Origin: Verrucomicrobiota bacterium
GTDB lineage: Bacteria; Verrucomicrobiota; Verrucomicrobiia; Chthoniobacterales; JAFAMB01
Assembly: GCA_019237325.1 (NCBI GenBank)
Contig: JAFAHI010000108.1
Span: 1 to 32,524, forward strand
Length of the DNA stretch: 32,524 nt
Direction of reading: 5' to 3'
Part shown: piece after piece, positions 1 through 32,524 of the stretch
Layout of the letters: each line of letters opens with the position of its first letter
Position numbering within the stretch: the stretch's first letter is position 1
Made by a program: the position numbers and the translations under genes
Notes under the pieces: generated by a model
Database searches by the model: none
What the model was told of the DNA's origin: nothing
What the model saw: only the letters and a program-made list of their open reading frames with translations

Positions 1-1
1 G

Positions 2-724
2 GGTCGGAAATACTACTCAACCGGCGCCCTGTATGCGCATTACATACCGATAGTCGCCCGAGACGAAACCGACGACTTACTGCTGGCGATTGTCCTCCCT
101 GACACCCCCGGGGTTCAGGTGATAGACGATTGGGAGTCATTTGGTCAACGGACAACCGGCAGCGGAAGCACGGTTCTAAACAATGTACGTGTACAACCGG
201 AATGGGTCCTGCCTTATGAGCAGTCGTTCCGCGTACCCACCGCGGTCGGTCCGGTTGGACAAATCGTTCATGCCGCCGTTGATCTGGGCATCGCCCGCGC
301 AGCTATCACGGACCTACGCGATTTCTTACGTTCAGCTGGGCATGCAGAAGCCCTGACCGCGGATCCGCTCGCCGTCTCAAGTTATGGCGACCTGGTCGTT
401 CAATTACACGCGGCGGAAGCTCTGCTGCAAAGAGCGGGGCACATTGTCGACTTCCTACTAGCCGACACCTGCGAATCTACATTAGCTCTCGCGTCTGTCG
501 CCGTTGCTGAAGCCAAGGCTGCGACAACTCAAATCGCGTTACTTTCGACTAACCAACTATTTGAGTTAGGCGGTTTTGAGACCACGGCCGAAGCGCTGAA
601 TTTAAACCGCCATTGGCGTAACGCTCGAGCCCACACCCTGCACGATCCCGTACGGTGGAAGTTTATGGCGATCGGTAACTACTACCTAAACGACGTCTAT
701 CCACCGCGACATGGCGCACTCTAA
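2..724 (+). CDS. SfnB/DszC-like flavin-dependent monooxygenase of the acyl-CoA dehydrogenase fold (5' end outside window)
   Basis: The reading frame is open from the first base of the window, so the N-terminus is missing and 240 residues remain. The first visible residues, GRKYYSTGALYAH, match the central substrate/flavin-side loop of the SfnB/DszC branch of the acyl-CoA dehydrogenase superfamily. The rest is the helical C-terminal domain, ending in a conserved-looking stretch with R-N-A-R and H-D-P-V. Known members use reduced flavin and oxygen on sulfur or nitrogen heterocycles and organosulfur compounds (DszC on dibenzothiophene, SfnB in sulfone use). They do not oxidise acyl-CoA. The gene stops 32 bases before an LLM-family monooxygenase and is clearly in the same operon. 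The substrate is not readable from sequence, and assignment to the DszC/SfnB branch rather than a true acyl-CoA dehydrogenase rests on this motif and the neighbour. Confidence 0.8.
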   Translation, partial: GRKYYSTGALYAHYIPIVARDETDDLLLAIVLPDTPGVQVIDDWESFGQRTTGSGSTVLNNVRVQPEWVLPYEQSFRVPTAVGPVGQIVHAAVDLGIARAAITDLRDFLRSAGHAEALTADPLAVSSYGDLVVQLHAAEALLQRAGHIVDFLLADTCESTLALASVAVAEAKAATTQIALLSTNQLFELGGFETTAEALNLNRHWRNARAHTLHDPVRWKFMAIGNYYLNDVYPPRHGAL

Positions 725-741
725 GCGAAACGGAAAAGCAT

Positions 742-748
742 AGGAGGG
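742..748 (+). promoter_or_regulatory. Strong Shine-Dalgarno for the LLM monooxygenase
   Basis: AGGAGGG lies 8 bases before the ATG at 757. It is the clearest ribosome binding site in this operon; most other genes in the window have weak or no recognisable ones. Confidence 0.8.
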
Positions 749-756
749 ATTAAATA

Positions 757-2142
757 ATGTCTCGCAAGATTCATTTTAACGCATTCGATATGAATTGCGT
801 CGGTCATCAATCGCCCGGGCTCTGGACGCATCCGCGCGATCGTTCTCGCGACTACAAGGACCTCGATTATTGGACCAGCTTAGCTCAACTCCTGGAGCGG
901 GGTAAGTTCGACGGCATTTTTTTAGCCGACGTACTCGGCATTTATGATGTCTATCAGGGCTCCGGCGAACATGCTTTTCGTCAGGCGGCTCAAATTCCTG
1001 TCAACGACCCTTTACCGCTGGTGCCGGTGATGGCCCAGGTCACTCAGAATCTCGGTTTCGGAATAACTTGTTCACTAACCTATGAACATCCTTATCCATT
1101 TGCCCGCCGCCTATCGACCCTGGATCACCTAACCAAAGGCCGGATCGGTTGGAATATCGTTTCCTCTTATCTGGATAGTGCGGCTCGGAACTTCGGTCTC
1201 CATCAGCAAACGAAGCATGACGATCGCTATGAAGTCGCCGACGAGTACATGGAAGTCTGTTACAAGCTTTGGGAGGGAAGTTGGGAAGACGGCGCAGTGA
1301 TTGTCGACAAAAACCGCAAACTGTTTACTGACCCGGAGAAAGTTCATGAGATCCTGCATTACGGCAAGCACTTCACGGTGCCCGGGTTTCATCTTTGCGA
1401 GCCCTCTCCGCAACGGACACCAGTTCTGTACCAAGCGGGCGCCTCTCGCCGGGGAAAGGATTTCGCTGCGCGCCATGCTGAATGTGTATTTGTGGCGGCG
1501 CCGACCAAAACGGTGCTGAAGAATTACGTCACCGATATTCGGGCCCGGGCCGCCGGCTTTGGTAGAGATCCGAGAAGTCTTCTCTTTTTTAACCTACTAA
1601 CGATTATAGTGGCGCCCACCGAGCGGGAAGCACGGGCTAAACACGAGGAGTATCAACAATATATCAGCTACGACGGCGCGTTAACCTTGGCGTCCGGCTG
1701 GACAGGCATCGATTTCGGCCAGTACTCCCCTGACGAACGCCTGAAGTATATCGAAAACGACGCGGTCCAATCCGCTACTGAATCTCTCACGATATCCGAC
1801 CCAAACAAGATTTGGACCGTTCGAGAACTGGCAAATTGGGTAGGAATCGGCGGCCTCGGCCCATTACTAGTTGGATCGGTAGAACAGGTCGCCGACGCGC
1901 TTCAGGAATGGGTCGAAGAGACTGACGTCGACGGCTTCAACCTGGCTTACGCCGTCACTCAGGAGACCTTCGCCGATATTGTTAATTTGTTAGTGCCGGA
2001 ACTTCAGCGAAGAGGAGTTTACCAGACTGAGTATCCCGAAGGAACGCTGCGCCAAAAGCTATTCGGAGGAGGTGCACGTTTGCCCCAAGAACATCCGGCT
2101 GCTTCCTACCGCATCCACCAGGAACCGCCGGTGTTAGCCTGA
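757..2142 (+). CDS. LLM-class flavin-dependent monooxygenase, NtaA/SnaA/DszA family
   Basis: This 461-residue protein is full length for the NtaA/SnaA/DszA (SoxA) family of two-component FMNH2-dependent monooxygenases. Family landmarks are visible: the N-terminal NAFDMNCVGHQSPGLW stretch, the FDGIFLADVLG strand, GRIGWNIVSS near residue 130 and a downstream HDDRY. Members oxidise nitrilotriacetate, dibenzothiophene sulfone, pristinamycin precursors or other sulfur/nitrogen compounds using FMNH2 from a separate reductase. No reductase is in this window. A strong Shine-Dalgarno AGGAGGG lies 8 bases upstream of the ATG and fixes the start. It follows the SfnB/DszC-like gene directly, recalling the DszC/DszA pairing of desulfurisation pathways, and precedes a sugar-type ABC importer. 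The family call is firm; the substrate is unknown. Confidence 0.88.
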   Translation: MSRKIHFNAFDMNCVGHQSPGLWTHPRDRSRDYKDLDYWTSLAQLLERGKFDGIFLADVLGIYDVYQGSGEHAFRQAAQIPVNDPLPLVPVMAQVTQNLGFGITCSLTYEHPYPFARRLSTLDHLTKGRIGWNIVSSYLDSAARNFGLHQQTKHDDRYEVADEYMEVCYKLWEGSWEDGAVIVDKNRKLFTDPEKVHEILHYGKHFTVPGFHLCEPSPQRTPVLYQAGASRRGKDFAARHAECVFVAAPTKTVLKNYVTDIRARAAGFGRDPRSLLFFNLLTIIVAPTEREARAKHEEYQQYISYDGALTLASGWTGIDFGQYSPDERLKYIENDAVQSATESLTISDPNKIWTVRELANWVGIGGLGPLLVGSVEQVADALQEWVEETDVDGFNLAYAVTQETFADIVNLLVPELQRRGVYQTEYPEGTLRQKLFGGGARLPQEHPAASYRIHQEPPVLA

Positions 2143-2179
2143 TTCGATTCCACCGCCAATCTCTCAACCCCTAGACGCC

Positions 2180-3238
2180 ATGATCATTCACAGACCAATC
2201 GCACCTGTTATCCTAATCCGGCCTGCCCTACAAATGGGATTGGCTCTCGCCGTTGTCGTCAGCCTGGGAACAACGCTCATTGCAGCCGAAGAAACCTCGG
2301 CCGCGCCGTCTCCATCGGCAACCGCCGCAGGAAACACGGATACGAGCGGCCTCTCTTTACAAGGTAAAAAGGTCGGCATCACCGTGATCGGGACTGATCA
2401 TTATTGGGATCTGCGCGCTTATCAGGGGCAGATTGACGAAGTAAAACGTCTTGGGGGAACACCAATTGCCCTGGACGCCGGCCGAAATGATAGCCGCCAG
2501 GTCACTCAAATTCAGACCCTGATCACACAAAAACCTGATGTCATTATCGAGCAACTCGGAACACTGACCGTTTTAGAACCGTGGCTGCAAAAGATTCGGG
2601 CTGCCGGAATCCCTCTCTTCACCGTCGATACCGCGTCCCCTTCATCGATTAACGATACTACCTCGGATAATTTTTATATCGGCGAACAGCTCGCGGTACA
2701 ACTCGCTAACGATATCCACGGCGAGGGCAACATTCTTGTGTTCAACGGATTTTATGGAGTGCCGGTGTGCGCGATCCGATACGATGAACTCAAGGAAGTG
2801 CTCAAGTTCTATCCGAAGATCAAGATTGTAGAGCCGGAATTGCGAGACGTTATTCCAAATACGGTACAGAATGCTTACGCCCAAATAACCGAACTGCTTA
2901 ATAAATACCCGAAAGGCTCCATCGCCGCGATTTGGTCCGCTTGGGATGTCCCGCAAGTCGGCGCAACGGAAGCAGTCGATACAACCCATCGGAGCGAAAT
3001 CAAAACTTATGGAGTTGACGGCAGTCCCGACGTCGTCTCGTTAATAAAAGATCCTAACTCAGCGGCGGCTGCCGTTGTCGCACAACAGCCGTATTTGATC
3101 GGAAAAACCGCAGTTGATAATGCGGCGCGTTATTTAGCCGGTGATCATAATCTGCCGCCATATACTTTTGTGCCGGCGGTTTTAGTTACCAAACAAAACG
3201 CAGCCGAAGCGCAGACGTTTCTCGGTCAACGGCCATAG
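2180..3238 (+). CDS. Ribose-type ABC transporter periplasmic substrate-binding protein
   Basis: This 352-residue exported protein has an N-terminal hydrophobic segment (about residues 9-35, ending LIAAEETSAA) fitting a Sec signal peptide, then a Ser/Ala/Thr-rich linker to about residue 56. The mature part starts with KVGITVIGTDHYWDLRAYQG and continues with the PDVIIEQLGT and GIPLFTVDT strands of Peripla_BP_4/RbsB-type two-lobed binding proteins. Its role would be to capture a small ligand in the periplasm and pass it to the permeases encoded downstream. It starts 37 bases after the monooxygenase gene and ends 21 bases before the ATPase. RbsB-like proteins usually bind sugars, but the paired monooxygenases suggest a sulfur- or nitrogen-bearing ligand. 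An internal Met at residue 19 is a less likely start. Confidence 0.88.
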   Translation: MIIHRPIAPVILIRPALQMGLALAVVVSLGTTLIAAEETSAAPSPSATAAGNTDTSGLSLQGKKVGITVIGTDHYWDLRAYQGQIDEVKRLGGTPIALDAGRNDSRQVTQIQTLITQKPDVIIEQLGTLTVLEPWLQKIRAAGIPLFTVDTASPSSINDTTSDNFYIGEQLAVQLANDIHGEGNILVFNGFYGVPVCAIRYDELKEVLKFYPKIKIVEPELRDVIPNTVQNAYAQITELLNKYPKGSIAAIWSAWDVPQVGATEAVDTTHRSEIKTYGVDGSPDVVSLIKDPNSAAAAVVAQQPYLIGKTAVDNAARYLAGDHNLPPYTFVPAVLVTKQNAAEAQTFLGQRP

Positions 3239-3259
3239 CCGTTATTAATCAAATCAATT

Positions 3260-4849
3260 TTGCCCTTGGATACTGCAACCACAGTTTCAGGCTTAGCGGT
3301 TAGCGGACTGGTCAAAGAGTTCGACGGTATCCGCGCATTAAATGGCGTGAACCTGGAGGTCGCTCCCGGCACCGTACACGGTTTGGTGGGTCAGAACGGC
3401 GCCGGAAAATCGACGTTAATCAAAATCCTGGCGGGCATTTACCAACCCGATGCCGGCACGATTAGAATGAACGGTGCGATTCACTCTCGCTTGAATCCAC
3501 CTCTGGCCGAGAAATTAGGCATCCAATTTATACATCAAGAGCGTTTGCTGGTGCCGACACTCACGGTGGCAGAGTCACTTTACTTAGGGGCGGAGCCTCG
3601 TGTCGGATCTTGGATCAACCGGCGCTCGATGAACGAGCAGGCGGTCACCGCCTTGCAAGATTATTTCGGATTGGCCATATCGCCGAACAAATTGATCGGA
3701 GAATTAAGTGCCGCTCAACAGCAGACGATTCAGATTACGCGCGCTCTGTTGCGAAAAACATCGATCCTGGTCCTAGACGAACCGACGGCGACGTTGGTGA
3801 AACGAGAGGTCGACCTGCTTTTCCAGACTCTACAAAGACTGCGAGACGACGGGCTAACGGTTATCTATATTTCGCATTATCTGAACGAGATCGAGACGTT
3901 GTGCGACCGAGTTACGGTCCTTCGCAACGGCGTCGACGTCGCTACGGTTGAGCCTAGGCAGACCCCTATGTCTGCGATCGTTTCCCTGATGATCGATCGA
4001 AACATTGAGGACCTTTTCCAAAAACGTTCTGTGACCCTAGGTGAACCGGTTCTTGAGGTTAGGGAGTTGGCGCACCGAAACGCTTTTGCCGACGTCTCTT
4101 TCACCATCCGCCAAGGCGAGATTTTGGGTATCACCGGCTTGATTGGCTCCGGAGCCAAAGAAATGGTGCATTCACTATTTGGACTCGAACGCATCTCTAA
4201 GGGCCAGGTACTAATAGACCGCCGGGAGGTTCGTCTGTCGGCGCCTAGCCAAGCGGTCCGGAGCCGAATTGCTTATGTACCTGAACATCGACGCGAACAC
4301 GGGGTGGCGTTGAGTTTTAGCGTTCGCGAAAACATGACACTAGCCAGTCTCCGGGAGCATAGCAAGGCAGGCATCCTGATCGAGAGAAGCGAACGACGTA
4401 AGGTGGCTGAATTGATTGCTAAGTTGTCGCTATTGGCACCTAGCCAAGATGCTCCCGTGCGCCAACTTAGCGGTGGAAACCAGCAGAAGGTTGTTCTCGG
4501 TAAATGGCTGAGCCGGGAATCCGCTCTATACATTCTTGATGAACCGACCGTCGGTGTTGACATCGGAGCGAAGACCGAGATCTATCGCCTGATCGGTGAG
4601 TTAGCCGGCCAGGGTGCTGCTATCCTCGTTCTTTCCAGCGATCTATTGGAGTTGTTAGGTCTAGCCGATCGCATTCTGGTATTTTTCCGCGGCAAAGTCG
4701 TTCGTGAGCTTGATGCCTCCACCGCAGATCACGACGCGCTTTTGTCCGCGGTCACAGGAGTTAACGATCAGAAACCTGATAGGGCTCAAAAATCCACAGA
4801 TTACGCAGATTACACAGATTTAGTAGGCCAGAGCCGAAGAGTCGGATAG
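3260..4849 (+). CDS. Ribose-type ABC transporter ATP-binding protein (two nucleotide-binding domains)
   Basis: This is a fused double ATPase like RbsA/MglA (529 aa). Domain 1 has Walker A GQNGAGKST (residues 44-52), signature LSAAQ (149-153, a variant of LSGGQ) and Walker B ILVLDE (169-174). Domain 2 has a degenerate Walker A (GLIGSGAKE, about 293-301), signature LSGGNQQ (403-409) and Walker B YILDEPTVGVD (424-434). One good and one degenerate ATP site is normal for this family. No ATG is available at the N-terminus, so a TTG start at 3260 is assigned; no clear Shine-Dalgarno is present. The core appears to end near residue 502. Residues from about 511 (KSTDYADYTD) are encoded by a dispersed repeat, giving an acquired C-terminal tail. 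It energises the two permeases downstream. Confidence 0.9.
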   Translation: MPLDTATTVSGLAVSGLVKEFDGIRALNGVNLEVAPGTVHGLVGQNGAGKSTLIKILAGIYQPDAGTIRMNGAIHSRLNPPLAEKLGIQFIHQERLLVPTLTVAESLYLGAEPRVGSWINRRSMNEQAVTALQDYFGLAISPNKLIGELSAAQQQTIQITRALLRKTSILVLDEPTATLVKREVDLLFQTLQRLRDDGLTVIYISHYLNEIETLCDRVTVLRNGVDVATVEPRQTPMSAIVSLMIDRNIEDLFQKRSVTLGEPVLEVRELAHRNAFADVSFTIRQGEILGITGLIGSGAKEMVHSLFGLERISKGQVLIDRREVRLSAPSQAVRSRIAYVPEHRREHGVALSFSVRENMTLASLREHSKAGILIERSERRKVAELIAKLSLLAPSQDAPVRQLSGGNQQKVVLGKWLSRESALYILDEPTVGVDIGAKTEIYRLIGELAGQGAAILVLSSDLLELLGLADRILVFFRGKVVRELDASTADHDALLSAVTGVNDQKPDRAQKSTDYADYTDLVGQSRRVG

Positions 4850-4969
4850 TGAGCGACGTAGGTAAAGTTCCCGACCAAGTGCGACCTGATCCTCTTCTAA
4901 TCTGCAGTAATCCGCCTTCGCTACGCTATGGCGCGACTAGTTCTGAGGAATCTGCGGATCTTAAATTTG
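4787..4969 (+). repeat. Dispersed repeat with CAGATTACGCAGATT-type inverted ends
   Basis: The left end (4787-4822) carries CCACAGATTACGCAGATTAC followed by ACAGATTT. The right end (4897-4969) carries TCTGCAGTAATCC and GAGGAATCTGCGGATCTTAA, inverted versions of the same units. The element overlaps the 3' end of the ABC ATPase gene and fills the gap before the first permease. It also holds CTTCGCTACGCTATGGCGCG, a module partly shared with the spacer at 24390-24415. A related copy is at 13410-13550. Such units are short, non-coding and spread by an unknown route. Confidence 0.7.
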
Positions 4970-4986
4970 TTTGTGGGGAAAACCGT

Positions 4987-5991
4987 ATGTCAACTTCGAT
5001 ACTAACGGAACATCCGGTCCAGGAAAGCAGGCGAACGATCTGGAACTCACAGCTGCTCGTTCGATTAAGCTCGTTGCTCGCTTTTGTCGGGGTCATGATT
5101 TACTTCAGTTTGGCCGCTCCGTTATTTCTTAGTTACTCAAATGTATTGAACGTCGTGCAACAATCGGCGGTTCTAGGGGTGTTGGCGTTCGGAATGACTA
5201 CGGTTTTCATTTCTGGCGGCGCCCACGTCATTTCGGGTGGGATTGATCTATCGGCCGCCAGCAATATGGGCCTAAGTGCGGCGATCTATGCCAGCATCAT
5301 CCAAGCCGGTGGCACCGATTGGATCGCATTGCCGGTGACGTTATTGACCGGTCTGATTATCGGCGCAGTCAACGCTGGAGCCATTGTCGGGCTAAAAATC
5401 TTTCCGCTGTTAGCGACGTTGGCGACAATGAATATCTGTGCCGGTTTTGAATTAGTCCTCACCCAAAATACGGTGGTTCCCGCGGCGAGCCCGTTACTAA
5501 CCGCGGTAGCAGCGACCGGTTCATTCGCTGTGCCGAATATCGTCTATATCTTCTTTTGCTTAGCTTTTTTTTTGATAATCCTGATCGAGGCTACACCGTT
5601 CGGCCTCCGATTATATGCGGTTGGAGGGTTTCGGGAAGCAGCGATAGCCGCGGGTATCCGAGTGAATCGCGACGTGAGCGCCAGCTACTTGATCAGCGGC
5701 GTGTGTGGCTCAGTTGCAGCGATCCTCTCACTGTCACTGCTGAACGGAAGCTCGCCAGGCGCCGGTGAGATACTCTTATCTGTGGTATTGGTCGCGTTAC
5801 TAGGCGTCATCGTCTCCCGGCGAAGTGTACCCACGATTTCAGGAACGCTCATTAGCTCCTTGTTCATTGGATTCCTGGTGAACGGATTTCAACTGACCAA
5901 CGTGTCGAGCTACTGGGTAAACGGTGTCCAAGGCGGATTGATCCTTCTAGTGGTTGCCGGTAGCTCATTTTCTCGAAGAGCAGCTTACTAA
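4987..5991 (+). CDS. Ribose-type ABC transporter permease 1
   Basis: This 334-residue polytopic membrane protein belongs to the BPD_transp_2/RbsC family. It has about eight to ten hydrophobic segments and the family signature region GGIDLSAASNMGLSA. It forms the channel with the second permease and the double ATPase. The frame is open back to a GTG at 4849, but that 46-codon extension is mostly repeat sequence. The ATG at 4987, with GGGG eight bases upstream and the normal family N-terminus (short polar stretch, then a first membrane helix), is the better start. It is separated from the next gene by 15 bases. Confidence 0.9.
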   Translation: MSTSILTEHPVQESRRTIWNSQLLVRLSSLLAFVGVMIYFSLAAPLFLSYSNVLNVVQQSAVLGVLAFGMTTVFISGGAHVISGGIDLSAASNMGLSAAIYASIIQAGGTDWIALPVTLLTGLIIGAVNAGAIVGLKIFPLLATLATMNICAGFELVLTQNTVVPAASPLLTAVAATGSFAVPNIVYIFFCLAFFLIILIEATPFGLRLYAVGGFREAAIAAGIRVNRDVSASYLISGVCGSVAAILSLSLLNGSSPGAGEILLSVVLVALLGVIVSRRSVPTISGTLISSLFIGFLVNGFQLTNVSSYWVNGVQGGLILLVVAGSSFSRRAAY

Positions 5992-6006
5992 AACCGATCT
6001 TAGTCT

Positions 6007-6999
6007 ATGGCTTCTGCAATTACATCCGCACATGACCCCGCTCGACGCCGCGTCACTCGATGGATTCTGCGGAATAGCTTGCTGGCTGGCTTTGTCCTGG
6101 TGTTCGCGGCGTTAGGTGTCGCCGCTCCCGGCTTTCTGACCTGGAACAATCTGGTCAGCGTGATTTTGAACGAGTTTACATTGGCCGCCATTATCTCGCT
6201 GGGAATGACCTTGGTGATTTCGGCTGGAGGGATCGATTTGTCCGTCGGAAGCGCCGCGGACATTGCTAGTCTCGCGTTCATCGGTCTGGTGAGTGTACAC
6301 CAACCATTCAGGCTTGCAGTGATTGCTGGGCTATCCGGCGCGCTGTCGGTCGGAGCAGTGAACGCATCACTGATCGCCGGCATACGGATTTCTCCCCTCT
6401 TGGCAACTCTCAGCACTCTTTTTATCTCAACCAGCGTTCAACAGCTTGCTTCCAACGGCGGTCAACCCATCTATCTCATCTCAGGCACGCTTCCGGAGGC
6501 GTTTTATTTTCTCGGACGCGGCCAATTGTTCGGTGTTCCTATGCAGATCTACATCGTGACGGTCCTGGCCATCATTTTTTCTATTATTCTGCACAAGAGT
6601 AATTTCGGTCGTTACGTTTTCGCTTTAGGCGCCCAACCGGGTGTGGCTTGGTACTCGGGCATCCGAGTTTCGTCAACTTCCGCACTGGTCTACATCTTAT
6701 CCGCTCTCGTTTGCGGCGTCGCAGGAATTCTGCTTTCGGTCACCGTTAAAGCTTATGTTCCCCAATCTGGGAACGCCTATTTGCTTTGGACGATTGGTGC
6801 AGTTTTTATTGGAACAACGCTGCATTCGGAAGGCAGGCCGTCGGTAGCCGGCACTCTTTTGGGTGTCTTGTTGCTCAGTATCGTCCGGAATGGTCTTCTA
6901 TTGATCGGTTGGAATTTCTATTGGCAACAGGTGGCAACCGGTCTGCTGATTTTTGCGATTCTAGCTTTCAGCGGTAGCCGCTCCCGAGAAGCGAGTTAG
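6007..6999 (+). CDS. Ribose-type ABC transporter permease 2
   Basis: This is a second BPD_transp_2/RbsC-family permease of 330 residues, paralogous to the preceding one. It has the signature SAGGIDLSVGSAADIASL and many hydrophobic helices. Importers with two different RbsC-type permeases are known (for example AI-2/Lsr-like systems), so a heterodimeric channel is inferred. It is the last gene of the operon. A weak hairpin with a short T tract follows at 7068-7089. Confidence 0.9.
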   Translation: MASAITSAHDPARRRVTRWILRNSLLAGFVLVFAALGVAAPGFLTWNNLVSVILNEFTLAAIISLGMTLVISAGGIDLSVGSAADIASLAFIGLVSVHQPFRLAVIAGLSGALSVGAVNASLIAGIRISPLLATLSTLFISTSVQQLASNGGQPIYLISGTLPEAFYFLGRGQLFGVPMQIYIVTVLAIIFSIILHKSNFGRYVFALGAQPGVAWYSGIRVSSTSALVYILSALVCGVAGILLSVTVKAYVPQSGNAYLLWTIGAVFIGTTLHSEGRPSVAGTLLGVLLLSIVRNGLLLIGWNFYWQQVATGLLIFAILAFSGSRSREAS

Positions 7000-7067
7000 A
7001 AGGGCGGCAGGACACTCGGGGGATATTTACCCTTGGAGACGTTCCCGGGAGCCGCCTGCTACACCAC

Positions 7068-7089
7068 CAGGGGTAATGCCCTGATTTTT
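7068..7089 (+). terminator. Possible weak intrinsic terminator after the ABC operon
   Basis: CAGGG and CCCTG form a 5-bp stem with a 6-base loop, followed by ATTTTTC. It lies 69 bases after the last permease stop. The stem is short, so this is only a candidate. Confidence 0.35.
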
Positions 7090-7185
7090 CGGCAAACATG
7101 CCGGCGGTTCGGCAACGGTCAAAAGCGGCTCCCCTCCAGGCGCTGGGTCGGCACCACGCCGCCCATCGTTTATGAAAGGCATGGG

Positions 7186-7833
7186 CTACTTTGCCGCGGC
7201 TTCCGCCACGAAAGATCCGGCAGCCAATAGATGCCGACGAAGTGCGTCTTTCGCTGCTCGTAAGTTTCGCTTTTTACAATGGTCAAAGATTTCCCGGTGT
7301 GCCGCCTGGCATTGTTTGAGATGGGCTGGCGTACTCATCTGAAGATAGTAACCGCGGTTGGTGAGAGTCCTCAGGGAATTGATTAACTCGAACAACCTTC
7401 CCTTATTAGCCGGCGCGTAAAGCGCGGCGTGAAACTCGCGGTCAAACTCGCCCAACTGTGCCGGTTCTGTCTCTAGCTCAAACTCACGCAGCCAGCGTTC
7501 TGCTCTGGCCAAGCTCTGAGCATTATGATGGTGAAAGGCTAACCGGAGAGCTTCGAGCTCAAGCAGGACGCGAATTTCGTAGGTCTCAAGGATTTCGTCC
7601 GGGGTAGGATTCGCCACGAACGAACCTTTACTGGGCACGATGTGGAGCAACCCTTCGGCTTGTAACAGATTCATCGCATCTCGGACCGGGATCCGGCTAA
7701 CGCCGAACCGAGCAGCGATTTCTTCCTGAGGGACGGCCTGGCCAGGGGCGAATTCGCCGTTAAGAATCGCGAGACGAAGCGCATCAGCGACCTGATCAGC
7801 AGCGCTGGAGATAGACTGGTTTGACAGAGGCAT
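7186..7833 (-). CDS. GntR-family transcriptional regulator, FadR/FCD subfamily
   Basis: This 215-residue regulator has an N-terminal winged helix-turn-helix (about residues 12-75, with VPQEEIAARFGVSRIPVRDA and the wing IVPSKGSFV). It is followed by an all-helical FCD ligand-binding domain. FCD metal-binding residues are all present: D131, H135 (FDREFHAAL), H179 (AHREI) and H201 (RRHLL). FCD regulators usually repress catabolic or uptake genes and release DNA on binding a small carboxylate-like ligand. The gene converges on the monooxygenase/ABC operon and has a perfect palindrome 8 bases upstream of its start, so autoregulation is likely. Control of the neighbouring operon is inferred; that operon's promoter is outside the window. 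Confidence 0.9.
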   Translation of the reverse strand: MPLSNQSISSAADQVADALRLAILNGEFAPGQAVPQEEIAARFGVSRIPVRDAMNLLQAEGLLHIVPSKGSFVANPTPDEILETYEIRVLLELEALRLAFHHHNAQSLARAERWLREFELETEPAQLGEFDREFHAALYAPANKGRLFELINSLRTLTNRGYYLQMSTPAHLKQCQAAHREIFDHCKKRNLRAAKDALRRHLLAAGSFVAEAAAK

Positions 7834-7840
7834 AACTATC

Positions 7841-7858
7841 CTGTATACCGGTATACAG
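7841..7858. promoter_or_regulatory. Probable GntR operator, perfect 18-bp palindrome
   Basis: CTGTATACCGGTATACAG is a perfect inverted repeat immediately upstream of the GntR gene start. GntR/FCD operators are typically short AT-rich palindromes with GT/AC half-sites such as GTATAC, which fits. Its position would let the protein block its own promoter. Confidence 0.75.
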
Positions 7859-8034
7859 CACTTTAACCAAGGGATGGTCCAAGATCAATCTCAATCTATC
7901 GCTCCGTTACTCCGCCCCCCTTTTGTTTGAGCCCTGCCCGATCCCGAAAGCGACCTTTTACCTCTCACCCATTCGACGCGCTTAATGCTTGCTCAGGGCA
8001 GGCCTTTCACTCTTCACCTCTCACCTTCCTACTT

Positions 8035-8541
8035 ATGTCTGCTTCTCCTTGCTGGCATCTGGCCCAACTCAATATCGGTCGTGTCCGTGCTCCTATGGAC
8101 GATCCTCTCATGGCCGGCTTCGTAGCCGAGCTTGAATCCGTTAATGCACTCGCCGATTCCGCCGCCGGTTTTGTTTGGCGCCTGCAAACCGAAGCCGGTG
8201 ACGCTACCGCCATTCGTCCTTACGATGACGATAGGATCCTCATCAATATGTCGGTGTGGAAAACCATCGAAGCGCTCAAAGCCTTTGTTTATCGGACGCA
8301 CCACGTCGATGTCATGCGCCAGCGAGAGAAATGGTTCGAACGGATCGACACTTATTTCATCGCGCTCTGGTGGGTACCGGCCGGGACTATTCCGACCGTT
8401 TTAGAGGCGAAGCTCCGGCTGGATCATCTACGCCAGCACGGCGAGTCGCCCTACGCTTTCTCTTTCAAGAAAGTGTTCTCGCCACCAGCGGAATTGTCAG
8501 AGCCCACCACCATTTCAAGCAAGGCCGCCGATTCTGCATAA
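8035..8541 (+). CDS. DUF3291 family protein
   Basis: This 168-residue protein has the DUF3291 pattern: WHLAQLNIGRVRAPMDDPLMAGF at the start, GFVWRLQTE near residue 42, then NMSVWKTIEALKAFVYRTHH and REKWFER. The fold is thought to be related to antibiotic-biosynthesis-monooxygenase (ABM) ferredoxin-like proteins. No reaction is established. The ATG at 8035 is chosen over a TTG at 7927 because the family motif starts a few residues after it. It lies 41 bases upstream of a catalase-related gene on the same strand and may be co-transcribed. The last residues after FSFKKVF are variable. Confidence 0.82.
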   Translation: MSASPCWHLAQLNIGRVRAPMDDPLMAGFVAELESVNALADSAAGFVWRLQTEAGDATAIRPYDDDRILINMSVWKTIEALKAFVYRTHHVDVMRQREKWFERIDTYFIALWWVPAGTIPTVLEAKLRLDHLRQHGESPYAFSFKKVFSPPAELSEPTTISSKAADSA

Positions 8542-8582
8542 ACCGCTGGCGTCCTTGGTGTTTCGCTCTAGAGATAAGAACT

Positions 8583-9524
8583 ATGCCATTGCCAACTGAT
8601 GAGAAGCTGCTCGCCCTAAGCCAAGACCTGCTCAAGCAATTCGATACCCTCTTTGGGCTGCACCCAGGTTTTCGCGCAGCGCACGCTCGAGGCACGATGC
8701 TTTCCGGTACCTTCACTCCGGATCCGGAGGCGGCATCACTAACCAGAGCCCCGCATGTCACCCGCGCTTCTACCCCGGTAACAGCTCGGTTTTCCAATTC
8801 TACTGGCATCCCGCTCTTGCCGGACAACGATCCCAACGCCAACCCGCGCGGTCTGGCCATCCGCTTTCATCTCGCGGAACATGTACATACCGACATCGTC
8901 AGCCATTCAACGGACGGGTTTCCGACGAGGACCGGGGACGAGTTCCTCGAGTTTCTTCGGGCAGTTGCGGCCAGTGGAGACGATGTGCCATCGCCGAAAC
9001 CGATTGAAAAATTCCTCGGATCACATCCAGCAGCGCTTGCCTTTGTCCAGGCCCCAAAACCAAGTCCCGCAAGCTTCGCTAAGGAGACCTATTTCGGCGT
9101 TACGGCAATGCGTTTCCTTAACAAAGACGGGGCGAGCCATTACGGCCGTTACCGGATTGTACCAGACGCCGGCGTCGAACATTTAGATCCTGACGTTACT
9201 AAGAACAAAGGGCCAGACTTCCTGTTCGATGAGTTAAGCGAGCGGATCGCAGCCGGGCCGATCAGCTTCCAAGTCTTGGCGCAACTAGCCAACGAAGGTG
9301 ACGAGGTTAACGATGCTACCGTGCACTGGCCCGAAGATCGCACTTTAGCCAGGCTAGGCCAAATCGTTCTCACTGCCCCTGTCGAAAATGACGCCGCGGA
9401 GCAGAAAAAAATCATCTTCGACCCGATTCCGCGACTAGACGGAATTGAGCCATCCGATGACCCATTGTTAGAGTTGCGCGCCGCGATCTATTTGTTGAGC
9501 GGACGTCGGCGACGCCAGGCTTAG
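8583..9524 (+). CDS. Catalase-related heme protein, SrpA-like
   Basis: This 313-residue protein fits the small catalase-related (SrpA-like) subfamily, much shorter than classical catalases. Visible landmarks are HPGFRAAHARG with a candidate distal histidine H34, the TARFSNSTG strand, NPRGLAIRFHL, FGVTAMRFLNKDG and YGRYRIVP. The family binds heme and may act as a peroxidase or catalase; activity is not provable here. The open frame extends upstream into the DUF3291 gene, but the ATG at 8583 gives the normal family start. No signal peptide is seen. The end is followed directly by a repeat-containing spacer. Confidence 0.85.
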   Translation: MPLPTDEKLLALSQDLLKQFDTLFGLHPGFRAAHARGTMLSGTFTPDPEAASLTRAPHVTRASTPVTARFSNSTGIPLLPDNDPNANPRGLAIRFHLAEHVHTDIVSHSTDGFPTRTGDEFLEFLRAVAASGDDVPSPKPIEKFLGSHPAALAFVQAPKPSPASFAKETYFGVTAMRFLNKDGASHYGRYRIVPDAGVEHLDPDVTKNKGPDFLFDELSERIAAGPISFQVLAQLANEGDEVNDATVHWPEDRTLARLGQIVLTAPVENDAAEQKKIIFDPIPRLDGIEPSDDPLLELRAAIYLLSGRRRRQA

Positions 9525-9552
9525 GATTGGCAGCCGCGGGCTAAGGCGGCAC

Positions 9553-9689
9553 ATCGTCCTCGTCCTCGTCCTCGAAATTCGCGTTAGGAGCCGAAACGTC
9601 ACGCGTCCCCTACATCGTCTCGAAGAATCGACCCTTTCATCCGTCAGTTGCTGGAGGGAAGAAAGGGCCTTCTCGAGGACGAGGACGAT
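9553..9689. repeat. CGTCCTCGTCCTCG inverted-repeat element
   Basis: The left arm at 9553-9574 is built from repeated CGTCCT units. The right arm at 9672-9689 (CTCGAGGACGAGGACGAT) is its reverse complement over about 16 bases. About 100 bases of unique sequence lie between. The element fills the gap between the convergent catalase-like and 124-aa genes. It looks like a small non-autonomous dispersed element or a long hairpin; no coding capacity is seen. Confidence 0.6.
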
Positions 9690-9696
9690 TATGGGG

Positions 9697-10071
9697 CTAT
9701 TCTCGACGAGCCTCGAAATAGGTATTACAGACGTCTACGATGATTGTATTGGGCCCCTCCACCAGGACACTTTCACCAGGATCCGCCGCACTGCCACTCT
9801 GCGATAGCTCCGCGCTTTTCACGTCCGGATGATTAATCGTGATCTGTTCAACTGCAGATGCGGCGATACCGAGTCGATTAAAATCTACGTGCGAACCGCT
9901 ACCAGAATTGTCCTGAGCAAACTCTTGCGCGCCGATCATGTTCGTGGAGCTTCCCGAGCTCTGGACGTTGGTCGTTTTCCAGCGAAAACTGTCGGCGCGA
10001 TATTCTATCTCGGTCCCCACCAACGCCTCTGCTTGTTTACTGTCCAGGCACCCGATTGTATCGGTCGGCAT
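9697..10071 (-). CDS. Hypothetical protein, possibly missing its N-terminus
   Basis: This 124-residue ORF starts MPTDTIGCLDSKQAEALVGTEIEYRADSF in outline and ends NTIIVDVCNTYFEARRE. The two cysteines, C8 and C114, lie near the two ends and could be paired. The composition is normal protein-like, but I do not recognise a family. There is no signal peptide and no Shine-Dalgarno, and an in-frame TAG lies 9 bases upstream of the ATG, so the start looks abrupt. The gene may be a surviving 3' fragment. It lies 73 bases downstream of the beta-propeller gene on the same strand. Confidence 0.45.
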   Translation of the reverse strand: MPTDTIGCLDSKQAEALVGTEIEYRADSFRWKTTNVQSSGSSTNMIGAQEFAQDNSGSGSHVDFNRLGIAASAVEQITINHPDVKSAELSQSGSAADPGESVLVEGPNTIIVDVCNTYFEARRE

Positions 10072-10144
10072 TGGCGGCTACATGTCTGTCCACGGTCCCG
10101 AGGAAGTCGCCCTCGCAAGCGAGGCAGCGCTCCAAGGATTCAAG

Positions 10145-10813
10145 TTAACTGGGCAAAGCAAAACAGACGATTTCATTCGCTACTCGATGATTCGACCAGA
10201 AGTTCGAGCCATCAAACGCCAACGAACGGCATTGAAACGGCACTTTAGCCAGATCTTCTACCTGGCGTGCACCAGGCGTTCCCAAATTCAAATGAGCGAT
10301 GCGCCAGTCTTCGTTCCCCTGCTCCGTCCCCCGCAGAACGTAAATGGCGCCATCGAAAAAGGTATGTCCGCAAATCTCGGCTCCAATATCATAGTTCTCG
10401 AGGATATTTCCGGTTCGATCGAGTTTCAGGATCCTGTGCTTATACCATTGGCTCAGGTAGACGTGGCTGCCGTCATAACTCAGATAGGACCCGGTAAAGT
10501 CCGGACACGCAACTCGATCGGTTTCGGAGAATCCGCCGTCGGAAGAATAGCGCCAAAGATAACGGTCATCCGCCGTCCCTTCTCCGAGGTTGAAACAGAG
10601 ATCCTCGCCGGTTGAGACGCCCGCCCAAGGGATCCCAGGTGCTTCGGCTTCTTCGAATACATTCCAACTGTCCGGTTCGATTCCATAGATGCGTCGCGAA
10701 TCACGCGAACCCATCCATAAAGCATTCTTGTGCCAAGCTAATGCTTGAGGGGTTACATCAGGGGAAGCGACACGCCGTCGCTCAATAACTGAGGGTAGCG
10801 GTTCAGTGCTCAT
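10145..10813 (-). CDS. Beta-propeller-like protein (SMP-30/YVTN-like), function unknown
   Basis: This 222-residue protein is made of repeated short beta-sheet units with the rhythm seen in six- or seven-bladed propellers: ALAWHKNALWMGSRDSRRIYGI, then STGEDLCFN, LSYDGSHVYLSQWYKHRILKLD, GHTFFDGAIYVLRG and SLAFDGSNFWSNHRVANEIVCF. The alternation of 'what is visible' and 'link to next value' strands resembles streptogramin lyase/SMP-30 or glutamine-cyclotransferase-like propellers. No catalytic residues can be named. There is no signal peptide, so it is probably cytoplasmic. It lies downstream of the 192-aa protein and AraC regulator in the same orientation. Confidence 0.65.
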   Translation of the reverse strand: MSTEPLPSVIERRRVASPDVTPQALAWHKNALWMGSRDSRRIYGIEPDSWNVFEEAEAPGIPWAGVSTGEDLCFNLGEGTADDRYLWRYSSDGGFSETDRVACPDFTGSYLSYDGSHVYLSQWYKHRILKLDRTGNILENYDIGAEICGHTFFDGAIYVLRGTEQGNEDWRIAHLNLGTPGARQVEDLAKVPFQCRSLAFDGSNFWSNHRVANEIVCFALPS

Positions 10814-10952
10814 GGTTGATCCACTAGATGAGGTCAGCTCCGCACGAATCGCGTATGAGGGGTTTGCTGTCTAACAGAATGTCTCGAGCTGGCATCTCCG
10901 GCTTGGCGATTCGTTCCAGCACTGCGTGATTGTTCGTAGGTTAGCTGCAGTC

Positions 10953-11531
10953 CTAGGTTGTAACGCGGCGCGCGTGGAATTCGGCCTGGGTCATCCAGGT
11001 CTTGCCTTTGTCAATCGAATGTTCGCCGTACCATCGAAAGGAGTCGGGTGTAATGTTGGTAAAGCTCCAGCGACTGAGTTCGCCGGCATCATTCGTTCCT
11101 TCCTGCACGATGTCGCTTCCTTTTTTACGTCCGATTTGACGCGTATAGTATTGCTTTAGCGGATCGCTCCACAAAATGTGCCACGCGTCGATCGCCGGAT
11201 CGTATATTCGCAGCGTTGTTCCATAAAAAAAATCCGACAGGATCCAAACATCCTGAATGGCGCGACCCTCCAGCACCTCCAGCACCCAGCCAAAATGGAT
11301 TTCCCCTTCACCCCGGTGATCGGTTCCATCGGCTAGAGGGATAACTGCATCCATTTCCCAGTTCCCGATTAGCCAGCCATAAAGACTCATCTTGTCCGCG
11401 CGGTCTGTCGCCGGATGGTCTGTATGAAGCGCATCAATTAGATTTTTATTCATAGTTTCTTTCCCTTCGGCGCCGGCTGGAATTGCCGCGACGAACCCGG
11501 CGGCCGTCATTACAAATTCTCTTCGTCTCAT
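10953..11531 (-). CDS. Exported hypothetical protein with lipocalin-like/DUF1579-like pattern
   Basis: This 192-residue protein begins MRRREFVMTAAGFVAAIPAGA, a Tat-like or Sec signal sequence. The mature part has LIGNWEMDAVIPLADGTDHRGEGEIHFGWVLEG-like strands, then IQDVWIL, YGTTLRIYDPAIDAWHILW and WSFTNITPDSFRWYGEHS. Repeated 'wild beta-strand plus Trp' units of this kind occur in small beta-barrel proteins of the DUF1579/lipocalin-like type. No activity is established. The next gene upstream on the same strand, starting beyond a 78-base gap, is an AraC regulator, which may control it. An internal Met at residue 27 is an alternative cytoplasmic start. Confidence 0.65.
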   Translation of the reverse strand: MRRREFVMTAAGFVAAIPAGAEGKETMNKNLIDALHTDHPATDRADKMSLYGWLIGNWEMDAVIPLADGTDHRGEGEIHFGWVLEVLEGRAIQDVWILSDFFYGTTLRIYDPAIDAWHILWSDPLKQYYTRQIGRKKGSDIVQEGTNDAGELSRWSFTNITPDSFRWYGEHSIDKGKTWMTQAEFHARRVTT

Positions 11532-11609
11532 TGTTCGGTACTCTCACTCTTGAGTTCAATGACGAGACAAGACGTGCTTCTCCAAGCCTTGTCGGTCTTA
11601 TGCCTAAGA

Positions 11610-12548
11610 CTATCTGTCGCGGCTGGACCTACGCGCTATCAGGTTCCTGCCTATTTCGCGGATGGATTTTAGAGAGGCTTTCCGACGAAAGTTGGAGGGC
11701 GTTTCGCCAAATTCGCGGCGGAAAACATCGGTAAAATGGCTGTGACTGGAAAAACCAAGATGGAGAGCAAGTATGCTCAAATCGACGTCGGATTCCGCGA
11801 GCTGTTCAAGCGATGCCCGAAGACGAAGTAGAGTCAGATACCGATGAACAGGAAGCCCGGTCTGCCGGCGAAACATGCGGGCGAAATTGAACGGAGATGC
11901 TCCGACTTCACGGGCAATTTCATCAAGCGTGATGCGCTCGGAGGTGCGAGCGGCAAGAAACTCTTTAGCAACTTCGGTTTTTTCGGCATGATCAGTGTCA
12001 GTCGTGATCCGGTGCGTCGTTCGCGGCGAACCCTGTCTGTTAAAGGCCGATTCCAGCACATCTGCGATGAGTTGAAGCGTGGACACATCGACCCAAAATT
12101 GGTCTATCGGGTCTCCGTTCGAACCTTCGAGCCGTTGGAGGAGTAGGCGGTGACGCCAAAATATTTTTGGGTGACACGGCCCTGTAACAAAGTGGAAAGG
12201 CCGATCAGGATGCTCATCGATCGACGGATCGAGCCCGCGAACAATGTCGTTTAAGTTCCACGGGCTCAGCGTAAAGATCGTTCCGCAGTCACCACAATCG
12301 ACAGGATGGCTAACGCGATAGACAGAGTCCTTTGCGAAAAAGACGGCCTGATTTACATCAGCAGTAATTTTCTTTCGTCCGAAATGTTTTGAGAACACGC
12401 CGCGGCGCATCAGGACGATCATGTTCGCGGCCGCCGATTCTTCCTCACCCGGTCCAGACCTATGGGCGTAGCAGCAATAGTTTGAAACCGTTGCGATCGG
12501 ACTAGAATAAAGCGTCCGGAATTCAAGGAAGTCACGTGCGGCTGGCAT
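11610..12548 (-). CDS. AraC-family transcriptional regulator
   Basis: This 312-residue protein has a cupin-like N-terminal sensor half and a C-terminal double helix-turn-helix of the AraC/XylS type (about residues 195-290). The pattern includes ITLDEIAREVGASPFNFARMFRRQTG and LSILALHLGFSSHSHFTDVFRREFGETPSNFRR. The latter is the conserved second-helix signature. The N-terminal half is cysteine-rich in places (NYCCYAH, DCGDCG), so a metal or redox input is possible but unproven. It probably controls the downstream 192-aa exported protein. The 3' coding end is duplicated just upstream of the gene at 12595-12639. Confidence 0.9.
   Translation of the reverse strand: MPAARDFLEFRTLYSSPIATVSNYCCYAHRSGPGEEESAAANMIVLMRRGVFSKHFGRKKITADVNQAVFFAKDSVYRVSHPVDCGDCGTIFTLSPWNLNDIVRGLDPSIDEHPDRPFHFVTGPCHPKIFWRHRLLLQRLEGSNGDPIDQFWVDVSTLQLIADVLESAFNRQGSPRTTHRITTDTDHAEKTEVAKEFLAARTSERITLDEIAREVGASPFNFARMFRRQTGLPVHRYLTLLRLRASLEQLAESDVDLSILALHLGFSSHSHFTDVFRREFGETPSNFRRKASLKSIREIGRNLIARRSSRDR
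11633..11677 (-). repeat. Direct repeat copy 1 (3' coding end of AraC gene)
   Basis: This 45-base stretch encodes the AraC protein's S-L-K-S-I-R-E-I-G-R-N-L-I-A segment. It matches 12595-12639 at 40 of 45 bases, in the same orientation, 962 bases away. Together they bracket the AraC coding region. Confidence 0.8.
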
Positions 12549-12594
12549 AGACTTTCTTCCTGATTATTAGCACGATGCAAAACCCTTTGCTCCA

Positions 12595-12639
12595 GCGCTA
12601 TCAGATTCTTGCTTATTTCGCGGACGGATTTTCGAGAGG
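12595..12639 (-). repeat. Direct repeat copy 2 (remnant of a second AraC 3' end)
   Basis: Read on the minus strand it encodes S-R-K-S-V-R-E-I-S-K-N-L-I-A, against S-L-K-S-I-R-E-I-G-R-N-L-I-A in the intact gene. Four of the five base differences change residues and three of these are mild (I/V, G/S, R/K). That is what a diverged paralogue would give, so this is probably the leftover of a second araC-like gene. Homology stops sharply on both sides. Confidence 0.65.
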
Positions 12640-13101
12640 GTGGGTGGCCGGGAGAGCCGCTGTAACCCCTTTGGCGGGAATGTCCGCGTCGTTCAGCAGA
12701 CGGTTCCGGTGGCTATCGCTCTTCTTTTGACCGGCTACCGAGCCGAGACAAGATGGGTTTTTTATCGTCTGGAGAACCTGCCGGTATCGGCCGGCGGCCC
12801 TGATTGCTTATCCCCTAATATTTTTGGGCTTATTTTTGTACTAAGCCGTTTATAATGAACGAGTAACATCAGAGTTTGCTTTAATCTCTACTGCTTCAAT
12901 CGAATTATTGCTTGAATCGTTTCAAATCTGTTGTAAAGCATCTGTGTCGCCAATAAAGGGGCGAGCGGTTCTTTAAACAATTTAGCGAAGTCAGACCTAG
13001 GGATTGATTCCTTTCGGTCAGAATTTCTGGGCATTCCGGAAAGCGTCCCGTTGTAGGGGCGGCCAATCCAGGATGCTGAGAGAAACTAAGAAAGGAAAAA
13101 T
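12640..13101. other. Non-coding stretch upstream of a possible small ORF
   Basis: No gene is convincing here. The open frame at 12640-12855 has no Shine-Dalgarno and no recognisable family. The section around 12805-12860 is A/T-rich compared with its surroundings. No terminator or promoter can be assigned with confidence. Confidence 0.5.
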
Positions 13102-13284
13102 ATGGAAGGACTAGTATTCGCCTTATTTGTTCTAAAGAAGAACTATCAACGGCCCGCCGGCACCATTGCTGAGCCTGAGTTTAAGCCGTTCAATCTTGCG
13201 GCTCTTAGACTGCCGAAAGAGAACGATACAACCCGCGGCGCGAAGCAAACCCGGCAACCTGCTTTGGCCGTTTCAGCGGCTTGA
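13102..13284 (+). CDS. Possible small protein of 60 aa, unrecognised
   Basis: ATG at 13102 is preceded by AAGAAAGGAAAAAT, giving a good purine-rich ribosome binding site. The product begins MEGLVFALFVLKKNYQ, a short hydrophobic start, then turns polar and basic and ends ALAVSAA. It is the only ORF with a good start in a 1-kb gene-poor stretch and is followed after 33 bases by a long hairpin. No family is recognised. Chance ORFs of this size are common, so it is a weak call. Confidence 0.35.
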   Translation: MEGLVFALFVLKKNYQRPAGTIAEPEFKPFNLAALRLPKENDTTRGAKQTRQPALAVSAA

Positions 13285-13317
13285 CCGCCTCTGTTCTGTT
13301 CTTAAGTAACAGCGATC

Positions 13318-13388
13318 GTCGGGGTTGCACTCACGGTTAGTCTCCGGCCCGTTCGGGCTGGCTCGTCTAATCCCAGTGCAATTCCGAT
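13318..13388 (+). ncRNA. Long imperfect hairpin, candidate structured RNA
   Basis: The outer stem pairs 13318-13331 with 13375-13388 in 14 consecutive pairs, three of them G-U. A second stem pairs GGTTAG (13335-13340) with CTAA-T-CC (13367-13373) around a one-base bulge. An apical stem pairs CCGGCCC (13344-13350) with GGGCTGG (13355-13361) over a GTTC loop. G-U pairs favour the plus-strand transcript, since they would be A-C mismatches in the other. It lies between the 60-aa ORF and a dispersed repeat. No T tract follows, so a simple terminator is less likely. Confidence 0.45.
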
Positions 13389-13409
13389 TGCATCGGTGTT
13401 TCAAGGGTC

Positions 13410-13550
13410 GATTTTTAGATCCGCAGATTACTCAGATTACGCAGATTTGCTGAAGGGAATGGGTACAGGGAGTTGTTGGGCTTTGAGGGAAGGGATCAGG
13501 GATGACTTATCGGGCAGAAAATCTGCGTCACCTGTGTGAACTGCTGGAGT
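13410..13550 (+). repeat. Second copy of the CAGATTACGCAGATT-type dispersed repeat
   Basis: The left arm (13410-13447) contains GATCCGCAGATTACTCAGAT and TACGCAGATTT. The right arm (13518-13542) contains AAATCTGCGTCACCTGTGTG, an inverted and partly decayed version. About 70 bases of unrelated sequence lie between. The left arm closely resembles the inverted right end of the 4787-4969 element. The sequence from 13590 to 13620 also carries GCTTCGCGGCTAGTTCTC, resembling a module inside that element. Confidence 0.65.
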
Positions 13551-13639
13551 CTTAATCTCGTCTTCTGGGGCTACGCCCTAGAGGCTATTATGCGTCGTCG
13601 CTTCGCGGCTAGTTCTCGCCCGATTGCAATGGCCTTTCG

Positions 13640-14731
13640 TCATGCGCTCGACTGAGACGATCCTTTTACCAGCACCATCTTGGCGAGTGGGATTAGCATC
13701 GGTTCGGGAGCGACCTTTAGACGCCCAATCATTCGTGCTTCCATCCGGTCAATGAACTCGGCTGCGCGACCCTCGTGATCATCCAGGCTAGCGGCAAGGG
13801 TCGGGCATACTGAAGCGCGAGAAAAGGCAGCCCACCGAGCGGCATACTTCCTGGCGTCACCGTGGCTCCGGAATTCTGTCCAGATGCGATCTTCACCATA
13901 AAAGACGTCAATTTCCTCCAGGGTGAGACCGGCAAAACTCCCGCTTCCAACAAATGGCGCCATGAAATCCTGCCGGCTTCGGCCAACGGTTGGAATCACC
14001 ATGCGGCGCGCTTCCTCCTTACTAATAAAGACCTCATCTACCAGATCGAGCACGGCTCCGTAGATAGCGGCGACAGCCGGCCTATATCCGAAGTCGCCAT
14101 GATGATCGAGCGCCATACTCAGCACAACTAGCCGGCCCCCAGGGCTTAGTTCGGCTGCACGATGAACCAGAAAACACCGCCAATCGTCCGCCGCCTGTTG
14201 ACAAAAAGCGGCTCGGGCAGCGGCATCCTGACTATAAGCTATCTGCACTTGGTCAGGGATGACGCCGGGGATCCGGCTTAGCCATTGTACGGCCCAAGAA
14301 CTCCAACCTAGGGTCACGCTGGAAGAAGGCAGAATTTGTTCGTAAAACGATCTTCCAACCGCACACGGGAATACGGTGGGATCGGCGCGTGAATAGCTGT
14401 CAGGATCCGAGGCCAGGATCTGAAAAAGGGCAGTGAAGTCGTTGCCCGGCAAATCGGTATGCACGACCGAAACCGCGCGATCAGGGCCGAGCCTATCCCG
14501 CAAAACCCTGATTGCAGCTGCCATTGGACCGAGTGAGTTACGCCCTTCCGAAGAGCCGTAATCCGCTATCACTACCGTTTCCGGCGGAAGCGGCAATTCA
14601 ACCTCTCTGGCAGCTTTTTCAAGCAACGGTACGGCCGGCGATGAACCAGTAGCCTGTACTCGCGAGCTCCGATTGTAAGCTCCGTGTCCCTCCATGGGTG
14701 CGGGTCCTTGTACTTGAGAGGACTCAGCCAT
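13640..14731 (-). CDS. SABATH-family SAM-dependent carboxyl methyltransferase
   Basis: This 363-residue enzyme matches the SABATH (Methyltransf_7) pattern known from plant salicylate/jasmonate/indole-acetate methyltransferases. SAM-binding elements are IADYGSSEGRNSL (D57, G59) and HTDLPGNDF (91-99). The family block SFY...SSWAVQWLSRIPG spans 128-156. The glutamine at 26 (SSRVQ) and tryptophan at 150 sit where plant enzymes contact the substrate carboxylate (known for SAMT; alignment here is by eye). It should make a methyl ester or N-methyl product. The start overlaps the end of the upstream transporter gene by 8 bases (ATGGCTGA), so the two are translationally coupled. A later Met at residue 13 is an alternative start. 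Confidence 0.85.
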   Translation of the reverse strand: MAESSQVQGPAPMEGHGAYNRSSRVQATGSSPAVPLLEKAAREVELPLPPETVVIADYGSSEGRNSLGPMAAAIRVLRDRLGPDRAVSVVHTDLPGNDFTALFQILASDPDSYSRADPTVFPCAVGRSFYEQILPSSSVTLGWSSWAVQWLSRIPGVIPDQVQIAYSQDAAARAAFCQQAADDWRCFLVHRAAELSPGGRLVVLSMALDHHGDFGYRPAVAAIYGAVLDLVDEVFISKEEARRMVIPTVGRSRQDFMAPFVGSGSFAGLTLEEIDVFYGEDRIWTEFRSHGDARKYAARWAAFSRASVCPTLAASLDDHEGRAAEFIDRMEARMIGRLKVAPEPMLIPLAKMVLVKGSSQSSA

Positions 14732-15686
14732 TTCGATTATACGCCTGCACGCTAGGCTTCAGTAACATCACCAAGAGAACACCCACAAAAATGAAAAATG
14801 CCCCGACCAAATGGTAAGAAACCAAGCGTTCGCCAAGAAAAAAGTAAGCGAGGACTGCGACGAAGACCGTTTGTAGATAAAGAAAGACACCGGCCCGCGA
14901 TGCGCCCAACGCTTGAACGCTCAAGTTGAACAAATAGTACATAAGGGCGCCGCCGGGGCCAGCGGTGTAAATCAAAGCCAACAACCCTTTCGCATTTAGA
15001 GCGGTCCGGTCGTCGTGGATGAGTTCCCAAGCGTAGAAAGGAATGGCCGCCGCAACGCCTGCTCCCAACAGCACGACCAAAAGCGGCAAACCCGGGAGCT
15101 CATACTTCGCCTTCCGCAACAAAACGGTATACAGAGCAAAGGCGATGGCGGCACCGACCACAAAGAGCTCTCCAACATTTAGATCTAGACGGAGCAAGGC
15201 AGACAAATCTCCCCGGGTCACAATGATAGCCATCCCGATAAAAGCGATCATTGAACCGAAAAATTGCCAGGCACCAACCGGCTCATTCAACAAGAAGCGC
15301 GCCAGAATCATCGTCATCACAGGCATCAATGCGATGATCAATCCGGCATTAATCGCGGTCGTATAGTTTAGCCCCATGTAGATGAGGCCCTGAGTAATGG
15401 ATAGACCCAGGCCGCCGATTATCAGGAGTGAAAACCATCTTTGTCTAATCAGGCCGATCATGGCAGGCCAATGCCGCCGGGTAATCGGAAGTAGGATAAG
15501 ACCGGCCATAAAGACTCGCCAAAAACAGAGCGCCCAAGGCGGCATCTCTGTGGCCACCGCCTTGGCAGCAATATAAACGCCGGCTGACAATAGCCAGCAT
15601 AGGGTAGCTAAGACCGCGGCAGCATGTGTACTCGGGCTAGCTGGTACACCAATCGCGGTCTCTTTTGGTGCTGGTGCTGCCGGCAT
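14724..15686 (-). CDS. DMT-superfamily (EamA) transporter
   Basis: This 320-residue membrane protein has about ten hydrophobic helices arranged as two EamA halves (helices from about residue 22 onward, with the duplicated half starting near residue 175). Motifs such as ALCFWRVFMAGLILLPITRR and YTTAINAGLIIALMPVMTMI are typical of drug/metabolite transporters (YdcZ/RhaT-like group). It is likely an inner-membrane exporter or permease for a small molecule. The 3' end overlaps the SABATH methyltransferase start, so the substrate may be the methylated product or its precursor. It is divergent from the acyl-adenylating ligase. Confidence 0.88.
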   Translation of the reverse strand: MPAAPAPKETAIGVPASPSTHAAAVLATLCWLLSAGVYIAAKAVATEMPPWALCFWRVFMAGLILLPITRRHWPAMIGLIRQRWFSLLIIGGLGLSITQGLIYMGLNYTTAINAGLIIALMPVMTMILARFLLNEPVGAWQFFGSMIAFIGMAIIVTRGDLSALLRLDLNVGELFVVGAAIAFALYTVLLRKAKYELPGLPLLVVLLGAGVAAAIPFYAWELIHDDRTALNAKGLLALIYTAGPGGALMYYLFNLSVQALGASRAGVFLYLQTVFVAVLAYFFLGERLVSYHLVGAFFIFVGVLLVMLLKPSVQAYNRNG

Positions 15687-15791
15687 AGTTATCGGAAGAA
15701 TCGGGCGCCGTATCAGTTAGGCGATTTCGAACCCGAAGGACCTCGAACCTTTAAATTCTCTATCCTCCAGCTGTATCCATTTGCTCTGTTG

Positions 15792-17441
15792 ATGGACAGT
15801 AAAAAGCGCGTGGGGACGCGCGCCCTCCCCAAAATGGGCTCGCAAGACATGGCCGCCCTTGAAAAACATGTCGGCTGCAGTCACTTTCCCGTTTCAGAAA
15901 ACCCCCGCCCGCTGGCAAATATGTTGGATTTACTCCTAGAAGATACCGGCACAAAGTTTCCCCTTAACACTGCTCTGATTTTCGAAGGTAAAAGCTACAC
16001 CTATGCAGACCTCCGCAGACTTACAAGAAGCTTATCCGCCGCGCTTCTCGAACAGAGAGTTCAATCCGGAGATCGAGTAGCATTCCTCCTTCCGAACTGC
16101 TTGGAGATCGTCCTTTGCTATTATGCTTGTTTTGAGATCGGCGCCATCGCTGTGCCGCTGAACATACGATTCTCGGCGGAGCTGCTTCAGTATGCGATTA
16201 ATCATAGTGGCGCTTCTGTTCTCATCAGCGAACCAAATCTCTTTTCGCAGATTGTAAAAAACCGGTCGTTGCTTCCGGAAGTTGAAAGATACTATCTGAC
16301 ATCACGTGACTCTGAATTCGAAGGAGCCAGGCCTTTCGCTGAATTACTGAACCCGACATCTGATTTGACGCCAAAGACGCCTTCTGGGAACGGACCCGCT
16401 GCTATCTATTATACTTCGGGCACCACCGGTCTGCCAAAAGGGGTAGTCCATTCTCATTTCAGCTTGGCGCAAGCCACCCAAAATCAAATTGATCAGATCG
16501 CTATCACCTCAGCAGACACAACGCTGATCTTGTTCCCGATCTGCTATTTGATCGGTTTCGGCTCTCAAATTCTACCCTTTCACCAATGCGGAGCTACCTG
16601 TGTGTTGCTACCTCGGTTCGAACCCGAAGCTGCCTTGGCCGCCATCGCTACCTACAAGCCAACCAAGATCTACGGGTTTCCTAAGCTGTACAACGATCTG
16701 ATCAACTGCCCGGACGTCGCGAATTACAATGTTAAGTCAGTCAATTTCTGTTTCTCAGCCGGGGAAGCCATTGCCGTCGCTATCCAAGACCGGTTTCAGC
16801 GACTCTTTGGTCTGGAGATCACCGAGGGCTGCGGTATGACTGAGCTCCAGATTTACAGCATGAATTCTCCTTACGGCCAGAAAAGGAAAGGCTCGATTGG
16901 AAAACCGATCGCCGGCATGGAGCTGGCGTTGATTGATGATTCCGGACACTCGATTTCAACTGCCCGCCAGATCGGGGAAATGATCGTTCGTGGAGGAAGT
17001 ATGGCCTCTGGTTACTGGCGCGATCGCCAGCTCACGGCGACAACGATTAGAGACGGCTGGTTTCACACCGGTGATTTGGCATATCGGGATGAACAAGGTT
17101 TCTATTGGTTTGTCAGCCGCAAGTCTGAAATCATTCGACATGAGGCCGGACTAGTATCACCCATCGAGGTGGAAGGAGCGTTATACGCGCATCCGGCAGT
17201 GCTGGAGGCCGGCGTTATCGGGGTAGCTGCCCCATTCGAAGGCGAAGTCCCGCAGGCCTACGTTGTGCTGCACCCGGAGAACCCTCCTGCGACGGAGTCA
17301 CAACTGATCGATTTCGTGAGGAGCCGGCTCCCCGGCTACAAGGCGCCGGCTCGGATCATTTTCACTGATAACTTGCCTCACGGACCTACTGGCAAAATCG
17401 ATCGTAGGACTTTGAAAGAAAGAGCGTTAGCTCCCCATTAG
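15792..17441 (+). CDS. AMP-dependent acid-CoA ligase (ANL superfamily)
   Basis: From this ATG the product is 549 residues. It has the P-loop YYTSGTTGLPKG (about 206-217), the EGCGMTE block (about 345), the GDLAYRDEQGFYWF hinge region and the catalytic lysine in GPTGKIDRR near the C-terminus. ANL enzymes activate a carboxylic acid with ATP and usually transfer it to CoA. The hinge motif reads SRKSEIIRHEAGLVSPIEVE, in which the usual glycines after IIR are replaced. Start choice is uncertain: ATGs at 15792, 15834 and 15921 are all possible, and none has a clear ribosome binding site; the domain proper begins near MLDLLLED at 15921. It is divergent from the exporter/SABATH pair, and its 3' end overlaps the next minus-strand gene by 15 bases. 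Confidence 0.85.
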   Translation: MDSKKRVGTRALPKMGSQDMAALEKHVGCSHFPVSENPRPLANMLDLLLEDTGTKFPLNTALIFEGKSYTYADLRRLTRSLSAALLEQRVQSGDRVAFLLPNCLEIVLCYYACFEIGAIAVPLNIRFSAELLQYAINHSGASVLISEPNLFSQIVKNRSLLPEVERYYLTSRDSEFEGARPFAELLNPTSDLTPKTPSGNGPAAIYYTSGTTGLPKGVVHSHFSLAQATQNQIDQIAITSADTTLILFPICYLIGFGSQILPFHQCGATCVLLPRFEPEAALAAIATYKPTKIYGFPKLYNDLINCPDVANYNVKSVNFCFSAGEAIAVAIQDRFQRLFGLEITEGCGMTELQIYSMNSPYGQKRKGSIGKPIAGMELALIDDSGHSISTARQIGEMIVRGGSMASGYWRDRQLTATTIRDGWFHTGDLAYRDEQGFYWFVSRKSEIIRHEAGLVSPIEVEGALYAHPAVLEAGVIGVAAPFEGEVPQAYVVLHPENPPATESQLIDFVRSRLPGYKAPARIIFTDNLPHGPTGKIDRRTLKERALAPH

Positions 17442-17780
17442 CTTCTGCCGCCGCTCCGCTTGCAGTGCCTCCAATTTCTTGGATTGTTCGGGAGTTAAAA
17501 CTTTGCTAGCCGAAGCTTTGAAATTCGCTTGGATCGCTTCTAGCTTACGCAGCTTTTGCAACTTGCCCGCGGAGGTATCCGCCTTTAGCGCTTTCAGTGA
17601 CTTATCGCGTTGCGCTACGATCGGAGTTAGCGCTTGCTGTTGTTTTTCATTTAGCTGCAGCTTTTCCGTAAGCTCCTTCATTTGTATTGCTTCCATCATT
17701 TGGCCCATGGCAAAGCTCGAGAAGCAAAAAACCGCCATCGCGAGTATAACTAATTGCTTGATAGCATTGATTGATTTCAT
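17427..17780 (-). CDS. Small exported helical protein (Spy/LTxxQ-like)
   Basis: This 117-residue protein has a signal peptide (about residues 1-26, MKSINAIKQLVILAMAVFCF... ending FAMGQ). The mature part is charged and helical with a repeated spacing of L-x-x-Q/E: ELTEKLQLNEKQQQALTPIV and ASKVLTPEQSKKLEALQAER. This is the pattern of Spy/CpxP-like LTxxQ periplasmic proteins, some of which act as chaperones or sense envelope stress. It is the last gene of the minus-strand group that holds the two RND pumps, so co-expression with efflux is plausible. Its stop overlaps the 3' end of the convergent ligase gene. Confidence 0.75.
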   Translation of the reverse strand: MKSINAIKQLVILAMAVFCFSSFAMGQMMEAIQMKELTEKLQLNEKQQQALTPIVAQRDKSLKALKADTSAGKLQKLRKLEAIQANFKASASKVLTPEQSKKLEALQAERRQKLMGS

Positions 17781-17843
17781 TCGGATTAACTATGGTTGTT
17801 GGTTTGGTATTGTTGTTCGGAAAGAATTATATGGTTTGTTTGG

Positions 17844-20800
17844 TTAGCCGCCCCTTTCCGACGGCTTTCCCCGGAGGTTAACTAACCTCTCAACCAGGCA
17901 GAAGCTGACCGGGATCAGGAAAATCGCGATAGCGCAGGCCGCGAACATTCCACCAATCACGGTCGTGCCCATGACTTGCCGGGCGATCGCGCCAGAGCCG
18001 GAAGCCATCCAAAGGGGCACGCATCCGAGAATGAAGGCAAAAGAGGTCATCAAAATCGGCCGGAGCCGCAATCGGGCCGCAGCGAGAGCCGCATCCACCA
18101 ACGGAGTGCCCCATTCATATTCGACCTTAGCAAACTCAACGATCAAAATGGCGTTCTTGGCGACCAGTCCGATGATCATAACCAGCCCGATTTGGACAAA
18201 AACGTTGTTCTCGATTTGCACGAGATAGGAAGGCAGAAACAACCCACTAATTAACCGCCGCAGATAGAGCATGCCAAATGCCCCGAAAACCGCGATTGGT
18301 GTGCTCAATAGTACGCTGAATGGGAGCGACCAACTTTCATACAACGCCGCTAGAATCAGAAACACAAACAAAAGCGAAAAACTAAAGATGGCTGCCGCTG
18401 GCACACCTTGTTGGGTTTGTTTCTCCTGGAACGACATGCCCAGATAATCATATCCCATCTCCGGGGGCATGGTCTGGGCAAAGACCTCTTCCAGCGCCTT
18501 CATCGCCTGATCGGAAGTGTAGCCAGAAGCGATCGCCGCATTGATTTGGGCGGAGCTATATAGATTGTAACGTAAGGTAAACTCAGGCCCAGTGCGTCGC
18601 TCGATTTGGGTGAGGGTGCTTAACGGCACAATGTCATTCTGGGAATTGCGAACATAGAACTCGCTCAGGTTCTCCGCGTTTGTCCGATAGTCGCCTTCCG
18701 CTTGGACGTAAACCTGCCACTGACGCCCAAACCGGTTGAAATAATTAATAAATGTTCCGCCCATGAAGGCTTGAACCGTTTGATACACGTCGCCGATCGC
18801 GATGCCTTGTTTCAGGGTTTTATCTATATCGACGTCGACGTAAGTCTGCGGGACGTTAGGTTGGAACGTTGTACTGACCTGGGCTAGCTCGGGTCGTTTC
18901 CGGGCCGCGCTAAGGAAAGTGTCGACATTCCGGGCGAGAAGCTCACCATCTCCACCGGAGCGATCTTCAAGCACGAAGCTAATATCGCCGGACGCACCGG
19001 CTCCCGGAATTGCCGGTGGCGAAAAAGCGAAAGCGACCGCTTCTGGCAGCTGCGATAGTTCCCTGTTAACTTCGGCTTTGATCCCTTGATAGGTTTCGTT
19101 TCGTTGTTCGCGGTCTTCCCATGGGGTCAAGGACACGAACAAAAACGCGCTATAGGTACTTTGGATGCCGCTCAGTAAGCTCGAGCCAATGGTAGTGGTG
19201 ACGTACCCAACTCCGGGTGTGCGCGACAGCAGCTCTTCGATCTTGCGGCAAACCTCGTCGGTGCGCTGCAACGACGCTGCCTTGGGAAGTTGCAAATTGA
19301 TGTAAAAATATCCCTGATCTTCATCCGGCAGGAAGCTAGTTGGGATCTTTCTACCAAACAGAAATGCCGCGCCCCCAAAAGCCACGATCAGGACGATGGC
19401 TAATCCGGTCCGCCGGATGAATAGAGCCGAAATCCGGACATATCCTTCGGTGGCGCGCCCAAACATCTGATTGAACCAGCGAAAGAAGGCTCCCAGTGGT
19501 CCTGTACCTTTCCGGCGCGGTCGAAGTAAGAGAGCACATAGCGCTGGACTCAGGGTCAAAGCGTTAAAAGCTGAGATTAACACCGAGATGGCAATGGTCA
19601 CGGCAAACTGCTGATAGAGTCTCCCCGTGATCCCCGGAATGAAAGCAGTCGGCACAAAGACCGATGCTAAGACCAACGCGACACCAACGACCGGGCCGGT
19701 AATCTCCTTCATCGCCTTGAGGGTGGCATCCTTAGCGTAGAGTCCACTGTCGATATGATGTTCCACCGCTTCGACTACCACTATGGCGTCGTCAACTACC
19801 AGGCCGATAGCCAAAACCAGGCCAAATAGCGAAAGTGTGTTAATTGAAAAACCTAGCAGCGGAAAAAACATAAAAGTGCCGATTAATGAAACCGGCACCG
19901 CTAATAACGGGATGAGGGTGGCTCGCCAGCTCTGCAGAAAGAGGTAGACGACCAGGATCACCAGAACGAGGGCTTCCACTAACGTTTTGATCATTTCTTC
20001 GATGCCGGCTGTAACCGGCTTCGTGGTATCCAGCGAAATCACATAATCTACGCCTCGAGGAAATCGTTGTCTCAGTTGGGCCATTAGTTTTTTGACGCCA
20101 TTCGCCGCAGCTAGCGCATTGGTACCAGGAAGTTGATAGACCGACACCACCGCGGCAGGCTTACCATTAAATCTACCTCTGGTGTTGTACGCTTGCGCAC
20201 CAAATTCCACCCGTCCGACATCTTTAAGTCGCACCGTTCCCCCGCCGGTCTCTTGTCGCAGAAGAATGTTTCCAAACTCTTCGGGACTGGTTAAGCGCCC
20301 TTGCGCCAGTGCGGTGTAGGTAAATTCTTGTCCATGAGGAACGGGTTCACTGCCAATCTGGCCGGCAGAATTAACCGTATTTTGCGCTTGGACCGCGTTG
20401 ACTATATCCGAAACGGTCATATTTAACCTGGCCAGTTGATCCGGTTTAAGCCACAAGCGCATCGCATATTGGCCGGCGCCCGAGATTTGGACATTGGAGA
20501 TGCCACGCACCCGGGTTAGCGCATCATTCAGATTGATATAGGCATAGTTCGACAGGAAGAGGGCATCCCGACTTCCATCCGGCGAATAGAGAGCGATTAC
20601 CAGGAGCGGCGCTGCTAAAGATTTCTGCACGGTCACTCCGAGATTGTTAACCGCGCTGGGCAACTGGGATGCGGCTTGCGTTTCTCGCATCTGAGCCAGG
20701 ATCTGATCCGTGTTTGGATCCGACGCAAGATCGAAGTCGACAGTCAACACCATTTGGCCGCTGTTAGCGTTGACCGAATACATATAGTTCATGTTGTCGA

Positions 20801-21014
20801 CGCCGCTCATCTGTTGCTCAATCGGCGTAGCCACCGCCTGCTCTATCGTGCGCGCATCCGCGCCGGTATAATTAGCCGTGATCACAGTTTGAGGGGTGAC
20901 GATGTCCGGGAACAGCGAAACCGGTAGAATCTTTGTCGAGATACCTCCGACGATGACCGTTAGAATTGAAATAACGATCGCGACGATCGGCCGGTTAATG
21001 AAAAACTTAGACAT
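17844..21014 (-). CDS. RND efflux pump inner-membrane protein, HAE1/AcrB type (second of two)
   Basis: This 1056-residue protein has the full AcrB-type architecture: helix at the N-terminus (SKFFINRPIVAIVISILTV), two large periplasmic loops and twelve helices in total. Proton-relay residues are kept: the Asp pair in GLVVDDAIVVVEAVE (equivalent to AcrB D407/D408) and the Lys in GLVAKNAILIVEFAK (AcrB K940). It should work as a homotrimer or, with its neighbour, a heterotrimer pumping hydrophobic compounds via a periplasmic adaptor and outer-membrane channel. The ATG at 21014 gives the standard family start; the longer frame to 21140 is spacer repeat. It is closely related to the pump encoded next to it. 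Confidence 0.93.
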   Translation of the reverse strand: MSKFFINRPIVAIVISILTVIVGGISTKILPVSLFPDIVTPQTVITANYTGADARTIEQAVATPIEQQMSGVDNMNYMYSVNANSGQMVLTVDFDLASDPNTDQILAQMRETQAASQLPSAVNNLGVTVQKSLAAPLLVIALYSPDGSRDALFLSNYAYINLNDALTRVRGISNVQISGAGQYAMRLWLKPDQLARLNMTVSDIVNAVQAQNTVNSAGQIGSEPVPHGQEFTYTALAQGRLTSPEEFGNILLRQETGGGTVRLKDVGRVEFGAQAYNTRGRFNGKPAAVVSVYQLPGTNALAAANGVKKLMAQLRQRFPRGVDYVISLDTTKPVTAGIEEMIKTLVEALVLVILVVYLFLQSWRATLIPLLAVPVSLIGTFMFFPLLGFSINTLSLFGLVLAIGLVVDDAIVVVEAVEHHIDSGLYAKDATLKAMKEITGPVVGVALVLASVFVPTAFIPGITGRLYQQFAVTIAISVLISAFNALTLSPALCALLLRPRRKGTGPLGAFFRWFNQMFGRATEGYVRISALFIRRTGLAIVLIVAFGGAAFLFGRKIPTSFLPDEDQGYFYINLQLPKAASLQRTDEVCRKIEELLSRTPGVGYVTTTIGSSLLSGIQSTYSAFLFVSLTPWEDREQRNETYQGIKAEVNRELSQLPEAVAFAFSPPAIPGAGASGDISFVLEDRSGGDGELLARNVDTFLSAARKRPELAQVSTTFQPNVPQTYVDVDIDKTLKQGIAIGDVYQTVQAFMGGTFINYFNRFGRQWQVYVQAEGDYRTNAENLSEFYVRNSQNDIVPLSTLTQIERRTGPEFTLRYNLYSSAQINAAIASGYTSDQAMKALEEVFAQTMPPEMGYDYLGMSFQEKQTQQGVPAAAIFSFSLLFVFLILAALYESWSLPFSVLLSTPIAVFGAFGMLYLRRLISGLFLPSYLVQIENNVFVQIGLVMIIGLVAKNAILIVEFAKVEYEWGTPLVDAALAAARLRLRPILMTSFAFILGCVPLWMASGSGAIARQVMGTTVIGGMFAACAIAIFLIPVSFCLVERLVNLRGKPSERGG

Positions 21015-21021
21015 CAAGGGA

Positions 21022-21070
21022 TGTTTCGGGCTACGGGTTGCTGGTTGCGAGTTACGCGTTACGAGTTGGG
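21022..21070 (-). repeat. Degenerate GAGTTACGCGTTACGAG spacer repeat between two pump genes
   Basis: The plus strand carries GGTTGCTGGTTGCGAGTTAC followed by GCGTTACGAGTTGG, that is, repeated GGTTGC, GAGTTAC and GTTACGAG units. It lies in the 100-base gap between the two RND genes, just upstream of the second pump's start. Similar units from memory occur in intergenic DNA of related bacteria; no other copy was found in this window. Confidence 0.45.
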
Positions 21071-21114
21071 CGTCAGGGTGTGCACTTGGATGTGACCTAT
21101 AGGGCTCATGCGAC

Positions 21115-24100
21115 TTATGGGTGGTTGAGTGGGTACTCACCGCGGTTCTTACGTCCTACGAAGGCAGCTAATGTTTCGACCATACAAAAGCCGGCTGGAA
21201 TTAAGAAAATGGCTAGTAGGCTGGCTGCGAGCATTCCTCCGATGACCCCGGTACCCAATACTTGCCGGGCGACTGCGCCTGACCCTGAAGCCAGGGCGAG
21301 AGGAATACAGCCAACGATAAAGGCGAATGACGTCATCACGATCGGACGCAGACGCAAACGCGCACCGGCCAAAGCCGCATCTACCAGCGTAGCGCCGCGC
21401 GCATACTCAACCTTGGCAAATTCGACAATCAAAATGGCGTTCTTAGCCACCAGACCGATAATCATGACCAGACCGATCTGTGCATAAACGTTGTTCTCGA
21501 TCTGCACGAAAATCGGCGGCAGAAATGCACCGGTTACAACCCGGCGCAGGTACAGCGCGCCTAGGGAACCGAAAACGGCGATCGGCGTACTCAGCAGTAC
21601 ACTCACCGGAAGCCACCAACTCTCATAGAGAGCTGCTAGTATCAGAAATACGAACAACAAAGAAAAAGCAAAGACAACCGCCGGCGGCGCCGCTTGCTGA
21701 GCCTTTTTCTCTTGGAACGACATGCCCAAATAGTCATATCCCATCTCCGCCGGCATCGTCTGAGCAAAGACCCTTTCTAATGCGTTCATGACCTCGGCCG
21801 AGCTGTAACCCGGCGCCGGGATCGCTTGAATTTGAGCCGAGCGAAACAAATTGTAGCGCATGGTAAATTCAGGACCGAATTCTCTGCGAACCCGCACTAC
21901 TGAACAAAGAGGTACCGCGTCGTTGTTTCGGTTTCTGACATAGAATTGGCCAACCTGATCGGCTCTGGTCCGAGATTCGCCGTCGGCCTGCACGTACACT
22001 TGCCACTGACGCCCGAAGCGGTTGAAGTAGTTGACGAAAGAGCCACCCAGAAAACTTTGCAGGGTGGTGTAAATATCGGTCAGCGCGACCCCCTGGCTAA
22101 GGGCTTTGGCCCGATCGACCTCAAAATAAACCTGCGGCACGCTGGGAAGCAGGGTGGTAATTACTCGCCCGAGCTCAGGCTGCTTACGGGCAGCATTCAA
22201 GAAAACATCAACATTGTGGGCTAGAAACTCTGCGCCTCTATCGATGCGATTCTCAAGCACAAAGGATACACCTCCAGCCACACCGGCCCCCGGAATGGCC
22301 GGAGGAGAAAATCCGAAGACGGTCCCTTCCGGAAATCCGAGGAGCTTCAGATTAAGCAGTCCTTTAAGAGCTTGATATTGTTCAGTTAGCTTTTTCCGTT
22401 CTCCCCAAGAATTCAGAGTTACAAAAAAGAAACCGCTATAGGTAGTTTGGACATTACTTAACAAACTGAACCCGGCGATCGCGGTGGTGTAGCGTACGCC
22501 TGGAGTTTGAGCGAGCAATGCTTCAATCTTGCGGCAGGCCTCATTGGTACGTTGCAGGGAGGCGGCTTGGGGAAGTTGGAGATTGATGTAGAAATAGCCT
22601 TGATCCTCGTCCGGCAGAAAGCTGGTCGGCAGCTGTTGGCCGAAAAAGATTGCCACCGCACCAAACCCCACTAGTAAGGTCAGGGCTAGACCGGTTCGAC
22701 GGATCAGCAGCCCCGAGACGCGTACATATCCGTCCGTAACCCGGCTGAAGAGCCGGTTAAACCAACCAAAGAATATTTCGAGCAGCCCGGTTCGCGCGTG
22801 CCGGGGTCGCAATAGCAGCGCACACAGGGCTGGGCTAAGTGTCAGGGCGTTGAATGCGGAAAAGAGAACCGAGACCGCGATAGTAACTGCGAACTGTTGA
22901 TACAGCCGGCCGGTGATACCCGGGATGAAAGCCGTTGGTACAAAAACCGAGCCGAGCACAAGGGCTACCCCAATCACCGGGGCCGTGATTTCTTTCATCG
23001 CTGCGCGGGTAGCTTCTTTCGGAGCCAACCCTGCCTGGATGTATCGCTCCACCGCTTCGACTACTACGATAGCATCATCGACTACCAACCCAATCGCGAG
23101 CACCAATCCAAACAGGGAAAGCGTGTTGATCGAAAACCCGAGCAGAGGGAAGAAAATAAAAGTGCCAATCAATGATACCGGGACCGCCAGCAACGGAATG
23201 AGCGTGGCCCTCCAACTCTGCAGAAAGAGATAAACGACGATCACCACTAACCCGAGTGCCTCTAACAAGGTCTTGACCATCTCCTCAATGCCTGCGGTTA
23301 CCGGCAGGGTCGTATCGAGTGCGATCACATAGTCCATTCCGCGCGGAAATCGCGTCTTCAACTCGGCCATCCGTTGCTTAACGCCTTTCGCAGCCGTCAA
23401 TCCATTGGTGCCCGGAAGTTGATAGATCGCGAGAACGGCGCTGGGCTGACCATTCAATCGGGCGTAGGTATTGTAGACTTGTGAGCCCAGCTCGACACTG
23501 GCCACATCTCGAATACGGACAACCCCACCGTTCGTCGATTGACGCACGATGATATTGCCGAATTGCTCCGGAGTCGTCAGCAGTCCACGCGATACGGCCA
23601 TATAAGTGAATTCCTGACCGTTGGGCACTGGTTCGCCGCCGGCGAAACCGACCGGATTCACCGCGTTCTGCTGTTGAACCGCGTTAGTAATGTCCGAAAC
23701 CGTTATGTTCAATCGAGCTAACTGTTCGGGCTTCAGCCAAATGCGGATCGCGTACTGACCTGACCCAAACACCTGCACGTTCGAGATACCCGGGACTCGA
23801 GTTAGCTGATCGATCAGATTGATGTACCCGTAATTCGCCAAAAACTGTGAGCTATAGCGGCCATCTGGGGAACGGAGCGCGATTAACATGAGCGGCGCGG
23901 CAAACGATTTCTGGACACTAATTCCTTGCGACACCGCTTCTGGCGGCAGCTGAGCGCTGGCCTGCGATTGCCGCATCTGCGTCAAAACCTGGTCGGTTTT
24001 CGGGTCGCTGTTTTCATCGAAATTCACCCTCAACTTCATCTGGCCGGTATTCGAGTTGAGGGAATACATGTAGTTCAGCTTATCGACTCCGCTGACCTGC

Positions 24101-24300
24101 TGCTCGATCGGCGTTGCCAGGGATTGCTCGACCGTGACAGCATCTGAACCCGGGAAGGTGGCCGAAACTACTATTTCAGGAGGAGTTATGTTCGGATAGA
24201 GCGAGACCGGCAAAAATAACAGGCAGGTCAGACCAATTACTATTGTCAAAATCGAAAGGACAATGGCAAGAATCGGCCGATGAATGAAAAATCCGGACAT
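21115..24300 (-). CDS. RND efflux pump inner-membrane protein, HAE1/AcrB type (first of two)
   Basis: This 1061-residue protein is a full-length AcrB-type pump with the same plan as the next gene downstream. It has the GLVVDDAIVVVEAVE relay pair, the GLVAKNAILIVEFAK lysine and long identical stretches with its neighbour, such as RATLIPLLAVPVSLIGTF. Differences concentrate in the periplasmic loops, which set substrate preference. It follows the adaptor gene by 219 bases, which contain a repeat. Tandem paralogues are reminiscent of MdtBC-type heterotrimers, but both copies keep all proton-relay residues, so independent pumps sharing an adaptor are equally possible. Confidence 0.93.
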   Translation of the reverse strand: MSGFFIHRPILAIVLSILTIVIGLTCLLFLPVSLYPNITPPEIVVSATFPGSDAVTVEQSLATPIEQQVSGVDKLNYMYSLNSNTGQMKLRVNFDENSDPKTDQVLTQMRQSQASAQLPPEAVSQGISVQKSFAAPLMLIALRSPDGRYSSQFLANYGYINLIDQLTRVPGISNVQVFGSGQYAIRIWLKPEQLARLNITVSDITNAVQQQNAVNPVGFAGGEPVPNGQEFTYMAVSRGLLTTPEQFGNIIVRQSTNGGVVRIRDVASVELGSQVYNTYARLNGQPSAVLAIYQLPGTNGLTAAKGVKQRMAELKTRFPRGMDYVIALDTTLPVTAGIEEMVKTLLEALGLVVIVVYLFLQSWRATLIPLLAVPVSLIGTFIFFPLLGFSINTLSLFGLVLAIGLVVDDAIVVVEAVERYIQAGLAPKEATRAAMKEITAPVIGVALVLGSVFVPTAFIPGITGRLYQQFAVTIAVSVLFSAFNALTLSPALCALLLRPRHARTGLLEIFFGWFNRLFSRVTDGYVRVSGLLIRRTGLALTLLVGFGAVAIFFGQQLPTSFLPDEDQGYFYINLQLPQAASLQRTNEACRKIEALLAQTPGVRYTTAIAGFSLLSNVQTTYSGFFFVTLNSWGERKKLTEQYQALKGLLNLKLLGFPEGTVFGFSPPAIPGAGVAGGVSFVLENRIDRGAEFLAHNVDVFLNAARKQPELGRVITTLLPSVPQVYFEVDRAKALSQGVALTDIYTTLQSFLGGSFVNYFNRFGRQWQVYVQADGESRTRADQVGQFYVRNRNNDAVPLCSVVRVRREFGPEFTMRYNLFRSAQIQAIPAPGYSSAEVMNALERVFAQTMPAEMGYDYLGMSFQEKKAQQAAPPAVVFAFSLLFVFLILAALYESWWLPVSVLLSTPIAVFGSLGALYLRRVVTGAFLPPIFVQIENNVYAQIGLVMIIGLVAKNAILIVEFAKVEYARGATLVDAALAGARLRLRPIVMTSFAFIVGCIPLALASGSGAVARQVLGTGVIGGMLAASLLAIFLIPAGFCMVETLAAFVGRKNRGEYPLNHP

Positions 24301-24311
24301 AGAGTCAGTGC

Positions 24312-24490
24312 TTCGGTACGGATGAGCTCCGGCTCATCCGGATTTCGATTTGCGACTGATTTCCTACTAGCCCCGCGGATGAGCAGGCCGCCGTCGCTTC
24401 GCTATGGCGCGCCCTCGTCGAAAGGTGTTTCAAAGTGACAGAGCTAAGCCGCGACGTAGCTTGGCGTAGTCGGGAGCTCATCCCTACCGG
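24312..24490. repeat. GGATGAGCTC-type element with inverted ends
   Basis: The left end (24316-24340) carries GGATGAGCTCCGGCTCATCC, itself a hairpin with a 9-bp stem. The right end (24471-24490) is GGAGCTCATCCCTACCGG, which inverts the left end with a few mismatches. The interior includes GTCGCTTCGCTATGGCGCGC, shared with the 4787-4969 element. It lies between the adaptor and first pump gene. It is a non-coding MITE- or REP-like unit; related ends occur at 29077-29159 and 29767-29798. Confidence 0.65.
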
Positions 24491-24519
24491 ACAACCTTTC
24501 GAGCTCAGCACAGAACTCA

Positions 24520-25713
24520 TTATTGCGATTGGGCCGAATTCTCCGGCTTCCATTCAGTTGGTTTAACCAGTTGGTTGTCGCGCACTTTTTGTAAGCCTTC
24601 GACGACGACCCGCTCCCCCGGTTTCAATCCATCTTCCACTACCCAGAGAGAGCCGACCCGTTCCCCAACCTTGACTGTCCGGATCTCTGCTTTGTTGTCG
24701 GCTCCAACAACGGCTAGCTCAAAAGTAGTTTGCAACTCGTTTACCGCGCGTTGCGGAACGAGCAACGCTCCCTGCAGGGTCCTGACGGTTACTCGAACGC
24801 GCACGAATTGGCCGGGTCGCAAAATGTTGTCCGGATTAGGAAACAAAGCGGCCAGACGGATCGTGCCGGTCTGGTTGTCTACCTGGCGGTCGACGGCGGA
24901 AAACTTTCCCTGACGCTGGTACAATGTACCGTCAGCCAAAATGATCTGGACCGGCGGCGCCGGCGCGGGATTGGTACGGTTCGCGTCGATTCGCTCCTGC
25001 GCGACTTTCAAGTAGTCCTGCTCACTGATCTGAAAATAGACCTTTATCGGGTCCACAGTCGAAATCGTCGCGAGCGGATTAGCATCACCTGGGCCCACGA
25101 GATCACCAATCCCCGGGTTCGCTATCCCGGCAACGCCGCCAATGGGAGCTGTGATTTTTGTCCATTCCAAATTGACCTCTGCCTGCCGCAGGGTCGCCTG
25201 CTCAGCTTTTACCGCGGCTTTCGCTGCGGTATTGGATTGGACCGCGTTGTCCCGGTTCTGCGCGCTTTCGACTTTTTGTTCGAAGAGCTGCGTTTCTCGT
25301 TGTTCGGTCTGTTCGGTTTGAAGCTGATTCGCCTCAGCTTGCGCCAGGCCCGCTTTTGCCTGCTCGACCGCCGCTTCGTAGACGGTCGGGTCGATCTGGA
25401 ACAGCAGGTCACCGGGTTTGACCACCATTCCCTCTTTGTAATTTTGGGAGATCACGTATCCGGAAACACGCGCCCGGACGTCTGCGTCAACCGATCCATC
25501 CAAAGATCCAATCCATTCTCGCACTATCGGAACATCTTGCTGGATAGGCTCTGTAACCAGGACCTCCGGAGGTCCTGAAATAATGTCGTTGGTTCCGGAT
25601 TTTGAGCATCCTGCCAAAACCGCGACCATCGCGAGAAGAACGACGGAATCGAACGAGAAACGTGCAGCCCGTGCATCCGCCACGCAGCGGCTTAAAAACC
25701 AAGGGTAACTCAT
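24520..25713 (-). CDS. RND periplasmic adaptor (membrane fusion protein), lipoprotein
   Basis: This 397-residue protein has a lipobox LAGC with the lipidation cysteine at 36, after a hydrophobic segment. Adaptor domains follow: a biotinyl/lipoyl strand set (DADVRARVSGYV, KEGMVVKPGDLLFQID), a helical hairpin (about 100-160, rich in A, E, Q and K), a second lipoyl half (WTKITAPIGGVAG) and beta-barrel and proximal domains (VKVGERVGSLWVVEDGLKPGERVVVEGLQKV). It links the inner-membrane pumps to an outer-membrane channel. The ATG at 25713 is preferred over a TTG at 25749, which would overlap the previous gene. No outer-membrane factor gene is nearby, so a channel encoded elsewhere must be used. Confidence 0.92.
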   Translation of the reverse strand: MSYPWFLSRCVADARAARFSFDSVVLLAMVAVLAGCSKSGTNDIISGPPEVLVTEPIQQDVPIVREWIGSLDGSVDADVRARVSGYVISQNYKEGMVVKPGDLLFQIDPTVYEAAVEQAKAGLAQAEANQLQTEQTEQRETQLFEQKVESAQNRDNAVQSNTAAKAAVKAEQATLRQAEVNLEWTKITAPIGGVAGIANPGIGDLVGPGDANPLATISTVDPIKVYFQISEQDYLKVAQERIDANRTNPAPAPPVQIILADGTLYQRQGKFSAVDRQVDNQTGTIRLAALFPNPDNILRPGQFVRVRVTVRTLQGALLVPQRAVNELQTTFELAVVGADNKAEIRTVKVGERVGSLWVVEDGLKPGERVVVEGLQKVRDNQLVKPTEWKPENSAQSQ

Positions 25714-25736
25714 GCGTTTAAACCGGAGAACAAGAT

Positions 25737-26723
25737 TTAGTCGCTGCAAAGATAGTATTGGTCCTCGACTTTGATAACATCCGCCCTGGTATTGGTCGCG
25801 TAGCTGAGAGAAGCGCCCTCAATCGGCGCGAACTGTGGTTCGTTGTTATATTCAACCTTCACCTTTGACCCAGCTTCTGTTCGCTTCACCACCGCTGAGA
25901 CCGGAACTTGCGCGAGCAAAATGGCGTCTTCGCATTCCGGTGTACCCGGAACAGAAGCCAACACCTCGGCGGGGAAATTGCTGAAATCCGCGGGAAGCTT
26001 ACTAACCCCGCTCCAAGGACCGTCAAGTGAGTTAGCACTCAACCAGAGCTTGTCGACTAAGAGGTAGTATTTTGACGCAGCAGAATCGAAGAAGAGGTCC
26101 CAATTGGCATTGAGGACAAACTTCAGGTCAATCCCTTTAATGGGTCCTAGCACCGAATCGCCCTGAACGGTCAATAGGACCGCCGGTTCCGTACTTATCA
26201 TAATCGTCGGCGGGTCTGTCTTCACCGGCACTGTTTTAGCCTTTTCCTGGCTAGCCTGGACGCTGGTAATCAGCCGGTCGAGCGAGACAGTAAGAGGCTT
26301 GCCGGGGAACGTGGATTTAAGCAGCTCTTCCATCTTGGTCTCTTCGTCGTCGGACAGAGCGGGAAAACGAACGGCGGTTATTTCGATGTCGTCAATTAGA
26401 ACCGTGCGCGTTTCCACATTCGCCGTGGTTCGGCCTTTCAGTTCCTCAACCCCGACAGCAGGTTTGCCATCCTTCGGTGTAAGAACAAAGGCAAGCCGCG
26501 CTCGCAGTTCGCGGAAATCCTTCCACTCGTCGACCTGTGGTTGATAATAGACAAAACGAATCCCGTTGCGGGTAACTTCACGCGGCCATCCTGGATCAAG
26601 CTGTTTTGCGCCTGGCGACTCAGGCGAAGCTGGCTTCTCCGCCGCGAAAACGCCGACCGCGGCATGCATCCAGGAAACCCCGAGGAAAAGATGAAATCGA
26701 AAGAAGCGGGAGAACGGCTTCAT
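25737..26723 (-). CDS. Exported hypothetical protein, apparently C-terminally truncated
   Basis: This 328-residue protein has a signal peptide-like N-terminus (about residues 1-28, ending VFAAEKP). The mature part is rich in beta strands: PREVTRNGIRFVYYQPQVDEW, IDDIEITAVRFPAL, DLFFDSAASKYYLLVDKLWLSANSLDGPW and VIKVEDQYYLCSD. A 'YYLL...W...GPW' unit followed by a second YYL unit suggests repeated small beta modules. The protein stops at the second YYL unit, just where the GPW part of that unit would be expected, so the C-terminus may be lost. From memory similar proteins continue further with W-F and G-P-W modules (not checked). The stop is 24 bases before the adaptor gene, giving an operon-like arrangement. 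Function is unknown. Confidence 0.6.
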   Translation of the reverse strand: MKPFSRFFRFHLFLGVSWMHAAVGVFAAEKPASPESPGAKQLDPGWPREVTRNGIRFVYYQPQVDEWKDFRELRARLAFVLTPKDGKPAVGVEELKGRTTANVETRTVLIDDIEITAVRFPALSDDEETKMEELLKSTFPGKPLTVSLDRLITSVQASQEKAKTVPVKTDPPTIMISTEPAVLLTVQGDSVLGPIKGIDLKFVLNANWDLFFDSAASKYYLLVDKLWLSANSLDGPWSGVSKLPADFSNFPAEVLASVPGTPECEDAILLAQVPVSAVVKRTEAGSKVKVEYNNEPQFAPIEGASLSYATNTRADVIKVEDQYYLCSD

Positions 26724-27107
26724 AAACAGGAAAACGGTACAAACACCTCGGGCAAAAAATAGCTTTCGCTAAATTCGAAAATGTGGGCGGCATCCTACCG
26801 TGACTCTTCGAGCGATGCCCTAGACCACGCGAACACCTGATAAATCAAGGCGAGGCGAGGAAAGGAAGTCGGACGAAAACACTTGTCCTAAGTGATGGAT
26901 AGCTAAATGAAATCAGTTTTTGAAACAAGTCTTATCTGCGGTTCCTCTATCCACTTTCCGAGAAATACCGAGCTTGAAGATCGGCCTGGATATTAGGCCT
27001 GTACTTGAACACGACTGCGACACCGGTAAATGCGTTAACCAATCCGGATGTCCGGAGACGCACATGCCGGTGAACAGCCTCAGCGCGCGACTCAAAACCG
27101 GCGCGAG
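26724..27107. other. Intergenic stretch, no gene found
   Basis: About 380 bases between the minus-strand 328-aa gene and the inverted repeat downstream of PNGase A. A 65-codon open frame at 26920-27117 lacks an ATG and a Shine-Dalgarno. No promoter could be assigned firmly. The promoter of the efflux group probably lies near 26730-26800. Confidence 0.45.
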
Positions 27108-27163
27108 TCACCGATAGGGCAAAATGACTAATGGGCGCGCCGAGTTTTTCGCCCTGCCGGTGA
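27108..27163. repeat. Imperfect inverted repeat downstream of PNGase A gene
   Basis: TCACCGATAGGGCAAAA (27108-27124) is inverted at 27146-27163 as TTTTCGCCCTGCCGGTGA. Fifteen Watson-Crick pairs form with one 2x2 mismatch and one bulged C; the loop is 21 bases. It starts five bases past the stop of the PNGase A gene and could shape its mRNA 3' end, although no clear T tract follows on that strand. Confidence 0.5.
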
Positions 27164-27168
27164 TTCCT

Positions 27169-28950
27169 CTACGGCGCAGACCCTTCTTCGTGATCGTAGG
27201 TCACAACGCTATTTGCCGCTTTGATGGTGTGCAGGTAATGTTGGTAAGGTGCAGTAGCGTCGAATGAATAGGTTTGGGAGCTGGCTTGCCCCTGATTCCC
27301 CGTGATTTGGAATGAGCTGTTAAAGAGCTGGGTGTCGACAGCATTCACTACGTTCGACAAATGGCTGGTGTAAGGCGCAACTTGCAGCGGAAGACCAATC
27401 TCCGGCAGCCAATCTCCTTGCTGATCGACAACGTATCCCCGATCGACGGTCGTCTTCTGCTGACCTGAGCCATCGGATTTAAAAGTCTGAACAATGTCGG
27501 CCGTGAGCGGATACGAAAGGTCCTTCACGCTAAGCAAGGTCGACGACTTCTTTCCGGGATCCGTATTCAGATCTTGATAAGTGCTCTTAGTGGTGAGCTT
27601 GGTGACTTGGAGAATGTCTTGCTCGTAATGGGTGGCAGAAACCACAAATCGCTGGTCGTTCGAAAAGCTAGCGTCTTGCTCAACCGTGGTGACCAGCTTC
27701 TCGGTCGGCGAAACCACGATGTACCCCTGCACCGTCAGATGTCGCGTGGATCGAGTCCCAATAGTGCCGTTCGGGTAACCCTTAATCTGATGAATGTTCT
27801 CCTGAATATCTAGCGCCGGCTGGTAATCGCCGGTCACGGTAACGCCGCCGGTGAGCGAACTAGAGTTATAATTCAGGTAAACGAGCAGGTTAGCTGAGGC
27901 CAGGAAGTAGTTGTTCGCGTTGTACACATTCAGCGAAATCGTATGCGAGTTGCCGTCGCTCAAGAGAACTGCAAACGGAGAAAGATCGACCCGGTAGGGC
28001 ACGAAATTCAACGCTTGGACACCAGGGATTGGCGCCCAAAGATAGGGATCGATGCCTCCAGTATAAATCCAGGGGTAGACGGGAGCAAAACCCGCAACCT
28101 GACCATCGATGTTTACTTCGACTTCACGAAACGAAGTTCCGCCATACTGGTTGAGCTGTTGAGCCAGATCATCTGAAACATTGGAGTACCAGAACTCATC
28201 CTGATATTGGCTCTGGGCAAAAACGTCTAAATAGACACGCGCGACCGTGGTGGGGATACTCTCGACTTGTCGGGGAACTGAAAACGTGAGCGACAAGGTA
28301 CTCATATTGGATTGAAGGGTGTAGCTGCCATCCGCGGTGCCGGGGAGAGGATAGACCAGATCGGCGACGACCGGCGCCTGTTCACCGCTTCCTTGAGTGT
28401 AAGGATAGAAAAGCAGGTACGCGCTGGCGTAAATCACTCCGGTGTACGTCCCGTTTATCAGATTCCCGATATTGATTTCGCCCGGCTGCGCGCTCATGAG
28501 CAGATTGCTGTACTCCGTCAGATCGCGCTCAATGTGCCAGGAAGGCCCCAGTTTGGGAGTGGGCTCGGACGTCGTTCCGATATAAACGACGGTGTTCCCG
28601 ATTGTCATCCGCGCGGTCCGATCATATTGAACACCGGACGTCACATTAATATCGCAGACTAGAATCACTTTTGCCCACGGTCGCGGCGAGTTGGGCGCTG
28701 TTGGCGGAGTAAACTCGGGAGGCGTATACGCGAAGTTTTGGGGATTGAAATTGTTGAATTCCAGGTTGTCGAACAGCTGCACTTTGGTCGGTCCACCAAA
28801 TTTTGCCGCCGGACGGCTGACTGGTGGATCCGCAGTGATGGTATTACCGGACCCAACCGGGCTTCCCGCGTAACTCGGGTTCCAGAAGCCGAACGATGCT
28901 AAAACCGAGAGACCGAAGAACCACGTCCTGAAGAAGCTTCGACAAATCAT
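27169..28950 (-). CDS. Exported PNGase A-family protein (peptide N-glycosidase A)
   Basis: This 593-residue protein has a signal peptide (MICRSFFRTWFFGLSVLASFGF...YAGS). It matches the PNGase A domain: PWAKVILVCDINVTSGVQYDRTA in outline, GPSWHIERDLTEYSNLL, GEINIGNLINGTYTGVIYAS, VYLDVFAQSQYQDEFWYSN and PVYPWIYTGGIDPYLWAPIPG. Plant PNGase A releases N-glycans from glycopeptides, including those with core alpha-1,3-fucose. A secreted bacterial member could trim plant or fungal glycoproteins. The ATG at 28950 is chosen because GAGAGGG lies 9 bases upstream; longer frames reach 29007 and 29130. The last third (about residues 380-593) is a separate beta-rich domain with no family I recognise. Confidence 0.87.
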   Translation of the reverse strand: MICRSFFRTWFFGLSVLASFGFWNPSYAGSPVGSGNTITADPPVSRPAAKFGGPTKVQLFDNLEFNNFNPQNFAYTPPEFTPPTAPNSPRPWAKVILVCDINVTSGVQYDRTARMTIGNTVVYIGTTSEPTPKLGPSWHIERDLTEYSNLLMSAQPGEINIGNLINGTYTGVIYASAYLLFYPYTQGSGEQAPVVADLVYPLPGTADGSYTLQSNMSTLSLTFSVPRQVESIPTTVARVYLDVFAQSQYQDEFWYSNVSDDLAQQLNQYGGTSFREVEVNIDGQVAGFAPVYPWIYTGGIDPYLWAPIPGVQALNFVPYRVDLSPFAVLLSDGNSHTISLNVYNANNYFLASANLLVYLNYNSSSLTGGVTVTGDYQPALDIQENIHQIKGYPNGTIGTRSTRHLTVQGYIVVSPTEKLVTTVEQDASFSNDQRFVVSATHYEQDILQVTKLTTKSTYQDLNTDPGKKSSTLLSVKDLSYPLTADIVQTFKSDGSGQQKTTVDRGYVVDQQGDWLPEIGLPLQVAPYTSHLSNVVNAVDTQLFNSSFQITGNQGQASSQTYSFDATAPYQHYLHTIKAANSVVTYDHEEGSAP

Positions 28951-28959
28951 AGCGAGCAT

Positions 28960-28966
28960 CCCTCTC
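28960..28966 (-). promoter_or_regulatory. Shine-Dalgarno deciding the PNGase A start
   Basis: GAGAGGG on the minus strand lies 9 bases before the ATG at 28950. Upstream ATGs at 28959 and 29007 have a Shine-Dalgarno that is too close or absent. Confidence 0.6.
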
Positions 28967-29076
28967 AGCCTCAGGTTCTTAATCGATATCTTTTGAGGCG
29001 TCGACATATTTTTGGCTTTGCCGGGAAGGACGCCTCGGCGGTTGTCACAAATCGGGATCTTCGATCGTCTTTTATA

Positions 29077-29159
29077 TAGGGATGAGCTTTGTTCGTCCGA
29101 GGGAACTTGAGAAGCAGGAGCTGCGAACAAAGGAGGGTGAGCGGGAGCTCATCCCCACG
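29077..29159. repeat. Short GGGATGAGCTC-type element between divergent genes
   Basis: The left end reads AGGGATGAGCTTTGTTCGTCC and the right end GTGAGCGGGAGCTCATCCCC, which together form an inverted pair over the GGGATGAGCT core. It separates the divergent PNGase A and CMD genes. It is related to the ends of the 24312-24490 element. Confidence 0.6.
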
Positions 29160-29172
29160 GAAAACTGAACCC

Positions 29173-29763
29173 ATGAATGAGCCATTTCTTCCTCCGATCG
29201 AAAAGCCCAAGGGATTGATTATGAACTTGGTATACGCCATGTCGCGCTGGCAATTCGGCAAGGTATTAACGCCGGTGAAGGTGTATGCGGCACGTATGCC
29301 CAACGCTTTCGGGACTTTCTTTGGAAAGGTCTCGGCGCTCGACAAGAAGCTACTGCTGTCACGCGAAACCGTCTTCCTTATCCGGGAGCAGGTAGCCCGA
29401 ATCAATGTATGTCTTTTCTGCACCGACATCGGGCGGGCATTCGCGATCAAAGAATCGATGAATGAAGCCAAATTCGATGCGCTCGACGAGTACAAGACAA
29501 GCTCGCTTTTCAGCGATGCCGAACGTGCTGCGTTGGACTATGCGACCGAGTTAACCCGGGATAAACAGATGAGTCAGGGAACGTTCGATCGCCTGGCCAG
29601 CTACTATTCCGAGCGCGAGATCTGCGAGATCGCTTGGCTAGTCGCGAGCGAACACCTTTACAACATGGCCAATATCGGGCTGAACATTCATTCCGATATG
29701 CTTTGCGATATCAGTAGAAAGTCGCGAACGGCAACGGCCGAACAGGCCGTCGCCGCCAAGTGA
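29173..29763 (+). CDS. AhpD/carboxymuconolactone decarboxylase (CMD) family protein
   Basis: This 196-residue protein has the helical CMD/AhpD-like pattern: LSRETVFLIREQVARINVCLFCTDIGRAFA, then FSDAERAALDYATELTRDKQM and REICEIAWLVASEHLYNMANIGLNI. The CxxC pair C80/C83 of the peroxidase-type active site is present, but the histidine usually four residues after the second cysteine is glycine (G87). Some activity other than classical AhpD peroxidase is therefore possible. The ATG at 29173 gives the family-like start; the open frame to 29089 is repeat sequence. It is divergent from the PNGase A gene. Confidence 0.8.
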   Translation: MNEPFLPPIEKPKGLIMNLVYAMSRWQFGKVLTPVKVYAARMPNAFGTFFGKVSALDKKLLLSRETVFLIREQVARINVCLFCTDIGRAFAIKESMNEAKFDALDEYKTSSLFSDAERAALDYATELTRDKQMSQGTFDRLASYYSEREICEIAWLVASEHLYNMANIGLNIHSDMLCDISRKSRTATAEQAVAAK

Positions 29764-29766
29764 AAC

Positions 29767-29798
29767 CGGTAGGGACGAGCTGAAGCTCGTCCCTACCG
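29767..29798. repeat. Perfect palindromic GGTAGGGACGAGCT repeat
   Basis: CGGTAGGGACGAGCT and AGCTCGTCCCTACCG form a perfect 15-bp stem with a 2-base centre. It starts three bases after the CMD stop and could double as a transcript-end hairpin, though no T tract follows. The unit is related to the GGATGAGCTC family at 24312-24490 and 29077-29159. Confidence 0.75.
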
Positions 29799-29817
29799 AG
29801 ACTGATGGCTTCGAGAG

Positions 29818-30069
29818 TTACTTGATGTTTAGGATCTGCGCTTCGCTCTTCGCAAAGATTTGCGCGGGGAGCGCGATGAAATGGACGCTATCCAAATCTG
29901 CGAAGCTCAGGAATTGGGTAAAGATATAAGTGTCACCTGAGGCGTCCGACCGGCGAACTGGAACGATTGGCTGGTGCGGAAGTTTAATACCCGGATTGAG
30001 CGCGGCGATTGGGGCCGCGTCCCAGTCACGGATCGCACCGGAGTAAATTCCGGCCAATACCGTGCACAT
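29818..30069 (-). pseudogene. Remnant of a PstS-like phosphate-binding protein
   Basis: The 83 codons begin MCTVLAGIYSGAIRDWDAAPIA and continue ALNPGIKLPHQPIVPVRRSDASGDTYIFTQFLS. This is the PstS middle segment that holds the phosphate loop (R-S-D-x-S-G). The sequence then jumps to LDSVHFIALPAQIFAKSEAQI, resembling the C-terminal end of PstS. Both the N-terminus (including signal peptide) and most of the second lobe, normally some 150-200 residues, are missing. It is an internally deleted, truncated fragment. No other pst genes are nearby. Confidence 0.75.
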
Positions 30070-30090
30070 GAGACTTATCGGTCGAGATCC

Positions 30091-30387
30091 TTATCCACCG
30101 GCCATCGCGCCGACGATCAAAAGTGGTTCCTGCCCGTCGACGACCTCTTCGGGCAAGGCGGTATCCGGTGGTTCCAGAGAAAGATCCTCGCGACAAGCAT
30201 AGAACCGAACAAAAGGACGCCGTTGCAGGGTGAAACGGTCCCGAATCGCGCCGCGCAACACCGGGTAACGGGCTTCGAGCGCGTCAAGAACCGATTCGAG
30301 GGTAGCTCGCCCGTCGATGGTGAGCTCCACTTCGTCGTGCACATTAGCTAATATTCGTAAATGATAAGGAAGAGTCACTCTGATCAT
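30091..30387 (-). CDS. MoaD/ThiS-family ubiquitin-like protein
   Basis: This 98-residue protein has the beta-grasp pattern of MoaD/Thi[37 protein letters not shown] and a C-terminal [10 protein letters not shown]. The Gly-Gly end is the activated thiocarboxylate site in sulfur-carrier proteins. The start overlaps the stop of the upstream BNR-repeat gene by four bases (ATGA), so the two are translationally coupled. From memory this BNR/MoaD-like pairing recurs in many bacteria with no known job. No MoeB/ThiF-type activating enzyme is in the window. Confidence 0.85.
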
Positions 30388-31499
30388 TGCAGTGTCTGGA
30401 CCTCGACCGACAACACGGCAGGCAAGTCGCGCACGATCGGACTCCAAAAATCTCCATTCTCGGCAGACATGTAAACTTGTCCGCCAGTGGTTCCGAAATA
30501 CACCCCGCACGGATCCAGCGCGTCAACCGCCATTGAGTCGCGCAACACGTTCACGTAACAATCTTTCTGGGGCAATCCTTTCGTTAATGGTTCCCAATCG
30601 TTTCCACCCGACCGGCTGCGATAAACCCGCAATTTGCCATCCGGCGGAAAATGCTCGGAATCGCTTTTGATCGGCACCACGTAGACGGTTTGGGGTTCAT
30701 GGGCGTGTACCTGTATCGGAAACCCAAAGTCGGACGGCAGATCGCCACTTACCTCGGACCAGGAATCGCCCGCATTATCGGACCGCATAACATCCCAGTG
30801 CTTCTGCATAAACAGGGTGTTCGGGTCCGACGGGTGCAAGGCAATTCGATGAACGCAGTGTCCAACTTCAGCCGCGGGGTCCGGTAACTCCCATGGGGAT
30901 TTCAGTCCTTGGTTGACCGGTTTCCAGGTCTTGCCGCTATCGTCGGTTCGAAAGACTCCCGCAGCCGAGATCGCGACGAACAGGCGGTCCTGATTTTTCG
31001 GATCGAGAACAATGGTGTGAACGCACATACCGCCGGCGCCAGGTTGCCAAAGATCCCCTTTCACTCCACGCAAACCGGGCATCTCTTGCCACGTGCGGCC
31101 GCCGTCCACTGTCTTGAAAAGCGCTGCATCCTCCGCCCCGGCATAGACCGTGTCCGGGTCCGTCAGCGAAGGTTCCAAATGCCAGACCCGTTTGAATTCC
31201 CAAGGATGTTGGGTGCCATCGTACCACTTGTGCGTACCGGGCACGCCTTCGTACTTAAATTCGTTGCCTACCGCTTCCCAAGTTTGGCCGCCATCATCGG
31301 ATCGCTGCAGCATCTGGCCAAACCAACCTGTATTCTGCGAAGCGTACAGACGATTCGGATTAACCGGTGACCCATTCACATGGTAGATCTCCCAGCCAGC
31401 AAAGTGCGGTCCGCTGACTTCCCATCGATTTCGCTGCGCGTCCGCAGTCAGAATAAAAGCTCCCTTCCTGGTACCAACCAACACTCGTACTTGGCTCAT
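30384..31499 (-). CDS. BNR/Asp-box repeat beta-propeller protein (sialidase/VPS10-like fold)
   Basis: This 371-residue protein carries five Asp-box-like units: [40 protein letters not shown] and [10 protein letters not shown]. These mark blades of a sialidase-type propeller. The start [17 protein letters not shown] lacks a signal peptide, so it is probably cytoplasmic. Similar proteins are often labelled exo-alpha-sialidase, but catalytic sialidase residues (an Arg triad and Tyr) are not evident. The coupled MoaD/ThiS-like gene suggests a shared, still undefined function. Confidence 0.85.
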
Positions 31500-31726
31500 A
31501 GTGTTTCTCGCTTAATAGCGTGACGAACAGATGGGGTCATTCTGGACATCAATTTGTCTTTTTTTGGGCCATCGGAGGTGATCCCAAAGTCGAAGCTCTT
31601 CGAGCATAAGAACGAGAATCGTATGGGAAAAGAATAAACCGCGGACGCGCGCGCATTTGCCATCTAGGGGAAGAATGTCTTCGAGGCGCGTATTCATTCG
31701 TCGTAGGCGTGGAAGGAACTACCCAA
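31500..31726. promoter_or_regulatory. Divergent intergenic region between BNR protein and amidase genes
   Basis: This 227-base gap must hold promoters for both directions, but no clear -35/-10 pair stands out. A T-rich patch lies at about 31553-31564. GGAAGGA at 31711-31717 serves as ribosome binding site for the amidase. Confidence 0.4.
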
Positions 31727-32524
31727 ATGACCAATGACCCGATTTTCTCGAATATCACTGAGTGGGCCGGCGCAATCCGGGATGGCAGGATGTCAGCCTG
31801 CGAGGCGCTGAGAATTCACATTGCTCAAATCGACAAATACAATCCCACCTTGAATGCCATCAGCTTTTTCGATGCGGAGAAGGCGCTGAAACGTGCACGA
31901 GCTGCAGACGAGGCAGTCGCTCGAGGCGAATTTTGGGGCCCTTTGCACGGAGTCCCTTTTACCCTGAAAGACGCTCATTGCACCGCAGGCATGAGAACCA
32001 CCGTCGGATTCCCGCCATTCGCGGATTATGTACCGGAAGAAGATAGCCCGGTGGTCGCGCGTTTGAAGCGGGCGGGCGGAATCCTCGTTGGAAAAACGAA
32101 TGTCCCGACGATGCTGGCTGACTATCAAGCGAATAACCCACTATCTGGCCGCACCAATAATCCTTGGAACGTCCAGCGGACGTCGGGCGGTTCAAGCGGC
32201 GGCGCCGCTGCGGCACTAGCAGCAGGAATGACGCCCTTTGAAGTTGGGAGCGATCTTTCTAGCTCAATCCGGATCCCGGCACATTTCTGCGGGGGTATTT
32301 GGGCTAAAGCCGACCGAAAGGCGCGTTCCGTTAACAGGTTTGATTCCCAACCCGCAGAACCTGCCACGGCCGCCCGCTCGGCCTTCAGCTGGTTGGAAAA
32401 CGCTGGAACGAATCCCATCTGCTTGGGATGGCAAAGTCCGTGTCAGCCGTCACGGGGCGATTCCGGCGACCGCCGCTCGTCGTTGGCGGGACTTTAGCTT
32501 AGTCTAGCAGGCGCGGGATTGAAA
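31727..32524 (+). pseudogene. Amidase-signature enzyme, frameshifted and cut by the window end
   Basis: The first 189 codons encode an amidase-signature domain: catalytic K81 in PFTLKDAHC, cis-Ser S156 in RTSGGSSGGAAA and nucleophile S180 in GSDLSSSIRIPAHFCG. Amidases cleave amides with this Ser-cisSer-Lys triad. At 32291-32295 a run of five G shifts the frame. Removing one G restores VFGLKPTERRVPLTGLIPNP, the expected continuation. After about 32370 even the restored frame matches poorly. SRHGAIPATAARRWRDFSLV may be a scrambled version of the usual G-P-x-A-R-x-x-x-D-L block, and a stop follows at 32505-32507. The start is the ATG at 31727 with GGAAGGA 9 bases upstream. It is either a decaying gene or sequencing error near a contig end. 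Confidence 0.75.

Follow-up and report, generated by a model that had tools for sequence, protein, structure and literature searches.

To our knowledge, fatty acid methyltransferases of the SABATH family (FAMT type) have been characterised only in mycobacteria. Our search of the literature for bacterial SABATH enzymes found only the engineering of MmFAMT, the mycobacterial enzyme, and work on plants. The original descriptions of MmFAMT are those of Nawabi 2011 and of Petronikolou and Nair 2015 (cited in PMC9744835). According to this study, the enzyme methylates acids of C8, C10 and C12 as well as the corresponding 3-hydroxy acids, and results in P. putida led its authors to infer a competition between MmFAMT and CoA ligases for acids of medium chain length. 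The plant SABATH enzymes acting on salicylate (1M6E), indole-acetate (3B5I) and loganate (6C8R) share the superfamily fold and the carboxylate-binding Gln and Trp. Here, we describe a methyltransferase gene and its neighbours in a stretch of 32,524 nucleotides (the window). The window forms contig 296 in a draft genome (6.05 Mb, 785 contigs, 78% complete), and the genomes close to this one are metagenome-assembled Verrucomicrobiota.

The methyltransferase gene (13640-14731, minus strand) codes for a protein of 363 aa that matched Pfam Methyltransf_7 (PF03492) with an E value of 2e-35 and 123 bits, against a cut-off of 29.8, and it was the single Methyltransf_7 gene of the window genome. Its best match in the PDB was 5F2K, the octanoate complex of MmFAMT (phmmer E 7.7e-124; 58% identity over 354 aligned residues), whereas the match of the same protein to salicylate methyltransferase (SAMT, 1M6E) was far weaker (E 4.4e-17, about 28% identity). 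An AlphaFold model built from 18 aligned sequences (pLDDT 85.4, pTM 0.86) gave the same picture: 5F2K, 5F2N and 5F2O, which include MmFAMT complexes with octanoate and 3-hydroxydecanoate, ranked first in Foldseek (TM 0.91-0.92, 5F2K reaching 0.92), the next SABATH chains, from plant enzymes, had TM values of roughly 0.64-0.79, and the 29 best matches of the predicted structure were all chains of the SABATH family. In addition, the SAM-binding and carboxylate-binding residues were conserved. Sequence, residues and predicted fold thus bear out the SABATH assignment made in the preliminary description of this locus, and carboxyl methylation by this enzyme is likely.

The residues around the substrate point to the mycobacterial type of enzyme. 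In Clarkia SAMT the carboxylate is held by K10, Q25 and W151 (PMC13376665). The aligned SAMT fragment starts after K10, so that the comparison covers Q25 and W151, and both align with identical residues in the window enzyme, Q26 and W150. Y147 and M150 of SAMT are replaced by W146 and Q149 in the window enzyme. MmFAMT has the same two residues, numbered W151 and Q154, and neither varied among 50 compared sequences of the FAMT type, a set that counts the window and MmFAMT. Q154 is the residue mutated in 5F2O. At the position of SAMT Y255 both the window enzyme and MmFAMT have V. We take Y147, M150, W226 and Y255 of SAMT to form its aromatic substrate pocket. A pocket of this type is not kept in the window enzyme, which has W, Q and V at positions 147, 150 and 255, position 226 falling in an alignment gap. 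The pocket positions mapped from SAMT (window residues 26, 146, 149, 150, 206 and 249) were all identical between the window enzyme and MmFAMT. The preliminary description had suggested that the bacterium makes or modifies a hormone-like signal; this idea finds no support in an enzyme in which Y147, M150 and Y255 are replaced, and nothing at the locus points to plant-hormone chemistry.

Because of the identity to MmFAMT, the structure match, the shared residues and the C8-C12 activity of MmFAMT, a fatty acid methyltransferase is the most likely function, and we consider it probable that the window gene encodes a bacterial fatty acid O-methyltransferase, as predicted from sequence and model. 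Such an enzyme would act on medium-chain fatty acids or 3-hydroxy acids, a chain-length range that we take over from MmFAMT. Its purpose would most plausibly be the disposal or masking of free fatty acids, or the making of a volatile.

A pattern-based scan of 84,980 bacterial and archaeal genomes found 49 bacterial relatives of the methyltransferase with 48-87% identity, a number that is a lower bound because the patterns of this one scan derive from the query. These relatives belong to Verrucomicrobiota, Pseudomonadota, Acidobacteriota and Actinomycetota (mostly Mycobacteriaceae), with one genome of Planctomycetota and one labelled as Bacillota. The earlier view that SABATH enzymes are rare in bacteria was broadly right: Methyltransf_7 went undetected in the 387 further genomes sampled from the phylum, although the single scan already brought up 49 loci. 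Within its own family the gene was present in 5 of 11 genomes (window genome counted). In the phylogenetic tree, the actinobacterial sequences and MmFAMT formed one well-supported group with the window sequence outside it; the latter clustered with the sequences of its two sister species (100/100) and, less firmly supported, lay close to other Verrucomicrobiota and a betaproteobacterial protein. Horizontal spread of the gene is plausible; the plasmid copies found were only three and distant (26-44% identity). Further matches to the methyltransferase were seen in one sister species (L054 and L055, on contigs C107 and C473 of genome G388), one of them with 55% identity and truncated by the end of its contig, the other with 31% identity. 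The first of these suggests a second FAMT-like gene in that species.

Upstream of the methyltransferase, and overlapping it by exactly 8 bp (14724-14731) as had been stated before, lies a gene for a membrane transporter of the EamA/DMT superfamily (14724-15686, minus strand; 320 aa). Its assignment to the DMT transporters also held, since the product matched Pfam EamA with two repeats (E 4.6e-42); no NCBIfam model was matched over its cut-off, and no solved relative was found by sequence. The nearest relatives found, with 54-62% identity, are located on Rhizobium and Phyllobacterium plasmids. Given the overlap of the two reading frames, the exporter gene is probably co-transcribed with the methyltransferase gene in the window species, and it need not carry the methyltransferase product. 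In this regard, fatty acid methyl esters are neutral and membrane-permeable, and therefore would not need an exporter.

The divergent gene encodes an AMP-forming acyl/aryl-CoA ligase with the two-domain architecture of PRK06187-like, benzoate- and anthranilate-CoA ligases (Pfam AMP-binding, E 1.7e-79; AMP-binding_C, E 4.9e-19). The domains and the orientation agree with the acid ligase described earlier; its start does not. We rejected the start at 15624 (605-aa ORF, 15624-17441), which on paper would overlap the exporter by 63 bp, because the part before about residue 87 has no homologous counterpart and the alignments with the two closest relatives set in around residues 87-93 of this ORF. 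An ATG at 15921 is common to the window and to the loci of these relatives (L002 and L003) and gives ligases of 506, 506 and 507 aa, respectively. With the ligase placed at 15921-17441 (plus strand, 506 aa), the divergent spacer measures 234 bp (15687-15920) and presumably holds the promoters of the exporter and methyltransferase genes and of the ligase. Among solved chains, anthranilate-, benzoate- and fatty-acyl-CoA ligases came closest, with about equal likeness to the fatty, benzoate and anthranilate types, and 107 NCBIfam ligase models were matched, none over its cut-off among the matches listed. If it took the same acids as the methyltransferase, the ligase would compete with it by activating them to CoA esters. 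The window genome has 29 first-look candidates for AMP-forming ligases of this type, and therefore one of them near the methyltransferase is unremarkable.

Convergent with the ligase is a gene for a small predicted protein of 117 aa (17427-17780, minus strand) without a Pfam match, which is 82-85% identical in L002 and L003. This gene is part of the adjacent RND efflux cluster and separate from the three-gene locus. The cluster comprises two tandem AcrB-type RND pump genes and a HlyD-type adaptor (17844-25749, minus strand; adaptor at 24520-25749), and a second genus of the family retains both pump genes in tandem. Elsewhere in the window, a luciferase-like monooxygenase, a periplasmic binding protein, a double ABC ATPase and two permeases follow in a row (757-6999, plus strand), with a GntR/FCD regulator on the opposite strand (7186-7833), and the run looks like an uptake and catabolic operon. 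Peptide N-glycanases of the PNGaseA family are known mainly from plants and fungi, and a bacterial copy of possible interest lies at 27169-29130 (minus strand; PF12222, E 1.2e-56). No phage families were found.

A search for the same gene order elsewhere, which the preliminary description had proposed as a check able to refute its idea, showed conservation inside one genus and none beyond it. The order ligase, exporter, methyltransferase beside the RND efflux cluster was also present in L002 and L003, assigned by identity to two further species of the window's genus. It is thus kept in three of the four species of this one genus, and only there. The 8-bp overlap itself is not conserved in L002 and L003. 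In 47 further loci (L004-L050), no relatives of the exporter or ligase were found near the methyltransferase by tblastn (E ≤ 0.01) and by phmmer (E ≤ 1, run over 831 kb of L002-L050), some flanks ending at contig ends. When neighbours were clustered, those that are widely shared occurred almost only among actinobacterial loci, and the neighbour genes of the window were not found near the mycobacterial FAMT relatives. In other genera of the family there were no close relatives of the ligase or exporter, not even in the genome that has a methyltransferase with 68% identity in a different context (locus L056 coincides with a portion of L004).

These data fit, at about even odds in our judgement, a chance linkage of three genes that were separately acquired or rearranged and have stayed together since the ancestor of the genus because little time has passed. 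This explanation concerns the neighbourhood and is compatible with the fatty acid methyltransferase function. Besides the restriction to one genus, it is favoured by the ligase, for which 383 other genomes of the class gave no match at E ≤ 1e-90. Furthermore, its dS between the window and L002 is about 2.1, far above the 0.45-0.63 of the other two genes; this gap hints that the ligase has had a history of its own, although a dS near 2 is close to saturation. In a related genus (L067) the 117-aa gene and the RND pump are kept, and no ligase is seen beside them in the 380 bp before the contig end. On the other hand, two of the three species keep the exporter and methyltransferase tightly spaced (the 8-bp overlap in the window, about 17 bp apart in L002), and the fourth species lacks all three genes, although that genome is incomplete (89%) and has no near counterpart of the neighbouring RND pump either. 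Comparison between species shows purifying selection on all three genes (dN/dS 0.07-0.13; methyltransferase 0.10-0.12, exporter 0.12-0.13), and their arrangement here may therefore still have a meaning.

Regarding the substrate, the enzyme could perform the same chemistry on another hydrophobic acid, such as a branched, hydroxylated, polyketide or terpenoid one. We regard this as a minority possibility, against which stands the identity to MmFAMT at all the pocket positions mapped from SAMT. It draws on the part of the presumed tail pocket that does differ, in an enzyme with conserved carboxylate residues: the helix after the motif FGYRP reads AVAAIY in the window (residues 219-224) and MNDALV in MmFAMT, and because of this difference the chain length or the substrate could depart from that of MmFAMT. 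An identity of 58% also leaves room for a change of substrate, and the members of the family, found in several phyla, share no common neighbourhood. MmFAMT comes from another phylum, and the place of the window sequence outside the actinobacterial group that contains MmFAMT counts against the fatty acid reading.

The functional unit of methyltransferase, exporter and ligase put forward in the preliminary description, which would make, export and degrade a hormone-like signal or a methyl ester, such as one of salicylate, indole-acetate or benzoate, is very improbable: the 8-bp overlap, the divergent aryl/acyl-type ligase, an order kept in three species and the purifying selection on all the genes speak for it, but this order is confined to the genus and no exporter or ligase relative was found at the 47 other loci, the exporter and methyltransferase of L003 are about 840 bp apart and split by a broken antisense fragment, SAMT residues Y147, M150 and Y255 are not kept, a permeable ester does not require a transporter, and two 60%-identical relatives of the exporter examined on rhizobial plasmids, although of the same family, show neither a SABATH gene nor a ligase in the annotation next to them. 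The interrupted fragment in L003 (9160-10000) resembles, as judged by eye, a beta-lactamase-type serine hydrolase (SxxK, motif SITK). Equally improbable in our estimate is a genus-specific switch on one acid pool, in which the FAMT-type enzyme, helped by the co-transcribed DMT exporter, would make a volatile or membrane-permeable methyl ester that serves as a soil signal or antagonist, and the ligase would reclaim the acid.

Taken with the fatty acid methyltransferase function that we favour, the window enzyme is an ordinary addition to the known bacterial FAMT family, placed in a genus-specific neighbourhood. It extends this family to soil Verrucomicrobiota, with close relatives also in Proteobacteria, Acidobacteria, Planctomycetes and a Bacillota-labelled genome.

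Follow-up and report, generated by a model that had tools for sequence, protein, structure and literature searches.

Does a PNGase A-like protein of the Verrucomicrobiota act as an N-glycanase, and is it then the glycans, or the proteins beneath them, that the cell would use? A gene in the 32,524-nt stretch of DNA analyzed here (‘the window’) raises this question. Acidic PNGases serve as tools in the analysis of N-glycans; the branch described below is divergent from the two outside members with which we compared it. In one account, PNGase F and PNGase A are treated as two superfamilies, and putative prokaryotic PNGase A enzymes are drawn largely from Actinobacteria and Proteobacteria (PMC12381499). 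A constrained copy in one genus of Verrucomicrobiota extends this range; the titles and abstract openings of literature on PNGase, Verrucomicrobia and N-glycan name no PNGase A from the phylum.

Bacterial PNGase A enzymes, the PNGase H+ family, are already known. In one study (PMC7348039), 13 bacterial candidates were assayed: at pH 2, removal of glycans from horseradish peroxidase was clear for six (Tr, Xt, Ac, Ka, Ft and Dj), and the activity of the other seven was negligible. The pH optimum of PNGase Dj is 2 (PMC7348039), and that of PNGase H+ from Terriglobus roseus is given as 2.6 in PMC4231336. A review (PMC10154615) describes PNGase Rc, titled an H+ variant, as working at neutral pH and on proteins in their native state. 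PMC12753239 is a further citation in the PNGase literature. With these reports, and with the deposited structure 9vla, the statement in the preliminary description of this locus that few bacterial members have been characterized is roughly right. Below, we set out why, on balance and with moderate confidence, we favor an exported, probably acid-active enzyme of the PNGase A/PNGase H+ type, one that likely unwraps glycoproteins for acid peptidases.

The gene and its product

The preliminary description had the limits of the gene right; it is encoded on the minus strand, with its ATG at 28950 and its stop codon ending at 27169 (Table 1). The frame is intact in three species, that of the window and two sisters, whose orthologues are 89.2% and 85.8% identical to the window protein. 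The named records of the sister species are Verrucomicrobiota MAGs, and their copies (L002 and L003) do not differ, where they overlap, from stretches L004 and L005 of genomes G002 and G003. In the three pairwise comparisons, 155 of 230, 208 of 306, and 240 of 337 differences fall at third codon positions. Whole-gene dN/dS is low (0.118, 0.108 and 0.074 by NG86; 0.151, 0.146 and 0.108 by YN00), which, together with the intact frame in three species, rules out a chance frame or a pseudogene. Constraint is strongest in the catalytic part (NG86: 0.045, 0.059 and 0.039). We take the protein to be a real, conserved and probably secreted enzyme of its family.

Farther upstream, the frame stays open as far as a TTG at 29130, giving 653 residues in all; the ATG at residue 42 of this longer frame is not kept in both sisters, L002 having Ser. 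A second ATG at 28959, three codons upstream of 28950, is kept in both, and could be the start instead. We prefer 28950 because of its spacing from the Shine-Dalgarno-like sequence. Export, as earlier proposed, is probable from a Sec-like signal peptide recognized by eye (Arg residues, a hydrophobic run and S-Y-A); in the alignment, the hydrophobic run and S-Y-A recur in both sister copies. The computed pI of the protein after residue 28 is 4.64, a value that is compatible with a very low pH optimum and no proof of one.

Table 1. Features of the PNGase A-family gene and its product, in window coordinates
Feature	Position	Strand	Basis or remark
PNGase A-family gene	27169..28950	minus	ATG start, stop included; 593 aa, open frame
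Shine-Dalgarno-like GAGAGGG	28960..28966	minus	9 bases before ATG at 28950; read from sequence
Probable Sec signal peptide, residues 1-28, ending S-Y-A	28867..28950	minus	read by eye
PNGaseA catalytic region, residues 75-371	27838..28728	minus	hmmscan; translated-genome search gives 27835-28728
Asp110 of QYDR motif, candidate catalytic acid	28621..28623	minus	role proposed; identical in five sequences
Glu252 of DEFWY motif, candidate catalytic or binding acid	28195..28197	minus	role proposed; identical in five sequences
C-terminal region, residues 373-593 (~220)	27169..27834	minus	no Pfam family above cut-off; dN/dS 0.11-0.17 (NG86)
Weak PNGase_A_C-like stretch, residues 399-462	27565..27756	minus	PF25156 below cut-off

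Family membership and candidate active site

The protein belongs to the PNGaseA family by its profile (PF12222; hmmscan E = 1.2e-56), with 192.3 bits against a curated cut-off of 25.3 and a match spanning profile positions 26-331 of 336. Up to E = 10, the sole match among solved structures is ‘PNGase Bb’ (PDB 9vla), a name not met in the PNGase literature searched. A phmmer search with the single sequence matches it at E = 1.5e-35, and a four-sequence profile at E = 3e-57; identity is 28.5% over 432 aligned residues. The near-complete profile match and the phmmer match bear out the family assignment made earlier. NCBIfam lists nothing for the protein. An AlphaFold2 model built from three close sequences was unusable (mean pLDDT 34.2).

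To the two members compared from outside the Verrucomicrobiota, PNGase Bb and a plasmid-borne Streptomyces relative, identity is ~28-32%. An alignment of the window protein with L002, L003, the PNGase Bb fragment and the Streptomyces relative has 66 residues that all five share, a few of them in the poorly aligned C-terminal region. Among these are Q108, D110, R111, E129, E252, W254, R275, E276, D282, W305, D322 and D332; with PNGase Bb, the protein has in common the motifs QYDR, EP, D-E-x-W, RE, W and D-L-x-P-F. We propose D110 and E252 as candidate active-site acids. At three positions where the Streptomyces relative and PNGase Bb both carry cysteine, the Verrucomicrobiota copies, all three alike, have T, S and Q.

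PNGase H+ (T. roseus) and tested relatives such as PNGase Dj (Dyella japonica) are described as homologues of PNGase A in bacteria, and release N-glycans from horseradish peroxidase in acid; unlike them, the present copy comes from Verrucomicrobiota and is a predicted enzyme. Almond PNGase A, the plant enzyme, bears the same Pfam domain family name, and is likened here by that name; it is itself a glycoprotein (PMC7348039). The PNGase F superfamily, which includes zebrafish Ngly2, catalyzes the same reaction, and its Asp and Glu may be analogous to those proposed above. PNGase F has a similar Asp-Arg motif, to which D110-R111 may correspond. No PNGase F family is among the five Pfam families listed for the protein up to E = 10. 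The PNGase F domains N-glycanase_N and N-glycanase_C (PF09112, PF09113) gave no match in the bacterium's own genome; the control genomes gave none either, making this a weak negative.

The C-terminal region

The preliminary description spoke of an unrecognized C-terminal beta domain of about 200 residues; unrecognized it is by Pfam standards (Table 1), and the beta fold is putative. The PNGase_A_C profile (PF25156) reaches E = 0.0024 and 18.3 bits in the window protein against a cut-off of 27.9, and 16.8 bits in L003; the matches listed for L002 and for the Streptomyces relative do not include it. DUF6359 overlaps the same stretch at E = 0.00098, also below its cut-off. The phmmer alignment with PNGase Bb extends to residue 493 of 593, and that of the profile search stops at profile position 459, so that neither reaches the last ~100 residues. 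Used as a query by itself, the region finds nothing in the PDB up to E = 10, and, in a profile comparison, the Streptomyces relative (E = 0.3) and the PNGase Bb fragment (E = 0.2) score no better than an unrelated neighboring protein used as a control (E = 0.15). The region is constrained, with dN/dS of 0.168, 0.122 and 0.107 (NG86). Whether it is an extra domain is doubtful because overall lengths are near those of the relatives: 593 residues in the window, 553 in Streptomyces and 561 in the PNGase Bb chain. From these lengths, and from the weak, below-cut-off resemblance to PNGase_A_C, it is not clearly an addition to the family architecture.

Distribution and origin

PF12222 occurs in three of the 57 genomes of a search among relatives: in three of the four members of the genus, the bacterium's own (G000) included, and in none of the 53 others. 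Among 387 genomes drawn from the phylum, it occurs in the bacterium's own only, and, among 14 control genomes, only in Sulfolobus acidocaldarius. The bacterium's own genome is 78% complete, that of the non-carrier G001 89%, and that of G002 95% (with 9% contamination). Because three of four genus members carry the family against none of 53 other relatives and one of 387 phylum genomes, horizontal gain is suggested, and the gene was probably acquired by an ancestor of the carrier species. The most economical account is that the genus gained the gene; alternatively, many other lineages may have lost it. The base composition of the gene (GC 0.531, GC3 0.617) is like that of its neighbors, and so, if transferred, it came either not recently or from a donor of similar composition.

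A scan of genome contigs for a donor returned only the two sister species, and no tRNA lies within the window. Phage or plasmid cargo was considered and set aside: there was no match in 50,697 phage records, and 72,556 plasmid records gave a single distant one, to Streptomyces (35% identity, with 47% of the query aligned). Among viral contigs, two short patterns gave 70 matches, none of them confirmed.

Protein or glycan as the prize

The favored enzyme would act on eukaryotic N-glycoproteins or glycopeptides, hydrolyzing the link from Asn to the first GlcNAc so that the glycan is set free and the Asn becomes Asp; by analogy with characterized relatives, it would probably tolerate core alpha-1,3-fucose. 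The source of the substrate may be plant or fungal. The unwrapped glycoproteins would then likely be open to digestion by the cell's own acid peptidases, of the kumamolisin/sedolisin type, and the released glycan would be used incompletely or lost to others. Action in acid is probable and not certain, since PNGase Rc works at neutral pH.

Domains of the pro-kumamolisin family (PF09286) accompany the gene: there are 5 in the bacterium's own genome, 4 in G002 and 13 in G003, versus 1 in the non-carrier G001 and 0-1 in each of nine others (0-1, that is, across all ten non-carriers). Of 14 control genomes, only S. acidocaldarius matched. The surplus looks like a lineage-specific expansion. The carriers also have the largest genomes of the 13, at 5.9-6.7 Mb compared with 2.7-5.2 Mb in the ten non-carriers. 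All five of the bacterium's own pro-kumamolisin frames give the prodomain by Pfam, but only two also have a subtilase-family match, and only two contain the Ser motif, by a pattern that we take to be the right one; none passes an NCBIfam cut-off. A single copy was searched against the PDB, and it hits kumamolisin at E = 2.9e-29; the open frame of one copy is just 245 residues long.

The preliminary description had proposed feeding on plant or fungal glycoproteins, and a search for the downstream glycosidases as a check. Our searches covered GH92, GH20, GH29 and GH38, with GH2, GH3, GH18, GH85 and GH130 outside their scope, and most of the expected genes were not found. GH92 was absent from all 13 genomes, the four of the genus included, and GH20 from the same four, being found in 2 of the 13 overall. 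GH29 was marginal in the bacterium's own genome (29.1 bits vs 25.2) and in G002, and was not found in G001 or G003. One GH38 mannosidase was found in the bacterium's own genome, and the family in all four genus members and 10 of the 13 genomes. Asparaginase_2 was not found in the bacterium's own genome, at 78% completeness. Since the expected glycosidases are mostly not found and pro-kumamolisin genes are numerous, it is more plausible that the cell uses the protein part, and the feeding proposal is half borne out.

Both the narrow distribution and the pro-kumamolisin company are drawn from one clade, and, the three carriers being one genus, the link to the peptidases may reflect a single event. 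We entertain only tentatively the bolder version of the favored reading, that of a genus-restricted, horizontally gained lineage, lacking its relatives' cysteines and largely unmatched at its C-terminus, that partners an expanded set of secreted acid peptidases in a protein-directed, acid glycoprotein-digestion module of the bacterium. If the link is true, it would provide a testable role for a bacterial PNGase A in glycoprotein digestion.

Feeding on the glycan itself, with plant or fungal N-glycans released and, after trimming by further enzymes, serving as a carbon source, seems to us unlikely. There is precedent, a Bacteroides PNGase belonging to just such an N-glycan feeding pathway (PMC9522356), and some circumstantial evidence: the single GH38 and marginal GH29-like genes, and one neighbor that could favor it, the Sortilin-Vps10 and BNR-repeat protein at 30384-31499 (minus strand, two genes and ~1.4 kb upstream). 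This protein weakly matches the F510_1955 glycosylhydrolase model (74.2 bits, below the cut-off of 175), and its last 71 residues recur in L003/L036, where that contig ends. An ABC transporter at 2180-6999, ~20 kb from the PNGase gene, is of a type that we take to be sugar-linked. Against all this stand the lack of GH92 and GH20 in the genus, the occurrence of GH29 in five of nine genomes outside it, and the presence of GH38 in eight of the nine family members searched, so that GH38 does not track the PNGase.

Somewhat less likely still is the suggestion that the fold has been kept by a protein that is not a PNGase, and that binds glycoproteins or cleaves another amide or glycosidic bond. Negligible activity in seven of 13 assayed homologues (PMC7348039) means that family membership is no guarantee of activity, and the replaced cysteines, and a C-terminal region without a supported match to those of the relatives, point the same way. 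The near-complete family match, the motifs common to a chain deposited as a PNGase, and a constraint that is strongest where catalysis would take place all argue the other way.

That the targets are glycoproteins of the cell itself or of its neighbors, in turnover or competition rather than as food, is very improbable: the family is matched also in S. acidocaldarius, an archaeon with N-glycosylated surface proteins, but the 20 neighboring frames scanned with Pfam include no N-glycosylation family.

Gene neighborhood

No peptidase family occurs among those 20 frames. Downstream on the same strand, a 328-aa frame (25737-26723, minus) without a Pfam or NCBIfam match separates the PNGase gene from an HlyD/RND efflux set; tblastn at 1e-8 finds no counterpart of this frame in either sister stretch; the efflux set is present in both sisters. 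Divergently upstream (29173-29763, plus) is a peroxidase-related gene, also in both sisters, whose NCBIfam matches are below the cut-offs; a search of 13 genomes matched it in four, all of them members of this genus. In the non-carrier G001, a peroxidase-like gene 69.6% identical to it lies beside what appear by eye to be LacI-like regulator and ABC-transporter-like frames, and the gene context there thus differs from that of the window.

Two further observations concern the rest of the window. The efflux set (17844-24300, minus) comprises two tandem RND pump genes, ~68% mutually identical, after one HlyD-type gene; both RND genes also occur in the two sister stretches, the second cut by the stretch end. 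At 13640-14731 (minus), there is a protein of the Methyltransf_7 family of SAM-dependent carboxyl methyltransferases (E = 2e-35), a family typical of plants.
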